DNA from: Pseudooceanicola nanhaiensis
Lineage (GTDB): Bacteria; Pseudomonadota; Alphaproteobacteria; Rhodobacterales; Rhodobacteraceae
DNA: 64,000 nt
Assembly: GCF_020171315.1 (NCBI RefSeq)
Contig: NZ_JAIUZP010000012.1
Span: 1 to 64,000 of the forward strand
Reading direction: 5' to 3'
Positions 1 through 64,000 of the stretch are shown here, piece by piece. Each line of letters opens with the position of its first letter. The stretch's first letter is position 1. The notes under the pieces are model-generated. The model worked only from the letters and a program-made list of their open reading frames with translations. It was not told where the DNA came from and did no database searches. Made by a program: the position numbers and the translations under genes.

Positions 1-459
1 GACGGGCGCCGGTTCCGGGTGCTGTGCGTCATCGACGACTTCAGCCGGGAATGCCTGGCCGCGGTCGTGGACACTTCGCTGTCAGGGCAACGTGTCAGCC
101 GTGAGCTCGACAGCATCGCTCGGGTGCGCGGCTATCCATGTATGGTGGTCAGTGACAACGGAACGGAGCTGACATCGAATGCCATCCTGAAATGGCAGGA
201 GGACCGCAAGGTCGAATGGCATTACATCGCGCCAGGAAAACCCATGCAGAACGGCTTCGTTGAAAGCTTCAATGGCCGCCTGCGCGACGAGTGCCTGAAC
301 GAGCATCTGTTCGCCAATCTGCGCCACGCCAGAGAGTTGATCGCTGACTGGCGCAACGACTACAACCATCACCGCCCCCACACGAGCCTCGACGGGCTTA
401 CCCCGTGGGAGCATCACCAACGGTCAATAGAGGACCAAATCCTGAACAGAGCGAACTAA
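1..459 (+). CDS. IS3-family transposase, OrfB integrase core, 5' truncated by window edge
   Basis: The reading frame is open from base 1 ([17 protein letters not shown]) and stops at 457-459. It is the C-terminal part of a DDE transposase of the IS3/rve type. The first catalytic Asp is in CVIDDFSRE, the second in VVSDNGTEL, and the Glu in [17 protein letters not shown]. The family tail [17 protein letters not shown] follows. In IS3 elements this domain is normally made as an OrfAB fusion by frameshifting; that part lies outside the window. The visible frame has no stop or frameshift, so it may come from an active copy. Confidence 0.9.
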
Positions 460-488
460 AAAACGCGGACACTACGGGGAGCAGGTCA
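1..488 (+). mobile_element. Right end of an IS3-family insertion sequence (partial)
   Basis: The window opens inside the IS3-type transposase gene. About 12-29 bp after its stop lies ACTACGGGGAGCAGGTCA (471-488). Read on the other strand this starts TGACCTGCTCCCCG, the TG-starting form usual for IS3-family terminal repeats, so the element probably ends at or near 488. The left end, orfA and any target duplication are outside the window, so intactness cannot be judged. Confidence 0.7.
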
Positions 489-640
489 GTCGGGTTGGCG
501 GCGGAACACGGCGAAGAGAAGAGCGTGATGCGCGAAGCCACGGACCTCGGGACTGATCGGATAGCGATCGGCATGGCCGCCTGGGAGAGGGGCTGTCGCC
601 CGTTCGGTCGAACCACGGGCGGCATGGACCGCGCCGTTGA

Positions 641-673
641 CCGGGCCGCACCAGCATCGCCGATGCGGCCCGG
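641..673 (-). terminator. Hairpin after the GSCFA gene pair
   Basis: A perfect 10-bp stem, CCGGGCCGCA (641-650) with TGCGGCCCGG (664-673), with a 13-nt loop, sits 4 bp beyond the stop codon of the minus-strand gene ending at 678. There is no clear T-tract, so it may be a weak terminator or an mRNA 3'-end stabiliser. The rest of 489-640, between the IS end and this hairpin, shows no supportable gene. Confidence 0.45.
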
Positions 674-677
674 AAGA

Positions 678-1418
678 TCAGGCCACGAGCTTTTGGATGG
701 TCCCGCGAAGTTCCTTGAGCGCGATTGCGCCGTAGGAGCTGTTCAGGTGCGTGACGTCATCGTCGTCATGCTGCTCGGAGCCTTCCCCGGCCATGGGGCG
801 GGACCCGATAGAGAGCTCATGGGGCGAATAGATCACATTGGCGATCGTGCTTTCGGGTTGGAAGACACAGGTGGCCCCAGCCTCTTCCACGCTCTCGCGA
901 AGGGCGGCAAAGACGATGTCCCGTGTTTTCGAGCTCACCTGTCTGCCCTCGGGCATGCGTTCGGCGTACTTCTCCGAGAAGAAGGGTTCGAACTTGAAGA
1001 CGATCGGCGTGTCACTGCGCGCGCGCATCGCCCGGATCGTCGCCAGCGTGGGCTGGGCTTCGAACCATTTCTGCGTCGCGCGCCGGAGGTAGGCCGAGGA
1101 GAACTCGCTTTCGGCATTGCCTGCCCGCAGAATCGACGCGAACAGCGCTTGCACGTGGACGGGCGTGCCGTAGAGCACAACTACATCGAAGTCTTGCGGG
1201 TCCAGACGGTCATATTGACCGTTCGAGGTCTGCAGAAACATCTTGTTTGCGGCGCCACGCGCTCGCAGGATGCCGTCTTCGACATAGGTGTCGTTCTTGT
1301 ATGCTTTGCCCGACGCGCCAATGAACACATACTCGTCCCCGGCAGTGTCGAATTTTCCTTCTTCAATGGCATTCTTGAGGGCCACCATGTGGCTGCGGCC
1401 GGAAATACAGATCTTCAC
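678..1418 (-). CDS. Conserved hypothetical protein paired with a GSCFA gene
   Basis: A 246-aa protein starting MKICISGRSHMVALKNAIEEG. The opening beta-strand followed by GRSH resembles the first block of SGNH/GDSL-type folds, but no full catalytic set can be assigned by eye. It starts 1 bp after the stop of the upstream GSCFA gene, so the two are surely co-transcribed and probably act together. There is no signal peptide or membrane segment. A short acidic stretch (EGSEQHDDDD) lies near the C-terminus. The function is unknown; a role in polysaccharide or glycan handling is only suggested by the GSCFA partner. Confidence 0.8.
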   Translation of the reverse strand: MKICISGRSHMVALKNAIEEGKFDTAGDEYVFIGASGKAYKNDTYVEDGILRARGAANKMFLQTSNGQYDRLDPQDFDVVVLYGTPVHVQALFASILRAGNAESEFSSAYLRRATQKWFEAQPTLATIRAMRARSDTPIVFKFEPFFSEKYAERMPEGRQVSSKTRDIVFAALRESVEEAGATCVFQPESTIANVIYSPHELSIGSRPMAGEGSEQHDDDDVTHLNSSYGAIALKELRGTIQKLVA

Positions 1419-1419
1419 T

Positions 1420-2544
1420 TTATTTGTTCCCGAAAGTCTCGAGCATCATTTCCTCGCAAACGACGTCGTTCTCGCCGTCATCCGCTTCGGACGCAGGGGC
1501 AGGGGTCCGGGCGGCTTTCTTCCGCTTCCCGGCTCTTGCCTTTGCCTTGGGCGTTTCGCTGTCGCTGCCACCGTCACTGTCGGTTGCGCCCAGTCCCTCG
1601 AAGAACGAGCGCATCACGAAGCTCACGCCGTCAGGGTGGACGGACCGCATGTTCGGTTCATAGAACATCCCGCGGAAAACAGGCGAGGTGATGATCTCGT
1701 AAGAGGGGAAGTAATCGACGTAGGCGAACTTTTCTTTCACTTCGCCGGCGACCGCCCGCAGGACGGACTTCGAATAGGTCGTGGCGGTGAGAACGTGATC
1801 CCCAGAGGCTGTCGCCGTCAGCGGGACAGGCGACACCGTCAGCAGGAAGCTCATCTGCGGGTTCTCCTCACGGATGGCACGCAGCGCAGCGATCAGGTCG
1901 GACTTGATCTCAGAGAAGGAAAAGTTCTTGAACGCATGTGCGGCCGGGTCGAAGGTCCCGGCAAGCGTGCCGGGGCACATCGCATAGGTGTACTTCTGCT
2001 TGGTGTTCACCCAGCCCTCGGTCAGGCCGAGCGTGAAGACGAAGCGGTCACCTTCGGTGATGGCCCGGCGAATGGCCGCAAGTGTCGCTGCACGCGATTC
2101 AAGCATCTCCTCGGCACTGCTGAAGCCGCCGGGCTCGATCGCAGGGCGGAACGGGTCATAAAAGCGACCGTCCTTTTCCCAGGCCTCGGTCGGTTGCTCT
2201 TCCTTGCCGAGCGCCCAGTACACCCACTGCTTTAGCGCTGTCGCAGTGTAGATGTTGCCGGTCCGGAACGAGAAGACCCCGTAGTTGAACTCCTTGGAGA
2301 TGGCCGGATCGAACATTTGAGGCGCCGGCTCGGCATCGAACCAGGAATAGCCGTTCTTCGCCAGGGCGCGGCCGATATGCTGGGCAAAGCAAGAGCCTGC
2401 GGTGACGATCTTCTTTTTCTTGCTCAGCTTGTGCTTGGGGGACCAGAGTTCGCTGATCGAGAAGGGGCTGACATCGGCAACTCCACTCCTCCAAAAGGCG
2501 GACTTCGGGAGATCCTCGTAGGGATTTTTCGCGGCTGTGTTCAT
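1420..2544 (-). CDS. GSCFA domain-containing protein
   Basis: A 374-aa protein with the diagnostic block VTAGSCFAQHIGRALAKNGY at about residues 47-66, which names the GSCFA family. The family resembles SGNH hydrolases and the GSCFA Ser is the presumed nucleophile; its substrate is unknown. A later FTLGLTEGW block is also typical. The C-terminal ~55 residues are low-complexity and charged (KAKARAGKRKKAARTPAP), probably a disordered tail. It is the first gene of a two-gene operon with the 246-aa unknown that follows 1 bp later. The start at 2544 is preceded by an A/G-rich stretch on the minus strand. Confidence 0.85.
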   Translation of the reverse strand: MNTAAKNPYEDLPKSAFWRSGVADVSPFSISELWSPKHKLSKKKKIVTAGSCFAQHIGRALAKNGYSWFDAEPAPQMFDPAISKEFNYGVFSFRTGNIYTATALKQWVYWALGKEEQPTEAWEKDGRFYDPFRPAIEPGGFSSAEEMLESRAATLAAIRRAITEGDRFVFTLGLTEGWVNTKQKYTYAMCPGTLAGTFDPAAHAFKNFSFSEIKSDLIAALRAIREENPQMSFLLTVSPVPLTATASGDHVLTATTYSKSVLRAVAGEVKEKFAYVDYFPSYEIITSPVFRGMFYEPNMRSVHPDGVSFVMRSFFEGLGATDSDGGSDSETPKAKARAGKRKKAARTPAPASEADDGENDVVCEEMMLETFGNK

Positions 2545-2918
2545 GTTTTGGTGCTCCGTTAGTCTGGAGGTTCATCAAAGAGATGGACGGCTGAGCGGTG
2601 CATCGTTGGACCGAGTGCCTCACTTCACCTCCGCGCTTCGGCAGTGCAATGTCAATCCACTGCCGCGCAAAAATGCCACTTTTGATGGGATGGGACGGGT
2701 GGGTGGCGGAAGGTTGCCTGAATTGCGCGACGGCGGATTGTCCGCTCAGGGCGAAATCGGCAACCAGCGAGGGCCGGTCACGCGCCTGTCATGCCGGCCG
2801 GGTTGAAGCACAGATACCTGACCGGATGCACGGGGCCATCGGCCTCCAGCCTTTCAGGCTCAAGACCCGTCGATTTCGGCCGGACGGCATGGTCCGGCGT
2901 CCGGAAAACGAGCGTGGG
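2545..2918. other. Intergenic region with no recognised feature
   Basis: This stretch separates the divergent GSCFA gene and the small zinc-ribbon-like ORF. It must hold the GSCFA promoter, but I see no convincing -35/-10 pair, palindrome or RNA element. Short open frames here have no family signature. Confidence 0.4.
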
Positions 2919-3095
2919 ATGGGTAAGTATGAGATCAAGTGTCAGACCCCGGCCTGCGGCCACATCGAATACGCGAGTGATCGTGAGGTGGGCCACGAGG
3001 CTCTGCGGGCTTCTGAGGGAATTGTAGAGCGCGGATGTCCGTTGTGTGGCGGCCGGTTGAAGGCCTTTCTGCTCCCGCCGGACTTTTGGGAGTAA
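2919..3095 (+). CDS. Small zinc-ribbon-like protein, 58 aa
   Basis: The ORF starts MGKYEIKCQTPACGHIEYAS and ends LLPPDFWE. Cysteines at residues 8, 13, 40 and 43 (CxxxxC and CPLCGGRL) give the pattern of a small zinc ribbon, probably binding one zinc ion. A longer in-frame extension upstream has no such signature, so I take this ATG. The ribosome-binding site is weak. It is followed 15-30 bp later by the HEPN-like gene and may be co-transcribed with it. The function is unknown; nucleic-acid or protein binding is usual for such ribbons. Confidence 0.55.
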   Translation: MGKYEIKCQTPACGHIEYASDREVGHEALRASEGIVERGCPLCGGRLKAFLLPPDFWE

Positions 3096-3124
3096 CCCCA
3101 CAAAGGAGGGTGTTCGCTATTGCG

Positions 3125-3577
3125 GTGCATGATGATGACAGTGTCTACGCGTACTTTGGGGCTGGTGCATTGGCCACTCAAACGTTTGAGCGTTTCGTGC
3201 TCCTGGCTTTGGAGATGCGAGGGCATCGTCAGAACATAGATCGGATACTATCGGTTTCTCCCGAAGAGATATTGGCTGCGGAAAGTGCTTTGAGCCGCAA
3301 GACCATGGGGCAGCTCTATCGAACTTTCAGAGATGGGTTTGATTTTCCAAAGCAAGATTCTCTTCAGTTTTCAGAAGCTGTTAGGGCTCGCAATCGCCTC
3401 ATGCATGGATATTTCGCTCGGAATGCCCTTCGTCTTCAGTCGGCACAGGGAAGAGCGGCGATGTCAAATGAACTGGACTGCGAGAAAGAGCTATTTTGGC
3501 AGGCTGCGAAACGAATGGGGCGATACGTTACAGCCGAAGGGGAGGCTCTTATCGAGCAGCGGTGTAAGGAGCCTTGA
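3125..3577 (+). CDS. HEPN-like hypothetical protein, about 150 aa
   Basis: The frame encodes an alpha-helical protein with ARNRLMHGYF at about residues 88-97. RNRLMH fits the Rx4H motif with Asn after Arg that marks HEPN ribonuclease or HEPN-fold domains. A very strong ribosome-binding site, AAAGGAGGG (3102-3110), lies ahead; possible starts are GTG at 3125, an unusual ATT at 3119, or GTG at 3110, so the exact start is unsure. Base composition is clearly more AT-rich than the neighbours, a sign of transfer, and an IS end lies 2.6 kb upstream. No obvious MNT or other antitoxin partner is adjacent, so a toxin role is speculative. Confidence 0.6.
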   Translation: MHDDDSVYAYFGAGALATQTFERFVLLALEMRGHRQNIDRILSVSPEEILAAESALSRKTMGQLYRTFRDGFDFPKQDSLQFSEAVRARNRLMHGYFARNALRLQSAQGRAAMSNELDCEKELFWQAAKRMGRYVTAEGEALIEQRCKEP

Positions 3578-3648
3578 GCAGCATGAAGCAAGAAACTTGA
3601 TGCTCAAGGAGGTCTTGCGCCCTCATCTCGCGCCGCTATGTCAGCTGC

Positions 3649-3903
3649 ATGGCTTGGACGCGAATCCCAACGGTGATCAGCGGCGGCGCGGCCCTGGACG
3701 ACTGGACCGTCCTGCGCGCTGGTTACACCGTGGGTCGTGTCAGCTTCCTGCCTCGCCACCAGCCCGGCGATCCTCACTGGCTCTGGGCCGTCTGGACGCA
3801 TCCGGCATCGCATGGCGATGCGGAGACGCTCGAGGCGGGACTGGAGGAGATCAGGCGCCGCGCGACAGATGATCTGACGGCGGCGGTGCAGAGGGTGCGG
3901 TAG
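3649..3903 (+). CDS. Small hypothetical protein, 84 aa
   Basis: The protein starts MAWTRIPTVISGGAALDDWT and contains VGRVSFLPRHQPGDPHWLWAVW, then an Ala/Glu/Arg-rich helix (ETLEAGLEEIRRRATDDL). A strand-rich Trp segment followed by a helix recalls short alphaproteobacterial proteins of unknown function. There is no clear ribosome-binding site and the gene is isolated, so an alternative or upstream start cannot be excluded. No function can be given. Confidence 0.45.
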   Translation: MAWTRIPTVISGGAALDDWTVLRAGYTVGRVSFLPRHQPGDPHWLWAVWTHPASHGDAETLEAGLEEIRRRATDDLTAAVQRVR

Positions 3904-4271
3904 TGCTCTAGGAGTGGCGACCTAAGTTGGAATACTTGACATACCCCTTTGATATGTATGGGTGCCAATTCTTGGGGCTTTCGTCCCCAAGCGTCTGATA
4001 AGACTTGAGTATCAGCACACCTTCAGGGGTCGCCACTGCCAGATCAGGGCCTGCAGCCAGCCCCCCCATCCCCCATTTCGCCGACCGAGTCGCACCCCGT
4101 CTTTCGGGCCGATACGGCAGGTCTCTCGCAAGCACCGGCGGTGCGGCGCGCCGGCCGCGGACGACCGGCAGGATTGATAATCCCAATGGCCGACATAGAG
4201 CATCGCGATTGGACCCGCCGGACCGCCGCGGCGCAGTCTGGGGCCATCCCCTTTCCCAGTCCGGCGAGCCG
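3904..4271. other. Intergenic region upstream of the sulfatase gene
   Basis: A TTGACA hexamer occurs near 3935 in an AT-richer stretch (GATATGTATGG follows), but the spacing to a -10 is poor. A minus-strand frame across 3908-4294 has a plausible-looking C-terminus (LAVATPEGVLILKSYQ) but an implausible N-terminal half, so it may be a gene remnant. No firm feature is supported. Confidence 0.35.
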
Positions 4272-5705
4272 ATGTCCCAGAACCTTCTCTTCATCTTTTC
4301 CGATCAGCACCAGTCCACCGCGCTGTCCTGCGCGGGGCACCCCTACGTGAAGACGCCCAACCTCGACCGGCTCGCCGCGCGGGGGCAACGGATGACCTCG
4401 GCCTATACGCCGTGCCCGATCTGCGTGCCGGCGCGGGCCTCGGTCCAGACCGGGCGGGCTGTGCATGACACCGGGTGCTGGGACAACGCGATGCCCTACA
4501 CCGGCACCCCCACCGGCTGGGCGCATGATCTCGCCGCCACGGGGATGGCGGTGGAGTCGATCGGCAAGCTTCACTTTCGCAACGTGAGCGATGAGACGGG
4601 GTTCACCCGTCAGGACGTGTCGATGCACGTCAAGGACGGCATCGGGATGCTCTGGGGATCGGTCCGCGATCCGATGCCGCCGCGGCGCGAGGATGTCGTT
4701 CTCTTCGACTACATCGGGCCGGGCCAGTCCTCCTACAACACCTTCGACGAGGCCGTGACCCACGCCGCGACGGCGCGCCTGCGCGAGCTTGCCGCCAGTG
4801 GGCGCCCCTTCTTCCTGCAAACCGGCTACGTCGCGCCGCATTTCCCGCTGGTGGTCCCGCAGAAGTACATGGACATGTACCCGGAGGACGATCTCCCGCT
4901 GCCCGATCTGATGCCGCGCGATGGCTATGAGCGGCACCCTTGGGTCGAAACGATGGAGCGGTTCTTCGACACCGACGGCGAGTTCGGCGAGGACGATGCG
5001 CTGCGGCGGCGCGCGATCTCGGCCTATTTCGGGCTGTGCAGCTTCCTCGATGACCAGATCGGACAGCTGCTCGACGTGCTGGAGGAGACCGGCCTCGCAG
5101 AGACCACGACGGTGATCTACAGCTCGGACCATGGCGAGGACCTCGGCAAGCGGGGCCGCTGGGGCAAGTCGCATCTCTACCGCGAGGCGACGGAGGTGCC
5201 GCTGATCGTGGCCCGCCCGGGCGAGACGCCGGGCGTCTGCGCAACGCCGGTCTCGCTGATCGACCTTGCGCCGACCTTCCTGCAGCAGTTCGGCCTCAGC
5301 GACGACAGCCTGCCCGGGACCTCGCTCTTTGACATCATCGACGGGCCGCCGCAGCCGGACCGTGTGGCCTTCTCGGAGTATCACGCGGTCGGGGCCGAGT
5401 CCGGCGGTTACATGATCCGCAAGGGCAAGTGGAAATACCACTACTACGTCGGCTACCCGCCCGAACTGTTCGATCTGGACGCGGACCCTGACGAGGCCAG
5501 GAACCTCGCCCCCGATGCGGCCTTCGCCGCCCAGCTGGCCGAGATGGAGGCAGAGCTGCGCCGCATCTGCGACCCCGAGGCGGTCGACCGGCAGGCCAAG
5601 GCCGATCAGGCGGCACTGGTGGAGCGTCACGGCGGGCGCGAAGTCGCCTATGGCATCGGCCCGACCGGTGCGACGCCCGCAGTCGTGGGGGGCGGCTCTG
5701 CTTGA
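4272..5705 (+). CDS. Type I sulfatase (formylglycine-dependent)
   Basis: A 477-aa alkaline-phosphatase-superfamily sulfatase. It opens LLFIFSDQHQSTALSCAG, carrying the first metal-binding Asp. The signature CVPAR at residues 51-55 fits C-x-P-x-R, so Cys51 should be oxidised to the catalytic formylglycine. The second metal block YSSDHGEDLGKRG and the following GKSHLYREATEVPLIV are typical. There is no signal peptide, so it acts in the cytoplasm on an imported sulfate ester; the substrate (choline sulfate, sugar sulfate or other) cannot be told by eye. ATG at 4272 is chosen because homology starts there. The FGE gene two places downstream supplies the required maturation. Confidence 0.92.
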   Translation: MSQNLLFIFSDQHQSTALSCAGHPYVKTPNLDRLAARGQRMTSAYTPCPICVPARASVQTGRAVHDTGCWDNAMPYTGTPTGWAHDLAATGMAVESIGKLHFRNVSDETGFTRQDVSMHVKDGIGMLWGSVRDPMPPRREDVVLFDYIGPGQSSYNTFDEAVTHAATARLRELAASGRPFFLQTGYVAPHFPLVVPQKYMDMYPEDDLPLPDLMPRDGYERHPWVETMERFFDTDGEFGEDDALRRRAISAYFGLCSFLDDQIGQLLDVLEETGLAETTTVIYSSDHGEDLGKRGRWGKSHLYREATEVPLIVARPGETPGVCATPVSLIDLAPTFLQQFGLSDDSLPGTSLFDIIDGPPQPDRVAFSEYHAVGAESGGYMIRKGKWKYHYYVGYPPELFDLDADPDEARNLAPDAAFAAQLAEMEAELRRICDPEAVDRQAKADQAALVERHGGREVAYGIGPTGATPAVVGGGSA

Positions 5706-5790
5706 CACGGCTTCCCCGGGCGCGAATGCTTGGTCCCCGACAGCCGGGCGGGCGATGGCGCCGGCCCGGCACAAGGAACAGGGCCGACCC

Positions 5791-6744
5791 ATGGCGGAAG
5801 AGCGCAAGGTCTCGCGACATCTCGACTGGAACCTGCTGCGCAGCTTCGTGACCATTGCGCAGTCCAGCTCGATCACGGCGGCGGCCGACCGGCTGAACCT
5901 GACGCAGCCCACCGTCTCGGTGAGTCTGCGGCGGCTGGAGGAACAGGTCGGGCGGCGGCTGATCGATCGCAGCCCGCAAAGCTTTGACCTGACCGAAGCA
6001 GGCCGGGCCCTGCTGGCCGAGGCGCTGGAGATCCTCGGCGCGGTGGAGCGGTTGCAGGTCCGCCTCGATGCCGCCGAGGGCGTGATCCGCGGCGAGGCGC
6101 GGATCGCCCTTGCCAGCCACGTCGTCAGCGACCTTTTCGACGAGGCGATCGCCCTCTTTTCCGCCCGCCACCCGGAGGCCAGCTTGTTCCTCGACGTGGT
6201 GTCCAGCCGCGTTGCCATCGAGCAGGTCGCGGCGCGACAGGCGGCGCTGGCCGTGGGGCTGGTCTCCGACCGTGATCCGATGCTCGACTGCATCCCGTTC
6301 TACCGCCAGCACTACGCACTTTACTGCGGGCCGCGACATCGCCTGTTCGGACGCACCGGGCTGACGCTTGCCGACCTGCATGACGAGGTTTCGGTCGGGT
6401 TGCTGACGGATCGCACCGACAAGGCCTTCCTCGAGGTCGCGGGCCTGCGGTTCCGGGCCGGGCTGAGGCCCGAGGTGGCCGGGCGGTCGCGCAATCTCGA
6501 GGAGATCCGGCGCATGATCATCGCGGGTGTCGGGATCGGGCCGATGCCCGTCCATATTGCCGCGCGCGATTGTGCCGATGGCATGCTCTGGCGCCTGCCG
6601 CCCTATGACCAGACCGCCACCACCGAAGTGTTCCTGATCAGCGCGGCCGACAGGGCGCTGTCACCGCTCGAGAAGGCCGTGAAGGCGGCGTTCCTCGATG
6701 TGCTTGCCGATGTCCCGCCGGAGGACCGTGTTTATGGCGGCTGA
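5791..6744 (+). CDS. LysR-family regulator of the sulfatase unit
   Basis: A 317-aa LysR-type regulator. The N-terminal winged helix is clear (LLRSFVTIAQSSSITAAADR then TQPTVSVSLRRLEEQVGRRL, about residues 12-60), followed by a substrate-binding-type effector domain. It lies between the sulfatase and the FGE gene on the same strand, and its stop overlaps the FGE start, so it is part of the operon and probably controls it in response to the sulfatase substrate or product. An upstream in-frame ATG at 5755 is possible; 5791 is preferred because AAGGAACAGGG precedes it. Confidence 0.9.
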   Translation: MAEERKVSRHLDWNLLRSFVTIAQSSSITAAADRLNLTQPTVSVSLRRLEEQVGRRLIDRSPQSFDLTEAGRALLAEALEILGAVERLQVRLDAAEGVIRGEARIALASHVVSDLFDEAIALFSARHPEASLFLDVVSSRVAIEQVAARQAALAVGLVSDRDPMLDCIPFYRQHYALYCGPRHRLFGRTGLTLADLHDEVSVGLLTDRTDKAFLEVAGLRFRAGLRPEVAGRSRNLEEIRRMIIAGVGIGPMPVHIAARDCADGMLWRLPPYDQTATTEVFLISAADRALSPLEKAVKAAFLDVLADVPPEDRVYGG

Positions 6745-7714
6745 GGTATCACCCAAGACCTGCTGTGCCGGGGATCGCCCCGCATGCGACACGGCGACGG
6801 ATCGGTTCCTCGCGGCCGCCTGCGCGGTGCCACGGGCCGCGGAGGCGACGCGCAGCGCGCTGCGGGCCGAACTGCGCCCGGTCCCCGGCGGTCTGTTCGA
6901 GATGGGCGCGCGCCAGTCGCGTTTCGCGCAGGACCTCGACAGCCCGCGCCGCAAGATCCGCGTCTCGCCCTTCCTGATGGCCCCGACCGCCGTCACCAAT
7001 GCGCAGTTCGCGCGTTTTGCCGACGAGACCGGCTATCGCACCGTGGCCGAATGCGAGGGGTGGAGCTTTGTCTTCCACCTGCTGCTGACGGAGCCGGAGC
7101 GTCATGCCATCCACCCGCCGGGCCTGCCTTGGTGGCGGCAGGTGGAGGGGGCCTGCTGGCGGACCCCCGAGGGGCCGGGCAGCGACTGGCAGGGCCGCGC
7201 CGATCACCCGGCGGTGCATCTCGCGTGGTACGACGGGCTGGCCTACGCCACCTGGGCCGGGCTGCGCCTGCCCCGCGAGGCGGAGTGGGAGCGGGCCGCG
7301 CGCGGCGGGCTGGCGCGGATGAAGTTCCCATGGGGCAATCGCCTCGTCCCTGAAACCGGCCATGCCATGAACACTTGGCAGGGGGCGTTCCCGGGTCAGA
7401 ACACCGCCGAGGACGGGCATGTCGGCACGGCGCCTGCAACGGCCTACGCGCCCAACGGCTATGGGTTGTTCTGCATGACGGGCAATGTGTGGGAATGGGT
7501 CGCGGACCGCTTCGGCCCCTTGCCGGGCGATCCCGCAGGCCGCCCGGTCAGCGATCCGGCAGGCCCCGCGCAGGGGGACACGCGCGTCCAGCGCGGCGGG
7601 TCATTCCTGTGCCACGAGAGCTATTGCGATCGTTACCACGTTCATTCCCGCACCTCCGGCGCTGCTGAGAATTCGACCTCCAACAGCGGTGTCCGCGTCG
7701 CGGCCGACGCCTAG
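6734..7714 (+). CDS. Formylglycine-generating enzyme (sulfatase-modifying factor)
   Basis: A 326-aa FGE-sulfatase family protein. It oxidises the Cys of a C-x-P-x-R motif in sulfatases to formylglycine. The family pattern is complete: VPGGLFEMGARQSRF at the start of the domain, TAVTNAQFARFADETGY, RLPREAEWERAARGG, GNVWEWVADRF, and the C-terminal RGGSFLCHESYCDRYHVHSR with two Cys five residues apart (about 293 and 298), matching the copper-binding pair of aerobic FGE. The start at 6734 overlaps the LysR stop, implying coupled translation. Its substrate is almost certainly the sulfatase encoded two genes upstream. Confidence 0.95.
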   Translation: MAAEVSPKTCCAGDRPACDTATDRFLAAACAVPRAAEATRSALRAELRPVPGGLFEMGARQSRFAQDLDSPRRKIRVSPFLMAPTAVTNAQFARFADETGYRTVAECEGWSFVFHLLLTEPERHAIHPPGLPWWRQVEGACWRTPEGPGSDWQGRADHPAVHLAWYDGLAYATWAGLRLPREAEWERAARGGLARMKFPWGNRLVPETGHAMNTWQGAFPGQNTAEDGHVGTAPATAYAPNGYGLFCMTGNVWEWVADRFGPLPGDPAGRPVSDPAGPAQGDTRVQRGGSFLCHESYCDRYHVHSRTSGAAENSTSNSGVRVAADA

Positions 7715-7822
7715 GGCGCAGCCGCCGGGGTCACATCGGCCCCCGGTTTCGAGGCGCTGACGTGCTCCCGCAGGGGGCAGGCGCGGCCCGCGGCGGCCGC
7801 CACAGGGGCGGCGCGCGGCGTG

Positions 7823-10402
7823 TCAGCCCTTGGCGCCTGCCTGAAGCCGGACCACGGCGCGGGACAGGGTCTCGACCGTGAAGGGCTTGTTGATGACCGG
7901 GGCCGTCGGATACTGGCCGAGCGAGTCCGAGTTGCTGCCATAGCCGCTGGCGAGGATGAAGGGGATGCCCCGTTCCGCCAGCTTGCGCGCCACGTTGAGG
8001 CTGGTTTCCGATCCCAGATGCACGTCCAGAACCCCGAGGGTGAGCGTGTTCGCCTCGATGACCCGCAGCGCCTCGTTCACGGTCGAGGCCGTCAGCACAC
8101 GATCGGCGCCGAGGTCAGACAGGATATCGGCCGCATCCATCGCGATGATCATGTTGTCCTCGACCACGAGGGCGACGCCGCTCAGCCGTTCGGGGGTTTC
8201 CTCGGGCCCATCGGCGCGCTCTTCGCTGCCGCCGATCTCGATCTTGCGGGCCTCGGCGGTGATGTAGCGTTCGGGGATCAAGAATTCCGCCCGCAGGCCG
8301 GTGACGGCAAAGTCGGTCCGGGCCTCGCCGTTCAGCTCGAAGGGGATGGACTTCTCGATGATCGTCGTCCCGAAACCGCGACGCTCCGGCGTCTGGACGG
8401 CGGGGCCGCCGCTTTCGGACCAGCGCAGTTTCCAGAGCCCGTCACCCCCCTGTTCGATATCGACCGCAACGCGGCCCGTCGGAACCGAGAGGGCCCCGTA
8501 TTTGACCGAGTTGGTGACCAACTCGTGGAAGACGAGCGCCATCGTGGCATAGGCCTCGGGCGCAAGCAGGATCGTCGGGCCGGTGACCTCGACGCGCTCT
8601 TCCTCGCCGGTGATATAGGCCTCCAGCTCCACCCGCAGGAGGTTGCGGAAGGCCACCGGGCGGAACTCGGTATTGGTCAGCTGGTCATGCGCCTGCGCAA
8701 GCGCATGGACGCGCCCGTCCACGGCGGCGGTGAATTCCTGCAGCGAGGTGGCGGTCTTGCGGGACTGCGCCACCAGCGACCGGATCAGGCCCAGCACGTT
8801 GCGCACCCGGTGGTTCAGCTCGGCGATCAGAAGCTCCTGCTGATCCTGCGCGCGCTTGCGTTCCGCGTTGACCTCGTCCGCCAGCTTCAGGACGACCTCC
8901 AGCAGCGTGATGCGGATCGCCTCGGCGGCCCTTAGCGATGCGGGGGACCATTGCTCGGAGCGGTTGCGCACGTCCTCCTGCCAGAGCTCGAAGCTCTTGC
9001 GCGGGGTCAGCCGCGTCCCGAGGGCGCCGACCTCGACCGGCTTGTGCGGATTGCCGGCCCATTTCACCTGCTGCGCGACCTCGGTCCGGAACAGCACGAT
9101 GTAATCCCGCGGACGGCGGGACACGGGAATGGCGAGGATGCCGGCGCAGCGGTCCACCACATGCGCCATGGAGGGCAGGCGCGCCACAAGGTTGTCCGTG
9201 GCATAGACCCGCGAGGCGGCCGAGGTGTTGAGGAACCTCGCGATGACCTCGAAATCCTCCTTCTCGGGGATGTCGCCTTCGCCGATGTAGGTGCCGTCGG
9301 TATAGAGCGCGATGCCGGTGTGGGGGATCACCTTGCCGATCTCGCGGGCGATGGCCGGGAAGGCCGCGCCGAGGTTCTCGCCCGAGGACATGCGCATCAT
9401 CAGCCGGTCGTGCAGCTTCTGGGCATGGCCCGAGGTCTCGGAGGCGGCACGGCCTTCCTGACGCTCGACCTCGTAGGCAAAGAATTGCGCCAGAAGCTCG
9501 ATCGCGGTGCGGCGCTCGTAATCGATGTAGAGTGGCGCGCGGTGATGGCAGGCCATAAGGCCCCAAAGCTCGCCCCGGATGACGATGGAGACCGACATCG
9601 AGGCGCGCACATTCATATTGCGCAGGTATTCCAGATGCACCGGCGAGACGGCGCGGGTCACGGCCAGCGACAGGTCCAGCGGCCTGCCTTCAGGGCTGAC
9701 AGCGGGAACGATCGGGGCGACCTCGTCATCCACGTCCGAGATCAGGCGCAGCAGGCTGCGCTTGTAGAGCTCGCGTGCCTGACGGGGGATATCCGAGGCC
9801 GGGAAGTGCAGGCCCAGATAGCTCTCGGTGTCCTGCATGTCCTTGGCTTCGGCGATGACGGTGCCGTCACCCTCGGGGCCGAACTGGTAGACCATCACCC
9901 GGTCAAAGCCGGTCAGCTCGCGCAATTGTTCGGCGGCGGCCTCGGCCCCGCTGATCAGGTCAGGCTTCGAGGAAATCCGCTTCAGCATCGGCGTGACCAT
10001 GGCCAGTTCGTCGTGGTCATTGCCGCGCGACTTGGCCTCGAACTCGAAGATGAAGCTCAGCCCCGACTGGTGCGCGCTGACGTCGTAATAGTTGCCGTTC
10101 TCGAAAACATCGAAGCCGAAGATCCGGCCGATGGAGTTCTCGTGCGAGGCGGCGCTCAGCTTCTCGCGCAGGCGGGCGACCGTGGTGCGGGGCAGGAAGT
10201 CGCTCAGCGGCAGGCCGATGATGGCGTCGGGCTTCAGGCCCAGCACGGCCTCGGCATTGGCCGAGACATGCTGGATGATCCAGTCCGCGGAAATGGCTAC
10301 GAGGGCGCCGAAACTCTGCACGTTGCCGAGGATGTGGATCGGTTCACGGTCGCAGTTGGTCAGGTCGACGGGCGTGTCGGTCGAAATAAAGGGGTCCGTC
10401 AT
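7823..10402 (-). CDS. bphP: Bacteriophytochrome histidine kinase fused to a response-regulator receiver
   Basis: An 859-aa biliverdin-binding red/far-red photoreceptor. Order: N-terminal PAS with Cys17 in TNCDREPIHILGNVQSFG, the biliverdin attachment site; GAF with the PASDIPRQARELY motif near residue 200; PHY with PRKSF; an HWE/HisKA_2-type kinase with phospho-His in AELNHRVRNVLGLIRSLV; ATPase domain (FHELVTNSVKYGAL); and a C-terminal receiver with VEDN and the phospho-acceptor in LGVLDVHLG, and Lys in INKPFT. The kinase-receiver fusion suggests internal phosphotransfer or a phosphate sink. It overlaps bphO by 4 bp (ATGA), so chromophore synthesis and apoprotein are coupled. The output partner is not in the window. 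Confidence 0.95.
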   Translation of the reverse strand: MTDPFISTDTPVDLTNCDREPIHILGNVQSFGALVAISADWIIQHVSANAEAVLGLKPDAIIGLPLSDFLPRTTVARLREKLSAASHENSIGRIFGFDVFENGNYYDVSAHQSGLSFIFEFEAKSRGNDHDELAMVTPMLKRISSKPDLISGAEAAAEQLRELTGFDRVMVYQFGPEGDGTVIAEAKDMQDTESYLGLHFPASDIPRQARELYKRSLLRLISDVDDEVAPIVPAVSPEGRPLDLSLAVTRAVSPVHLEYLRNMNVRASMSVSIVIRGELWGLMACHHRAPLYIDYERRTAIELLAQFFAYEVERQEGRAASETSGHAQKLHDRLMMRMSSGENLGAAFPAIAREIGKVIPHTGIALYTDGTYIGEGDIPEKEDFEVIARFLNTSAASRVYATDNLVARLPSMAHVVDRCAGILAIPVSRRPRDYIVLFRTEVAQQVKWAGNPHKPVEVGALGTRLTPRKSFELWQEDVRNRSEQWSPASLRAAEAIRITLLEVVLKLADEVNAERKRAQDQQELLIAELNHRVRNVLGLIRSLVAQSRKTATSLQEFTAAVDGRVHALAQAHDQLTNTEFRPVAFRNLLRVELEAYITGEEERVEVTGPTILLAPEAYATMALVFHELVTNSVKYGALSVPTGRVAVDIEQGGDGLWKLRWSESGGPAVQTPERRGFGTTIIEKSIPFELNGEARTDFAVTGLRAEFLIPERYITAEARKIEIGGSEERADGPEETPERLSGVALVVEDNMIIAMDAADILSDLGADRVLTASTVNEALRVIEANTLTLGVLDVHLGSETSLNVARKLAERGIPFILASGYGSNSDSLGQYPTAPVINKPFTVETLSRAVVRLQAGAKG

Positions 10403-10983
10403 GGAAGGGGTCGCTGGATCTTTTCGTGGCTGTGGGACAGTTCGACACGCGTGGCTTCGTCGAAAATGAGGAAAGCGCCGATGGCATCGTCAAGGATGCT
10501 GTCGGCAACGGGACCGGTGGGCGCCGCAAGGCGCATACGTTCGCAGAAGCTTCGCCATGCGGCGGTATCGGGGGTGAGCGCGAAAAGTCCGGCGCGATCA
10601 TCGTCGGGCACCGAGCGGCGCAGCATGGCAAGGCCGAGCTGGGAGCCGAGCGTGACATAGGCGACGGCGTCGGGGCACAGGGCGGGGCAGAGCGACGGCA
10701 GGTCGTCGGTGCAGGCGTCTTGGCCAAGGTCTTCGCGGAGCGCGGCGATCACGAGGCGGAGCTGATCGGTCGCTTCTGCCGCTTCGCCCTGACAGGAGGC
10801 GGCAAGGCGCAGGTAGCCGCGGAGCTGGATGCGGGAGAAGCAATGGCGTCCGTCGGCGGTGCCGAGATCGAGCGCCGAAAGGCGCGCGTCGAGGGTTTCA
10901 TGAACCTCTGCCGTGTGCAGACGCAGCGCGTCGCGCAGGTTGGCGGCCTCACGAATCAAGGCGCGCCGGCGGGGGATGGACAA
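10399..10983 (-). CDS. bphO: Biliverdin-producing heme oxygenase
   Basis: A 194-aa heme oxygenase of the BphO type. LRDALRLHTAEVHETLDARL near residues 17-36 carries the proximal heme-ligand His (in AEVHETLD). A glycine-containing distal-helix region (YVTLGSQLGLAMLRR) is at about residues 110-125. It opens heme to biliverdin IX alpha, CO and iron, and thus supplies the chromophore for the phytochrome encoded next, whose start codon overlaps its stop. Length is normal for the family. Expression is probably from a promoter beyond 10983; a CCCGC/GCGGG hairpin lies at about 11027-11041 in the gap to the LysR gene. Confidence 0.93.
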   Translation of the reverse strand: MSIPRRRALIREAANLRDALRLHTAEVHETLDARLSALDLGTADGRHCFSRIQLRGYLRLAASCQGEAAEATDQLRLVIAALREDLGQDACTDDLPSLCPALCPDAVAYVTLGSQLGLAMLRRSVPDDDRAGLFALTPDTAAWRSFCERMRLAAPTGPVADSILDDAIGAFLIFDEATRVELSHSHEKIQRPLP

Positions 10984-11115
10984 ATCATACGCTCCAGCTG
11001 TCGTTGGCTCTTTCGGTGGCCACTCCCCGCCTAACGCGGGCAGGGGTAATCCGGTTCCCCCAAAAAAGCGCCTTGCCGCGATTTTTCTGCGCGCGGTGAG
11101 GGACTTCGCCCTGCG

Positions 11116-12015
11116 TCAAAGTTTCGCCTTCGCGTGGCCTACCGAAAAGTCGATCAGGGCGCGTACCTTGCGGGGCAGCCGGGCCCCTTCGAGGTAGACG
11201 ACACTCAGCGGCGAGGTCGGCGCATCGTAGTCGCGCAGCAGGGGCACGAGCCGCCCCTCTTTCAGGTCCTCGCGGAGGATGAATTCCGGCGCGAAGACGA
11301 TGCCTTCGCCCGCTACGGCGAGGTCCCGTGCGATCCGTGCACTGTTGACCATGAAGCGCCCCACCACGTCAACCGAGGCGGTTTCCTCGGGCCGGTTCCG
11401 GCGGTGCAGCGCCCAATGGGTGCCGGTGCGCCGGTTGGTATCGACGATGCAGGCATGGGTCCGCAGGTCCTCCGGGTGGGCAGGCGTGCCGTGCCGGTCG
11501 AGGTAGGCGGGCGCCGCGGCCATGACCGAGCGGATCTCGCCCAGCTTGCGGGCGACGACGGAGCTTGTCGTCGGCGTACCGACCCGGAAGGCAAGGTCGA
11601 TGCCCGCGGCGGCGAGGTCGACATAGGCGTCGGAGAGCCGCAGGTCCACGTTCAGTTCCGGATGCGGGGCCGAGAACTGCCGCAGCAGGTCGGTCACGAA
11701 GACCTCTCCGAAGGTGACGGGGGCCGAGATTCGAAGCGTGCCCGAGAAGCCCCGCGTCTCCTCCGAGACGGCGCCCAGCATCTCCTCCATCTCGTCCAGC
11801 CACGCCGGGGCGCGCGCCATCAGCTGTTCGCCCGCGGGGGTCAGGCCCACCTTGCGTGTGGTGCGCTGGAGCAGGCGGACGCCCAGCCTCTGCTCCAACT
11901 CTGCCACGTATTTCGACGTCAGGCGGTTGGAAATGCCCATCCGCTCTGCCGCGCCGGTGAAGGAGCCGGTTTGCACTGTGGCCACGAAGGCCCTGACCTG
12001 ATCGCTGATGTCCAT
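11116..12015 (-). CDS. LysR-family regulator of the DoxX/VOC/hydroquinone-reductase operon
   Basis: A 299-aa LysR protein. The winged helix spans about residues 1-60 (VRAFVATVQTGSFTGAAERM, then TSKYVAELEQRLGVRLLQRT); the effector domain follows (GTLRISAPVTFGEVFV), a form typical of the AaeR/DsdC-like LysR subgroup. The frame stays open upstream, but MDISDQVRAF at 12015 is the family start. It is divergent from the DoxX operon with a 181-bp gap, the usual arrangement for a LysR activator and its target. The effector is probably an aromatic or quinone electrophile, inferred from the target genes. Confidence 0.9.
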   Translation of the reverse strand: MDISDQVRAFVATVQTGSFTGAAERMGISNRLTSKYVAELEQRLGVRLLQRTTRKVGLTPAGEQLMARAPAWLDEMEEMLGAVSEETRGFSGTLRISAPVTFGEVFVTDLLRQFSAPHPELNVDLRLSDAYVDLAAAGIDLAFRVGTPTTSSVVARKLGEIRSVMAAAPAYLDRHGTPAHPEDLRTHACIVDTNRRTGTHWALHRRNRPEETASVDVVGRFMVNSARIARDLAVAGEGIVFAPEFILREDLKEGRLVPLLRDYDAPTSPLSVVYLEGARLPRKVRALIDFSVGHAKAKL

Positions 12016-12196
12016 CTTATTCGGAACATTTCGTGGGAAGTTATTCCATACATTCTCCATTTTGTTGGGAAACATCAAGGCGCATATTGCCCTCAACAGC
12101 ACGGGGCCCGGCCAGGGCCGGAACCGCCCCGGGCGACCAACCGATACCACCCTGATCCGGACCGGGCCGCGCCGCGGCCGTCCCAAGGAGAGACCC
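12016..12196. promoter_or_regulatory. Divergent promoter region between LysR gene and doxX operon
   Basis: This AT-rich gap contains a direct repeat TTATTC (12017-12022 and 12041-12046) 24 bp apart and GGAA/TTCC dyads (GGAACATTTCG... and GGGAAGTTATTCC). Such elements are expected in a LysR-type operator, but the exact T-N11-A box cannot be chosen by eye. A good ribosome-binding site, AAGGAGAG, lies just before the ATG at 12197. Confidence 0.45.
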
Positions 12197-12604
12197 ATGA
12201 TCGACACCAAACTCGCCCCCTACGGCATCCTCCTCCTGCGCATCACCACCGGTGTGCTGTTCCTCGTCCACGGACTGACCAAGCTGCTGGTCTTCACCCC
12301 TGCTGGCACCATGGGCTTCTTCCAGTCGCTGGGCCTGCCGGGCTGGCTGGGGATCGTCACCATGATCATCGAGATCGCCGGCGGCGTGGCCCTGATCCTT
12401 GGCCTCTACGCCCGCGCCGTCTCCTTCGTGCTGGCCTTCGTGCTCTTCGGCGCGGCCGTCACCGCCCACCTGTCCAACGGCTTCGGCTGGGCGAACGAGA
12501 ACGGCGGCTGGGAATACCCGGTGATGTGGGGCCTTGTGCAACTGGCCATCGCGCTGATCGGCGACGGGGCAAAGGCGCTCAAACCGACGCTGCCCACCGC
12601 CTGA
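12197..12604 (+). CDS. DoxX-family membrane protein
   Basis: A 135-aa protein with four predicted membrane helices: ILLLRITTGVLFLVHGLTKL, LGIVTMIIEIAGGVALILGL, AVSFVLAFVLFGAAV and YPVMWGLVQLAIALI. R, H and G in the first helix (LRITTGVLFLVHGLTK) are DoxX-family hallmarks. DoxX proteins are often found with thiol and quinone stress systems (for example CatD beside CatE in Bacillus). It is the first gene of an operon with a VOC protein and a glutathionyl-hydroquinone reductase, which supports a role in quinone or redox stress at the membrane. AAGGAGAGACCC precedes the start. Confidence 0.9.
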   Translation: MIDTKLAPYGILLLRITTGVLFLVHGLTKLLVFTPAGTMGFFQSLGLPGWLGIVTMIIEIAGGVALILGLYARAVSFVLAFVLFGAAVTAHLSNGFGWANENGGWEYPVMWGLVQLAIALIGDGAKALKPTLPTA

Positions 12605-12693
12605 GCGCAAGACAGGTCCCGCTGGACGGGACAGAATATGACAGGGTGTCCGGGAACCTCCCCGGCACCCGCCGTTTTTGAAGGAGACCCGAG

Positions 12694-13518
12694 ATGTCCA
12701 CCGCATCCGCACCGCTCGAAATTGGCCGCGTGACGCTGACCGTGCGCGACCTGAAGAAGGTCGGCCGCTTCTACGCCGACGTGCTGGGGCTGGAACGGCT
12801 CTCCGGCGACGGCGAACAGGCCCTCTATGGCGTGGGCGATGCCGTCCTGCTGGACCTGCGCCAGGACAAGGCCGCCAAGCCGAATTCCCCGCGCGAAGCC
12901 GGTCTCTTCCATACCGCCTTCCTGCTGCCGCAGCGCGCTGACCTCGGCGCATGGGTGCAATACGTGGTCGAGAAGCGCTTCCCCGTGCAGGGCACCGCCG
13001 ACCACCTCGTCTCCGAGGCGATCTACCTTGGCGATCCGGAAGGCAACGGTGTCGAAATCTACATCGACCGGCCCCGCAGCCAGTGGATCCTGAACGGCGG
13101 CGAGGTGGAGATGTCCACCGATCCGCTCGACGTGCAAAGCCTCGCCTCCTCCGCCCGCAAACGCTGGAGCGGCGCGCCCCAAGGCACCGTGGTGGGCCAC
13201 GTCCACCTCCAGACCGGCACCCTCGCCGAGGCAGAAAGCTTCTATGCGGGCACACTGGGCTTCCCGGTGTCCAGCCACTATCCGGGGGCGCTCTTCTATG
13301 GGTCGGGCGGCTATCACCACCACCTCGCCACGAATATCTGGAACAGCCGCGGCGCGAAGACGCGGACCGAGGGCATGGCCGGGCTCAGCGGTGTCGAGAT
13401 CCTCGGCACGCCGTCCGAGATCGCGGGCATCCGCACCCGTGCGGGTGCCAAGGCAGAGGCCGGGATCACCGATCCCTGGGGCCTGACCTTCACCCTGACC
13501 GAGAAGAAGGAGGGCTGA
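12694..13518 (+). CDS. VOC-family ring-cleavage-like dioxygenase (CatE/MhqO-like)
   Basis: A 274-aa protein with two vicinal-oxygen-chelate modules. Module 1 begins IGRVTLTVRDLKKVGRFYAD and ends DPEGNGVEIYIDRP; module 2 begins VGHVHLQTGTLAEAESFYAG and ends TDPWGLTFTL. Metal-ligand candidates are His in GLFHTAF or VGHVHLQ and the Glu in GVEIYID. The size and two-module build match CatE/MhqO-type hydroquinone or catechol dioxygenases rather than glyoxalase I. Its place between doxX and a glutathionyl-hydroquinone reductase gene fits removal of hydroquinones. It ends 1 bp before the next gene starts. The precise substrate is not known. Confidence 0.85.
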   Translation: MSTASAPLEIGRVTLTVRDLKKVGRFYADVLGLERLSGDGEQALYGVGDAVLLDLRQDKAAKPNSPREAGLFHTAFLLPQRADLGAWVQYVVEKRFPVQGTADHLVSEAIYLGDPEGNGVEIYIDRPRSQWILNGGEVEMSTDPLDVQSLASSARKRWSGAPQGTVVGHVHLQTGTLAEAESFYAGTLGFPVSSHYPGALFYGSGGYHHHLATNIWNSRGAKTRTEGMAGLSGVEILGTPSEIAGIRTRAGAKAEAGITDPWGLTFTLTEKKEG

Positions 13519-13519
13519 G

Positions 13520-14497
13520 ATGCTCGTCGATGGAAAATGGACCGCAGACTGGCAGCCGGTGCAGAAGGCGGACGACAAGGGCCGCTTCGTGCGCCAGGTG
13601 TCGAGCTTCCGCAACTGGATCACCCCCGACGGCAGCGCCGGCCCGACCGGCGCGGCAGGCTTCAAGGCCGAGGCCGGGCGCTACCGGCTCTATGTCGCGC
13701 TGATCTGCCCCTGGGCCTCGCGGACGCTGATCGCGCGCAAGCTCAAGGGCCTCGACAGCGTGATCCCGGTCACCGTGGTGAACCCGGTGCTCAGCGATCA
13801 GGGCTGGGCCTTCGGCGGCTATCCCGGGGCCGACGCGGACCCCGAGCTTGGCGCGAGCTACATCCACGAGGTCTATACCCACGCCGATCCGCATTACACC
13901 GGGCGCGCCACGGTGCCGGTGCTCTGGGACATGAAGACCGGGACCATGGTGAACAACGAAAGCGCCGACATCCTGCGCATGTTCGACACCGCCTTCGAGG
14001 GGCTCGTGCCCTCGGCGCATCGCCTCTATCCCGCCGATCTGGCGGGGGAGATCGACGCCCTGAACGCGCGGACCTACGACCTCTATAACAACGGGGTCTA
14101 CAAGGCGGGCTTCGCCTCGACCCAAGGGGCCTATGAAGAGGCGCTCGACGGGCTCTTCACCGAGATGGATCGGCTGGAGGCGCTGCTCTCCGATGGGCGG
14201 CCCTTCCTGCTGGGCGACCGTCTGACCGAGGCCGACATCCGGGTCTTCGTGACCTCGATCCGCTTCGACGCCGCCTACAACGGCATCTTCAAGTGCAACG
14301 TAAAGCGGCTGGCGGATTACGCCGGGCTGCACGGCCACATGGTGCGGATGCTGAATACCCCCGGCGTCGCGGAGACGGTCAGCCTCGACCACGTCCGGCA
14401 GGGCTATTACTCGATCAAGGCGCTGAACCCCACGGGGATCGTCGCCCGCGGCCCGGCCTACATGGATCGGCTGCTGGCAGAGGCGCAGGCCGCCTGA
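13520..14497 (+). CDS. Glutathionyl-hydroquinone reductase (Xi-class GST)
   Basis: A 325-aa protein of the YqjG/ECM4 family, which reduces glutathionyl-hydroquinones to hydroquinones with glutathione. The catalytic Cys is in YVALICPWASRTLIARKLKG (about residue 65), the CPWA form of the family. The block VPVLWDMKTGTMVNNESADI binds glutathione, and LTEADIRVFVTSIRFDAAYN begins the C-terminal helical domain. Length is normal for the class. It is the last gene of the doxX-VOC operon, 1 bp after the VOC stop, and a strong terminator follows, which together suggests a three-gene quinone-defence operon. Confidence 0.93.
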   Translation: MLVDGKWTADWQPVQKADDKGRFVRQVSSFRNWITPDGSAGPTGAAGFKAEAGRYRLYVALICPWASRTLIARKLKGLDSVIPVTVVNPVLSDQGWAFGGYPGADADPELGASYIHEVYTHADPHYTGRATVPVLWDMKTGTMVNNESADILRMFDTAFEGLVPSAHRLYPADLAGEIDALNARTYDLYNNGVYKAGFASTQGAYEEALDGLFTEMDRLEALLSDGRPFLLGDRLTEADIRVFVTSIRFDAAYNGIFKCNVKRLADYAGLHGHMVRMLNTPGVAETVSLDHVRQGYYSIKALNPTGIVARGPAYMDRLLAEAQAA

Positions 14498-14517
14498 CCG
14501 GCGGCTGTAACGGTACG

Positions 14518-14553
14518 AAAAAGGCCCCGGCAGGTGACTGCCGGGGCCTTTCC
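14518..14553. terminator. Bidirectional intrinsic terminator
   Basis: A 13-bp stem (AAGGCCCCGGCAG with CTGCCGGGGCCTT) has loop GTGA, flanked by an A-run on one side and TTCCT on the other. It sits between two convergent genes and can serve both. Confidence 0.85.
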
Positions 14554-14582
14554 TGTCTGTGGCCTGCGGCCCCGGGCGCGCG

Positions 14583-18691
<4,109 letters not shown>

Positions 18692-18711
18692 TCGGTTCTT
18701 GGAAGACGAGG

Positions 18712-18740
18712 AAAGCCCGGCCGCTCTGGCCGGGCTTTTT
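18712..18740. terminator. Bidirectional intrinsic terminator after tex
   Basis: The stem AAAGCCCGGCC / GGCCGGGCTTT with loop GCTCT is followed by a T-run on the plus strand and has A's on the other side. It lies between convergent tex and the glycosyltransferase gene. Confidence 0.85.
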
Positions 18741-18748
18741 CGTGCCGC

Positions 18749-20053
18749 CTAGCGCGGAACGGCGGGGGTGACCTCGGCCACCTGCGCGAGGATCGCCTCT
18801 GCCGCCGCGCGCGTGCCGGGCTGCGCCTTCATGTCGGCGGATATCCCGGCGAGCCGCCCGGCCATCTCCGTATCCCCGAGCAGGCCCATCACCGCGTCGC
18901 GCAGCGCCTCTGCCGTCCAGTCGGAGCGGTGTATCCAGCGCCCCGTGCCCGTGGCCTCGGCCCGCTGCGCATTGTCGTGGCCATCCCAGCAATAGGGCAT
19001 CACCAGCGAGGGCACCCCGTGGTAGAGCGCCTCGCAGAAGGAGTTGTTGCCGCCGTGGTGGATGAAGAGCGCCGATTGCGCCACCACCGAGGGCTGCGGG
19101 AACCAGCTGGCGAGGTAGACATTGTCCGGCACCCGGTCATAGCCCTCGAGAAAGCCGCCCACGTTCACGAGGAACTGCGCGGGCAGCCCGTCGAAGGCGG
19201 CGATCATCCGGCGGATCAGCGCGGTGTCGATGGCGCCGAGGCTGCCGAAGGAGAGGTAGACCAGCGGCCCGCCCGCGCCCGGCAGCTCTGGCATGTCGAA
19301 CTGGGTCTCCTCGCGCACGCAGCCTTCGAGGTATCGGAACCTGTCAGGTGGCAAGGGCAGGGCGCGGTCATAGCGCACGGCAGCGGGCGACAGCAGCAGG
19401 TTCATGTGCGGCGAGGGCTCGAGGAAGAGCCCCTCGGCCAGCGGGGCGAGGCCGCGCGCCTTGCGGAAGGCGTTGTAGCGCTGGTGCGCCGGGGCCGTGG
19501 CGGCGAGGGAGGCCGCCTCGAAGGCGGATCTCTTTGCAGCGTCGGGGGCGAGGCCCGAAAGGTAGGGCGGCACGTTGGCGTCCGGCAGCTCCGTCTCGGC
19601 GCAGGAGACGACGCGAATCCACGGCACCCCCGCCCGCGCGATGGCCGGGAACTGGATCACGTTGTCGAGCACCACCGCATCGGGGCGGATCTGGTCGAGC
19701 AGGGCGCAGAGGCCTGCTTCTGCGCCCATGGCGGTATCGACGATCGCCTCCCACGTGGGGGCGACATAGGTCGGCAGCTGCGCCGCCGGGTCGAGGTCGA
19801 AGTGCGGCAGATGGGTGTTGATGAAGGCCTGCCAGTCGTCCTGCGCCTTGTCGGCGCTGGAGCGCGGCGGCTCTGGCAGGTGGTATTCCCGGAAGCCGTA
19901 GTTGGCAAAGACCCCGTTGAAGCCGGGGTGGCAGAGGAAGACCGGCGCGCCGCCCATGCGGCGCACCTCCTGCGCGATGCCGACGCAATTGAGCGCGGCG
20001 CCGAAGCTCGCCTCGGGGAAGAAGGCGATCACGGGGGCGGGGCGGGACGTCAT
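18749..20053 (-). CDS. UGT-like (GT1) glycosyltransferase, copy 1
   Basis: A 434-aa GT-B-fold enzyme of family GT1. The C-terminal donor-binding block is clear: ASWFPQPSVVAQSALFIHHG, then GNNSFCEALYHGVPSLVMPY and CWDGHDNAQRAEATG (about residues 330-380), the equivalent of the PSPG/UGT signature. The N-terminus, IAFFPEASFGAALNCVGIAQ, aligns with the loop where GT1 enzymes carry their catalytic-base His (as in GHVNP), but no His is present. There is no signal peptide, so it is cytoplasmic. It overlaps the GntR gene by 4 bp (ATGA) and is therefore co-transcribed with the regulator. A paralogue lies at 25112-26398 in the same cluster. The acceptor is unknown; import of a small amine by the neighbouring transporter suggests a small-molecule substrate. 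Confidence 0.88.
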   Translation of the reverse strand: MTSRPAPVIAFFPEASFGAALNCVGIAQEVRRMGGAPVFLCHPGFNGVFANYGFREYHLPEPPRSSADKAQDDWQAFINTHLPHFDLDPAAQLPTYVAPTWEAIVDTAMGAEAGLCALLDQIRPDAVVLDNVIQFPAIARAGVPWIRVVSCAETELPDANVPPYLSGLAPDAAKRSAFEAASLAATAPAHQRYNAFRKARGLAPLAEGLFLEPSPHMNLLLSPAAVRYDRALPLPPDRFRYLEGCVREETQFDMPELPGAGGPLVYLSFGSLGAIDTALIRRMIAAFDGLPAQFLVNVGGFLEGYDRVPDNVYLASWFPQPSVVAQSALFIHHGGNNSFCEALYHGVPSLVMPYCWDGHDNAQRAEATGTGRWIHRSDWTAEALRDAVMGLLGDTEMAGRLAGISADMKAQPGTRAAAEAILAQVAEVTPAVPR

Positions 20054-20982
20054 CGCGGGCCTCTCATCAGCGGTGGGATACCGCGATTGGCGGCCTCGGG
20101 GCGACGCCGGCGTGAGCGCCGCAGGTGCAGCGTCATCAGGTCGGCGGCCACGTCGAACTGCATCTGTTCCAGCGCGTCGAGAATGTCCAGATGTTCCTCC
20201 AGCGACTGGCGCAGGCGGAAGTCGGGGATCGAGAAGTCCTTCTGGGTGGCTTTCCGCAGCCGCTGGTGCGCCATCAGCGCACCGCGCACGAAGCGGTTGG
20301 CCGAGCCCTCGGCGACCAGCATGTGGAACTCCACGTCGAGCCGCAGGAACCCCGCGTTGCCGATGCTGCCTGCGGCACTTTGCAAAGCGTCCTGCATCTG
20401 GCCGCGCAGAAGGCCCGATTTCTGGGCATCGAGGCGAAACCCGGGCGTGAGGATCGCCTGCGGCTCCAGCTGGAGCCGGAATTGCAGGCTCTCATCCGCC
20501 GCATTCGGCGTGTCGAGGATCGGCTGAAAGGCCCAGGACCGGCCGGGCATCTGGGTCACGATCCCGTCGCGAGATAGTATTTTTAGCGCATTTAGTACCG
20601 ACGTGCGCGATGTGCTGTATCTTCGGGCAAGGGCGCTGACCGATTGCAGGTCGTCGATCCGCCGGGCGGCCCTGTCCGTAAGGATGCGGTGGGCGAGGCT
20701 GTCTTCGAGCGACTCCAGCTCCTGTGCCGCCTCGTCCAGCCCGTCGTCGCGCCCCAGTTCGAGGAAGAAGCCCTCTTCCTCGCGCCAGCTGAGAATTCCC
20801 TTCTCTTCCAGAAGTTTGAAGGCTGAGCGAATAGGCGTTCGCGACACGCCGCAGGCTTCGGAGAAGCTTTGCTCCGGCAGGTGATCCCCGGGGCTCATAT
20901 TGCGTTCCCGCACGAGGGCGAGGATCCGCATGGCGAGGGCAAGGTGGTTCTGACGGGCATTGCGGCGTGACTCTGGCACCAT
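20050..20982 (-). CDS. GntR/FadR-family regulator with two winged-helix-like domains
   Basis: A 310-aa regulator. The first GntR winged helix covers about residues 15-75 (SPGDHLPEQSFSEACGVSRT, then PIRSAFKLLEEKGILS). A second helix-turn-helix-like stretch follows at about 95-150 (LQSVSALARRYSTSRTSVLN, ALKILSRDGIVTQMPGRSW). A C-terminal FCD-like helical effector domain follows at about 165-290, with FHMLVAEGSANRFV and HLDILDALEQ. Ordinary FadR/GntR proteins are about 230 aa with one wing, so the extra domain is notable. It is divergent from the transporter operon beginning at 21161 and is the likely repressor of it and of itself, with the transported compound or a metabolite as effector (inferred). 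Confidence 0.87.
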   Translation of the reverse strand: MVPESRRNARQNHLALAMRILALVRERNMSPGDHLPEQSFSEACGVSRTPIRSAFKLLEEKGILSWREEEGFFLELGRDDGLDEAAQELESLEDSLAHRILTDRAARRIDDLQSVSALARRYSTSRTSVLNALKILSRDGIVTQMPGRSWAFQPILDTPNAADESLQFRLQLEPQAILTPGFRLDAQKSGLLRGQMQDALQSAAGSIGNAGFLRLDVEFHMLVAEGSANRFVRGALMAHQRLRKATQKDFSIPDFRLRQSLEEHLDILDALEQMQFDVAADLMTLHLRRSRRRRPEAANRGIPPLMRGPR

Positions 20983-21160
20983 CCCTCCTGTCGGGTCTGT
21001 CCGTGCTTGCCGTGATCCGACGGCACGTAAAAGAACAGCGAATACAGTTTGACGTACTTTTCAACTCAACAATACTGTCAATATCAGCGGTCATCAAGAA
21101 CCGCACCTGATATGCCCCGGCCTGAAGCCGGGGGTCCAACAGTCCATACCGGAGGAAGAT
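20983..21160 (+). promoter_or_regulatory. Divergent control region with candidate promoter for the transporter operon
   Basis: TTGACG (21049-21054) and TACTGT (21073-21078) with an 18-bp spacer form a plausible sigma-70 promoter reading toward the binding-protein gene. An inverted pair, ACAGT (21044-21048) and ACTGT (21074-21078), brackets it and could be part of the GntR operator. GGAGGAAGAT (21151-21160) is a good ribosome-binding site for the ATG at 21161. Confidence 0.5.
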
Positions 21161-22216
21161 ATGAAATCTGATCCGTCGACCCTGATCCCGTCCCTCGCCG
21201 CGCTCTGCGCGACGCTTGGCCTTGCCGGCGCTGCCGCGGCCGAGGACCTCGTGATCTCGAACTGGGACGGCTACATGGCGCCCGATGCCGTCGACAGCTT
21301 CAACGAAGCGACCGGCAACAGCGCCGAGCTGGTCCTGCACGGCACCAACGAAGAGATCATGGGCAAGCTGATCGCCTCCAAGGGCGCGGGCTATGACGTG
21401 GTCTTCGTCTCCTCGCCCTTCGCGGAGATCCTGCACAAGATGGGGCTGGCCGAAGAGCTGGACCATGCCAAGCTGCCCAATATAGCCAACCTCTACGAGG
21501 CGGCGACGCAGCTGCCGCATGATCCGGGCAACACCTTCTCGGTCCCCTATGCCTGGGGCACCACGGGGCTGTGCTATCGCTCGGACCTGCTGGCCGAGGC
21601 GCCCGACAGCTGGTGGGATCTGCTGACCCCTGCCGAGGCGGTCGCGGGCAAGACCACGATGCTGGCCACCGACCGCTGGCTGCTGGCCGCGGCCCAGCTG
21701 GCCGAGGGCTATTCGGTCAACACCACGGACGAGGCCGAGCTGGCCAAGGTCAAGGAAGACCTGATCGCCGCCAAGAAGACCTTGCTGGCCTATGACGACA
21801 CCACCTTCTACGCCAAGCTGGTGTCCGGCGAGGCAGAGCTGGTGCAGGCCTGGGACGGCTGGTGCAACTACGGCATCGCCGAGAATGCGGACATCAAGTA
21901 CGTCGTGCCGAAAGAAGGCTCTGACCTCTGGGTGGACGAGATGCTGATCCTCAAGGCTTCCGAGCACAAGGAGGCGGCCTATGCCTTCGTGAACTGGATG
22001 CTGGATGCCGGCAATCACCGCTGGGCGGCCGAGAACATCCTCTACAAGGTGCCGAACGAGGCCGCGATGGAGGGTCTCGACCCCGCGCTGATCGAGCAAT
22101 ACCCGAACATGGGCATGAGCGCCGAGGACCTGCTTGGCTACGAGCTGCTGATGGACGTGGGCGAGGCGCAGCGCGCCTATGCCAAGACCGTGAGCGAGAT
22201 CAAAGCGGCGAACTGA
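21161..22216 (+). CDS. Polyamine-type ABC transporter substrate-binding protein (PotD/PotF-like)
   Basis: A 351-aa periplasmic binding protein. A signal peptide (SLAALCATLGLAGAAAA, then EDLVISNWDGYMAPD) is cleaved near residue 28. The mature start VISNWDGYM, and later WGTTGLCYRSD and VVPKEGSDLWVDEMLIL, are typical of the spermidine/putrescine family; the NWDGY block forms part of the amine-binding cleft. It captures a cationic organic compound in the periplasm and delivers it to the two permeases encoded next. The true ligand may be a polyamine or another amine. It is the first gene of the operon and is divergent from the GntR regulator. Confidence 0.92.
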   Translation: MKSDPSTLIPSLAALCATLGLAGAAAAEDLVISNWDGYMAPDAVDSFNEATGNSAELVLHGTNEEIMGKLIASKGAGYDVVFVSSPFAEILHKMGLAEELDHAKLPNIANLYEAATQLPHDPGNTFSVPYAWGTTGLCYRSDLLAEAPDSWWDLLTPAEAVAGKTTMLATDRWLLAAAQLAEGYSVNTTDEAELAKVKEDLIAAKKTLLAYDDTTFYAKLVSGEAELVQAWDGWCNYGIAENADIKYVVPKEGSDLWVDEMLILKASEHKEAAYAFVNWMLDAGNHRWAAENILYKVPNEAAMEGLDPALIEQYPNMGMSAEDLLGYELLMDVGEAQRAYAKTVSEIKAAN

Positions 22217-22339
22217 TCCGCCTGATATCCAGCCATCGGGTCCGGTGATGCAGCTGCTTGCGCTGCCCCGGGCCCGGGGTGCGGCCCGATGCCTCTGCCT
22301 GGGGTGGGTCGGGTGTATCGGGCCGCGACCCCATCGGAA

Positions 22340-23203
22340 ATGTCCCCCGTGAAAGACCGCAAACCGCTCTACCTGATGACGCCCGCGCTGGCGTGGCTCA
22401 CTGCCTTCATGGTGGTCCCCTGCCTGCTGATCCTCGCGCTGGCCTTCTTCCGGCGCGGGATCTACGGCGGCATCGAATATGTCTTCACGCTGGAAAACCT
22501 CGCCATGGTGGTGGACCCGCTCTATGCGCGGATCTTCCTGAAATCGGCGGGGATCGCGGGGCTGGCCGCCGGGATCGCCGTGGTGGTGGGCTATGCCGCC
22601 GCCTATGCCATCGCCGCCATGCCGCGCCACCGCCAGCCTGCGCTGCTCTTCTTCGCGGTGCTGCCCTTCTGGTCGAACTACCTGATCCGCACCTACGCCT
22701 GGATCGTGCTGCTGAACCGCGAGGGGCTGATCGTGCACCTGTTCCGCTGGTTCGGATACGAGGGCGAACTGCCCCAGATGCTCTATACCGAAACGGCGGT
22801 GGTGATCGGGCTGGTCTACAACTACCTGCCCTTCGTGATCCTGGCCTGCTACGCGCCGCTCTCGCGTCTGAACCCCGAGGTGGCCGAGGCCAGCCATGAC
22901 CTTGGCGCCTCGCAGTGGACGACCTTCCGCAGGATCACCCTGCCGATGACCGTGCCGGGGATCGCGGCAGGGTTCGTTTTTGTCTTCGTCCTCTCCATCG
23001 GCAACTTCGTGACGCCGGCACTGCTGGGCGGCGGGCAGTTCCAGATGATTGGCAACCTCGTCTATGCGCAGTTCCTGACGGCGAACGACTGGCCCTTTGG
23101 CGCCGCACTCTCCATGGCGTTGATCGCGGTGATGATGGTGCTGCTGACGGCGCAGACCTTTGCCAGCGAACGCGCCTCCGGGCAGGGGGGGCGCGATGCC
23201 TGA
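22340..23203 (+). CDS. Polyamine-type ABC transporter permease (PotB-like)
   Basis: A 287-aa inner-membrane protein with about six helices, starting MSPVKDRKPLYLMTPALAW. The EAA coupling loop that contacts the ATPase is EVAEASHDLGASQWTTFRRI at about residues 193-212. NYLIRTYAWIVLLN and NFVTPALLGGG are typical of PotB/PotH. An upstream ATG at 22289 is in frame, but the residues before 22340 are not hydrophobic and are unlike the family. It overlaps the next permease gene by 8 bp. Confidence 0.9.
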   Translation: MSPVKDRKPLYLMTPALAWLTAFMVVPCLLILALAFFRRGIYGGIEYVFTLENLAMVVDPLYARIFLKSAGIAGLAAGIAVVVGYAAAYAIAAMPRHRQPALLFFAVLPFWSNYLIRTYAWIVLLNREGLIVHLFRWFGYEGELPQMLYTETAVVIGLVYNYLPFVILACYAPLSRLNPEVAEASHDLGASQWTTFRRITLPMTVPGIAAGFVFVFVLSIGNFVTPALLGGGQFQMIGNLVYAQFLTANDWPFGAALSMALIAVMMVLLTAQTFASERASGQGGRDA

Positions 23204-23987
23204 GCGTGGCAAGACCCGCCTGATGCTGGCGATCCTCGCGGGCGTTTTCGCGTTCCTCTACGTGCCGATCTCGGTGCTGATCGCGCTCAGCTTCAACGCG
23301 GGCGGGCTGCCGACCGCATGGACCGGGTTTTCGGTGAAGTGGTACGGCGAACTCTTCGCCAATCGCGATATCATGCACGCGGCACTGAACACGCTGATCG
23401 TGGCCGTGGTCTCGACCCTGCTGGCAACGATCCTTGGCACGCTGCTGGCCGTGGGCGTGGAGATCCGCCGCCGCAAGGGCCGCTTCCTCGAGACCATCAT
23501 CTTCGCTCCGATGATCATTCCGGACATCGTGCTGGCCATCGCGCTGCTCAGCTTCTTCTCGATGCTGAACGTGAAGATGGGCCTGCACACGATCATTGTC
23601 AGCCACGTGGTTTTCAACCTCGCTTTCGTCTGCTCGGTCGTGCGCGCACGGCTGAAAACCTTCGACTGGTCGATCGTCGAGGCCTCCGCCGACCTTGGCG
23701 CTTCGACCGCCACGACGCTGCGCCGCGTGGTGCTGCCGGTGCTGATGCCCGCGGTGATCGCGGGCGCGCTGCTGGCCTTCACGCTGTCGGTCGATGAATT
23801 CATCATCGCCTTCTTCACCGCCGGTGCAGGGCGGTCCTCGATCACCTTGCCGATGCAGATCTTCGCCATGATCCGCTTCGGCGTGACGCCCGAGATCAAC
23901 GCGCTTGCGACGCTGGTCATGCTGTTCAGCGTGATCGCCCTTGCGCTTTCCCAGAGACTGAACCGCGGGGGTCTGCCCGGACAATGA
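23196..23987 (+). CDS. Polyamine-type ABC transporter permease (PotC-like)
   Basis: A 263-aa inner-membrane protein, starting MPERGKTRLMLAILAGVFAF. Its EAA loop is SIVEASADLGASTATTLRRV at about residues 165-184, and SVDEFIIAFFTAGAGRSSIT is typical of PotC. It forms the channel with the preceding permease. Its start overlaps the upstream stop, and its stop overlaps the ATPase start by 4 bp (ATGA), so the three are translationally coupled. Confidence 0.9.
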   Translation: MPERGKTRLMLAILAGVFAFLYVPISVLIALSFNAGGLPTAWTGFSVKWYGELFANRDIMHAALNTLIVAVVSTLLATILGTLLAVGVEIRRRKGRFLETIIFAPMIIPDIVLAIALLSFFSMLNVKMGLHTIIVSHVVFNLAFVCSVVRARLKTFDWSIVEASADLGASTATTLRRVVLPVLMPAVIAGALLAFTLSVDEFIIAFFTAGAGRSSITLPMQIFAMIRFGVTPEINALATLVMLFSVIALALSQRLNRGGLPGQ

Positions 23988-25039
23988 CGCAAGTGCTGCT
24001 CTCTCTTTCCGACGTGGAAAAGCATTTTGGCCGGGTGAAGGCCGTGGATGGCGTGTCGCTCGACATCGTCGAGAACGAGTTCTTTGCCCTGCTGGGGGCC
24101 TCCGGCTCGGGCAAGACGACGCTGCTGCGGATGCTGGCGGGGTTCGAATTGCCCACCGGCGGCCAGATCGTGCTGGACGGCAAGGACGTCTCGCAGGTGC
24201 CGCCGAACCGCCGCCCGGTGAACCTGATGTTCCAGAGCTATGCGCTCTTCCCCCATATGTCGGTGGCCAAGAACATCGCCTACGGGCTGGAGATGGAGGG
24301 GCTGCTCCGGCGCGAGATCACCGCGCGGGTGGGCGAGATACTGGAGGTGATCCAGCTGGCCCCGCTCGCCAATCGCAAGCCCGACCAGCTGTCGGGCGGG
24401 CAGCGGCAGCGGGTAGCCCTGGCCCGCGCGCTGGTGAAACGGCCGCGCTTGTTGCTGCTGGATGAACCGCTCGGCGCGCTCGACAAGAAGCTGCGCGGCG
24501 AGATGCAGCTGGAGCTGAAGCGCATTCAGGCGGAGTTCGGCATCACCTTCATCGTGGTCACCCACGATCAGGAGGAGGCCCTCGTCATGGCTGACCGGAT
24601 CGCGATCCTGAAGGACGGTCGCCTGCTGCAGTCGGGGACCCCGCGCGAGATCTACGAATACCCTGAAACCCGCTATGCCGCCGACTTCATCGGTCAGATG
24701 AACTTCATCCCCGTGACCCGCTCGGGCGACCTGCTCTTTGCCCGCAACGGTGCGCGGATCGGCGGGGTGATTCCGGCGGAGGCGCCCGAGGCCCTCGTGG
24801 CTGCGGTCCGGCCCGAACGGCTCTACCTCGATGCCGAGGCCGAGAACGTGGTGACGGGCACCGTCCGGTCCACGGCCTACCTCGGGCTTGACCTGCACCT
24901 GCACCTCGACACGCCCCTCTGCGATCAGCCGCTCCTCGTACGGCTGACGGCGGACGCCGCCGAGGGGCGCGATATCACCGAAGGCGCGCGCCTGACGCTG
25001 GGCTGGTCCGCCCGCGACACCCGCGTCTTTCCCGCCTGA
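23984..25039 (+). CDS. Polyamine-type ABC transporter ATP-binding protein (PotA-like)
   Basis: A 351-aa ATPase. Walker A is LLGASGSGKTTLLRMLAGFE, the signature is [16 protein letters not shown], Walker B is LLLLDEPLGALDKKL and the switch is [16 protein letters not shown]-terminal TOBE domain (about 270-350) is present, as in PotA and other MalK-type subunits. It powers the permeases encoded before it. The next gene starts after 72 bp, so the glycosyltransferase, cupins and dehydrogenase are probably in the same transcript. Confidence 0.92.
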   Translation: MTQVLLSLSDVEKHFGRVKAVDGVSLDIVENEFFALLGASGSGKTTLLRMLAGFELPTGGQIVLDGKDVSQVPPNRRPVNLMFQSYALFPHMSVAKNIAYGLEMEGLLRREITARVGEILEVIQLAPLANRKPDQLSGGQRQRVALARALVKRPRLLLLDEPLGALDKKLRGEMQLELKRIQAEFGITFIVVTHDQEEALVMADRIAILKDGRLLQSGTPREIYEYPETRYAADFIGQMNFIPVTRSGDLLFARNGARIGGVIPAEAPEALVAAVRPERLYLDAEAENVVTGTVRSTAYLGLDLHLHLDTPLCDQPLLVRLTADAAEGRDITEGARLTLGWSARDTRVFPA

Positions 25040-25111
25040 CATCCAAGGCCCGCCAAATCGGGCCCGAAACTCAAAGGCCCGCCAGAGGCCGCCCCACCAG
25101 AGGAGACCCAG

Positions 25112-26398
25112 ATGACCCAGAAAACCTTCGCCTTCTTCCCCGAAGCGGCCTTCGGCCCCGCGCTCAACTCCGTCGGCATTGCGCAGGCGGTCGAGCGGAT
25201 GGGCCACAAGGCCGTCTTCCTCTCGGACCCCGGCTTTGTCGAGGTCTATCAGGGCTACGGCTTCGAGGCGCATCCCGTGAACCTCTCCGAACCGATGCCG
25301 CCCGAGCAGATGGCCAAGTTCTGGGAGGATTTCATCAACGGGCACATTCCCAACTTCCGCAAGGCGCCGATCGACCAGATCGACAACTACGTCAAGGAGT
25401 GCTGGGAGGCGATCGTGGACAGCGCGAAATGGGCCGAGAAGGACCTGCCCGCGGTGCTGGCCAAGATCAAGCCGGACGTGATCAGCGTGGACAACGTGAT
25501 CCTCTTCCCGGCGATCAAGCAGTACGGCGTGCCATGGGTGCGGATCATCTCCTGCTCGGAGAACGAGATCGAGGATGACGCGATCCCGCCGCACCTCTCG
25601 GGCATGTCCGAGACGGATACCGAGGGCCACGCCGCCTTCCGGGCGAAGTTCAACGAGGTGATCAAGCCGATCCACGACGATTACAACGCCTTCCTCGCCA
25701 CGACCGGTGAGGACCCCTATCCGCTGGGCCAGTTCTTCGAGGCCTCGCCCTTCATGAACCTGCTGCTCTACCCCGAGCAGGTGAAGTACCACCGCTCCGC
25801 GCCGCTGGACCCGGCGCAGTTCCAGTACCTCGAAGGCTGCGTGCGGCAGGACAAGCCCTATACCGTGCCGACCTTTGCGGCGAACAACGACGGCCCGCTG
25901 CTCTATGTCTCCTTCGGGTCGCTGGGGGCGGGGGATACCGACCTGCTGAAGCGGCTGATCACGCTGATCGGCAAGACCCGCTATCGCGCGCTGGTGAACG
26001 TGGGCGATTACATTGGCGAATATGACGACATCCCGCCGAACGTGGTCATCGACAGCTGGTTCCCGCAGCCCTCGGTCATCCCGCAGGTGGATGCTGTGAT
26101 CCACCACGGCGGCAACAACTCCTTCACGGAATGCCTCTACTTCGGCAAGCCCGCGATCATCATGTCCTATGTCTGGGACGGCCACGACAACGCCATGCGG
26201 GTGCAGGAAACCGGCCACGGCTTCCGCTCGGAACGCTACGATTGGACGGATGAAGAGCTGATCGCCAAGATCGAGGCCTGCCTGACGGACGCCGACATGG
26301 CCGCGAAACTGGCCGCGACCTCGGCCCATATGCAGGGCCAGAACGGGCAGGAGAAGGCCGCCAAGATCCTCGTCGACCTCGTGGAGTCGCAAGCGTGA
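25112..26398 (+). CDS. UGT-like (GT1) glycosyltransferase, copy 2
   Basis: A 428-aa paralogue of the enzyme at 18749-20053. Shared blocks include FFPEAAFGPALNSVGIAQ at the N-terminus, FQYLEGCVR, LYVSFGSLGAGDTDLLKRLI and the donor site (SWFPQPSVIPQVDAVIHHGG, NNSFTECLYFGKPAIIMSY, VWDGHDNAMRVQETGHG). As in copy 1, the N-terminal loop has Phe and Pro where GT1 enzymes normally have the catalytic-base His. AGAGGAGACCC precedes the ATG. It follows the transporter ATPase and overlaps the first cupin gene by 4 bp (GTGA), so it acts in the same pathway. The acceptor and sugar donor are unknown. Confidence 0.88.
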   Translation: MTQKTFAFFPEAAFGPALNSVGIAQAVERMGHKAVFLSDPGFVEVYQGYGFEAHPVNLSEPMPPEQMAKFWEDFINGHIPNFRKAPIDQIDNYVKECWEAIVDSAKWAEKDLPAVLAKIKPDVISVDNVILFPAIKQYGVPWVRIISCSENEIEDDAIPPHLSGMSETDTEGHAAFRAKFNEVIKPIHDDYNAFLATTGEDPYPLGQFFEASPFMNLLLYPEQVKYHRSAPLDPAQFQYLEGCVRQDKPYTVPTFAANNDGPLLYVSFGSLGAGDTDLLKRLITLIGKTRYRALVNVGDYIGEYDDIPPNVVIDSWFPQPSVIPQVDAVIHHGGNNSFTECLYFGKPAIIMSYVWDGHDNAMRVQETGHGFRSERYDWTDEELIAKIEACLTDADMAAKLAATSAHMQGQNGQEKAAKILVDLVESQA

Positions 26399-26754
26399 CG
26401 AACCTCGCCTCCTCCGCGCCCCATATCCACGGGGCGGGCGCCTTTGACGATCTCGTGGACTGGGGCGCGCAGCCCGACGCGCTGGACGGCGCCTCGCACT
26501 CCACCGGGCGGCTGCTGCACAAGGGGCCGGGCAATATCCCCGAGACCGGCATCTGGGATTGCACCCCGGGCCGCTGGCGGCTCTCCGTCCCGCGGGACGA
26601 GTTCTGTCACTTCGTCTCGGGGCGTGCGACCTATGTCAGCGACGGGGGCGAGGTGATCGAGGTCACCCCCGCCACCTGCGTCCTGTTCCCCGCCGGCTGG
26701 ACCGGCACCTGCACGGTCCACGAGACCATCCGCAACATCTACATGCTGAGTTGA
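26395..26754 (+). CDS. Cupin-fold protein (Cupin_3/DUF861-like), copy 1
   Basis: A 119-aa single-domain cupin with a GTG start overlapping the glycosyltransferase stop. Core blocks are ETGIWDCTPGRWRLSVPRDE, FCHFVSGRATYVSDGGEVIE and TCVLFPAGWTGTCTVHETIR. The metal-ligand candidates of the usual cupin motifs are only partly kept (E in PRDEFCHF, H in TVHETIR). Cupin_3 proteins include EutQ-like and ureidoglycine-processing enzymes, but no reaction can be assigned. A paralogue follows directly. Confidence 0.85.
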   Translation: MTNLASSAPHIHGAGAFDDLVDWGAQPDALDGASHSTGRLLHKGPGNIPETGIWDCTPGRWRLSVPRDEFCHFVSGRATYVSDGGEVIEVTPATCVLFPAGWTGTCTVHETIRNIYMLS

Positions 26755-26758
26755 CCCC

Positions 26759-27103
26759 ATGACGACACCCGTGATGACCAAGCCGCTCGAAATCACCGAC
26801 ACGGTGGACTGGGGCGTGATCCCGACCATGATCGAGGGCGAAAGCCGCACCTCGGGCAAGCTGCTTCACAAGGGGCCGAACGGCGAGAACGAATGCGGCC
26901 TGTGGATTTGCACGCCCGGCAAGTGGGAATGCCACGTGACCCGGGACGAGTTCTGCCACTTCCTCGAAGGGCGCTGCACCTATGTCCACGAAAGCGGCGA
27001 GGTGATCGAGATCACCCCCGACACCGCCGCCTTCTTCCCGCAGGACTGGAAGGGCGTCTGCACCGTCCACGAGACGATCAAGAAGGTCTACATGATCCGC
27101 TGA
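26759..27103 (+). CDS. Cupin-fold protein (Cupin_3/DUF861-like), copy 2
   Basis: A 114-aa cupin closely resembling the preceding one: GLWICTPGKWECHVTRDE, FCHFLEGRCTYVHESGEVIE and TAAFFPQDWKGVCTVHETIK. The two genes are 4 bp apart and probably arose by tandem duplication; their products may form a heterodimer or act on successive intermediates. It lies between the glycosyltransferase and the aldehyde dehydrogenase genes. The function is unknown. Confidence 0.85.
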   Translation: MTTPVMTKPLEITDTVDWGVIPTMIEGESRTSGKLLHKGPNGENECGLWICTPGKWECHVTRDEFCHFLEGRCTYVHESGEVIEITPDTAAFFPQDWKGVCTVHETIKKVYMIR

Positions 27104-27214
27104 GCGGATCGGGTGACCCCTGTCCGGCCCTCCCTGACGGCGGGCCGGGTGCTGCCGCGCCGCAGGGCGGGCGAGACACGGAAAGGATCCGCGCGCCGGA
27201 TCGGGAGAGACGAG

Positions 27215-28720
27215 ATGTCCGATATCGACACGCCCCGCTATTACCTGACCCCCGGACTGCGCGAGAGCACGGGCCGCGCCGAGGCGGTCATCGACCCCGC
27301 CACGCTGGACCGCGTGGGCACCCGTGCCGTGGTGAGCGCGGGCGAACTGGCCGAGGTGCTGGCGCAGGTCAACGCCGCGCAGGCAGGCTGGGCCGCGCTG
27401 GATGCCAAGACGCGGGCCGGGCACCTGCACCGGCTGGCGAACCGCATCGAGGCCACGGATATGACCCGTTGCGCCATCCTGATGAGCCGCGAGATGGGCA
27501 AGCCCTATCCCGAGGCCATCGGCGAAGTGGCGAACTGTGCCTCGATCTTCCGCTATTACGCCGAAATGGCCCGCGACGAGGCGGGCAAGATCGCGGGCTC
27601 CACGCAGGCGGGCTCCTTCCAGTATGCGCGTTACGAGCCGCTCGGCGTCTCGGCCCATATCATGCCGTTCAACTTCCCCGTGCTGCTGATGTGCTGGACG
27701 GTCGCCGCCTCGCTGGCCGCCGGGAACGGCTGCGTCGTGAAACCGGCGGAGGCGACGACGCTGTCCACGCTGGAATTCATGAAGGTCTTTGACGAGATGC
27801 CCGCAGGCCTCATCGCCTGCCTGCCGGGCGACGCAGAGGTGGGGAAGGCGCTGGTGGCCTCCGACCTGACCCACGCCGTGGCCTTCACCGGCTCCGTCGC
27901 CGGGGGGCGTGCCGTGGGGGCTGCCGCCGGTGGCCTGATGAAGCCCGCGATCATCGAGGCGGGCGGGTCCGACCCGATGATCATCACGGATCACGCGCCG
28001 CTTGCGGTGGCAGCGGCGGGGGCTGTGACGGGGGCCTTCCACCTCTCCGGGCAGGTCTGCACCTCGACCGAACGGCTCTTCGTCACGGAGGGCATCCACG
28101 ACGCCTTCGTCGCGGCCTTCGTGGAGGAGACGGCGGCCCTGCGTATCGGCAACGGGCTGGACAAATCCGAGATCGGCCCGCTGGTCAGCAAGGCCGCACG
28201 GGACAAGGTCGAACGGCTGGTGGCCGATGCGATTGCCAAGGGCGCCAAGGTCGAGATCGGCGGCGGCGCGCCTGCAGGGCAGAACACCGGCTGGTTCTAT
28301 GCCCCCACGATCCTTACCGGCTGCACCCCCGACATGGAGATCATGCACGAGGAGATTTTCGGCCCCGTCGCGGCGATTGCCAAGGTGAAGGACTTCGACG
28401 CGGCCATCGCGGCGGCGAACGACAGCCCCTTCGGCCTCGGCGCCTCGATCTTCACCACCTCGCTGGAGGAGGCGCAGGAGGCGGCGGAACGGCTGCAGTC
28501 GGGCATGGTCTGGGTCAACAACCCGATGATCGACAACGACGCGCTGCCCTTCGGCGGCTGGAAGGCGTCGGGCATGGGGCGGGAGTTGGGGCGGCAGGGG
28601 CTGGATGCCTTCCGCCGCTCCAAGATGGTGATCATGGATCACCGCCCCGTGCGGCAGGACTGGTGGTATCCTTACCCGGACGAGTGGTTCCTCGACGCGG
28701 GCGGACGCAAGCACGTGTAA
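27215..28720 (+). CDS. NAD(P)-dependent aldehyde dehydrogenase
   Basis: A 501-aa ALDH-superfamily enzyme. It has the active-site Cys in HLSGQVCTSTERLFV, the general-base Glu in IEAGGSDPMII, cofactor blocks VKPAEATTLSTLEF and FTGSVAGGRAVGAAA, and the C-terminal EEIFGPVAAI and PFGGWKASGMGRELG. It resembles succinate-semialdehyde-type enzymes. In this cluster it probably oxidises the aldehyde made from the imported amine; however, no amine oxidase or aminotransferase lies here to make that aldehyde. GGGAGAGACG precedes the ATG at 27215. A terminator follows. Confidence 0.93.
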   Translation: MSDIDTPRYYLTPGLRESTGRAEAVIDPATLDRVGTRAVVSAGELAEVLAQVNAAQAGWAALDAKTRAGHLHRLANRIEATDMTRCAILMSREMGKPYPEAIGEVANCASIFRYYAEMARDEAGKIAGSTQAGSFQYARYEPLGVSAHIMPFNFPVLLMCWTVAASLAAGNGCVVKPAEATTLSTLEFMKVFDEMPAGLIACLPGDAEVGKALVASDLTHAVAFTGSVAGGRAVGAAAGGLMKPAIIEAGGSDPMIITDHAPLAVAAAGAVTGAFHLSGQVCTSTERLFVTEGIHDAFVAAFVEETAALRIGNGLDKSEIGPLVSKAARDKVERLVADAIAKGAKVEIGGGAPAGQNTGWFYAPTILTGCTPDMEIMHEEIFGPVAAIAKVKDFDAAIAAANDSPFGLGASIFTTSLEEAQEAAERLQSGMVWVNNPMIDNDALPFGGWKASGMGRELGRQGLDAFRRSKMVIMDHRPVRQDWWYPYPDEWFLDAGGRKHV

Positions 28721-28724
28721 CGCA

Positions 28725-28757
28725 AAACGCCCCGGCCTGATGGACCGGGGCGTTTCT
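28725..28757. terminator. Bidirectional intrinsic terminator
   Basis: The stem AAACGCCCCGG / CCGGGGCGTTT encloses a 9-nt loop and is followed by CTTTG. It separates convergent aldehyde dehydrogenase and DMT transporter genes. Confidence 0.85.
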
Positions 28758-28775
28758 TTGCGCGATGGCTGTTGG

Positions 28776-29708
28776 TCAGCGGCGGCTGGCGGCCGCGGCA
28801 AGGATCATCCCGCCCATCACCAGCGTCAGGCCGATCAGGAAGACGGGCGAGAGCTGGTTGTCGAGCAGAAGGACCGAGGCGGCGACCCCGGTCAGCGGCA
28901 CGCCGAGGGTGAAGTTCGACATGGCGAAGGTGCTGATCCGGCGGCCGTATTCGGAAGAGATCACGAAGCAGGCCGAGGTTGCGATCGGGCCGATGTAGAT
29001 CAGCAGCTGCACGAGGTGCCCGCTCCATGCGATCTGGTGCGGCGCGCCATGGACGACAGCGGCGGCAACCGCCAGCGGCACGGTGGCCAGCAGCATCTGC
29101 CACGGCGCCAGCGACAGCGGCGAGGACACCCACTTGTGCCGCTTCACGTGCAGGATCACCAGCGACCATGCAATCGCGCCGATCAGGAGGAAGCCCGCGC
29201 CCATGAAGGCCCCCGGCTGGGTCCAGTCGGTCTCCAGCGGCGAGACGATCAGCGCCACGCCCGCGACGCCCACGGCGACGGCGGCCAGTTGGGCGCGGCT
29301 GGGTCGCGTCCCGAACAGTCCCCAGGCCAGCAGCACCGACCACAGCGGCGTGGTATAGGCCAGCAGCACCGAATGGCTGGTGTCGGTCTTGGTCATGGCG
29401 ATCATGCCGAGGCCCGTGAAGGTCATCATCTGAAGAAGCCCGATGCTGAGCACGATGGGCATGTCGGCCTTCTTGGGCAGGCGCAGCTCACCCCGGACCG
29501 CCACGAAGGCAAAGAGGCACAGCGCGGCCGAGCCGAAGCGGAAGGCGGCGAGCCAGAGCGGCGGGACAGAGACCAGCGCGATCTGCGTCGCGGGCCAGCT
29601 GAGCCCCCAGAGCAGCACCATCGCCATCAGCCACAGCCGCGTGGTGTTCGCGTCATCCTGCGTGGCGGTGGAGATGCGGCCCCGGAGGGCGCCCTGAATG
29701 CTGGCCAT
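28776..29708 (-). CDS. EamA/DMT-family exporter
   Basis: A 310-aa membrane protein with about ten helices in two EamA repeats (first repeat WLMAMVLLWGLSWPATQIAL; the second begins near GAFMGAGFLLIGAIAWSLVI). The drug/metabolite transporter family exports amino acids and other metabolites. It is divergent from an Lrp-type regulator, the common pairing for amino-acid efflux genes, so an amino acid or a related metabolite is the likely cargo. ATG at 29708 is chosen; an in-frame ATG at 29744 would add 12 polar residues. Confidence 0.88.
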   Translation of the reverse strand: MASIQGALRGRISTATQDDANTTRLWLMAMVLLWGLSWPATQIALVSVPPLWLAAFRFGSAALCLFAFVAVRGELRLPKKADMPIVLSIGLLQMMTFTGLGMIAMTKTDTSHSVLLAYTTPLWSVLLAWGLFGTRPSRAQLAAVAVGVAGVALIVSPLETDWTQPGAFMGAGFLLIGAIAWSLVILHVKRHKWVSSPLSLAPWQMLLATVPLAVAAAVVHGAPHQIAWSGHLVQLLIYIGPIATSACFVISSEYGRRISTFAMSNFTLGVPLTGVAASVLLLDNQLSPVFLIGLTLVMGGMILAAAASRR

Positions 29709-29833
29709 GGTCTGTCCTGTCTCGCTGTTGCGAACAGACTGCATCCTATACGGTGGAAAATCCTGTCTTCTCTTCTGCGCCTGCGAGAAATATAGGAGAG
29801 TTTGACCTGTGAATCGCGATTGGTGGGAATGAT

Positions 29834-30328
29834 ATGCCGAGAAATGCCGTTCAGCTGGATGACGCCAGTCTCCGCATCCTCGACGTGCTGCAGAAAAACG
29901 CCGAGATCAGCAACGCCGATCTGGCCGAGAAGGTGAACCTCTCCGCCTCGCCCTGCTGGCGCCGCGTGGCGGAGATGCGCGACAAGGGTGTGATCCGCGG
30001 GTCGGTGGCACTGGTCGATCCGGTGCAGCTGGGGCTGCTGGTGAACGTCTTTGTCCATGTCACCCTCAGCCGTCAGGACAAGGCCTCGCTCAAGGTCTTC
30101 ACCGATGCGATCGAGGGCCGTCCCGAGATCATGGAATGCTACCTCATGACTGGCGAGGCGGATTACATGCTGCGCGTCGTGGTGGAAGACCTGCTGCAAT
30201 ATCAGGGCCTCGTGCTGGACTGCCTGACGCAGATCCCGGGCGTCTCCAACATCCGCTCCAGCTTTGCCCTCGATCAGGTGAAATACACCACGGCGTTGCC
30301 CACGGGCCACCTCTCTGGCGGAAGGTAA
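29834..30328 (+). CDS. Lrp/AsnC-family regulator
   Basis: A 164-aa regulator. The N-terminal helix-turn-helix is LDDASLRILDVLQKNAEISN, then ADLAEKVNLSASPCWRRVAE (about residues 7-45). A C-terminal RAM/AsnC ligand-binding domain includes IMECYLMTGEADYMLRVVVE. It is divergent from the EamA exporter gene, which it probably controls in response to an amino acid. The 125-bp gap contains AT-rich sequence (GAAAATCCTGTCTTCTC, GAAATATAGG) suitable for Lrp binding. Confidence 0.92.
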   Translation: MPRNAVQLDDASLRILDVLQKNAEISNADLAEKVNLSASPCWRRVAEMRDKGVIRGSVALVDPVQLGLLVNVFVHVTLSRQDKASLKVFTDAIEGRPEIMECYLMTGEADYMLRVVVEDLLQYQGLVLDCLTQIPGVSNIRSSFALDQVKYTTALPTGHLSGGR

Positions 30329-30383
30329 GCGGGGCCGGGCGCGGGCCTTGATCCGCCGGGCCCCCGGTGCCAGATGGCGGGGC

Positions 30384-30428
30384 AGAGGACGACCTCTCCG
30401 CAATGGTGAATGGCCGGGACGACCCGGC
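30384..30428 (+). ncRNA. Guanidine-II riboswitch (mini-ykkC)
   Basis: Two short hairpins carry identical ACGA loops. Hairpin 1 is AGAGG-ACGA-CCTCT (30384-30397), and hairpin 2 is GCCGGG-ACGA-CCCGGC (30413-30428). They are joined by a 15-nt linker, and the ribosome-binding site AGGAAAGG (30433-30440) follows 4 nt later. Paired hairpins with ACGR loops just before a ribosome-binding site define the guanidine-II class, in which guanidinium holds the two loops together and frees the ribosome-binding site. The gene controlled here is a Gdx/SugE-type exporter, the classic target. Confidence 0.9.
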
Positions 30429-30447
30429 GCTCAGGAAAGGTCTCCCC

Positions 30448-30765
30448 ATGGCTTGGGCCTCTCTCTTTATCGCCGGACTGCTGGAAGTGGTCTGGGCCAC
30501 CTTCATGAAGAAATCCGAAGGCTTCACCCTGCTGGTGCCCTCCGTCGTGACGCTGGTCGCGATGACGGGCAGCTTCCTGCTGCTGGCCTCCGCCATGAAG
30601 CAACTGCCCCTTGGCACAGCCTACATGGTCTGGACGGGGATCGGGGCCATCGGCGCCTTCGCGGTCGGGATTGCCGTCCTCGGCGAGGCGGCCAGCCCCA
30701 TGCGCCTGCTGGCGGCCGGGCTGATTGCCGCCGGGCTGGTGCTGATGAAGCTGGCGGAAGGCTGA
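30448..30765 (+). CDS. gdx: Small multidrug resistance family guanidinium exporter (Gdx/SugE)
   Basis: A 105-aa inner-membrane protein with four helices. The N-terminal block SLFIAGLLEVVWATFMKKSE is the Gdx/SugE form of the SMR family, with the proton- and substrate-binding Glu at LLEVVW (residue 12 or 13) and the KKSEGFT loop that separates Gdx from EmrE-type drug pumps. It exports guanidinium in exchange for protons as an antiparallel dimer. ATG at 30448 follows the AGGAAAGG site. The guanidine-II riboswitch directly upstream strongly supports the guanidinium assignment. Confidence 0.93.
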   Translation: MAWASLFIAGLLEVVWATFMKKSEGFTLLVPSVVTLVAMTGSFLLLASAMKQLPLGTAYMVWTGIGAIGAFAVGIAVLGEAASPMRLLAAGLIAAGLVLMKLAEG

Positions 30766-30776
30766 GGGGACACGAA

Positions 30777-30805
30777 AAGGGGCCGGTGCGATGCACCGGC
30801 CCCTT
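30777..30805. terminator. Hairpin between gdx and the MetE-like gene
   Basis: A 13-bp stem, AAGGGGCCGGTGC / GCACCGGCCCCTT, has loop GAT. The U-tract is short on the plus strand; on the minus strand the stem ends in AAGG followed by TTTTCGTG. It probably serves both convergent genes. Confidence 0.75.
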
Positions 30806-30826
30806 CGATCCCGCGGGGAGGTGGGC

Positions 30827-31948
30827 TTACGCCTCGCCCCAGATCTCCTTGGCGAGGTTCACCACCAGTTCCAGCTTCTTGCGCTGATCCTCGACGGTGA
30901 CCTTGTTGCCGTGTTCGGTGGAAGAGAAGCCGCACTGCGGCGCGATGCCCAGCTGGTCGATGTCCACGAACTTCGAGGCTTCTTCGAACTTGCCTTTCAG
31001 CCAGTCCATCGGCTCCAGCTCGGGCGTCTTGGTGGTGATGAACCCGGCCATGATGCGCTTGGAGCCCTTGGGCAGCAGCTTCAGCGGCTCCAGCCCCCCG
31101 GCACGGTCGGTGTCATACTCCATGAAGTAGACGTCCACGTCGGTCTTGTTGAAGATCGCATCGGCGGCCATGTCGTAGCCGCCTTCGGCCACGTGGGTCG
31201 ACTTGAAGTTGCCACGGCACATGTGCATCCCGATGATCATGTCCTCGGGGCGGTCCTTGATGCATTCGTTCAGCATCCACGCGTAGCGGTCGATCAGCCA
31301 GTCGGGATCCTGACCCATGGCGCGGCGCATCTCGCGCTGCTTCTCGTCGCAAAGGTAGGCAAAGAAGATGTCGTCCAGCTGCAGGTAGCGGCAGCCGGCG
31401 TCGTAGAAGGCCTGCACCGCGTCCTTGTAGGTGGCCGCGATCTCGCCAAAGAAGACGTCCGCATCCTGATAGGGCTTGTGGCGGTTGTTCTCCGGCGTGA
31501 CCCGGAAATGTACACATGACGGCCCGGGGATCGAGATCTTGGGGCAGACCGAGGTATGCTCGGCCACGAACTTGAAGTGGTCCAGCATCGGGTGATCGGC
31601 GGGGAAGCTGAGCGGCCCGTTGATCACCGGGTAGACCTCGGGGTTGGTGACGCCCTGGAAGCCCAGACCGGCGCCGTCCTGCGTTTCGAGGTCGAAGCCG
31701 TTGAGCATCCCCATGAAGTCATAATGCCAATATGCGCGGCGTGCCTCGCCGTCGGTGACGACCTTCAGGCCGACCTCTTCCTGCATCTTGATGAGCGCCG
31801 GGATCTCGGCGTCCTCGATGGCTTTCAGCTCGGCACCGGTGACGCCTTTCTTGCGCGCTTCGGCAATATTTACAGGGCGCAGAAGGGAGCCGACATGGTC
31901 GGCGCGGAACGGCGGTTTCAGGGTGGAATCGCTGAGGATGTCTTTCAC
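30827..31948 (-). CDS. MetE-like (cobalamin-independent methionine synthase C-terminal) family protein
   Basis: A 373-aa protein equal to the catalytic C-terminal half of MetE, of the YxjG/YxjH type. N-terminal FRADHVGSLLRP and VVTDGEARR bind the substrate. The zinc ligands are visible: HMC in IGMHMCRGNFKS, Glu in VYFMEYDTDRAG and Cys in LGIAPQCGFSSTEHGN. It should transfer a methyl group to a thiol (homocysteine or another), from a donor that need not be methyl-folate. The start is GTG at 31948 after GGAAAGGA. A long leader (to about 32250) with two coupled small ORFs precedes it. Confidence 0.88.
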   Translation of the reverse strand: MKDILSDSTLKPPFRADHVGSLLRPVNIAEARKKGVTGAELKAIEDAEIPALIKMQEEVGLKVVTDGEARRAYWHYDFMGMLNGFDLETQDGAGLGFQGVTNPEVYPVINGPLSFPADHPMLDHFKFVAEHTSVCPKISIPGPSCVHFRVTPENNRHKPYQDADVFFGEIAATYKDAVQAFYDAGCRYLQLDDIFFAYLCDEKQREMRRAMGQDPDWLIDRYAWMLNECIKDRPEDMIIGMHMCRGNFKSTHVAEGGYDMAADAIFNKTDVDVYFMEYDTDRAGGLEPLKLLPKGSKRIMAGFITTKTPELEPMDWLKGKFEEASKFVDIDQLGIAPQCGFSSTEHGNKVTVEDQRKKLELVVNLAKEIWGEA

Positions 31949-32063
31949 GGCTGGGTCCTTTCCCCGGCGCGGGGCCGGTCGGTTGAAGGGCGGGCGCCCC
32001 GGTGTGCCTGCCGCTGTGCCGGCGGCCGCCTCAGGGCGGCATGGGTGGGCGACAAGGCGCGTG

Positions 32064-32108
32064 TCACAGGAAGCGGCCAGCCGGGCGGGCCGGGTGAATG
32101 CGGGTCAT
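32064..32108 (-). CDS. Candidate leader peptide, 14 aa (MTRIHPARPAGRFL)
   Basis: A very strong ribosome-binding site, AGGAGGAGG, lies about 5 nt before the ATG of this 14-codon ORF. It overlaps the preceding small ORF by 4 bp. It sits 115 nt before the GTG of the MetE-like gene. A 14-aa product after such a good site is the usual form of an attenuator or arrest peptide. The regulated signal is unknown; there is no Met run. Confidence 0.4.
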   Translation of the reverse strand: MTRIHPARPAGRFL

Positions 32109-32224
32109 CTTGTCCTCCTCCTGCGGCCGGGACCGGGCCCGGCGCTGCTTCGACCCGGCCCGGCGGCGTCGCGGCCAGAGGCCTGGACGGGCCGTGCAAG
32201 GCCCGGTTGATCGAAGTGCCTCAT
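32105..32224 (-). CDS. Candidate leader ORF 1, 39 aa
   Basis: The ORF starts MRHFDQPGLARPVQA after GGAAGAG, and its stop overlaps the start of the next small ORF (ATGA). It is Arg/Gly/Pro-rich, particularly RRRRTR at the end, so it could simply be chance coding in GC-rich DNA. The ribosome-binding site and the coupling to a second ORF with a strong site argue for a leader peptide. No homology is claimed. Confidence 0.3.
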   Translation of the reverse strand: MRHFDQPGLARPVQASGRDAAGPGRSSAGPGPGRRRRTR

Positions 32225-32454
32225 CTCTTCCTTGTATACGCGGCGCTGTCAAGTTTCGCCGCCTCAGCCCCATACCGGGCCCGCCCCGCCCCCGCGCCGC
32301 CGGGTCCGGTGACGGGATCGGGTAGGGCGCTTGTTGCATGGGAAGCATTGCATCGGAGGAATATCGCGGAGGGCGGGATTAGCGGCTGCAGCCGCCGGGC
32401 GCTTCGGTCTAGATTGGGGCAATGTCTCGATGTTCCGACCCCGGACCCCCGCCA

Positions 32455-33180
32455 ATGTTTGCACTGCGCCTTGTCTCCTTTGTCCTGCTGCTGCCCCTGC
32501 TGGCCGCCTGTGCTGTCGCCCCCACGGGGCCCGGGGCGGTGCCGGGGGCAACCGTGCCCACGGACAAGGCGGCCCTGCGCGCGCAGGCCAAGCAGGCGGT
32601 GAACCAGTTCGTCATGGTGGCGGACCGGCTGGAGCCGGTGATGGAGCGGGAGTGCCGCCGGCGGGCGCCGGAGCTCAACTGCGACTTCCAGATCGTCGTG
32701 GACCGGTCTCTGACCGATCCGCCCAATGCCTTCCAGACCCTCGATGACGATGGCCGCCCGATCCTCGCGGTGAATATCGCGCTGATCGCCTCGGTCGAGA
32801 ACGCGGACGAGATGGCCTTCGTCATGAGCCACGAGGCGGCGCATCACATTTCGGACCACCTCGGCCAGCAGCAAGCCAATGCCATTGCCGGGGCGCAGGT
32901 CTTTGGCGGGCTCGCTGCCGCGGGCGGTGCCAGCGGTTCAGGGCTGGAGATGGCGCAGCAACTGGGCGCGGCGCTCGGCGCACGGCGCTACTCGCAGGAG
33001 TTCGAGTTGCAGGCCGATGCACTGGGCGCGATCATCGCGCGGGCGGCGGGCTTCGACGCGCTGCACGGGGCACAGTACTTCAACCGCATACCCGATCCGG
33101 GCAACAGCTTCCTTGGCACCCACCCGCCGAATGCCCGCCGTCTCGAGACGGTGCGCGAGGCGCTCGCCCACGGCGTCTGA
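32455..33180 (+). CDS. M48-family metalloprotease, lipoprotein
   Basis: A 241-aa zinc protease. The N-terminus has a lipoprotein signal ending LLAAC, so the protein should be anchored at the periplasmic face of a membrane. The HExxH zinc motif is MSHEAAHHISDH near residue 125, and the third ligand is the Glu in EFELQADALGA near 182. It resembles the BepA/YcaL/LoiP group of periplasmic proteases that act on misfolded outer-membrane proteins. It lacks TPR repeats, so it is closer to the short forms. An in-frame ATG at 32422 exists, but 32455 gives a proper signal peptide. Confidence 0.9.
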   Translation: MFALRLVSFVLLLPLLAACAVAPTGPGAVPGATVPTDKAALRAQAKQAVNQFVMVADRLEPVMERECRRRAPELNCDFQIVVDRSLTDPPNAFQTLDDDGRPILAVNIALIASVENADEMAFVMSHEAAHHISDHLGQQQANAIAGAQVFGGLAAAGGASGSGLEMAQQLGAALGARRYSQEFELQADALGAIIARAAGFDALHGAQYFNRIPDPGNSFLGTHPPNARRLETVREALAHGV

Positions 33181-33229
33181 CCCGTCGCGCAGGGGCCCCT
33201 CGGCGGGCTGTCGCTGCGCTGTCACAATA

Positions 33230-33243
33230 TTGATCAGGATCAA
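33230..33243. promoter_or_regulatory. FNR/FnrL box
   Basis: TTGATCAGGATCAA is a perfect match to the FNR consensus TTGAT-N4-ATCAA. It lies 57 bp before the ATG of the first DUF6455-like gene. If the box is centred at -41.5, transcription would start near 33278, with a TAGACC-like -10 at about 33266. That geometry suggests activation under low oxygen. Confidence 0.88.
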
Positions 33244-33299
33244 GGTGCCCGAGTCGCCCATGGCGTAGACCCTCTTTCGACGAAACGAGGGATACGCCG

Positions 33300-33593
33300 A
33301 TGAAGCCTCTGGGAGATGTGAAAGAGCATTTCTGGCTCGTCCAGCGAATGGCCCGTGCCACGGGCACCGATCTGGATGCAGCGCAGGATTGCGGTGAACT
33401 GAAGGTGGAAGACTGGGCCGCCATGGTCACCCGTTGCCGTGGCTGCGCCGGACCGGAGAGCTGCCGCGACTGGCTCGACACCGCCGAGCGCGCAGAGGCC
33501 GATCCCCAGCCCGCACCGGGCATCTGCATGAACCGCGCCGTCTTTGCCCGGCTGGGCACGGCGCAGGACCGGAAGGAGACCGTGACATGCTGA
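33300..33593 (+). CDS. DUF6455-like cysteine-rich protein, copy 1
   Basis: A 97-aa cytoplasmic protein with no membrane segment. Four cysteines form a pattern shared with the next gene: TRCRGCAGPESCRDWL in the centre and GICMNRAVFARL near the C-terminus, giving C-x2-C-x5-C and a distant C. Such proteins (DUF6455) are common in Rhodobacterales; their role is unknown, and the cysteines could bind metal or take part in redox chemistry. The FNR box upstream implies induction when oxygen is low. The stop overlaps the start of copy 2. Confidence 0.85.
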   Translation: MKPLGDVKEHFWLVQRMARATGTDLDAAQDCGELKVEDWAAMVTRCRGCAGPESCRDWLDTAERAEADPQPAPGICMNRAVFARLGTAQDRKETVTC

Positions 33594-33838
33594 CGAAGTT
33601 CTTCGAACGCCTCGATGCGCGGGCCGCGCTGGTCTCGCAGATGGCGGACCGGGTCGGCGTCGATTTCGCCGAGAACATCAACCGCGCACCGGAGGTCGTG
33701 GGCGATTACCGCGCGGCCGTGATGCGCTGCACCGGCTGCACCGAGGCCGACCGCTGCGCCACGATCGATGCAAGCGTGCACGAGGTGCCGGGCTATTGCC
33801 GCAACAAGCTGCTGCTGGATCGGCTGGCGGTGGCCTGA
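33587..33838 (+). CDS. DUF6455-like cysteine-rich protein, copy 2
   Basis: An 83-aa protein, starting MLTKFFERLDARAALVSQMA. It repeats the cysteine pattern of copy 1: VMRCTGCTEADRCATID and PGYCRNKLLLDRL. It overlaps copy 1 by 7 bp and is read in another frame, so translation is coupled and the two products may form a heterodimer. Both are under the FNR box at 33230. The function is unknown. Confidence 0.85.
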   Translation: MLTKFFERLDARAALVSQMADRVGVDFAENINRAPEVVGDYRAAVMRCTGCTEADRCATIDASVHEVPGYCRNKLLLDRLAVA

Positions 33839-33839
33839 G

Positions 33840-33992
33840 ACGAGATACCGCCCGAAGGGGCGGGACTGATTGCCAAGGTCGATGTGCGGTAGACCGGACG
33901 CTGGGGAGCGCCGCCGGTCGAGAGGGACCGCTTCAACATTGATCCGAGCAAGAGCGCCGACGTGGATGAGGGCCACGTCGGCGCATTTTTTT
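33840..33992 (+). terminator. 3' structured region and strong intrinsic terminator
   Basis: The terminator is a 12-bp stem, GCGCCGACGTGG (33954-33965) / CCACGTCGGCGC (33973-33984), followed by ATTTTTTTG. Before it lie two more hairpins: CCGCCC/GGGCGG near 33849 and GACCGG.../...CCGGTC at about 33892-33920. The 110 nt of structure between the stop and the terminator is more than a terminator needs and could be a 3'-UTR-derived small RNA. Confidence 0.8.
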
Positions 33993-34081
33993 GTCCTGAC
34001 GCCTGTTCTGACGTCTGTCCTGACGCAGGCGCTGATCGCAGGGCCCGGGTCGCTATCGACCGCCGCGCCCGCGCAGCGGGA

Positions 34082-35467
34082 TCAGACCAGCCGGCCCCAG
34101 AGGTCGTATTCGCCTGCTTCGTCCACTTCGACCGTGACGATGTCACCGGGTTTCAGCGCTTCGAAGCCTTCGTCTATGAAGAGGTTGCCGTCGATCTCGG
34201 GCGCGTCGGCCTTGGTCCGGCAAGTGGCCGCATCTTCGTCGACCTCATCCACGATGACATCGATTCGCTGGCCCACCTTGGCGGCCAGCTTGGCCTCGGA
34301 GATCGCCTGCGCCTTCTCCATGAAGCGGTTCCAGCGGTCCTGCTTCACCTCGTCCGGCACGTGATCGGGCAGCGCGTTGGAGCGCGCCCCGTCCACGTTT
34401 TCGTACTGGAAGCAGCCGACCCGGTCGAGCTGCGCCTCGTCCATCCAGTCCAGCAGGGTCTGGAATTCCGCCTCGGTCTCGCCGGGATAACCGACGATGA
34501 AGGTGGAGCGCAGGGTGATCTCGGGGCAGTCGCGGCGCCATGCGGCGATTTCGTCGAGCGTCTTGGCGGCGGCCGCGGGCCGCGCCATGCGCTTGAGCAC
34601 ATCCGGATGGGCATGCTGGAACGGAATGTCGAGGTAGGGCAGCACCAGCCCCTCGGCCATCAGCGGGATCAGCTGACGCACATGGGGGTAGGGGTAGACA
34701 TAGTGTAGCCGGACCCAGGCGCCGAGCTTGCCCATCTCGCGGGCCAGATCGGTGATATGGCTGCGCACCTCGCCGCCCTTCCACGGATGCAGGTCATGCT
34801 TGCGGTCAACCCCGTAGGCCGAGGTGTCCTGGCTGATCACCAGCAGTTCCTTCACGCCCGCCTCGACCAATTTCTCGGCCTCGCGCAGCACGGCATGGGC
34901 TGGGCGCGACACCAGCCGCCCGCGCATGTCGGGGATGATGCAGAACTTGCACTTGTGGTTACAGCCCTCCGAGATCTTCAGGTAGCTGTAGTGCCGGGGG
35001 GTCAGCGAGACGCCACTGGCCGGCAGCAGGTCGACGTAGGGATCGGGCGAGGGCGGCACCGCGGCATGGACCGCGTCCAGCACCTGCTCGTATTGATGCG
35101 GTCCGGTCACGGCCAGCACCTTGGGATGCACGCCGGTGATATACTCGGGCTCCGCGCCCAGGCAGCCGGTGACGATGACGCGGCCGTTCTCCTTCAGTGC
35201 CTCGCCGATGGCCTCCAGGCTCTCGGCCTTGGCGCTGTCGAGGAAGCCGCAGGTGTTCACGATCACGGCGTCGGCGCCGGTGTAATCCGGGCTGATGGCA
35301 TAGCCCTCGGCCCGCAGCCGGGTCAGGATGCGCTCGCTGTCCACCAGCGCCTTGGGGCAGCCAAGGCTGACCATGCCAAGCGCGGGCTGGCCGGGGCGGG
35401 CGGGCGCGTCGCCCAGTCGGGCGGCGGGGGCAAGGTCGGGGCGGAGGTTGGGCGGGTTCTGGGACAT
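34082..35467 (-). CDS. rimO: Ribosomal protein uS12 methylthiotransferase RimO
   Basis: A 461-aa radical-SAM enzyme that adds a methylthio group to Asp88 of ribosomal protein S12. The N-terminal UPF0004 domain has [20 protein letters not shown] and [10 protein letters not shown] with three cluster Cys (the third in [11 protein letters not shown]). The radical-SAM triad is CNHKCKFC, preceded by YLKISEG, and a C-terminal TRAM domain is present ([11 protein letters not shown] onward). [11 protein letters not shown] rather than the MiaB LGCKMNxxDSE form identifies RimO. It is a single gene. Confidence 0.95.
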
Positions 35468-35613
35468 GAGCGGCCTATAGCGCTAAACGGGTCACTTGGG
35501 AATTGTTTCGGGGCGGGGCCGGACCGGGCGCGGCACCGCGCCCTTCCTCTTTCCCCAAATACCTCCGGGGTGAATTGCGCCGCCCCGCGGCGCAAGAGGG
35601 GCAGCGCCCCTCC

Positions 35614-35657
35614 CGGATTTTTCGAAAAATCCGAACCGGAAAATTCGAATTTTCCGG
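35614..35657. repeat. Palindrome pair A (20-nt and 22-nt perfect inverted repeats)
   Basis: 35614-35633 is CGGATTTTTCGAAAAATCCG, a perfect 20-nt palindrome. 35636-35657 is a perfect 22-nt palindrome with arm CCGGAAAATTC. Both are centred on TCGA, and they are 2 bp apart in otherwise GC-rich DNA. Confidence 0.9.
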
Positions 35658-35732
35658 GCGTCCCCGCATGTGGTGATACGAGGGTGCCCCGGCACGGCCT
35701 TTCTGACGGGCCACCCCGTGGCCACGGGCGCA

Positions 35733-35778
35733 GAAAATTCTTCGAAGAATTTTCCCAAGAATTTTCGAAAATTCTTGG
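35733..35778 (+). repeat. Palindrome pair B, copy of a dispersed element
   Basis: 35733-35754 is a perfect 22-nt palindrome (arm GAAAATTCTTC), and 35755-35778 is a perfect 24-nt palindrome (arm CCAAGAATTTTC), directly adjoining it. Positions 35741-35767 match 26 of 27 bases with the reverse complement of the element at 55625-55667, so this is a dispersed repeat and not chance. Confidence 0.88.
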
Positions 35779-35798
35779 TCGCGGGCCGCGAGCGGGGC

Positions 35799-36401
35799 TT
35801 ACCGTTTCCGGTCGCGGCGCGAGGACATGGGCTGGAAGGCCACGCCCACATGGGCCTCGCAATAGGGCTTGCCGGGCTGCACGGGCAGGCCGCAGAACCA
35901 GAAGTTCTCGGTCGCCGGGTCGCCCACGGGCCATTTGCAGGTCCGCTCGGTCAAGTCCATCAGGTCCAGCTTGCGGGCCTTCTTCTCCACTTCGCTGACC
36001 TTGGCGAGCGCCTCGGGGCTGATCTCGTTCGCGGAGGGCTGCGGCGGCAGGGGCTGGCCGGCGGGGATGATCTGCTTGCGCGCGGGCACGGCGGCGGGTT
36101 CCTCGGCCTTGGGGGCTTCGGGCTCTTCCGGTTTGGGCGCAGGGGCCGCGGTCGCAGGGCGGGGCTCCCGCTTGGGTGCGGTGGGCTTGGCCTTGGCTTC
36201 GGGCGCCGGCTTGGCTGCCGGTGCGGCGGCTGCGGCCGGGGGCGTGGTGCCGCCCGCGCGGTTCGACAGGCCCAGCCGATGGACCTTGCCGATCACGGCA
36301 TTGCGCGTCACGCCACCCAGTTCCTTGGCGATCTGGCTGGCAGATTGTCCTTCGCTCCACATCTTCTTGAGCAGTTCGACGCGTTCATCCGTCCAGGACA
36401 T
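35799..36401 (-). CDS. gcrA: Cell-cycle regulator GcrA
   Basis: A 200-aa GcrA protein. The N-terminal DNA-binding domain is SWTDERVELLKKMWSEGQSA, then SQIAKELGGVTRNAVIGKVH (residues 2-41). A long Ala/Pro/Lys/Glu linker (50-125) follows, and the conserved C-terminal domain contains CKWPVGDPATENFWFCGLP and YCEAHVGVAFQP, which contacts the sigma-70 subunit of RNA polymerase. GcrA recognises promoters methylated by CcrM at GANTC and is limited to Alphaproteobacteria, a good taxonomic marker. ATG at 36401 is the family start; a Shine-Dalgarno-like GGGGAAAG is present. Confidence 0.95.
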   Translation of the reverse strand: MSWTDERVELLKKMWSEGQSASQIAKELGGVTRNAVIGKVHRLGLSNRAGGTTPPAAAAAPAAKPAPEAKAKPTAPKREPRPATAAPAPKPEEPEAPKAEEPAAVPARKQIIPAGQPLPPQPSANEISPEALAKVSEVEKKARKLDLMDLTERTCKWPVGDPATENFWFCGLPVQPGKPYCEAHVGVAFQPMSSRRDRKR

Positions 36402-36689
36402 GGTGCTTTCCCCAGCGTGAAAGGGCGGCGCCATGAGGCCCGCCCGGTTCCGATCAGGCACCTATACTAGCGTTGCGCCGCGGGGGTCGCAAGGTGGTGG
36501 GCAGAATCAATCCCTCTTACCCTTTCCGATCCCCTGCGCAGCGGGCAGCGGCCCGGCCCGCGGCGACCGGGATTGGGCAGACGCAGGGCAGACGCAGGGC
36601 AGGCGCAGCGGTGCCACCGCGGCTCCAGCCGCGCGGGTGGCCCCCTGTCATGTCTGGCGCGGCCTATCGACGGACAGGCTGGCCGCGCC

Positions 36690-37502
36690 TCAGCAAAAAG
36701 CCCGCAACCGCTCCATCGGGATTTCCTTGATCGGCCGGGGCTCGTCGAGCGGCACGAAGGTCACCTGCAGCCCGCCTTCCTGAAGATCGCAAATGGCAAA
36801 GCCGGTGCCCTCCACCAGCGACAGCGCATCGGTCCGCGTCAGGTCCACCGTCGACTGCTGGCCGTTGGTCACCACCACGGGCACCCCGTGCCAGAGGCTC
36901 ATGCGGTTGTAATGGACGTGCCCCGACAGGATGCAGAGGATCGTCCGGCCCGCGATCATCGCCTGCAGGCGGTCGCTGTCGGCCTCGCTCAGCGTGGCCC
37001 AGGGCAGGCCGCCGCCGCGCACCGTCTTGGGCGGATGGTGCAGGACAAGGACCTTGGGCAGGTCGCCGTGCCGGTCGAGCGCCCGGGCGAGGAAGGCGAA
37101 CTGTGCCTCGTCCAGCCCGCCGCCGATCTTGCCGGGGATCGAGGTGTCCAGCGCGATGACGTGCAGCCCGGCATGGACGGCTTCATGATCCACGGGCCCG
37201 TCCGGCGCCCCGCCATAGCCTTCGAAGACGGCATGAAACCCCTCCCGCCGGTCATGGTTGCCCAGCGTCATCACCACCGGCACGTCGAGGCCTTCGAGGA
37301 TGCGCTGCACGTGGCGATAGCTTGCCTCGTCCCCGGTGTTGGTCAGGTCGCCCGAGGCGACGATCAGGTCGGGGGCGGGGGTCAGCCGGTTGGCGACCTC
37401 GACGAGTTTGCGGAGCGTGCGGCTGGCAGCGTCCTCGCCGCCCGCTCCGGCGGTTTCGGGGGCGGTGACATGCAGGTCGGTGATATGCAGGAAACGCGTC
37501 AT
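36690..37502 (-). CDS. Metallophosphoesterase, CpdA-like (class III phosphodiesterase)
   Basis: A 270-aa calcineurin-like phosphoesterase. All metal blocks are present in order: FLHITDLHV (DxH), IVASGDLTNTGDEASY (GD), TLGNHDRREGF (GNHD), VLVLHHPPK (His) and LSGHVHYNR (GHxH). The NTG after GD and the overall size match the CpdA/Icc class, which includes cyclic-nucleotide phosphodiesterases, so cAMP hydrolysis is possible but unproven. There is no signal peptide. It is transcribed toward gcrA with a 288-bp gap in which nothing else was found. Confidence 0.9.
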   Translation of the reverse strand: MTRFLHITDLHVTAPETAGAGGEDAASRTLRKLVEVANRLTPAPDLIVASGDLTNTGDEASYRHVQRILEGLDVPVVMTLGNHDRREGFHAVFEGYGGAPDGPVDHEAVHAGLHVIALDTSIPGKIGGGLDEAQFAFLARALDRHGDLPKVLVLHHPPKTVRGGGLPWATLSEADSDRLQAMIAGRTILCILSGHVHYNRMSLWHGVPVVVTNGQQSTVDLTRTDALSLVEGTGFAICDLQEGGLQVTFVPLDEPRPIKEIPMERLRAFC

Positions 37503-37822
37503 CTGATCGTCCTTGAAGTGCGCGCAGCGGCTGCGCGGGCCATCCGGGCATCGCTCTGCCTCAGGATCGCCCCGGCGGCGGGAAGGTCAAGGGCCCGCGG
37601 GTGAGTCGCGGGTGCGCACCCCGGGCAGCGCCGCCCGAAGCCCCCGGGGCCGGGCCGGCGTGGTGGCCGGGTCGCGCCGCGCTGCGGCAAATTCCGTTTC
37701 CGAAGAGCGGGTTAGCGAGCGGAGGCAGCTGCCTTTGCAAGTCATTCTTATTAAAGAAAACAAGGGGTTGCGAGATCCGAGATCGGGAGTATGTTGCCCG
37801 CCCAAGCGCAAAGGACCGTCCC
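37503..37822 (+). promoter_or_regulatory. Upstream region of the CDF transporter gene
   Basis: Most of this 320-bp gap is GC-rich and featureless. Near the gene an AT-rich block holds TTCTT-ATTA-AAGAA (37745-37758), an inverted repeat with 5-bp arms, about 65 bp before the ATG. Its place suits a metal-responsive operator, but no known Fur, Mur or Zur consensus can be assigned. Confidence 0.3.
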
Positions 37823-38725
37823 ATGACCAACACGATGAAACTTGCCATCGGCTCGCTGGTGGTCGGGGTGGCCGTGCTTCTTCTGAAGTCGCTCGCCTAC
37901 TGGATGACCGGCTCCGTCGCGCTGCTCTCCGATGCACTGGAGAGTACGGTCAACGTCGCGACCGCGATTGCCGCGCTGGTGGCGATCCGCGTCGCCGCGC
38001 GTCCGGCAGACGACAACCACCCCTACGGCCACCACAAGGCAGAGTTCTTTGCCGCCGTCTTCGAGGGGGTGATGATCGTGATCGCCGCGCTTCTGATCCT
38101 GCGCGAGGCCTGGCATGGCATCCAGGCGCCGCGCGTGCTGGACACGCCCTTTGGTGGCCTCGCGATCAACCTCCTCGCCACGGCGGTGAATGGCTTCTGG
38201 GCCTGGATGCTGATCACCCGGGGCCGTCGCCAGAAGAGCCCGGCGCTGGTGGCGGACGGCAAGCACCTGATGACCGACGTGGTGACCTCCTTCGGCGTGG
38301 CCATCGGCCTGCTGCTGGCGGTGTCGACGGGGATCTGGATGCTCGACCCGATCATGGCGATCCTCGTGGCGCTGAACATCCTGTGGTCCGGCGCCAAGGT
38401 GATCCAGGAAAGCCTCAGCGGCCTGATGGACGAGGCCGTGCCGGAGGAGATGCTGTCCAAGCTACGCGACATCATCGCGGCGGAATCGAACGGCGCGATG
38501 GAGGCCCACGACCTGCGCACGCGGCACGCCGGGCCGGTGACCTTCATCGACTTCCACCTCGTCGTGCCGGGCACCATGTCGGTCTTCAAGGCGCATGAGA
38601 TCTGCGACCGGATCGAACGCGAACTGGAGCGCCAGATCGGCGACACCAAGGTCACGATCCATGTCGAGCCGGACCACAAGTCCAAGCACGACAACCCGCA
38701 GGAGCAGGTGATCCTGCCGAAGTGA
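37823..38725 (+). CDS. Cation diffusion facilitator (CDF) family metal exporter
   Basis: A 300-aa membrane protein with six predicted helices and a C-terminal cytoplasmic domain. Helix 2 holds GSVALLSDALESTVNVATAI and helix 5 LVADGKHLMTDVVTSFG, the HxxxD metal site. The histidine-rich loop HPYGHHKAEFF is typical. Helix 2 has D, E and N where FieF/ZitB have Asp or His pairs, so the metal (Zn, Fe, Mn or other) cannot be inferred. The C-terminal part contains HLVVPGTMSVFKAHEICDRI. It exports a divalent metal from the cytoplasm against protons. Confidence 0.9.
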   Translation: MTNTMKLAIGSLVVGVAVLLLKSLAYWMTGSVALLSDALESTVNVATAIAALVAIRVAARPADDNHPYGHHKAEFFAAVFEGVMIVIAALLILREAWHGIQAPRVLDTPFGGLAINLLATAVNGFWAWMLITRGRRQKSPALVADGKHLMTDVVTSFGVAIGLLLAVSTGIWMLDPIMAILVALNILWSGAKVIQESLSGLMDEAVPEEMLSKLRDIIAAESNGAMEAHDLRTRHAGPVTFIDFHLVVPGTMSVFKAHEICDRIERELERQIGDTKVTIHVEPDHKSKHDNPQEQVILPK

Positions 38726-38749
38726 TCCGGCAGGACCAGCCTTGAGGGC

Positions 38750-40165
38750 TCAGAACCCGATCGGGTCGATCGGGTCGATGGCCCCGATGGCGCGTTCCAG
38801 CACGGCACCGGCCTCCAGCAGGCGCTTGTCCTGGAACCGGTCGCAGAGCAGCTGCACCCCCATCGGCTTGCCCGGCGCCGAGCCGACCGGCACGGAGAGC
38901 CCGGGCAGCCCGATGATCGGCGTGCCCGAGAGCGGCGCACAGATGCCATAGAACCACGCGGCATCCGCGTCGTCTGAGACGTCGTAATCGTCGATCATCG
39001 GTTTCGCCCATGTGGTCGCCGTCAGCACCAGCGGGAATTTCTGGAAGAACATCTGCCATTCCACCAGCAGGGCAGAGCGCTTGGTCAGCGCCTTGAGGAA
39101 GGCGTCGCGGCTGTCGAGTTCGGGCACCCCTTCGAGCAGCAGGTCGATGGATTTCTTCATCTTCCAGTCGCCGTTGTCCATCATCAGACCCTGAAGGCCC
39201 GCGCGCATCTCGTTGCCGAGGATCAGCCGCCAGTAGTCCATCAGCTCGGCAAAGGAGGGCGGCGTGACTTCCTCCACGGTGTAGCCCGCATCGGCGAGGA
39301 TCGCGCCCGCCTGACGGATCGCGGCGCTGACTTCCGGGTCGACCGGGGCCTCGTCGGTTTCGGCCAGCATGGCGACCTTGCAGGGCGCATGGCCCAGCGG
39401 GCCGAAGATGTCGCCTGCGGGCACCTGCCAGATGTCGCGCGGATCATGACCCGAGAGCGCAAGCGCGCCGAGGCGGATATCCTCGATCGAGCGCGCCAGC
39501 GGCCCCTGCACCGAGGCCATCTGCGAGACGATCATCCGGTGCGGCACGCTGGGAGAGGTGGCGGCCAGCAGGCCCGAGGTCGGGCGCAGGCCGTAGATGC
39601 CGCAGGCAAAGGCCGGGTAGCGGACCGAGCCACCGATGTCGTTGCCATGGCCGATGGCGCCGATCCCCGCCGCTGTGGCCGAGCCCGCCCCGCCCGAGGA
39701 GCCGCCGGGCGTCAGCGTCTTGTCATGCGGGTTGTAGGTCGCGCCGTGCAGGTCGTTGTTGGTGAAGGCGCGCATGGAATAGCAGGGCGTGTTGGTCCGC
39801 CCGAGGATCACCGCGCCCGCGGCCTTCATGTTCTGCACGACCGACCCGTCGGAGGCCGCGATATTGTCCTTCTGTGCCACGACGCCGTTGGTGGTGGCCC
39901 GCCCGCCGTAATCGACGTTGATCTTCACCGTGACCGGCACCCCGTGCAGCGGGCCGCTGGGGCCCGAGGTGCGCAGGGTGGCATCGGCGGCGCGGGCGGC
40001 CTCCATGGCCTGCTCCTCCAGCGGGTCGACCACGGCATTCAGCGCCGGGTTCACCTGTGCCATGCGGGCCAGCGCGCTTTCCGTCGCCTCGACGCTGGTG
40101 ATGCGGCCAGCGGCGATCCCGGCCGCGAGGTCGGCGGCGGTCCATTTCCAGAGGTCGGTCGTCAT
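38750..40165 (-). CDS. Amidase signature family hydrolase
   Basis: A 471-aa amidase. The Ser-cisSer-Lys triad is visible: Lys in GVPVTVKINVDYGG (about 80), cis-Ser in LTPGGSSGGAGSATAAGIG, and nucleophile Ser in GHGNDIGGSVRYPAFACGIY. Length and motifs fit acylamidases rather than GatA, since no gatB or gatC is adjacent. It is divergent from the PotABCD-type importer beginning at 40603; together with the downstream amidohydrolase this suggests breakdown of an imported amide. ATG at 40165 is chosen over the longer frame because the family begins there (MTTDLWKWTAADLAAGIAAG). Confidence 0.9.
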   Translation of the reverse strand: MTTDLWKWTAADLAAGIAAGRITSVEATESALARMAQVNPALNAVVDPLEEQAMEAARAADATLRTSGPSGPLHGVPVTVKINVDYGGRATTNGVVAQKDNIAASDGSVVQNMKAAGAVILGRTNTPCYSMRAFTNNDLHGATYNPHDKTLTPGGSSGGAGSATAAGIGAIGHGNDIGGSVRYPAFACGIYGLRPTSGLLAATSPSVPHRMIVSQMASVQGPLARSIEDIRLGALALSGHDPRDIWQVPAGDIFGPLGHAPCKVAMLAETDEAPVDPEVSAAIRQAGAILADAGYTVEEVTPPSFAELMDYWRLILGNEMRAGLQGLMMDNGDWKMKKSIDLLLEGVPELDSRDAFLKALTKRSALLVEWQMFFQKFPLVLTATTWAKPMIDDYDVSDDADAAWFYGICAPLSGTPIIGLPGLSVPVGSAPGKPMGVQLLCDRFQDKRLLEAGAVLERAIGAIDPIDPIGF

Positions 40166-40602
40166 GGGGGCTCTCCTTGATCCGGGGGCAGGCGGCCCCG
40201 CACGCAGGGGCAAGCTATGACGCAGCCCGCGAACAGGGCAATTCCCCCATATGGTGTAAAGTCGCGACGCGGCGGCACGAGCGGGCCGCCGGTCGTGGAG
40301 GATGCCCGGTTTTTGGGCGCTGCTTTTTGGCCTGCGTCGCAGCGTCACGACCCACGTTCGCACGCTCAGGCCCTGAAGAGGCTCGATCATTTGTAGGCAA
40401 ACTACCTCCGGTCCGCTGTCAAGGGTTTGTTAATCGTTGATTTTCGCCCGGGAGTTTGCCGCAATGTGCGCAGTGGTGGGCCCCCTGCGGGCCTGTGGAC
40501 GGGATGCGCGGGGACGTGCCGCGCGCCTGTCACGCGCGGCGGCGGACCCGCCGCAGGGACCATGGCTGGGACCCGAGCAAAGACCGGAAAGGACACGTGC
40601 CG
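40166..40602. promoter_or_regulatory. Divergent intergenic region between amidase and ABC transporter genes
   Basis: This 437-bp gap should hold promoters for both sides. An AT-richer part at about 40420-40445 (GGTTTGTTAATCGTTGATTTTC) is the best promoter candidate for the plus strand. GGAAAGGACACG (40586-40597) is the ribosome-binding site for the ATG at 40603. No clear operator palindrome was found. Confidence 0.35.
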
Positions 40603-41679
40603 ATGATCGCGATCGAAAACGTCACCAAGATATACGGTGAAGGCAAAAGCGCCTTCCGTGCCCTCGACGACGTGTCGGTCACGATCAAGGATAACGAGTT
40701 CTTTACCCTGCTGGGGCCCTCGGGCTGCGGTAAGACCACGCTTCTGCGCACCATCGCGGGCTTCGTCGATCCCTCCAGCGGGTCGATCCGGCTGGGCGGC
40801 AAGGACATCCTGCAAAGCCCGCCCTACAAGCGCCCGGTGAACACGGTGTTCCAGAACTACGCGCTCTTCCCGCATATGACCGTCGCCCAGAACATCGCCT
40901 TCGGCCTCGAGATGCTGGGCAAGCCCAAGCGCGAGGTGAAGGCCACCGTCGAGGAGATGCTGGAACTGGTGCGGATGACGCCCATGGCGGACCGCCAGAC
41001 CGGCCAGATCTCGGGCGGGCAGCAGCAGCGGGTGGCGCTGGCCCGGGCGCTGGCCCCGCGACCTCAGGTGCTGCTGCTGGACGAGCCGCTCTCGGCGCTC
41101 GACTTCAAGCTGCGCAAGGACATGCAGCTGGAGCTGAAGCGCCTGCAGACCGAAACCGGGATCACCTTCGTCTTCGTCACCCACGATCAGGAAGAGGCGC
41201 TGACCATGTCCGACCGGATCGCCGTGATGAACGCGGGCAAGATCCGGCAGATCGGCGGCGCGCGCGACATCTACGACCAGCCGGCCGAGCGTTTCGTGGC
41301 GGATTTCATCGGGGATACGAACTTCCTCGATGTCGAGGTGCTGGAGATCACCGGCGACGCCGCCCGCGTGCGCCTTGCCGGCGGGGCCGAGACGACGGCG
41401 CGCGGCGCGGCCGAGGCGGGCACCGGCATGGGGGCGGCCACGCTGGCCACCCGGCCGGAACATGCGCGCCTCGTCCCGGTGGGGCAGGGGGTGATGGAGG
41501 GGCTGCTGTCGCAGGTGGTCTACTTCGGCACCGATACCCATTATCACGTCACGCTGTCCGATGGCGCGGCCTTCACCCTGCGCCAGCAGAACACGCCGGA
41601 CATGGCCCATGCCTTCACGCAGGGCGACCGGGTGGGCATCCACCTTGCCCCCGGCGTCGGCCAGCTGCTGAAGGACTGA
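40603..41679 (+). CDS. Polyamine-type ABC transporter ATP-binding protein (PotA-like), second system
   Basis: A 358-aa ATPase. Walker A is [20 protein letters not shown], the signature is [16 protein letters not shown], Walker B is [15 protein letters not shown] and the switch is [19 protein letters not shown] domain lies at about 280-355. It is the first gene of the operon, unlike the system at 21-25 kb where the ATPase comes last, so the two sets are not a recent duplication. It energises the permeases encoded next. Confidence 0.92.
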
Positions 41680-41683
41680 GGCC

Positions 41684-42598
41684 ATGAGCGACCTGTCCGC
41701 CGCCCGCACCGCCACGGAACGCCGCAACCGCTGGCTTCTGCTCAGCCCGGCGCTGCTGATCCTGATCTTCGCTGCCGCAGGCCCGCTGCTGATCGTCGTG
41801 GTCTATTCCTTCCTCACGCCGGGCGACTACGGCGGGGTGAAGCCCGAATTCTCGTGGAATGCGTGGTTCTCCGTGGTGATGGAGCGGGACTTCTTCACCG
41901 AGGAACTGACCTTTGCCGATGCGCACCTGTCGATCTTCTGGCGCTCGCTCAAGCTGTCGCTGATGACCACGGTGGCCGCCTTCGTCTTCGGTTTCCCCAC
42001 CGCCTATTTCATCGCGACGCGGCCCAAGCGCAGCCGGGATGCCTGGATGCTGCTGATCATGATCCCGTTCTGGACCAACCTGCTGATCCGCACCTTCGCG
42101 ATCATGGAGCTGATCCGGGCCGAGGGCACGGTGAACACGCTGCTGCTGTGGCTGGGGATCATCGACGCGCCGATCCAGATGCTCTTTACCGAGTTCTCGA
42201 TCATGCTGGGGATGGTCTATGTCTACCTGCCGCTGATGGTCCTGCCGATCTACGCCTCGATGGAGCGGTTCGACTTCTCGCTGGTCGAGGCGGGCTATGA
42301 CCTCTACGCGACCCGGTGGAAGGTCCTCACCAAGGTGATCTTCCCTCTGGTGAAGCCGGGCGTCATCGCGGGCTCGATCCTCGTCTTCGTGCCCTGCCTC
42401 GGCGCCTACGTGACGCCCCGCGTTCTGGGCGGCGGCAAGAACCTGATGCTGGGCAACCTGATCGAGCTGCAGTTCGGGCAGGGCCGCAACTGGCCGCTGG
42501 GGGCCGCGCTGTCGCTGACGCTGCTGGCGATCGTGATGGTGGCGCTGCTCTTCTACGTGCGCGCCGCCGGTCAGGAGGGGGAGAAGAGCCATGGCTAA
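41684..42598 (+). CDS. Polyamine-type ABC transporter permease (PotB-like), second system
   Basis: A 304-aa membrane protein with about six helices. NLLIRTFAIMELIRAEG is typical of PotB, and the EAA loop is SLVEAGYDLYATRWKVLTKV. GAYVTPRVLGGGKNLMLGN is the conserved C-terminal part. It starts 4 bp after the ATPase stop and overlaps the next permease by 8 bp. Confidence 0.9.
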   Translation: MSDLSAARTATERRNRWLLLSPALLILIFAAAGPLLIVVVYSFLTPGDYGGVKPEFSWNAWFSVVMERDFFTEELTFADAHLSIFWRSLKLSLMTTVAAFVFGFPTAYFIATRPKRSRDAWMLLIMIPFWTNLLIRTFAIMELIRAEGTVNTLLLWLGIIDAPIQMLFTEFSIMLGMVYVYLPLMVLPIYASMERFDFSLVEAGYDLYATRWKVLTKVIFPLVKPGVIAGSILVFVPCLGAYVTPRVLGGGKNLMLGNLIELQFGQGRNWPLGAALSLTLLAIVMVALLFYVRAAGQEGEKSHG

Positions 42599-43391
42599 AC
42601 CCTTCGATATCCGCAAGCAGACCGGGTTCACGCCCCTCGCGATCCTCTGCTTCGTGCTGCTCTACCTGCCGATCATCCTGCTGGTGGTCTATTCCTTCAA
42701 CGCCGGCTCCTCCATCGCGCTGTGGGAGGGCTTCTCGCTGCGCTGGTACGCAAGCGCGTGGGAGAACGAGGCCGTGCAGGCCGCCACCATCCGCTCGGTC
42801 GTCATCGCCTCGGCGGCCTCGGCGCTGGCGACCACGGCGGCGGTGCTGGCGGCGCTGGCCACCACGCGGGTCAAGCCTTGGCGCGGGCAGGGGGCGGTCT
42901 TTGCCATGATCAACCAGCCCCTCATGGTGCCCGAGATCGTGACCGCCGTTTCGCTGCTGATCTTCTTTGCCATGATCAAGGTCCAGACCGGCTACACCGG
43001 GCTGTGGTACCTGATCCTCGCCCATGCCGCCTTCTGCATTCCCTTCGCCTACATGCCGATCCGGGCCCGGTTGCAGGGCATGGACCTGACGCTGGAACAG
43101 GCGGCCTCGGATCTCTACGCGACGCCGTGGCAGACCTTCCGCCGCATCACCCTGCCGCAGCTCTTCCCGGGCATCCTCGCCGGTGCCATGCTGGCCTTCG
43201 TCATCTCTCTTGATGACGTGGTGATCACCGAATTCGTGAAATCCGCCGGGCAGGACACCCTGCCGACCTACATGCTGGGCCAGCTGCGGCGGAACATCAC
43301 GCCCGAGGTCAACGCGATTTCCACCGCGTTGCTTGCCGCCTCCATCATTCTGGTGGTGGCCTTCTTCTTCCTCAGCCGGACGCGAAAATGA
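42591..43391 (+). CDS. Polyamine-type ABC transporter permease (PotC-like), second system
   Basis: A 266-aa membrane protein. The EAA loop is [20 protein letters not shown], and [20 protein letters not shown] is the PotC-type C-terminal block. It pairs with the preceding permease. The stop codon lies 32 bp before the binding-protein ATG. Confidence 0.9.
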
Positions 43392-43423
43392 TCCGGTCCA
43401 ACCATCCAACTGGGAGTAACCAC

Positions 43424-44452
43424 ATGAAACGGACGCTGCTTCTGTCCACTGCCGCCGCCATCGGCCTGACCGTTCCGGCCCATGCCGAAGGGGTGCTGAA
43501 CATCTACAACTGGGGCAATTACACCAGCCCCGAGATGATCGAGAAGTTCGAGAAGGAATTCGACGTCAAGGTCACCATCACCGACTACGACAGCAACGAC
43601 ACCGCGCTGGCAAAGATCAAGGCCGGTGGCCACGGCTTCGACATCGTCGTGCCCTCGGGGACCTATGTGCCGATCTTCATTGAGGAAGGTCTGCTGATGG
43701 AATCCATGCCGAGCGAGATGGAGAACTTCAAGAACATGGACCCGCAGTGGGTCGACGTGCCCTTCGATCCGGGCCGCAAGTACACCGTTCCGTGGCAGTG
43801 GGGCACCGTCGGCATCACCGTGAACACCGCCGTCTACGGCGGCGACATCAACACCGCCGACCTGATCCTGAACCCGCCGGAAGAGCTGAAGGGCAAGATC
43901 AACGTCGTCCCCGAGATGATGGACGTGATGCGCCTTGCGATCTTCGCCGTCGGCGGGGAGCAGTGCACCGGTGACAAAGAAGTGCTGATGAAGGTGCGCG
44001 ACACCCTCGTCGAGGCCAAGAAATCCTGGCTCTCCATGGATTACGGCAACATCGAGAAATACGCCAAGGGCGACCTCGCCGCGGGCGTGAACTGGAACGG
44101 TGCGTCGCTGCGGGCGCGGCTCCAGAACGAGGACATCGCCTTCGGCTATCCCCAGACCGGCTACCCGATCTGGATGGACAACGCCGCGATCCTCGCCGAC
44201 GCGCAGAACGTGGACAACGCCAAGCTCTTCCTGAACTTCATCATGGACCCCGAGAACGCGGCCATGCTGTCGAACTTCGCCCGCTATGCCAACGGCATCT
44301 CCGGGTCCGAGGCGTTCATGGACGAGGTGATGTCCACGGCGCCCGAAGTGGTGGTGCCGGACGAGCTGAAGGCCGCCGGTGTCGTGTCGATCGTCTGCCC
44401 GCCCGAGGTGCAGAAAATCTACACTGCCATCTGGACCGAACTGCAGAAGTGA
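43424..44452 (+). CDS. Polyamine-type ABC transporter substrate-binding protein (PotD-like), second system
   Basis: A 342-aa periplasmic protein. The signal peptide [20 protein letters not shown] is cleaved before [17 protein letters not shown]. The NIYNWGNY block is the usual start of mature PotD/PotF proteins, and [13 protein letters not shown] follows. Acidic residues in the cleft suggest a cationic ligand. ATG at 43424 is chosen since GGGAGTAACC precedes it and a proper signal peptide results. It is the last gene of the importer operon; a hairpin follows. Confidence 0.92.
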
Positions 44453-44466
44453 TCTTCTGATGTCTT

Positions 44467-44500
44467 GAGGGGCGCAGGGCCACGGTCCTGCGCCCCTTCT
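44467..44500 (+). terminator. Hairpin after the second importer operon
   Basis: The stem AGGGGCGCAGG / CCTGCGCCCCT has an 8-nt loop followed by TCTCG. The U-tract is poor, so read-through into the amidohydrolase gene 31 bp on is possible. Confidence 0.65.
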
Positions 44501-44530
44501 CGTTTGCCCCATACGTTGACGGAGCGCCCC

Positions 44531-46192
44531 ATGCAGACCCCCGACCTGATCATCGCCAATGGCCGCCTCATGACCTTCGATCCGGCGCGCCCCATGGCCG
44601 AGGCCATCGCCATCGCGGATGGCCGCATCATGGCCGTCGGCACCACCGAAGCGATCCGCATGCTGGCCGGGCGCGGCACCCGCGTCGTCGATGCCGGGCA
44701 GGCGACGGTCATGCCCGGGTTCATCGACAGCCACGTCCACCTCTTCGGCGGCTCGGCCGAACTCGACTACCTCGACCTCTTCGGCGTGACCGGCTTCGAT
44801 GCGGTGACCGCGAAGGTCCGCGCCTATGCCGAAACCTGCCCGGCGGGCGAGGTCGTCTTTGCCATCATGGCCGACTACGCGATCTTCGGCGCGGGGCATC
44901 AGACCACGCGCCACGATCTCGACCGGGTGCTGCCCGACCGGCCCTTCGCCATCTTCGCCCCGGATCATCACACCATGTGGGCCAATACGAAGGCGCTGGA
45001 AATGGGCGGCGTCCTGCAGGGCGGCGAGGTCGAGAAGGGATCGGAGATCGTCATGGGCGCGGACGGTCTTGCCGCTGGTGAGTTGCGCGAATCCGGGGCC
45101 TTCGGTCCGGTGCTGAGCTGCACCCGCTATGGCGGGCGGGAGCTGATGGGCATGGTGACCGGCGCGGACCCGGTGGACGCGGGCCCGGCAGAACGCGCGA
45201 TGGATCGCGACGTGCTGGCACGGGGGCTGAAACACTGTGCCCGTCAGGGGATCACCGGGTTGCACAACATGGACGGCAATTTCTACACCGCCGAGCTGCT
45301 GCAGGATCTCGACGCTGACGGGCGGCTGCTGTGCCGGACCGAGATCCCGTTCCACTACAAGAATTTCGATCCCCTCGACCGGTTCGAGGAGGCCGAGGAA
45401 ATGCGTCGCCGCTTCACCGGCGACCGTGTCTGGTGCAACCGGGTGAAGTTCTTCATGGACGGCGTGGTGGAGAGCGGCACCGCGCTGATGCTGCGGCCCT
45501 ACCCGAACAGCGAGAGCATCGGCGACGCGATCTTCGAGACCGACCACTTCAACGCGGCGATTGCCCGGGCCGATGCCGCGGGCTTCCAGATCGCGGTCCA
45601 TGCCATCGGCGACCGGGCCGTGCGCCAGACCCTCGATGCCTACGAGGCCGCGCAGGTGGCCAACGGGGTGCGCGACAGCCGCCACCGGATCGAGCATATC
45701 GAGACGCTGCATCCCGATGATCTGCCGCGCTTTGCGGAGCTGGGCGTCGTGGCCTCGATCCAGCCCGGCCATGCGCCGCGCGGGGGCTACTTCCCGCCCC
45801 ACGGGCTGGATGCGCGCCTGCACGCAGACCAGATCCCGCTGGCCTTCGCATGGCAGGACATCCGCGAGACCGGCGCGCGGGTCTGCTTCTCGACCGACTG
45901 GCCGGTGATCCCGGTGGACGTGATGCGCACGATCAAGGCCGCCGTCGCGCCGCAGGCACTGCCCGCGCCGTGGAAGGACCAGCGCCAGTCGCTCTTCGAC
46001 ACGCTGAAGAGCTACACCGCCGACAACGCCTGGGTCGGGTTCCAGGAGGACCGGCTGGGGCAGCTCAAGCCCGGGATGCTGGCCGACGTGGTGATGCTCT
46101 CGCAGGATATCGAGGCCGTCGATCCGGAGGACCTGCCCAAGGTCAGCGCCGACATGACGATCTGCGGCGGAACGATCACCTGGGAGGCATGA
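44531..46192 (+). CDS. Amidohydrolase, YtcJ-like (amidohydrolase_3)
   Basis: A 553-aa metal-dependent hydrolase. The first HxH is in VMPGFIDSHVHLFGGSAELD; later His ligands lie in QIAVHAIGDRAVRQTL and RHRIEHIETLHPDDLP, and the Asp in VCFSTDWPVIPVD. These are the marks of the amidohydrolase_3/YtcJ group, which includes N-substituted formamide deformylase. The substrate is unknown; an amide or formamide taken up by the importer encoded just before is the natural guess. There is no signal peptide. ATG at 44531 is the family start. Confidence 0.9.
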   Translation: MQTPDLIIANGRLMTFDPARPMAEAIAIADGRIMAVGTTEAIRMLAGRGTRVVDAGQATVMPGFIDSHVHLFGGSAELDYLDLFGVTGFDAVTAKVRAYAETCPAGEVVFAIMADYAIFGAGHQTTRHDLDRVLPDRPFAIFAPDHHTMWANTKALEMGGVLQGGEVEKGSEIVMGADGLAAGELRESGAFGPVLSCTRYGGRELMGMVTGADPVDAGPAERAMDRDVLARGLKHCARQGITGLHNMDGNFYTAELLQDLDADGRLLCRTEIPFHYKNFDPLDRFEEAEEMRRRFTGDRVWCNRVKFFMDGVVESGTALMLRPYPNSESIGDAIFETDHFNAAIARADAAGFQIAVHAIGDRAVRQTLDAYEAAQVANGVRDSRHRIEHIETLHPDDLPRFAELGVVASIQPGHAPRGGYFPPHGLDARLHADQIPLAFAWQDIRETGARVCFSTDWPVIPVDVMRTIKAAVAPQALPAPWKDQRQSLFDTLKSYTADNAWVGFQEDRLGQLKPGMLADVVMLSQDIEAVDPEDLPKVSADMTICGGTITWEA

Positions 46193-46217
46193 CCTCCCGG
46201 GTCTGCGTCGGGTCTTG

Positions 46218-46248
46218 AGAGAGGCAGTCCACCCGGGCTGCCTCTTTC
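46218..46248 (+). terminator. Intrinsic terminator after the amidohydrolase gene
   Basis: The stem AGAGGCAG / CTGCCTCT (46220-46227 and 46238-46245) is followed by TTCTC. The rest of the gap to 46420 is AT-richer and probably carries the promoter of the next gene. Confidence 0.7.
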
Positions 46249-46420
46249 TCATTGCGCGCCTGAACTGCCCGGACAGGGCCGTCCGGGTGCGGCGTTTGGT
46301 GCAACCCCGTTATGCGAAAGCAATTTTCCTGCGCTATACGGGTTACAGGCGATCCAACGTTGCGTTAACGAGCCGTGTTTCCGCAACGGATACGACTTTA
46401 ACGAAACTGGAATCCCTCCC

Positions 46421-47725
46421 ATGCCCAACGGTACCACCCTCGAGGTGCCCGCTGGTGCGGCAAGGACCGCGACGCCGTCCAACTCCCCGGCCCGCGTCCT
46501 GCTGGCCAGCCTCATCGGCACCACCATCGAATTCTTCGACTTCTACGTTTACGCGACCGCCGCCGTGCTGGTCTTCCCGTCGCTGTTCTTCCCCAACAGC
46601 GACCCGATGACCGCGCTTCTGGCCTCCTTCGCGACCTTCTCCATCGCCTTCTTCGCCCGTCCCTTCGGCGCGATCGTCTTTGGCCACTACGGCGACCGGA
46701 TCGGCCGCAAGGCCACGCTGGTCGCGGCCCTGCTGACGATGGGCATCTCGACCGTGGTGATCGGCTTGCTGCCGACCTACGAAACCATTGGCGTTGTCGC
46801 GCCGCTGCTGCTGGCGCTCTGCCGCTTCGGCCAGGGCTTCGGCCTCGGCGGGGAGTGGGGCGGTGCCGTGCTGATGGCGACCGAAAACGCCCCCGAGGGC
46901 AAGCGCAGCTGGTACGGGATGTTCCCGCAGCTTGGCGCGCCCGTGGGCCTCTTCCTGTCCTCCGGCATGTTCTGGATCCTGCTGCACTTCATGCCGCAGG
47001 AAGACCTGCTGTCCTGGGGCTGGCGCGTGCCCTTCCTGTCCTCGATCGTGCTGATCGTGGTCGGTATGTGGGTGCGTCTGTCGATCACCGAAACGCCGGA
47101 TTTCCAGAAGGCCATCGAGAAGGAAGAGCGGGTCTCCGTGCCCGTGGTCGAGGTCTTCAAGAACCACAAGCTCAGCCTCGTGCTGGGGACCTTCGTGGCG
47201 CTGGCGACCTTCGTGCTGTTCTACATCGGCACCGCCTACCTGCTGTCCTACAACGTCAAGGTCGTGGGCATTCCCTTCCTCGACGCGCTGGAAATCCAGC
47301 TCTGGGGGGCGATCGTCTTCGGTCTCTTCATCCCGGTGGCGGGCAAGCTGGCAGATCGCTTCGGCCGTCGTCAGGTGCTGACCGTGACCACGATCCTGAT
47401 CGCGCTCTTCTCCTTCCTCGTGCCGGTGCTGATGACCGACAACGAAGGCCGCATCTTTGCCTTCGTGACGCTGGCGATGCTGCTCATGGGGCTGACCTAC
47501 GGCCTGATCGGGACCGCGCTTGCCGCGCCCTTCCCGACCCATGTGCGCTACACCGGCTCGTCGATCACCTTCAACTTCGCGGGGATCTTCGGGGCCTCGC
47601 TGGCGCCCTACATCGCGACCTACCTTCAGTCGCACTACGGCATGGCCTATGTCGGCTACTACCTGCTGGCCGCCGCGCTGATCACGCTGCTCTGCATCTT
47701 CGCCTCGGCGAAGGGCAAGGTGTGA
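46421..47725 (+). CDS. MFS transporter, metabolite:H+ symporter (MHS) family
   Basis: A 434-aa protein with twelve predicted membrane helices. The MHS hallmarks are TTIEFFDFYVYATAAVLVF in helix 1, ARPFGAIVFGHYGDRIGRKA in loop 2-3 and LGGEWGGAVLMATENAPEGK in helix 5. The family (ProP, ShiA, KgtP, PcaT-like) imports organic acids, betaines or aromatic acids with protons. It is a single gene between the amidohydrolase and a convergent hydrolase, so its substrate may belong to the same pathway. Confidence 0.9.
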   Translation: MPNGTTLEVPAGAARTATPSNSPARVLLASLIGTTIEFFDFYVYATAAVLVFPSLFFPNSDPMTALLASFATFSIAFFARPFGAIVFGHYGDRIGRKATLVAALLTMGISTVVIGLLPTYETIGVVAPLLLALCRFGQGFGLGGEWGGAVLMATENAPEGKRSWYGMFPQLGAPVGLFLSSGMFWILLHFMPQEDLLSWGWRVPFLSSIVLIVVGMWVRLSITETPDFQKAIEKEERVSVPVVEVFKNHKLSLVLGTFVALATFVLFYIGTAYLLSYNVKVVGIPFLDALEIQLWGAIVFGLFIPVAGKLADRFGRRQVLTVTTILIALFSFLVPVLMTDNEGRIFAFVTLAMLLMGLTYGLIGTALAAPFPTHVRYTGSSITFNFAGIFGASLAPYIATYLQSHYGMAYVGYYLLAAALITLLCIFASAKGKV

Positions 47726-47754
47726 TCCGGGCCTGATAGGGTCGAGACAATGAG

Positions 47755-47781
47755 AAAGGCCGCCCTTCGGGGCGGCCTTTT
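47755..47781. terminator. Bidirectional intrinsic terminator
   Basis: The stem AAAGGCCGCCC / GGGCGGCCTTT has a TTCG tetraloop and is followed by T. It lies between the convergent MHS transporter and phosphotriesterase-like genes. Confidence 0.9.
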
Positions 47782-47817
47782 GCGTTGCGGTCTCGCGTCT
47801 TCCGACGCGCCCGGGCG

Positions 47818-48864
47818 TCAGACGAAGGTCAGCAGCCTGCGCGGCGTTTCCACCATGATCCGGGTGATCTCCGCCTCGGTGAAACCGCGCCGCCGCATCA
47901 GCGGCAGGACGTTGGCAAAGATATGCTGGAAGCCATGCCCGCCGAACCGCTCCAGCCGCCCCTTGGTGCAGATGTCGTGGCTGATCAGGATCTGGTCGAG
48001 GTGCCCGCGCGCGATCAGCTTGCGCAGCCATTGCAGACGCACGCCGTCGTTGGGCAGGTCGATGTCCGGGTTGGGCCAGTAGTAGGTCGTCTCCCAGCCG
48101 AAGAGATCGTATTCGATCACCACGCCTGTATCGGCGAGGCGGAAGAGCGTGTCTTCATCAAAGATCGTCCGGTCGATATGGCTGAGGATCACGCGGTCCA
48201 TCGGCGCGCCCCGGGCGGCGCAGAAGGCGGCCACCTCCTGCGGCTGGTCCTTCATCCGCCCCGGGTGGACGTTGAGCGCGGCCCCGGTGGCCGCCTGCGC
48301 CGCAAGCGCGCCCTCCATCACCCGCTTCTCCTGATCGGTCCAGGGGGTCTGGCAGCCGATCTCGCCGATGATGCCCGCCCGGGCGCTGTCGCCCCATGCG
48401 CTGTCGAGGATCTGCCCGCTGATCTCCTCGGCGAAGCTTTCGGCCGAACGCTCGGCATTGGCCGCGTCCTGATAGGCGTTCACGTAGTGGCCCGAGCCCA
48501 TGATGATCGGCAGCCCCGTGCGCTCCGACACAGAGCGCAGCATGGCTGGCCGGGGGCCGAGGCCGCCCACGGTCAGGTCCACCACGGTGCGCCCGCCTGC
48601 CTTCTTCATCTCCGCCAGTTCGGTGACGACGATGTCCTCGCTCTCGATCCGGAACTCGTCCGAGAAGAACTCCTGCCCGTAGCGCGCCCGGAAGCAGTTG
48701 CACATGTCGAGCGGCTCGTGCCGCATGTCCTCCTGCGCCAGATGCGGCGGCGTCAGGTCGATGAAGAGATGTTCGTGCATCAGCACCTGACCGAGGTCCG
48801 CCGGGTCGATCAGCCCGGTGACGGTCTGGACCTTGCCGGTCAGGTCGGAACGGGTCAGCGCCAT
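47818..48864 (-). CDS. Phosphotriesterase-family metal hydrolase
   Basis: A 348-aa TIM-barrel protein. The binuclear metal ligands are visible in order: LMHEHLFIDL (HxH), GIIGEIGCQTPWT (Glu where true phosphotriesterases have carboxylated Lys), ALNVHPGR, ILSHIDRTIF and LISHDICTKG (Asp). The Glu form is common in lactonase- and esterase-like members, so organophosphate hydrolysis should not be assumed. Its start is 1 bp from the stop of the upstream aminotransferase gene, so they form an operon. Confidence 0.88.
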   Translation of the reverse strand: MALTRSDLTGKVQTVTGLIDPADLGQVLMHEHLFIDLTPPHLAQEDMRHEPLDMCNCFRARYGQEFFSDEFRIESEDIVVTELAEMKKAGGRTVVDLTVGGLGPRPAMLRSVSERTGLPIIMGSGHYVNAYQDAANAERSAESFAEEISGQILDSAWGDSARAGIIGEIGCQTPWTDQEKRVMEGALAAQAATGAALNVHPGRMKDQPQEVAAFCAARGAPMDRVILSHIDRTIFDEDTLFRLADTGVVIEYDLFGWETTYYWPNPDIDLPNDGVRLQWLRKLIARGHLDQILISHDICTKGRLERFGGHGFQHIFANVLPLMRRRGFTEAEITRIMVETPRRLLTFV

Positions 48865-48865
48865 C

Positions 48866-50161
48866 TCAGGCCTCCTCGGTCAGCATGTCGCGGTGGCGCA
48901 GCAGGAAGGCCTCCGCCGCCGCAAGAAATCCCTGCGTCTCTTCCTGACCCAATGGCAGCGACAGCGCAATGAGCCCGCGTGCGGCGAAGTAGTAGCCTGC
49001 CTCCAGCATCTCGAACTGGAGCAGGCGGCGCAGCAGCTCGGCCCGCTCCGGCTGGGCAGAGACGCCGTGGATGTTCATGATCGACCCGAGGCCCGAGACA
49101 CGATACGGCGCCGCATGGCGCGTGAACAGCTCCGTCAGGGCGGTGCGGAAGGCCTCGCCGCGGTCAAAGAGTGCCTCCAGCGCCTCAGCCGTCAGCAGGT
49201 GGTCGCAGGCGGCGATCCCTGCCGACATGGTCAGCGTGTTGTTGTTGAACGTGCCTGCGTGGGGCAGGGCGCCGGGCGTGGCGGGATCGAACCGGGCCAT
49301 CAACTCGCGCCGCCCGCCAAAGGCCCCGAAGGCCAGCCCGCCGCCGAAGAACTTGCCGATGACCGTCAGGTCCGGCGTGATCCCCAGCCGGTCCTGCATC
49401 CCGCCACGGGCCATCCGTGCTGTCTGCACCTCGTCGAAGATCAGCACGGCGCCGGCCTCGGCCGTCAGGCGCCGCGCGGCCGCGAGGAACGCAGGCGTGC
49501 CCGGGGCGCAGCCGCCCGCGCCCAGCATCGGCTCCACCACCAGCGCGGCGATGTCCGTGTGCGCAGCAAAGGCCGCCTCCAGCGCGGAGACGTCGTTGTA
49601 GGGCAGCACCAGCCAGTCGTGCGGGGCGTTGACCGGCGATCCGCCGCCGCCAAAGCTCATCAGCCCGCCGTGGTAGCCGCCGTCGAAGACCACGATACGC
49701 CCCCGGCCCGTGACGGCCTTGGCAAGGGCCACGGCCATCAGGTTGGCCTCGGTCCCCGAGTTGCAGAACCGCAAGAGGTCCATCGAGGGGAAGCGTGCCA
49801 CCAGGCGTTCCGCCAGCCCGATCTCGGCCTCGGTATGAGAGGAGAGGTTGATGCCCTTGGCATGGGCCTCGGCCACGGCCTGCGCCAGCAGGGGCGAGGA
49901 ATGGCCGAAGATGCCCGCGGTGAACTCGCCAAGGAAATCGACGAAGCTGTGGCCATCCACGTCGGTCAGGCGGCAGCCGGTGCCGGAAGCGATGCAGAGC
50001 GGGAAGGGCCCGGACCAGAGCGAGGACCGCGTATTGCCCCCGGGCATCACCGCGCGGGCCTGCTCCAGACGGGCGCGGCTGGTCGGGTGGTTGTCCTCGT
50101 AGCGGCCCTCAGCCAGAGCGAAGGCGCGACCAAGGGCGCTGTTGGGCAGGGAGGGCGTCAT
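48866..50161 (-). CDS. Class III aminotransferase (glutamate-1-semialdehyde-aminomutase-like)
   Basis: A 431-aa PLP enzyme. VMPGGNTRSSLWSGPFPLCI and DVDGHSFVDFLGEFTAGIFG are typical of the GSAM-like subgroup. RFCNSGTEANLMAVALAKA and DGGYHGG bind the cofactor phosphate, IFDEVQTAR carries the Asp, and the Schiff-base Lys is in LTVIGKFFGGGLAFGAFGG. It is not HemL itself, since it lies in a catabolic setting and the sequence diverges. It probably moves an amino group of an intermediate in the pathway served by the phosphotriesterase-like hydrolase. It is divergent from the TetR gene. Confidence 0.9.
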   Translation of the reverse strand: MTPSLPNSALGRAFALAEGRYEDNHPTSRARLEQARAVMPGGNTRSSLWSGPFPLCIASGTGCRLTDVDGHSFVDFLGEFTAGIFGHSSPLLAQAVAEAHAKGINLSSHTEAEIGLAERLVARFPSMDLLRFCNSGTEANLMAVALAKAVTGRGRIVVFDGGYHGGLMSFGGGGSPVNAPHDWLVLPYNDVSALEAAFAAHTDIAALVVEPMLGAGGCAPGTPAFLAAARRLTAEAGAVLIFDEVQTARMARGGMQDRLGITPDLTVIGKFFGGGLAFGAFGGRRELMARFDPATPGALPHAGTFNNNTLTMSAGIAACDHLLTAEALEALFDRGEAFRTALTELFTRHAAPYRVSGLGSIMNIHGVSAQPERAELLRRLLQFEMLEAGYYFAARGLIALSLPLGQEETQGFLAAAEAFLLRHRDMLTEEA

Positions 50162-50222
50162 GCGGGGGTCTCACACATGGATCGTTGAACCTTCGGCTGT
50201 GACGGGCGCACTTCCTCATCGT

Positions 50223-50235
50223 TATACGGCGTATA
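50223..50235. promoter_or_regulatory. Candidate TetR operator
   Basis: TATAC-GGC-GTATA is a perfect 13-bp inverted repeat in the 188-bp gap between the divergent aminotransferase and TetR genes, and is AT-rich against a GC-rich background. It is well placed to overlap the promoter of the aminotransferase operon. Binding by the adjacent TetR protein is inferred. Confidence 0.55.
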
Positions 50236-50349
50236 GCATTCCTGCAAGTCTCTCCGACGCCATAGAGCGCCACGTCGCGCTGGACTCGCGTCAGGTGCGA
50301 CCATAACGTGCAAAGCCGGGGACGATTGCGACCATGAAGGGGGAGCTCC

Positions 50350-51081
50350 ATGGCGGATGGTATGGGTACTGGCGTTGAAGACGCCGCGACGGCCGGGGGG
50401 CGCAAACGCGCGGGACGGGCAGAACTGTCACCGGAGAAGGTGCTGGCGAAAGCCATCGAGGTGATTGACAGCGACGGGCTGGAGGCATTCTCGATGCGCC
50501 ATCTGGCCAAGGGTCTGGGCGTAACGCCCATGGCGCTCTACTGGCATTATCCCAAGCGGCACGACCTTGTGCGCGCAGTGGTGGCAGAGGTGCTTGCGGG
50601 TGTCGTTCCGGCGACGGCCACCCACTGGGAGGAATGGCTGCGCGATTACATGCACCGCTTCCGGGCGGCCATCACGCGCCATCCCAACGTGGCCCCGCTG
50701 ATCGGCGGCCAGCTGATTTCCAACGTCTCGGGCAATCTCGACATGATCGAGGCGCTGCTGACCCGCCTGCAGGAGGCCGGCGTGCCTGACCACAAGATGG
50801 TGCAGGCCTACAACAGCGTCATCGGCGGCATGGTCGGCTTCGTCTCGCAGGAATTCGCGCTCGTGCCCTCCAGTTCCGACGACGGCTGGGACGGGCGGAT
50901 GAAGGAAGTGATCGGCGGGATCGATGCCGAGCGTCATCCGCATCTCCACGCGATGCGGTCGCGCATGGAAAACCGCAGTTTCATCCTGCGGTGGGAAAAT
51001 GGCGCGACACGCCCGATGGATGACAGCTTCGACACCTTCACCGAGGTGATGATCGCAGGCATCCGCGCGTTGACCGTCTGA
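50350..51081 (+). CDS. TetR-family regulator
   Basis: A 243-aa regulator. The N-terminal DNA-binding domain spans about residues 26-75 (LSPEKVLAKAIEVIDSDGLE, AFSMRHLAKGLGVTPMALYW, HYPKRHDLVRAVV). The all-helical C-terminal domain is of the TetR_C type. It is divergent from the aminotransferase/phosphotriesterase operon with a palindrome between, so it is the likely repressor of that operon. The ligand is unknown. GGGGGAGC precedes the ATG. Confidence 0.9.
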   Translation: MADGMGTGVEDAATAGGRKRAGRAELSPEKVLAKAIEVIDSDGLEAFSMRHLAKGLGVTPMALYWHYPKRHDLVRAVVAEVLAGVVPATATHWEEWLRDYMHRFRAAITRHPNVAPLIGGQLISNVSGNLDMIEALLTRLQEAGVPDHKMVQAYNSVIGGMVGFVSQEFALVPSSSDDGWDGRMKEVIGGIDAERHPHLHAMRSRMENRSFILRWENGATRPMDDSFDTFTEVMIAGIRALTV

Positions 51082-51151
51082 GGCGGTCAGCCGCACGGGA
51101 CGCGGCCCGCCCCGCTACCGGGCAACGATCCGGGGGCAGGGCCGCGCGACG

Positions 51152-51916
51152 TTAGCCAACGATATGATAGCCGCCGTCGATGTAATGCACGTCGCCGGTG
51201 ATCGTCTTCGCGCCGTCGGAGGCCAGGAAGGCCGCATAGGCCCCCACGTCCTCCAGCGTGGCGAGGTGGTGCATCGGCACCTTCTCGGCGTTCTTCGCCA
51301 GCAGGTCATCGAAATGGCCGATGCCGCTGGCGGCGCGGGTCTTAAGCGGCCCGGGGGAGAGGGCGTTCACCCGGATGCCTTTTTCACCCAGTTCGGCGGC
51401 CATGTACTTGGTGACGGATTCCAGCGCGGCCTTCACCGGGCCCATGACGTTGTAGTTCTCCACCACCTTCTCGGCGCCGTAGTAGCTGACCGTCATGCAG
51501 CTGCCGCCGGAGGTCATCAGCGGCTCTGACTTGCGCACGAGGTGGAGGAAGGAGCCGACGGAGATGTCCATCGCCATCTGGAACCCGCCGCGCGAACAAT
51601 CCGTGACGCGGCCATGCAGGTCGTCCTTGGGGCAGAAGGCGATGGAGTGCAGCAGGATGTCGAGCTGCCCCCACTCCTCGGTCAGCGTGTCGAAGAGCGC
51701 GTCGATCTGCGCCTCTTCGGTCACGTCGAGCGGGGCGAAGACCTTGGCGCCAAGGGCCTCGGCCAGCGGGCGCACATGGGGTTCGGCCTTGGCGTTGAGA
51801 TAGGTCACGGCCAGTTCGGCCCCGGCCTCCTTCAACGCCTTGGCGCAGCCCCAGGCCACGGACTGGTCGTTCGCGATACCGACGATGAGCGCCTTGCGGC
51901 CTTCGAGAGAGAACAT
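51152..51916 (-). CDS. fabI: Enoyl-[acyl-carrier-protein] reductase (NADH), FabI
   Basis: A 254-aa short-chain dehydrogenase of the FabI type, which makes the last reduction in each cycle of fatty-acid elongation. The cofactor block is KALIVGIANDQSVAWGCAKA, the core LLHSIAFCPKDDLHGRVTDC, the catalytic Tyr/Lys pair YNVMGPVK (Y-x6-K), and LSPGPLKTRAASGIGHFDDL is the substrate-loop region. Y-x6-K rather than Y-x3-K is diagnostic. The ATG at 51916 is the family start. It is a single gene, in keeping with a housekeeping role. Confidence 0.93.
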   Translation of the reverse strand: MFSLEGRKALIVGIANDQSVAWGCAKALKEAGAELAVTYLNAKAEPHVRPLAEALGAKVFAPLDVTEEAQIDALFDTLTEEWGQLDILLHSIAFCPKDDLHGRVTDCSRGGFQMAMDISVGSFLHLVRKSEPLMTSGGSCMTVSYYGAEKVVENYNVMGPVKAALESVTKYMAAELGEKGIRVNALSPGPLKTRAASGIGHFDDLLAKNAEKVPMHHLATLEDVGAYAAFLASDGAKTITGDVHYIDGGYHIVG

Positions 51917-52063
51917 GGGGACCTCCGGACTGGATAAAGACAGGTCCTGTGTCGCGCGTCGCGGTGGCAAACGCGTAACGAAAAATGCCGCAACGCGGCG
52001 TAAGCCGGCGCCGCGGCGCGTGGCTGCCGATTTCCGGGGCGTCCTGCCGCCGCCTGCGGCAGG

Positions 52064-52825
52064 TCAGGGCAGAATGCGTCGCAGGCCCGATTGCACCTTC
52101 AGCAGCGGCGGCAGGAACTCTGCCACCACCGTCTCCGGCCCGTCCTGCGTCGCCGCGAAGCCGGTGTTCAGCGCCGCCACCACGCGGCCCGCGCTGTTGT
52201 AGAGCGGGATCGCGAGAGAGCGCAGGCCCAGCTCGATCTCCTGGTCGATGACGGCATAGCCATCGGCGCGGACCTGCGCCAATCGGGCCATGATCTCCTC
52301 CGGGTCGCTGAGCGAGCGCGGTGTGCGCGGGCTGAGGTCAGAGCGTTCGATCACTGCGCGGGCCTCCTCCTCGGGCAGGGCGGCCAACAAGATGCGCCCC
52401 ATCGAGGTGCAATGGGCGGGCAGGCGCGAGCCGGGCATCAGGCCGATCGACATCACCCGGCGCTGCGCCGCACGGGCGAGGTAGACGATCTCCGTCTCGT
52501 CGAGGATCGAGACCGAGGTCGACTGCCCGATCTGGTCCGAAAGCTGGTCCAGCCACGGCTGCACGATATGGGGCAGGGGCAGGGCCGCCAGCGCCCCCAT
52601 CCCCAGCCGCATCACCCGGGGCGTCAGCTGGAAGAACTTGCCGTCGTAATCCGCATAGCCCAGCCGGTGCAGCGTCAGCAGGCAGCGCCGCGCCGTGGCC
52701 CGGTCGAGCCCCGTCGACTCGGCCGCCTCAGAGATAGACAGCCGGGGGTGATCGGCGCTGAAACACTCGATCACCTGCAGTCCTTTCGCCAGCGAGGCGA
52801 TGAAATCGGTCGACTTGTTCACCAT
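52064..52825 (-). CDS. pcaR: IclR-family regulator, PcaR/PcaU-like
   Basis: A 253-aa IclR protein. The N-terminal winged helix is FIASLAKGLQVIECFSADHP, then SISEAAESTGLDRATARRCL (residues 6-50). The effector domain has STSVSILDETEIVYLARAAQ, the form seen in beta-ketoadipate regulators PcaR, PcaU and PobR. It is divergent from pcaIJF with a 130-bp gap, so it most likely activates that operon with beta-ketoadipate or protocatechuate as inducer. ATG at 52825 (MVNKSTDFIASLAKGL) is preferred to the longer frame. Confidence 0.9.
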   Translation of the reverse strand: MVNKSTDFIASLAKGLQVIECFSADHPRLSISEAAESTGLDRATARRCLLTLHRLGYADYDGKFFQLTPRVMRLGMGALAALPLPHIVQPWLDQLSDQIGQSTSVSILDETEIVYLARAAQRRVMSIGLMPGSRLPAHCTSMGRILLAALPEEEARAVIERSDLSPRTPRSLSDPEEIMARLAQVRADGYAVIDQEIELGLRSLAIPLYNSAGRVVAALNTGFAATQDGPETVVAEFLPPLLKVQSGLRRILP

Positions 52826-52955
52826 GCGCACAAACGAAGCCGCAGTATGAACAAATGTCAATATGCGCACGGGGGCGATGGTCATACGGCTGTTACGGGG
52901 CTAGCAACATGCCGCTGCGGCGGCCTTCCGGGCGGCCGCGACAGAGGAGAATGCC
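52826..52955. promoter_or_regulatory. pcaR-pcaI divergent control region
   Basis: The octamer ATGCGCAC occurs twice in direct orientation (52824-52831 and 52863-52870), 39 bp apart. IclR regulators of this pathway bind repeated 10-bp motifs, so these are operator candidates. GAGGAGAATGCC before 52956 is the pcaI ribosome-binding site. Confidence 0.45.
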
Positions 52956-53663
52956 ATGGACAAGACACTCGCCACCCTGGCGGAGACCGTCGCGGATATC
53001 CCCGACGGCGCCACGGTCATGATCGGCGGCTTCGGCGGCTCCGGCGCGCCGGTAGAGCTGATCCACGCCCTGATCGACGCCGGTCCCAAGGACCTGACCG
53101 TGATCAACAACAACGCTGGCACCGGCCGGATCGGGATCGCCGCGATGATCGACGCCGGCATGGTCCGGAAGATGATCTGCTCCTTCCCCAAGTCGTCGGA
53201 CCCGCGCGCCTTCACCGAGCGCTACCTCGCCGGCGAGATCGAGCTGGAACTGGTGCCGCAGGGCACGCTGGCCGAGCGTATCCGCGCCGCGGGCGCAGGG
53301 ATCCCGGCCTTCTACACGCCGACCTCCTACGGGACCGAACTGGCCGAGGGCAAACCTGTCCATGAGTTCGACGGGCGGCCCTATGTGCAGGAACGCTGGC
53401 TCAAGGCCGACTACGCGCTGGTCAAGGCCGAGCTGGGCGATGCCATGGGCAACCTGACCTATCGGCTGGCCGCGCGGAACTTCAACCCGATCATGTGCAT
53501 GGCGGCCACCACCACCATCGCGCAGGTGTCCAAGATCGTGCCGGTCGGCGGGATCGACGCCGAGCAGGTGATCACCCCCGGCATCTTCGTCAACCGCGTC
53601 GTCGAAGTGCCGAACCCGCAGCAGGAAGAGCTGCTGATCCGTTCGGGAGCGACCTACGCATGA
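52956..53663 (+). CDS. pcaI: 3-oxoadipate CoA-transferase, alpha subunit
   Basis: A 235-aa class I CoA-transferase subunit. GATVMIGGFGGSGAPVELIH binds CoA near the N-terminus, and INNNAGTGRIGIAAMIDAGM and FTERYLAGEIELELVPQGTL follow the family pattern. With PcaJ it makes 3-oxoadipyl-CoA from 3-oxoadipate and succinyl-CoA. The stop overlaps the pcaJ start by 4 bp (ATGA). It is the first gene of pcaIJF. Other 3-oxoacid CoA-transferases share the fold; the thiolase downstream supports the Pca assignment. Confidence 0.92.
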   Translation: MDKTLATLAETVADIPDGATVMIGGFGGSGAPVELIHALIDAGPKDLTVINNNAGTGRIGIAAMIDAGMVRKMICSFPKSSDPRAFTERYLAGEIELELVPQGTLAERIRAAGAGIPAFYTPTSYGTELAEGKPVHEFDGRPYVQERWLKADYALVKAELGDAMGNLTYRLAARNFNPIMCMAATTTIAQVSKIVPVGGIDAEQVITPGIFVNRVVEVPNPQQEELLIRSGATYA

Positions 53664-54337
53664 TGGACGATATCAAACTTTCCAACGACCAGATCGCCTG
53701 GCGTGCCGCGCAGGACATCGAGGACGGCGCCTATGTGAACCTTGGCATCGGCTTCCCGGAGAAGGTGGCGCAATTCACCGTCGAGGGCCGCGAGCCGGTG
53801 TTCCACTCCGAGAACGGTGTGCTGGGCTTCGGCCCCGCGCCGAAACCGGGCGAAGAGGACTGGGACCTGATCAACGCCGGCAAGAAGGCCGTGACGCTGA
53901 AGCCGGGTGCTGCCTTCTTCCACCACGCCGACAGCTTCTCGATGGTGCGCGGTGGCCACCTCGACGTGGCGATCCTCGGCGCGCTGCAGGTGGCCCAGAC
54001 CGGTGACCTCGCCAACTGGCGCGTGGGCAACAAGGGCGTGCCCGCCGTGGGTGGGGCCATGGACCTCGTGCACGGGGCCAAGCGCGTGGCGGTGATCACC
54101 GATCACGTCACCAAGAACGGCGACCCCAAGCTGGTCGAGACCTGCACCTTCCCGCTGACCGGCGTGCAATGCGTGACCCGGGTCTACACCTCGCTCGCCG
54201 TGGTCGACATCGAGGACGGCCATTTCGTCCTGCGCGAGAAGCTGCCGCAGATCAGCTTCGACGAGCTGCAGGCCGTGACCGGGGCCGCGCTGAAGACCCA
54301 GGGCGAGGTCGGCGACCTCGTCGTGCCGGAACTCTGA
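53660..54337 (+). CDS. pcaJ: 3-oxoadipate CoA-transferase, beta subunit
   Basis: A 225-aa subunit starting MMDDIKLSNDQIAWRAAQDI. The catalytic Glu is in the SENG motif (EPVFHSENGVLGFG), which forms the covalent CoA thioester. GAYVNLGIGFPEKV and RGGHLDVAILGALQVAQTGD are conserved. It forms the enzyme with PcaI. pcaF begins 13 bp later after GGAGGAGGAAAG, a strong ribosome-binding site. Confidence 0.93.
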   Translation: MMDDIKLSNDQIAWRAAQDIEDGAYVNLGIGFPEKVAQFTVEGREPVFHSENGVLGFGPAPKPGEEDWDLINAGKKAVTLKPGAAFFHHADSFSMVRGGHLDVAILGALQVAQTGDLANWRVGNKGVPAVGGAMDLVHGAKRVAVITDHVTKNGDPKLVETCTFPLTGVQCVTRVYTSLAVVDIEDGHFVLREKLPQISFDELQAVTGAALKTQGEVGDLVVPEL

Positions 54338-54349
54338 GGAGGAGGAAAG

Positions 54350-55549
54350 ATGACCGACGTTTACATTTGCGCCTATACCCGCACCCCCATCGGCCGCTTC
54401 GGCGGCACGCTGGCCCCGGTGCGGGCCGATGACCTTGGCGCGATCCCGCTCAAGGCCCTGATGGCGGCCCATGACTTCGACTGGACCGCTGTCGATGAGG
54501 TGCTCTTCGGCTGCGCCAACCAGGCTGGTGAAGACAACCGCAACGTGGCGCGCATGTCCTCGCTGCTGGCGGGCCTGCCCGACAGCGTGCCGGGCGGCAC
54601 GATCAACCGGCTCTGCGGCTCCGGCATGGATGCGATCATCACCGGCGCCCGCGCGATCAAGGCCGGCGAGGCCGAGCTGATCGTGGCCGGCGGTGTCGAA
54701 AGCATGACCCGCGCGCCCTTCGTGATGCCCAAGGCCACCACCGCCTTCAGCCGCTCGAACGAGGTCTTCGACACCACGATCGGCTGGCGCTTCGTCAACC
54801 CGCTGATGAAGAAGCAATACGGCGTGGATTCGATGCCCGAGACGGGCGAGAACGTGGCCGAGGACTTCAACATCTCGCGTGAAGACCAGGACGCCTTCGC
54901 CCTGCGCTCGCAGCAGAAGGCCGCCGCGGCCATCGCCTCGGGCCGTCTGGCCAAGGAGATCACCCCGGTGACCATCCCGCAGCGCCGCAAGGACCCGATC
55001 GTCTTCACCACGGACGAGCATCCGCGCGAAACCACGCTGGAGAAACTGGCCGCCCTGCCGACGCCCTTCCGCGAAGGCGGGTCGGTCACGGCGGGCAACG
55101 CCTCGGGCGTGAACGACGGCGCGGCCGCGCTGATCCTCGCCTCGGAAGCCGCGATCAAGACCCACGGGCTGACCCCGATCGCCCGCGTCCTCGGCGGGGC
55201 CACCGCCGGTGTCGCGCCGCGGATCATGGGCTTCGGCCCCGCGCCCGCGTCCAAGAAGCTGATGGCCCGCCTCGGCCTCAAGATCGACGACTTCGACGTG
55301 ATCGAGCTGAACGAGGCCTTCGCCTCCCAAGGGCTCGCCACGCTGCGCGACCTCGGCGTGGCCGACGATGACGCCCGGGTGAACCCCAACGGCGGCGCCA
55401 TCGCGCTGGGCCACCCGCTCGGCATGTCGGGCGCCCGGATCACCGGCACCGCCGCGCTCGAGATGAAGCTGAACGGCGGCAAGCGGGCGCTGGCCTGCAT
55501 GTGCATCGGCGTGGGCCAAGGCATCGCCATCGCGCTGGAAGCCGTCTGA
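54350..55549 (+). CDS. pcaF: 3-oxoadipyl-CoA thiolase
   Basis: A 399-aa thiolase that splits 3-oxoadipyl-CoA to acetyl-CoA and succinyl-CoA, the last step of the beta-ketoadipate pathway. The nucleophilic Cys is in INRLCGSGMDAIITGARAIK (about residue 90), and the other catalytic blocks are NGGAIALGHPLGMSGARITG (His) and ACMCIGVGQGIAIALE (Cys). YICAYTRTPIGRFGGTLAPV opens the protein. It is the last gene of pcaIJF, followed by a terminator. Genes for earlier ring-cleavage steps are not in the window. Confidence 0.94.
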   Translation: MTDVYICAYTRTPIGRFGGTLAPVRADDLGAIPLKALMAAHDFDWTAVDEVLFGCANQAGEDNRNVARMSSLLAGLPDSVPGGTINRLCGSGMDAIITGARAIKAGEAELIVAGGVESMTRAPFVMPKATTAFSRSNEVFDTTIGWRFVNPLMKKQYGVDSMPETGENVAEDFNISREDQDAFALRSQQKAAAAIASGRLAKEITPVTIPQRRKDPIVFTTDEHPRETTLEKLAALPTPFREGGSVTAGNASGVNDGAAALILASEAAIKTHGLTPIARVLGGATAGVAPRIMGFGPAPASKKLMARLGLKIDDFDVIELNEAFASQGLATLRDLGVADDDARVNPNGGAIALGHPLGMSGARITGTAALEMKLNGGKRALACMCIGVGQGIAIALEAV

Positions 55550-55569
55550 GGCACGCCTCACGGACAGGG

Positions 55570-55598
55570 AAAAGGCCCCGGGAAACCGGGGCCATTTG
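55570..55598. terminator. Terminator after pcaF
   Basis: The stem GGCCCCGG (55574-55581) / CCGGGGCC (55586-55593) has a GAAA tetraloop, with A's before and ATTTG after. It lies between convergent pcaF and macB. Confidence 0.8.
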
Positions 55599-55624
55599 CG
55601 TTTCCCTCTCCGTCGGGCAACCTC

Positions 55625-55667
55625 GATTTTGCGAAAAATCTTGGGAAAATTCTTCGAATAATTTTCC
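55625..55667 (-). repeat. TCGA-centred palindrome pair, second copy of the dispersed element
   Basis: 55625-55640 (GATTTTGCGAAAAATC) and 55644-55667 (arms GGAAAATTCTTC and GAATAATTTTCC) are near-perfect palindromes with one mismatch each. The reverse complement matches the element at 35733-35778 over 26 of 27 bases. This copy is more degraded than that at 35.7 kb. Confidence 0.85.
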
Positions 55668-55750
55668 GCGCCCCGGGCGGGCGGCCCGCGTCCCTGACCG
55701 GAACATGCGCAGGTGCCGGACCGTTTTCTGCGCAGGAAACGGCGGGCGCC

Positions 55751-57697
55751 TCACTCGCGGCTCAGCGCCTCCACCGGGTCGAGCTGCGCGGCCGAGCGGG
55801 CGGGCAGGAAGCCGAAGGTCACCCCGATCAGCGTCGAGGAGAGGAAGGCCGCCAGCATCGCCACCAGCGAGAAGCTGAGCCGCAGATCGGCGTTGAGCTC
55901 GGTCACCAGCGCGCCGCCCGCAAGTGCTGCCAGCACCCCCAGCACCCCGCCCACGAGGCAGACCAGCACCGCCTCGATCAGGAACTGGCTCACGATGTCC
56001 GAGCGCCGCGCGCCGATGGCGATGCGCACGCCGATCTCCTTCGTCCGCTCGGTCACCGAAACCAGCATGATGTTCATCACCCCGATGCCGCCCACGATCA
56101 GCGAGATCACGGCGATCATCGCCACCAGCAGCGTCATGGTCTGGGTGGTGGAGGTGATCGTCTCACGGATCGTGTCGGAGTTCTGCAGGAAGAAGTCCTT
56201 GGTCCCGTGCCGCTGCAACATCAGCGCCTCGATCTGCGCCTCCGCGGTGGCCATGTCGTAATCGTCCGACACCCGGACGCCGATGCTGTCCACGTTGTCC
56301 TGCCCGGTGATCCGCGACATCGAGGTGGTATAGGGCACCCAGACGTTCAGCGAGGAGGGGCCGAAGCTGGCCCCGGAGGAGCGCACCACCCCGATCACCC
56401 GCACCGGCACCCGGCCCAGCAGGAGCACCTCGCCGATCGGGTCCTGCCCGCTTTCGAAGAAGGTGTCGCGTGTGTCCTCGTCGATCACCGCGACCTGCGC
56501 CCGGTCGGTCACCAGCACGGCGTCGAAGACGCTGCCGGTGACGGTCTGGTAGGAATGCACGTCGAAATAATCGCCGCTGACCCCGTTGATCGTGGCCGTG
56601 GCCTCGGTATTGCCATAGATCACCGAGGCCGAGGAGGAGACCGCAGGCGAGACGCCGAGCGCATAGTCCTGAAGGCTCAGCGCATCCGCATCCGCCGGCA
56701 CCAGCGTCTTGATCCGGCTGGCGCCCCGTGCGCCGAAGCCGCTGCCCGCCCGGACGGTGATCGTGTTGGTGCCGAGCGAGGAGATATCCTCGAGGATCTT
56801 CTCTTGGCTCCCGGTGCCGAGCGCCACCACCAGCACCACCGAGGCGATGCCGATGATGATCCCCAGCATGGTCAGGAAGCTGCGCAGCCGATGCGCCAGC
56901 ATGGCGCGCAGCGACATGGTCGCGGCTTCCTTCAGGCGCAGCAGCCCGGCCATCGGGCCGGTCTTCTGGGGCCGCTGGGGCAGGCGCTCGGGCTGGGCCG
57001 GGGCGTCGGCCTTCTTGCGCGTGTCCGCGGTGATGCGGCCGTCGCTGATCTCGATCACCCGATGGGCATGGGCGGCGACCTCGGGGTCGTGGGTCACCAT
57101 GACGATCGTGTGGCCGCGGGCGTTCAGGTCCAGCAGCAGGGCGATCAACTCGGCGCTCGACTTGGTGTCGAGCGCGCCGGTGGGCTCGTCCGCGAGGATC
57201 ACCTCGCCGCCGTTCATCAGCGCCCGCGCGACGGACACCCGCTGCTGCTGGCCGCCCGACAGCTCCGAGGGGCGGTGGTCGAGGCGGCTTTCCAGCCCCA
57301 GTTGCGCCAACAGGTCGGCGGCGCGGTCGCGGCGGCTGGCGCGGGTCTCGCCGGCATAGATCGCGGGCACCTCCACGTTGCCCACGGCGTCGAGATCGGG
57401 CAGCAGCTGGTAGCGCTGGAAGATGAAGCCGAAATGCTCGCGCCGCAGCCGGGCCAGCTCGTCGGGCTCCAGCCGGGACACATCCTGCCCGTCGAAATGG
57501 TAGGTGCCGCTGGTGGCGCGGTCGAGACAGCCGAGGATGTTCATCAGCGTCGACTTGCCTGAGCCTGAGGCGCCGATGATCGCCACCAGCTCGCCCGGAT
57601 GAATGTCGAGGTCCACGTCGCGCAGCACGGTGATCGTCTCCGATCCCGCCTGGAAGCTGCGGGTGATGCCGCGGACGGAAATCAGCGGATCGGTCAT
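55751..57697 (-). CDS. macB: MacB-type ABC transporter, ATPase-permease fusion
   Basis: A 648-aa protein. The N-terminal ATPase (1-235) has Walker A AIIGASGSGKSTLMNILGCL, signature [16 protein letters not shown], Walker B VILADEPTGALDTKS and switch VTHDPEVAAHAHR. Four membrane helices follow: one near 275-300 (FLTMLGIIIGIASVVLVVAL), then a large periplasmic MacB domain (about 300-520), and three near the C-terminus with GGIGVMNIMLVSVTERTKEI. It drives export or mechanotransmission of macrolides, peptides or lipids with MacA and an outer-membrane channel; no tolC-like gene is adjacent. It begins 1 bp after macA ends. Confidence 0.93.
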   Translation of the reverse strand: MTDPLISVRGITRSFQAGSETITVLRDVDLDIHPGELVAIIGASGSGKSTLMNILGCLDRATSGTYHFDGQDVSRLEPDELARLRREHFGFIFQRYQLLPDLDAVGNVEVPAIYAGETRASRRDRAADLLAQLGLESRLDHRPSELSGGQQQRVSVARALMNGGEVILADEPTGALDTKSSAELIALLLDLNARGHTIVMVTHDPEVAAHAHRVIEISDGRITADTRKKADAPAQPERLPQRPQKTGPMAGLLRLKEAATMSLRAMLAHRLRSFLTMLGIIIGIASVVLVVALGTGSQEKILEDISSLGTNTITVRAGSGFGARGASRIKTLVPADADALSLQDYALGVSPAVSSSASVIYGNTEATATINGVSGDYFDVHSYQTVTGSVFDAVLVTDRAQVAVIDEDTRDTFFESGQDPIGEVLLLGRVPVRVIGVVRSSGASFGPSSLNVWVPYTTSMSRITGQDNVDSIGVRVSDDYDMATAEAQIEALMLQRHGTKDFFLQNSDTIRETITSTTQTMTLLVAMIAVISLIVGGIGVMNIMLVSVTERTKEIGVRIAIGARRSDIVSQFLIEAVLVCLVGGVLGVLAALAGGALVTELNADLRLSFSLVAMLAAFLSSTLIGVTFGFLPARSAAQLDPVEALSRE

Positions 57698-57698
57698 G

Positions 57699-58874
57699 TC
57701 AGAACCCCATCGGGGGCGGGCCCCCGCGGCTCGACGATGTGCTGCTGGCCGCTGCCACGGCCGCGCCGGTCACCACGCGGTCGCCCTCGGAAAGGCCAGA
57801 GGTGATCTGCGCCGTGACCTTGTTGTTCAGCCCGACCTCGACCGCCACGCTGCGCGGCGCGCCGGTCGCCGAGTCCACCACCTGCACCGTATAGCCGCTG
57901 CGGGCAGAGCCCTTCAGCGCGGCGGCGGGCAGGGTCAGCACGCCCTCCGCCCGGTCCAGCACGATGGAGACCTGCGTCGTCATCCCGATCCGCAGGGTAT
58001 GGTCCGGGTTCTCCACGTCGAAGAGCCCGTTGTAATAGATCGCCTCGTCGGTCGAGATCGTGTCGCTGTCCTTGATCTCGGAGGGGGCAGGCTCCACGTC
58101 GCGCACGGTGGCGGTGAACTGCTGCTCCGGCTCGCCGAGGATGGTGAAGCGCACCTCCTGACCGGCGCGCACATGGACCACGTCGGCCTCCGAGATCTCG
58201 GCCTTCACCACCATCTGGTCGAGGTTGGCCAGCTTCACGATCGTGGGCGCATCGGTGTTGGCGTTCACCGTCTGGCCCTCGTTCACCACGATGGCCACGA
58301 CGGTGCCGGTGATCGGCGCGGTGATCCGGGTGCGGTCCAGCGCGATCTGCGCGGTGGAGACGGTGACCTCGGCCTTGTCCTTCTGGGCGGCGAGCGCGGC
58401 GAGATCGGCCTTGTAGACCTGCACGTCGGCGGTCGCGCTCTCCACGTCCACCTGAGAAGTGTAGTTCTGCGCCTGCAGCTTCTCGGCCCGTTCCAGCAAC
58501 AGCTGCGCCTTGCGCAGGTTGGCCTCGTTCGCGGCGATCTGGGCCTCGATCTGGGCGAGGTCCGCCTTGGCCTCCAGCACGTCGTTCTGCTGGTCCTGAT
58601 TGTCGATCTGGGCGATCAGGTCGCCTTCCTGCACCTGCTGGCCCAGTGTCACGGCCAGCGTATCGACCTGACCGGAGACCCGCGCCCCGACCGAGATCAG
58701 CTGCTGCGCCTCGATGATGCCGGAGGCAAGGACGGTTTCCTCGACGGTGCCCCGGGCGACAGGCGCGGTGGTCAGCTGCGCCGGCGGCTCAGGCTTGAAA
58801 AACTGGGTCCAGACGGCATAGCCGCCGCCCCCGAGAAGCAGCAGCACGATCGCGATTTTCAAGTATTTGGGCAT
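57699..58874 (-). CDS. macA: MacA-type periplasmic adaptor (membrane fusion protein)
   Basis: A 391-aa protein anchored by one N-terminal helix (IAIVLLLLGGGGYAVWTQFF). The lipoyl half-motifs are SVGARVSGQVDTLAVTLGQQ and RTRITAPITGTVVAIVVNEG, separated by a long coiled-coil hairpin (about 100-180; QIEAQIAANEANLRKAQLLL). Beta-barrel and membrane-proximal domains follow. The C-terminus is Ser/Gly-rich. It links MacB to an outer-membrane channel. ATG at 58874 (MPKYLKIAIVLLL) is the natural start; a longer frame has no signal. Confidence 0.92.
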   Translation of the reverse strand: MPKYLKIAIVLLLLGGGGYAVWTQFFKPEPPAQLTTAPVARGTVEETVLASGIIEAQQLISVGARVSGQVDTLAVTLGQQVQEGDLIAQIDNQDQQNDVLEAKADLAQIEAQIAANEANLRKAQLLLERAEKLQAQNYTSQVDVESATADVQVYKADLAALAAQKDKAEVTVSTAQIALDRTRITAPITGTVVAIVVNEGQTVNANTDAPTIVKLANLDQMVVKAEISEADVVHVRAGQEVRFTILGEPEQQFTATVRDVEPAPSEIKDSDTISTDEAIYYNGLFDVENPDHTLRIGMTTQVSIVLDRAEGVLTLPAAALKGSARSGYTVQVVDSATGAPRSVAVEVGLNNKVTAQITSGLSEGDRVVTGAAVAAASSTSSSRGGPPPMGF

Positions 58875-59066
58875 CCGGCAGCCTTTCCCCGCGTTCCGGT
58901 TCCATCGTGACGTGACACGCGCGGCGGGGTGGTTTCCGTCGCAACCGTGACGCGGCGTCACGGGACGCGGCGGGGGTGGAGTGCTGAACGGTCGGGCTGT
59001 GACGTGGCCGAATTGAGCCGGATGGGGCCCGGGTCGCGCCCGGATCAGGCCCGGATCAGGCAGGCG

Positions 59067-60194
59067 TCAGGGCAGGGGATCGGTGAGGAACAGCGTGACC
59101 TTCAGCCCGCCATGGGCAATCGGCGCCTGCGTGGGCAGGAAGGGCAGGGCGGTGGCCTTGGCCAGCCCCGCGTCCGAGGTCACGATGCCCACGCGCCAGC
59201 CGCTGAACCGTTCCTTCAGCACCGTGCCCATGGCGCCATGGAGCGCGAAGAGCATCTTCCGGTTGCCGATCCGCGTGCCGTAGGGCGGGTTGATCATGAC
59301 GAGGCCCGGCGGGCCGTCGGGGCGCTGCACCTCGCTGAGGGGCGCGCAATGGAACCGGGTGATCCCGGCCACGCCCGCCCGTTCCGCATTGGCGGTGGAG
59401 GCGCGCACCGCGCCCTGATCCCGGTCGGAGCCGTAGAAGATCTGCGCCGTCTCGCGCGCCGGGCCGCTGCGGCGCAGGGCCTCGCAGGCAGCGGCGTCAT
59501 AGGTGGCGAGGTCCTCGAAGGCGAAGCGCCGGGCCCGGCCGGGTTGCAGGCCAAGCGCGATTTCCGCCGCCTCGATCGGGAAGGTGCCCGAGCCGCACAT
59601 CGGGTCCAGCACCGGCTCGTCCCCGGTATAGCCGCAGCCGCGCAGCAGCAGGGCGGCCATGGTCTCGCGCATGGGCGCCTTCACCACCGCCGTCTTGTGG
59701 CCGCGCTTGTGCAGCCCCTCGCCGGAGGTGTCGACGCTGAAGGTCACGAGGTTGTCGTCGATCCGCACCTTCAGCACCAGCGACGCCTCGGGCGAGATCG
59801 TCGCGCCGAGGCTTTCCTTCAGCGCGGTCTCGATCCGCTGGGTCGCGGCCCCGGCGTGGTAGATCTTGGACTTCTGCGTTGTCGTCTCGACCCGCAGCGG
59901 CACATCGGCGCGCAGCACGTCCGACCACGGGAATTTCCGCGACCGCTTGTCGAGCTGGGCAAGGTGGAAGGCGCGGAACTCGCCGATCCGCACCAGCACA
60001 CGGCTGGCGCCGCGCAGCTCGAGGTTGGCGCGCCAGACATCGGGCCAGCCGCCGCGGCAGGTGACACCGCCGGGCAGTTGCGTGGCGCCCTTGAACCCGG
60101 CCTCGCGCACCTCGTCGAGCAGAAGCGCCTCCAGCCCCGGCGGGCAGGAGAGGAAGATCTCGAAATCGGTCGGGGCGGTGGCGGTCTGGGTCAT
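59067..60194 (-). CDS. THUMP-domain class I RNA methyltransferase, RlmL/YcbY-like
   Basis: A 375-aa protein. The N-terminal ~150 residues (FEIFLSCPPGLEALLLDEVR, then GGVTCRGGWPDVWRANLELR) form a ferredoxin-like plus THUMP region. The catalytic domain has DPMCGSGTFPIEAAEIALGL (SAM binding, near 205) and the INPPYGTRIG motif (NPPY, near 305) of N2-guanine or N6-adenine methyltransferases. It resembles the N-terminal half of RlmL, which modifies G2445 of 23S rRNA; the exact target cannot be given. ATG at 60194 is the family start. Confidence 0.9.
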   Translation of the reverse strand: MTQTATAPTDFEIFLSCPPGLEALLLDEVREAGFKGATQLPGGVTCRGGWPDVWRANLELRGASRVLVRIGEFRAFHLAQLDKRSRKFPWSDVLRADVPLRVETTTQKSKIYHAGAATQRIETALKESLGATISPEASLVLKVRIDDNLVTFSVDTSGEGLHKRGHKTAVVKAPMRETMAALLLRGCGYTGDEPVLDPMCGSGTFPIEAAEIALGLQPGRARRFAFEDLATYDAAACEALRRSGPARETAQIFYGSDRDQGAVRASTANAERAGVAGITRFHCAPLSEVQRPDGPPGLVMINPPYGTRIGNRKMLFALHGAMGTVLKERFSGWRVGIVTSDAGLAKATALPFLPTQAPIAHGGLKVTLFLTDPLP

Positions 60195-60398
60195 GGGGCC
60201 TTCTATCCGGTTGCGGGGCAGGGGGCGAGAGGGAAACCGCCTGCCCGGATCGGGCGCGGTTGCATGCTTTTCGCATGTTTTTTGGCCCGGCCCCCTTGGC
60301 AATGCAGTCCGCGCAGATAGGCTGGCGCGCAGCGAGTCCCCCGATCCGCGACCCGTGCCCCGGCGACCGTCCCATCGACCCCGCGCAGGAGAACCACA

Positions 60399-60658
60399 TG
60401 ACAATCCTCTTTGCCGGCCTCCCTGACGCGGCGACGACTGGGGCGAACGGAGCGCCGGAACCGGGCGCAGGCCTGCCTCCGGGCCGTATGCTGCCCCGTT
60501 TCACGCGCCGCCTCGCGCCCCGTCTCGATCGGCCGCGCGCCGCTTTTCCACCTGATCCGGCCCGACATCAGGGTTTTCCTGCACGTCACACGGCCCGGGG
60601 CCGCGACGTCATCTTTGCATCGGTCAAAAGGCCGGTGCCACATTCCTCCATCACGTGA
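60399..60658 (+). CDS. Doubtful small ORF, 86 aa
   Basis: It starts MTILFAGLPDAATTGANG after a good AGGAG site (60386-60390), which is its only support. The product is Pro/Arg/Ala-rich without a recognised domain and resembles noise from GC-rich DNA. The region 60195-60669 otherwise holds no recognised feature and must contain the methyltransferase and dipeptidase promoters. Confidence 0.25.
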
Positions 60659-60669
60659 AAGTTAACACA

Positions 60670-61731
60670 ATGACCAACGACGCCACTCACCCCCTCATCT
60701 TCGACGGCCACAACGACCTCGTCCTGCGCCTGCTGACCGGCAAGGTCACCGCCGCGCAGGTCGCCGAGGGCCTCGAAGACGGCCATATCGACCTGCCGCG
60801 CAGCCGCGCGGGCGGGTTCGCGGGGGGCTTCTTTGCCATCTTCGTCCCCAGCCCGGCGGACAATTCGCTGGCCAAGGACGCGATGCGCGCGGCGGAATAC
60901 GACCTGCCGCTGCCCGCGATGTTGGACCAGCAGATGGCGCTGACCGAAACGCTGAAGGGCTTCGATCACTTCGACGCGCTGGAAGCGGCGGGTGTCATTA
61001 AGACCTGCACCACCGTGGCCGAACTGGAAGCCGCGCTGCCGGGCGACGCCATGGCCTGCGTGCGCCACATCGAGGGCGCCGAGGCGATCGGCCCCGACAT
61101 GGAGGCGCTGCACCAGCTTTACGCCCGCGGCCTGCGGTCGCTGGGCCCGGTCTGGAGCCGCCCGACGATCTTCGCCGAGGGCGTGCCCTTCCGCTACCCG
61201 TCCTCGCCGGACATCGGCGGCGGACTGACCGAGGCCGGCAAGGCGCTGGTGAAGGAATGCAACACGCTCGGCATCATGCTGGACCTGTCGCATATGAACG
61301 AAAAGGGCTTCGACGACGTGGCGGCCCTGTCGGATGCGCCGCTGGTGGCGACTCACTCCAACGCCTGGGCGATCTGCCCCCATGCCCGCAACCTCACAGA
61401 CCGGCAGCTTTCGGTCATCGCGGAAAGCGACGGAATGGTGGGCATCAACTTTGCCTCCGGCTTCCTGCGCCCGGACGGCCAGATGGATGGCGACTTTTCC
61501 CTTGACGTGATGATGCAGCATCTTGACCATCTGATCAAAATGCTGGGCGAGGACCGGGTCGGTATGGGCTCGGACTTTGACGGCGCCACCATTCCGGAGG
61601 GGATCAAGGACATCGCGGGGCTGCCTGCCCTGCGCGATGCGATGCGGAGCCACGGTGTCGATGCGGCACTGATGGACAAGCTTTGCTACGGCAACTGGAT
61701 GCGCGTTCTTAGGAAAACCTGGGGCGCATGA
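60670..61731 (+). CDS. Membrane dipeptidase (renal dipeptidase family, M19)
   Basis: A 353-aa zinc dipeptidase. The metal-binding blocks are in order: LIFDGHNDLVLRLL (HxD), VRHIEGAEAIG (Glu), IMLDLSHMNEKGFDDV (His), LVATHSNAWAICPHARNLTD (His), and RVGMGSDFDGATIPEG (Asp). It hydrolyses dipeptides, possibly D-amino-acid ones. No signal peptide, so it is cytoplasmic. It is followed 52 bp later by a peptide-binding-protein gene of an ABC importer, so the imported peptides are the likely substrates. ATG at 60670 is preferred to a GTG at 60655. Confidence 0.92.
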   Translation: MTNDATHPLIFDGHNDLVLRLLTGKVTAAQVAEGLEDGHIDLPRSRAGGFAGGFFAIFVPSPADNSLAKDAMRAAEYDLPLPAMLDQQMALTETLKGFDHFDALEAAGVIKTCTTVAELEAALPGDAMACVRHIEGAEAIGPDMEALHQLYARGLRSLGPVWSRPTIFAEGVPFRYPSSPDIGGGLTEAGKALVKECNTLGIMLDLSHMNEKGFDDVAALSDAPLVATHSNAWAICPHARNLTDRQLSVIAESDGMVGINFASGFLRPDGQMDGDFSLDVMMQHLDHLIKMLGEDRVGMGSDFDGATIPEGIKDIAGLPALRDAMRSHGVDAALMDKLCYGNWMRVLRKTWGA

Positions 61732-61783
61732 GAAAACCGACAAGGTTTCACCCATAACCCGACCAACCACAGGGAGAGTACCA

Positions 61784-63385
61784 ATGAAAACGTTTACCAA
61801 TTTCGGCAAGGCGGCGCTGGTCGCCACGCTGCTCGGCAGCGTCGCACTGCCGGCCTTCGCGGAAACGCCGCCGAACATGCTGGTGATCGCGAACCGGATC
61901 GACGACATCAAGACTTTCGACCCGGCGGAAAGCTTCGAATTCGCGGGCGCCGACGTGTCGCGCAACGTCTACGAGAAGCTGGTGAACTTTGACCCGCTCG
62001 ACCTCGACGCGGGCTATGCGCCTCAGCTGGCCGCCAGCTGGGACGTCTCCGAGGATGGCAAGACCATCACCTTCACCATGGCGGATGGCCATGTCTTCGC
62101 CTCCGGCAACCCGGTGACGGCCAAGGACGCCGAATTCTCGCTGCGCCGCGCGGTGCTGCTGAACAAGACCCCCTCGTTCATCCTGACCCAGTTCGGCTTC
62201 ACCGCCGACAACGTCGAGGACACGATCAAGGCGACCGATGACAAGACCCTCGTCATCACGCTCGACAAGCAATACGCGCTGTCCTTCGTGCTGAACTGCC
62301 TGACCGCCACCATCGGCGGCATCGTCGACAGCGAAACCGTCATGGCGAACGAGACCGACGGCGACATGGGCAACGCGTGGCTGCGCACCAACACCGCCGG
62401 TTCCGGCCCCTACAAGGTGCTGGACTGGAAGCCGAACGAGTCGGTCATGATGGACCTGAACCCGAACTACGGCGGCGACGAGCCGGCGATGAAGCGGGTG
62501 ATCGTGCAGCACATCCAGGAATCCGCCACCCAGCGTCTGCAGCTGGAACGCGGTGACATCGACATCGCGCGCAACCTCTCGCCCGAAGACGTGGCCGGCC
62601 TCGAAGGCAACGCCGACGTCAAGGTCGTGGACGAGCTGCGCGGCCGCCTGATGTACTGGTCCGCGAACCAGAAGGTCGAGGCGCTGACCGATCCCAAGGT
62701 CCTCGAGGCGATGAAATACGCCGTCGATTACAAGGGCATGGCGGACAGCTTCCTCAAGGGGCAGTACACCGTCCAGCAGGCCTTCCTGCCGCTGACCTTC
62801 CTCGGCGCGCTGGAAGACAAGCCCTTCGCCTTCGACATCGAGAAGGCGAAATCGCTGATGGCCGAAAGCGGCTATCCCGATGGCTTCGACCTGAAGATCT
62901 CGGTGCGTGAAGCACAGGAGCGGATCGACATCGCGCAGTCGCTGCAGAACACTTGGGGCCAGATCGGCATCAACGTGGAACTGATCGTCGGCACCGGCGC
63001 CCAGACCCTCGACCGCTACCGCGCGCGTGAGCACGACATCTACGTCGGCGCATGGGGCCCGGACTATCCCGACCCCAACACCAACGCGGGCACCTTCGCC
63101 TACAACCCCGACAACTCCGACGAGGCTGGCGCCACCGGCCTGCTGGCCTGGCGGAACGCCTGGGGCATCCCCGAGATGAGCGAAGAAACCCTCGCCGCCG
63201 TGGTCGAGAACGACACCGAGAAGCGGAAAGAGATGTATCTCGCGCTTCAGAAGGAGTTCCAGCAGGTCAGCCCCTTCGGCGTCATGTTCCAGCAGATCGA
63301 ACAGAACGCCATGGCGTCGAGCGTCGAGAACTTCGTGGCCGGTGGGGCAACCACCGCCGTCTCCTACTGGGTCATCACCAAGTAA
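61784..63385 (+). CDS. Peptide/nickel-type ABC transporter substrate-binding protein (SBP family 5)
   Basis: A 533-aa periplasmic protein. The signal peptide (KAALVATLLGSVALPAFA) is cleaved before ETPPNMLVIANRIDDIKTFD. The motif FDPAESFEFAGADVSRNVYE and later AASWDVSEDGKTITFTMADG are typical of DppA/OppA. AGGGAGAG precedes the ATG at 61784. It captures di- or oligopeptides; the dipeptidase encoded immediately upstream suggests dipeptides. The permease gene starts 12 bp later. Confidence 0.93.
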   Translation: MKTFTNFGKAALVATLLGSVALPAFAETPPNMLVIANRIDDIKTFDPAESFEFAGADVSRNVYEKLVNFDPLDLDAGYAPQLAASWDVSEDGKTITFTMADGHVFASGNPVTAKDAEFSLRRAVLLNKTPSFILTQFGFTADNVEDTIKATDDKTLVITLDKQYALSFVLNCLTATIGGIVDSETVMANETDGDMGNAWLRTNTAGSGPYKVLDWKPNESVMMDLNPNYGGDEPAMKRVIVQHIQESATQRLQLERGDIDIARNLSPEDVAGLEGNADVKVVDELRGRLMYWSANQKVEALTDPKVLEAMKYAVDYKGMADSFLKGQYTVQQAFLPLTFLGALEDKPFAFDIEKAKSLMAESGYPDGFDLKISVREAQERIDIAQSLQNTWGQIGINVELIVGTGAQTLDRYRAREHDIYVGAWGPDYPDPNTNAGTFAYNPDNSDEAGATGLLAWRNAWGIPEMSEETLAAVVENDTEKRKEMYLALQKEFQQVSPFGVMFQQIEQNAMASSVENFVAGGATTAVSYWVITK

Positions 63386-63397
63386 GTCGCAGAGATA

Positions 63398-64000
63398 GTG
63401 GCACAGACAACATCCCAGAAGGGCGGGCAGCGCAGGCTGCCCGTCCCCTCGTGGCTCCGCAAGACGCTGACCACGTTCGCGACCGTGGCGATCACGCTGC
63501 TCGGTCTTCTTTTCGTGACATTCATGATCGGGCGCGTCATGCCGATCGACCCGGTTCTCGCCGTCATCGGCGAACGGGCCACACAGGCGCAATACGACGA
63601 GGCCTACCTCGCGCTCGGGCTCGACAAGCCGCTGCTGGTGCAGTTCGGCATCTATGTGACCGATGTGCTCCACGGTGACTTCGGCACCTCGATCCGCACC
63701 GGGAAGCAGGTGAGCGAGGACATCGCACGGGTCTTCCCCGCCACGCTGGAACTGGCCACGCTGGGCACGCTGATCGGCGTCGTCCTCGGCGTTCCGCTGG
63801 GCGTGCTGGCCGCGGTCTACCGCGGCAGCTGGATCGACCAGATCTCGCGCTTCGTCGGCCTCATCGGGTATTCCATGCCGATCTTCTGGCTGGGCATGAT
63901 GGGTCTTCTGATCTTCTACGGTATCCTCGGCTGGGTCGCGGGACCGGGCCGTCTGGGCGTCTTCTACCAGGGCCTCGTGCCGGACCGGACCGGGCTGCTG
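63398..64000 (+). CDS. Peptide ABC transporter permease (DppB-like), truncated by window end
   Basis: A GTG-started frame, VAQTTSQKGGQRRLPVPS, continues without stop to the window edge (201 codons). A first membrane helix (FATVAITLLGLLFVTFMIGR) and LALGLDKPLLVQFGIYVTDV, DVLHGDFGTSIRTGKQV and LELATLGTLIGVVLGVPLGV are typical of DppB/OppB. ATG codons inside (63508, 63520) would cut the first helix, so GTG at 63398 is preferred. The remaining part of the transporter lies outside the window. Confidence 0.9.
   Translation, partial: MAQTTSQKGGQRRLPVPSWLRKTLTTFATVAITLLGLLFVTFMIGRVMPIDPVLAVIGERATQAQYDEAYLALGLDKPLLVQFGIYVTDVLHGDFGTSIRTGKQVSEDIARVFPATLELATLGTLIGVVLGVPLGVLAAVYRGSWIDQISRFVGLIGYSMPIFWLGMMGLLIFYGILGWVAGPGRLGVFYQGLVPDRTGLL

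Follow-up and report, generated by a model that had tools for sequence, protein, structure and literature searches.

A glycosyltransferase–cupin gene cluster in Pseudooceanicola nanhaiensis and a possible route of amine degradation through a glycosylated intermediate

Within the window, the 64,000-nucleotide stretch of Pseudooceanicola nanhaiensis DNA analysed here, the genes at 18749-28720 encode two GT1-fold glycosyltransferases (GTs), a regulator, an importer, two small cupins and an aldehyde dehydrogenase (ALDH). We propose, with a probability of roughly one half, that they form an operon whose products break down a small cationic amine by way of a glycosylated intermediate. Genes were called from open reading frames combined with Pfam and NCBIfam scans, giving the following arrangement:

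18749..20053, minus strand: GT-a, GT1-fold glycosyltransferase (434 aa; EryCIII-like_C/UDPGT in Pfam), an accessory paralogue with Ala in place of the catalytic His
20050..20982, minus strand: GntR/FCD regulator (PF00392, PF07729)
20983..21160, no strand: divergent intergenic region, likely to hold promoters judging from the gene layout
21161..22216, plus strand: binding protein of the PotD family whose pocket is altered (WDGY-S-P-T-W-W-W-D-Y-L), from Pfam/NCBIfam and pocket alignment
22289..23203, plus strand: PotB-like permease (NF007044, 231 bits, below the cut-off of 348)
23202..23987, plus strand: PotC-like permease (NF007047, 249 bits, below the cut-off of 326)
23984..25039, plus strand: PotA ATPase (TIGR01187, 373.8 bits, above the cut-off of 355.6)
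25112..26398, plus strand: GT-b, the core GT1-fold enzyme of the cluster (428 aa), with Pro16 in place of the catalytic His
26395..26754, plus strand: cupin A (Cupin_3, EutQ-like; PF05899, 2.9e-16)
26759..27103, plus strand: cupin B (Cupin_3; PF05899, 1.3e-16)
27113..28720, plus strand: ALDH (PF00171, 5.7e-142)

As the original prediction had it, the two GT genes flank a complete PotDBCA-type importer (a binding protein, two permeases and an ATPase), the GntR and GT-a genes overlap by ATGA and those of GT-b and the first cupin by GTGA, the tandem Cupin_3 genes are followed by that for ALDH, and no amine oxidase or aminotransferase is seen among the genes of 18749-28720. The ALDH, whose best NCBIfam model is BADH (370 bits against a cut-off of 669), starts at 27113 (GTG) or, more likely, at 27215. 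One weak sigma-70-like match lies in the GntR/PotD intergenic region, at 21049-21076 (+), from a search that returned 3 matches in 10.5 kb against 1.0 expected.

Relatives of GT-b are encoded in 298 stretches of a GTDB scan, and the best 80 of these, together with four plasmid loci, were picked by GT-b similarity as a set of 84 loci. Gene order is largely constant across this set and recurs in many Alphaproteobacteria and in Gammaproteobacteria (Halomonas, Marinomonas); the gene set is common to many bacteria and a few haloarchaea. Such recurrence across taxa exceeds what chance grouping would give. The GntR regulator is seen in 74 of the 84 loci. Far from lying apart from the GTs in most relatives, PotD (at least 36% identity) is present in 75 of these loci picked by GT-b, and GT-a in 73, every one of them also with PotD. 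Distances between GT-b sequences correlate with those between PotD sequences in the 67 loci that hold eight genes (r 0.82, reached in none of 200 permutations), a correlation that shared organismal ancestry alone would also yield; GT-b tracks cupin B (r 0.56) and ALDH (r 0.52) less well.

The core of the cluster is the GT-cupin module, because cupin B and then GT-b are the best conserved of the eight cluster proteins compared in the 67 loci (mean pairwise identity 0.83 and 0.80, with PotD at 0.70) and because a cupin gene lies at most 400 nt downstream of 98 of 104 GT-b-type genes. Among the remaining six, the cupin is 4.1 kb away in L043 and absent in L071, two genes (L075, L095) are at contig edges, and two (L147, L149) encode a second GT in a locus that has another GT-cupin pair. 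In four loci (L141, L144, L145, L146) the module is present and genes for binding protein, permeases and ALDH were not seen in the 8-14 kb read; these loci, like the cupin-less GT of L071, speak against the proposed amine pathway.

The AlphaFold model of GT-b (mean pLDDT 92.5) has the spider-mite structures 7mco and 7lvy as its top Foldseek matches (TM 0.90), and the GT-B fold together with the C-terminal UDP-sugar motif (HHGGNN..D.HDN) places the cluster GTs in the GT1/UGT group. The usual catalytic His is absent from all 182 GTs scored (Pro in 105, Ala in 69, Ser in 8), its column having been located by HMMER alignment to 7lvy, at the level of sequence rather than by residue superposition. 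GT-a, a single clade with 100/100 support in a tree of 76 sequences, was considered as a decayed copy and this was rejected, the donor-site residues being invariant across 45 aligned GT-a and GT-b sequences. In GT1 enzymes this His removes the proton from hydroxyl acceptors; since both GTs are without it and retain the invariant Asp, the proposed sugar transfer would most likely be directed onto nitrogen. A similar replacement of the catalytic His, by Pro/Leu, is known in UGT1A4 and UGT2B10. These GT1-fold enzymes carry out amine N-glucuronidation (PMC5075577). They serve animal detoxification and use other acceptors and another donor. Compared with spider-mite UGT203A2, OleD and YjiC, which share the two-domain fold and the C-terminal motif, the cluster enzymes differ in lacking the N-terminal His, in residing in catabolic operons and in being coupled to cupins.

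If the substrate were an amino alcohol or amino acid, the GT could mask a hydroxyl or carboxyl group rather than nitrogen. The gene logic would be unchanged and carboxylates can do without a base; beside the GTs and cupin of L147 lie an Oxidored_FMN enzyme, presumably of the TMADH type, GcvT and an ETF/Fe-S protein, which hints at methylated amines. An alcohol acceptor, though, would normally require precisely the His that is missing throughout, and we regard this version as rather unlikely. Less likely still is a role of the GTs in disarming a toxin or antibiotic, with the transporter and ALDH as neighbours engaged in another job. The best NCBIfam model for both GTs is indeed the macrolide GT family TIGR01426, but its cut-off of 260 bits is far above their scores (134.2 and 96.4); scores on NF033129 are 93.8 and 54.8 bits against 700, and assignment as antibiotic- or macrolide-inactivating GTs was rejected on these values. 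The importer and ALDH moreover accompany the GTs in most loci, and kinase and oxidase genes occur in many of the same operons.

The pocket of the binding protein differs, as judged from the alignment, from the standard polyamine pocket. Of the four pocket acids E36, D168, E171 and D257, positions that we take from structural work on PotD, D257 is the sole one retained in all 75 binding proteins, which have T for D168, W for E171 and G for E36. A second PotD in the window (43388-44452) serves as a control and has an acidic pair there, E at 168 and D at 171. Canonical polyamine import was rejected on this contrast, and a polyamine ligand is not supported. What remains of a small-amine pocket is S83, W229, D257 and Y293; the aromatic residues of the pocket (W34, Y37, W171, W229, W255, Y293) could also fit a larger ligand. 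The latter property would suit a reversed use of the system, in which the importer takes up a naturally N-glycosylated amine, the GT strips the sugar with UDP to give UDP-sugar, and kinase and uridylyltransferase salvage sugar that has been hydrolysed. GT1 reactions can run in reverse, UDP-sugar is costly, so that its capture would pay, and in L042 an aldose epimerase gene comes next. For glycoside uptake, though, a plain hydrolase would suffice, and the retained small-amine residues argue for the smaller ligand; we consider the reversed use unlikely.

Both cupins score well above the Pfam gathering threshold of 23.5 for Cupin_3 (A, 59.4 bits; B, 60.5 bits). For the cupin B model (mean pLDDT 96.6) the best Foldseek match is the DUF861 protein 3bcw (TM 0.88), followed by EutQ (TM 0.63-0.67) and by chains of PpnP (TM 0.55-0.63, E 3e-6 to 3e-5), all at 9-25% identity. 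PpnP is a small cupin that acts as a nucleoside phosphorylase and cleaves N-glycosidic bonds. Like 3bcw and EutQ it is a small single cupin, as is cupin B, but the cluster cupins have no nucleoside context, and in the predicted structure the resemblance of cupin B to PpnP goes no further than the overall cupin fold. All 23 cupins aligned have E64 and C66, and a DE[FLY]C motif occurs in all 81 cupin B proteins. Of these 81, 71 have no HxH anywhere in their sequence, so that a metal site of the ureidoglycine aminohydrolase kind appears unlikely. (S)-ureidoglycine aminohydrolase is a bicupin with a metal-binding active site; as a candidate it was rejected, the cluster proteins being single cupins that match none of the NCBIfam families and mostly lack HxH.

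The same scarcity of HxH, and a tight linkage to GT genes that persists even in the loci read without sight of binding-protein, permease or ALDH genes, would also fit if the cupin were a non-enzymatic GT subunit or a ligand sensor, with the sugar released spontaneously or by another protein. Some GT1 enzymes do require a partner protein, EryCIII (2yjn) being an example. Against this, cupin B is better conserved than GT-b itself, and the invariant residues suit catalysis as well; we think such an auxiliary role possible though doubtful, and it is compatible with the glycosylated-intermediate pathway.

Where the aldehyde for the ALDH arises had been left open, and relatives supply part of the answer: 53 of the 84 loci encode one C-N-oxidising enzyme out of three alternatives, without overlap, namely a FAD oxidase (26 loci), a saccharopine-dehydrogenase-like enzyme (16 loci) or a second FAD oxidase (11 loci, 10 of them with a glutamine-synthetase-like gene), both oxidases belonging to the DAO family. 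None of the three was seen in the other 31 loci, which speaks against the proposed pathway, and the window's cluster is of that kind. A close homologue elsewhere in its genome was rejected as the missing oxidase, the eight relatives found there being only 24-32% identical to the FAD oxidase of the clusters. An AmgK-like sugar kinase (c8) occurs in 29 loci and was not seen in 55, a further point against; it is also present in all three g635 genomes read, and the window's genome has one relative at 38% identity. A GlmU-N-type uridylyltransferase is found in 11 loci, always with kinase and FAD oxidase. The idea that glycosylation forms part of the pathway draws support from context, namely the joint occurrence of GT and importer and the kinase, uridylyltransferase and oxidase genes of relatives; nothing was found that would favour the aldehyde over the amine as the glycosylated compound.

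In the proposed pathway, the PotDBCA-type importer would take up the amine and GT-b would transfer a sugar to it from UDP-sugar, GT-a providing a second specificity or acting as a partner. The free end would then be converted to an aldehyde by a C-N-oxidising enzyme, in relatives the DAO-family or saccharopine-dehydrogenase-like one; in the window's genome it would have to come from elsewhere in the genome. ALDH would oxidise the aldehyde to the acid, and the sugar would be released, the cupin being the best candidate, by hydrolysis or phosphorolysis, or else a GT partner. Return of the sugar to UDP-sugar could proceed through the AmgK-like kinase and the GlmU-type uridylyltransferase or through a ROK kinase and a phosphohexomutase; a phosphorolytic cupin would yield sugar-1-phosphate, making the kinase unnecessary.

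The sugar would thereby play the part of gamma-glutamate in the Puu pathway, masking one nitrogen and keeping the aldehyde from cyclising or poisoning the cell. Puu comprises an importer, a gamma-glutamyl mask on one nitrogen of putrescine, a FAD oxidase, an ALDH and release of the mask. Importer and ALDH recur in the window's cluster and FAD oxidases in relatives only (26 + 11 of 84), and GS/PuuA-like genes adjoin the GT genes in Mesorhizobium and lie near them in Natrialba. The core masking candidate here, however, is a UDP-sugar GT and no ligase of the glutamine-synthetase type, the place of glutamate release is taken by cupins and sugar kinases, and the binding pocket is not that of PotD. 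The GS-like synthetase PuuA is absent among the window's cluster genes (GS-like genes of at least 36% identity are in 11 of 84 loci), and Pfam and NCBIfam scans found no gamma-glutamyl hydrolase PuuD among them; membership in the ordinary Puu pathway was rejected for this copy. In 24 + 5 loci of relatives searched, PuuD is near the GT in L118 and a 26% match occurs in L071.

A sugar that is added and then removed as a transient handle has a parallel in the cryptic N-glucosylation of nicotine biosynthesis (PMC13184244). That process is plant biosynthesis, whereas bacterial catabolism is proposed here. We know of no cupin or importer in the nicotine system. No description of a GT-cupin amine system appears among the literature matches listed, which comprise titles and abstract openings and include few subscription papers or bioRxiv entries. 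More broadly, and tentatively, the clusters may represent a previously undescribed strategy of glycosyl-masked amine degradation common to bacteria and haloarchaea, with N-glycosylation by His-less GT1 enzymes, processing of the glycoside by C-N oxidase and ALDH, a Cupin_3 protein as a new hydrolase or phosphorylase of N-glycosides, and independently recruited UDP-sugar recycling (AmgK/GlmU-N or ROK/phosphohexomutase). If so, glycosylation would be a step of nutrient breakdown, beyond biosynthesis or detoxification, the small-cupin family would gain a function tied to glycosides, and His-less GTs would become possible N-glycosylation catalysts. Generically annotated GT1, Cupin_3 and ALDH genes of Rhodobacterales, Rhizobiales, Halomonadaceae, other proteobacteria and haloarchaea would acquire a function, and which environmental amine is handled in this way becomes testable.

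Two non-homologous pairs of sugar-activation genes accompany the GT-cupin loci. AmgK/MurU salvage takes free sugar through sugar-1-phosphate to UDP-sugar, and the cluster kinase matches the AmgK model at 200 bits but under its cut-off of 500, with a GlmU-N-like partner and with both genes inside an amine operon. On two haloarchaeal plasmids, where GT, cupin and ALDH are likewise grouped, a ROK kinase (L118, 159 bits to the glucokinase model, cut-off 500) and a GlmM-like phosphohexomutase (288 bits, cut-off 439) stand instead of the AmgK-like/GlmU-type pair. The haloarchaeal aminotransferase may have another job, because a glutamate-1-semialdehyde aminomutase model fits it above the cut-off (400.7 bits against 398).

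All ten genes of the original prediction are found in the window as open frames by ORF calls and Pfam/NCBIfam scans, and the ATGA overlap of the GntR regulator with one glycosyltransferase (GT-a) and the GTGA overlap of the other (GT-b) with a cupin were verified in the sequence. The layout is divergent, with GntR and GT-a running leftward and PotD through the aldehyde dehydrogenase (ALDH) rightward out of a 178-nt gap. The best reading, to which we give roughly even odds, is a glycosyltransferase–cupin–ALDH–importer system that would process an amine via a glycosylated intermediate, the reactions being proposed.

Cluster genes, with occurrence among 84 loci (at least 36% identity and at least 50% coverage, looser for GntR; several loci end at contig edges) and mean identity between the 67 loci that carry eight cluster genes
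18749–20053, minus strand: GT-a; 73 loci; 0.62
20050–20982, minus strand: GntR regulator; 74 loci; 0.49
21161–22216, plus strand: PotD-like binding protein; 75 loci; 0.70
25112–26398, plus strand: GT-b; 84 loci; 0.80
26395–26754, plus strand: cupin-A (Cupin_3); 71 loci; 0.71
26759–27103, plus strand: cupin-B (Cupin_3); 81 loci; 0.83
27215–28720, plus strand: ALDH; 79 loci; 0.71

With the window's own genome included in every count, strong GT-b matches turn up in 4 of the 22 genus genomes searched and, among genomes drawn more widely, in 12 of 295 at family, 13 of 385 at class and 8 of 398 at phylum level; the cluster is thus an accessory trait. A GTDB genome scan gave 298 GT-b relatives; the best 80, kept for locus comparison, are by their titles chiefly from Rhodobacterales and Rhizobiales and also include Halomonadaceae, Marinomonas and other Gammaproteobacteria. 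Plasmid-borne copies exist, two of them haloarchaeal (58–59% identity), and four plasmid loci complete the 84, every one selected for carrying GT-b. The gene order recurs in Rhodobacterales and beyond. Identity is highest for cupin-B and GT-b; for PotA it is 0.66. Distances of GT-b and of GT-a correlate with those of PotD (r 0.82), and those of GT-b more weakly with cupin-B (r 0.56) and ALDH (r 0.52), with 0 of 200 permutations as high across the 67 loci, values that shared organism ancestry alone would also give. No flanking-gene family is common to the window and most other loci; adjoining the window's cluster (28776–30328) are an EamA-like exporter and an Lrp/AsnC-like regulator, named by eye from ORFs.

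The constant pair across loci is a glycosyltransferase and a cupin. More distant loci were sampled as 18 regions (genus- and family-search matches G005, G076, G088, G137, G173, G244, G259 and G324 left out) and four genomes from the phylum-level search (G799 and G936 left out). Across 102 loci, 98 of 104 GT-b-type genes and 0 of 76 GT-a genes are followed by a co-oriented Cupin_3 gene at a distance of at most 400 nt; the four phylum-search loci, outside this count, keep the same order. GT-a is an accessory paralogue, its sequences forming one fully supported clade in a midpoint-rooted tree of 76 of the 184 glycosyltransferases (some long branches flagged), and the archaeal enzymes branch among the bacterial GT-b sequences (branches starred). 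Four loci (L141, L144, L145, L146) have the pair without binding-protein, permease or ALDH genes in the 8–14 kb read; in L043, which lacks Pot genes, an MFS_2 transporter accompanies it. In L147, two glycosyltransferases and a cupin neighbour genes of the Oxidored_FMN, ETF/Fe-S and GcvT types (Pfam); L149 resembles it by eye, with two glycosyltransferases and a cupin among FMN oxidoreductases, and these surroundings hint at methylated amines. A branched-chain-type ABC importer was seen by eye near the L149 glycosyltransferases. Directly 5' of lone pairs are degenerate or truncated PotA-like ATPase genes (partly by eye), perhaps relics of the full cluster:
L142, 7251–8453: PotA-like gene
L148, 11050–12312: PotA-like gene
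L141, 11739–12185: PotA-like gene, truncated, by eye
On a Pseudomonas frederiksbergensis plasmid (L120), a GT-b-like gene has broken up into several fragments, which lie among genes of type VI secretion.

A polyamine ligand is not supported by the binding-protein pocket, which we mapped onto the pocket positions of E. coli PotD. W34, Y37, S83, W229, D257 and Y293 are kept in 75 of 75 cluster proteins and W255 in 74, whereas the acidic residues E36, D168 and E171 are replaced in all 75 (PotD to cluster protein: E to G36, Y to P85, D to T168, E to W171, Q to L/M327). Probably, then, the importer takes up a single-headed amine, enclosed by an aromatic box, rather than a polyamine. Fourteen further proteins from more distant loci (59–81% identity) have the same pocket, but Q at 85 in four. 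Pockets differ in L071 and in the second Pot system of L069, and the haloarchaeal Natronorubrum protein has a PotD-like acid pair instead. The Natrialba protein (L118, 4105–5166) is 24% identical overall to the window's, yet both have the S-P-T-W-W-W-D run. The window also holds a second Pot-type system (38750–44452) with an amidase divergent from PotA, two permeases and PotD; the amidase scores 554 bits with PRK07487 (cut-off 428), and this PotD has E and D at the acid-pair positions.

Attachment and later release of a sugar is indicated most strongly by two non-homologous routes of free-sugar activation that accompany the same glycosyltransferase–cupin–ALDH core. An AmgK-like kinase (200 bits, cut-off 500) occurs in 29 of the 84 loci, 11 of which also have a stand-alone GlmU uridylyltransferase domain; an aldose epimerase is present in L042, with 35–37% matches in L059 and L062. 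On the two haloarchaeal plasmids, genes for a ROK kinase and a GlmM-like mutase come after the core genes, and FAD oxidase, aminotransferase and PotABCD genes lie in the same regions. The link of the L118 aminotransferase is unsure, since with 400.7 bits it passes the cut-off (398) of a model for glutamate-1-semialdehyde aminomutase.

The origin of the aldehyde, left as a question originally, finds an answer in relatives: exactly one of three C-N-oxidising types lies inside the cluster in 53 of 84 loci, and two together in none. These are a DAO-family FAD oxidase (26 loci; TIGR03329, 236 bits against a cut-off of 633), a saccharopine-dehydrogenase-like protein (16 loci) and another DAO oxidase (11 loci, with a GS-like gene alongside in 10). 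None of the three was seen in the other 31, nor in the window's cluster. In 73 of 78 ALDH homologues the motif WWYPYP is present, part of a conserved aromatic tail at the C-terminus that might cap a sugar-bearing substrate.

N-glycosylation and a cupin that splits the N-glycoside are both proposed, with less assurance. The cupin-B model is confident (AlphaFold, pLDDT 96.6); its best solved Foldseek match is the DUF861 protein 3bcw (TM 0.88), followed by EutQ and other cupins. PpnP chains are also among the matches (E 3e-6 to 3e-5, TM 0.55–0.63). PpnP is a nucleoside phosphorylase and therefore a precedent for a small cupin cleaving N-glycosidic bonds, although its likeness to cupin-B is that of the general cupin fold. 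Were the cupin phosphorolytic, it would release sugar-1-phosphate, which would account for the 55 of 84 loci without the kinase.

GT-b is a predicted GT-B enzyme (AlphaFold, pLDDT 92.5), nearest by Foldseek to spider-mite UGT203A2 (TM 0.90, 26–27% identity). The mite His (FGHVN) aligns to Pro in GT-b and to Ala or Ser in GT-a; all 182 family members have P (105), A (69) or S (8) in this column, and of two actinobacterial homologues the one that was read has P. The donor motif HHGGNN..WDGHDN is retained in both GT-a and GT-b, and all 45 aligned enzymes have Asp127. Human UGT1A4 and UGT2B10 have reportedly lost the same catalytic His. These two enzymes N-glucuronidate amines (PMC5075577). The nearest solved relatives of GT-b are spider-mite UGT203A2 and UGT202A2; the family profile scores UGT203A2 at 253 bits against 95 for the oleandomycin glycosyltransferase 2iya, a match that might be informative about where the mite genes came from.
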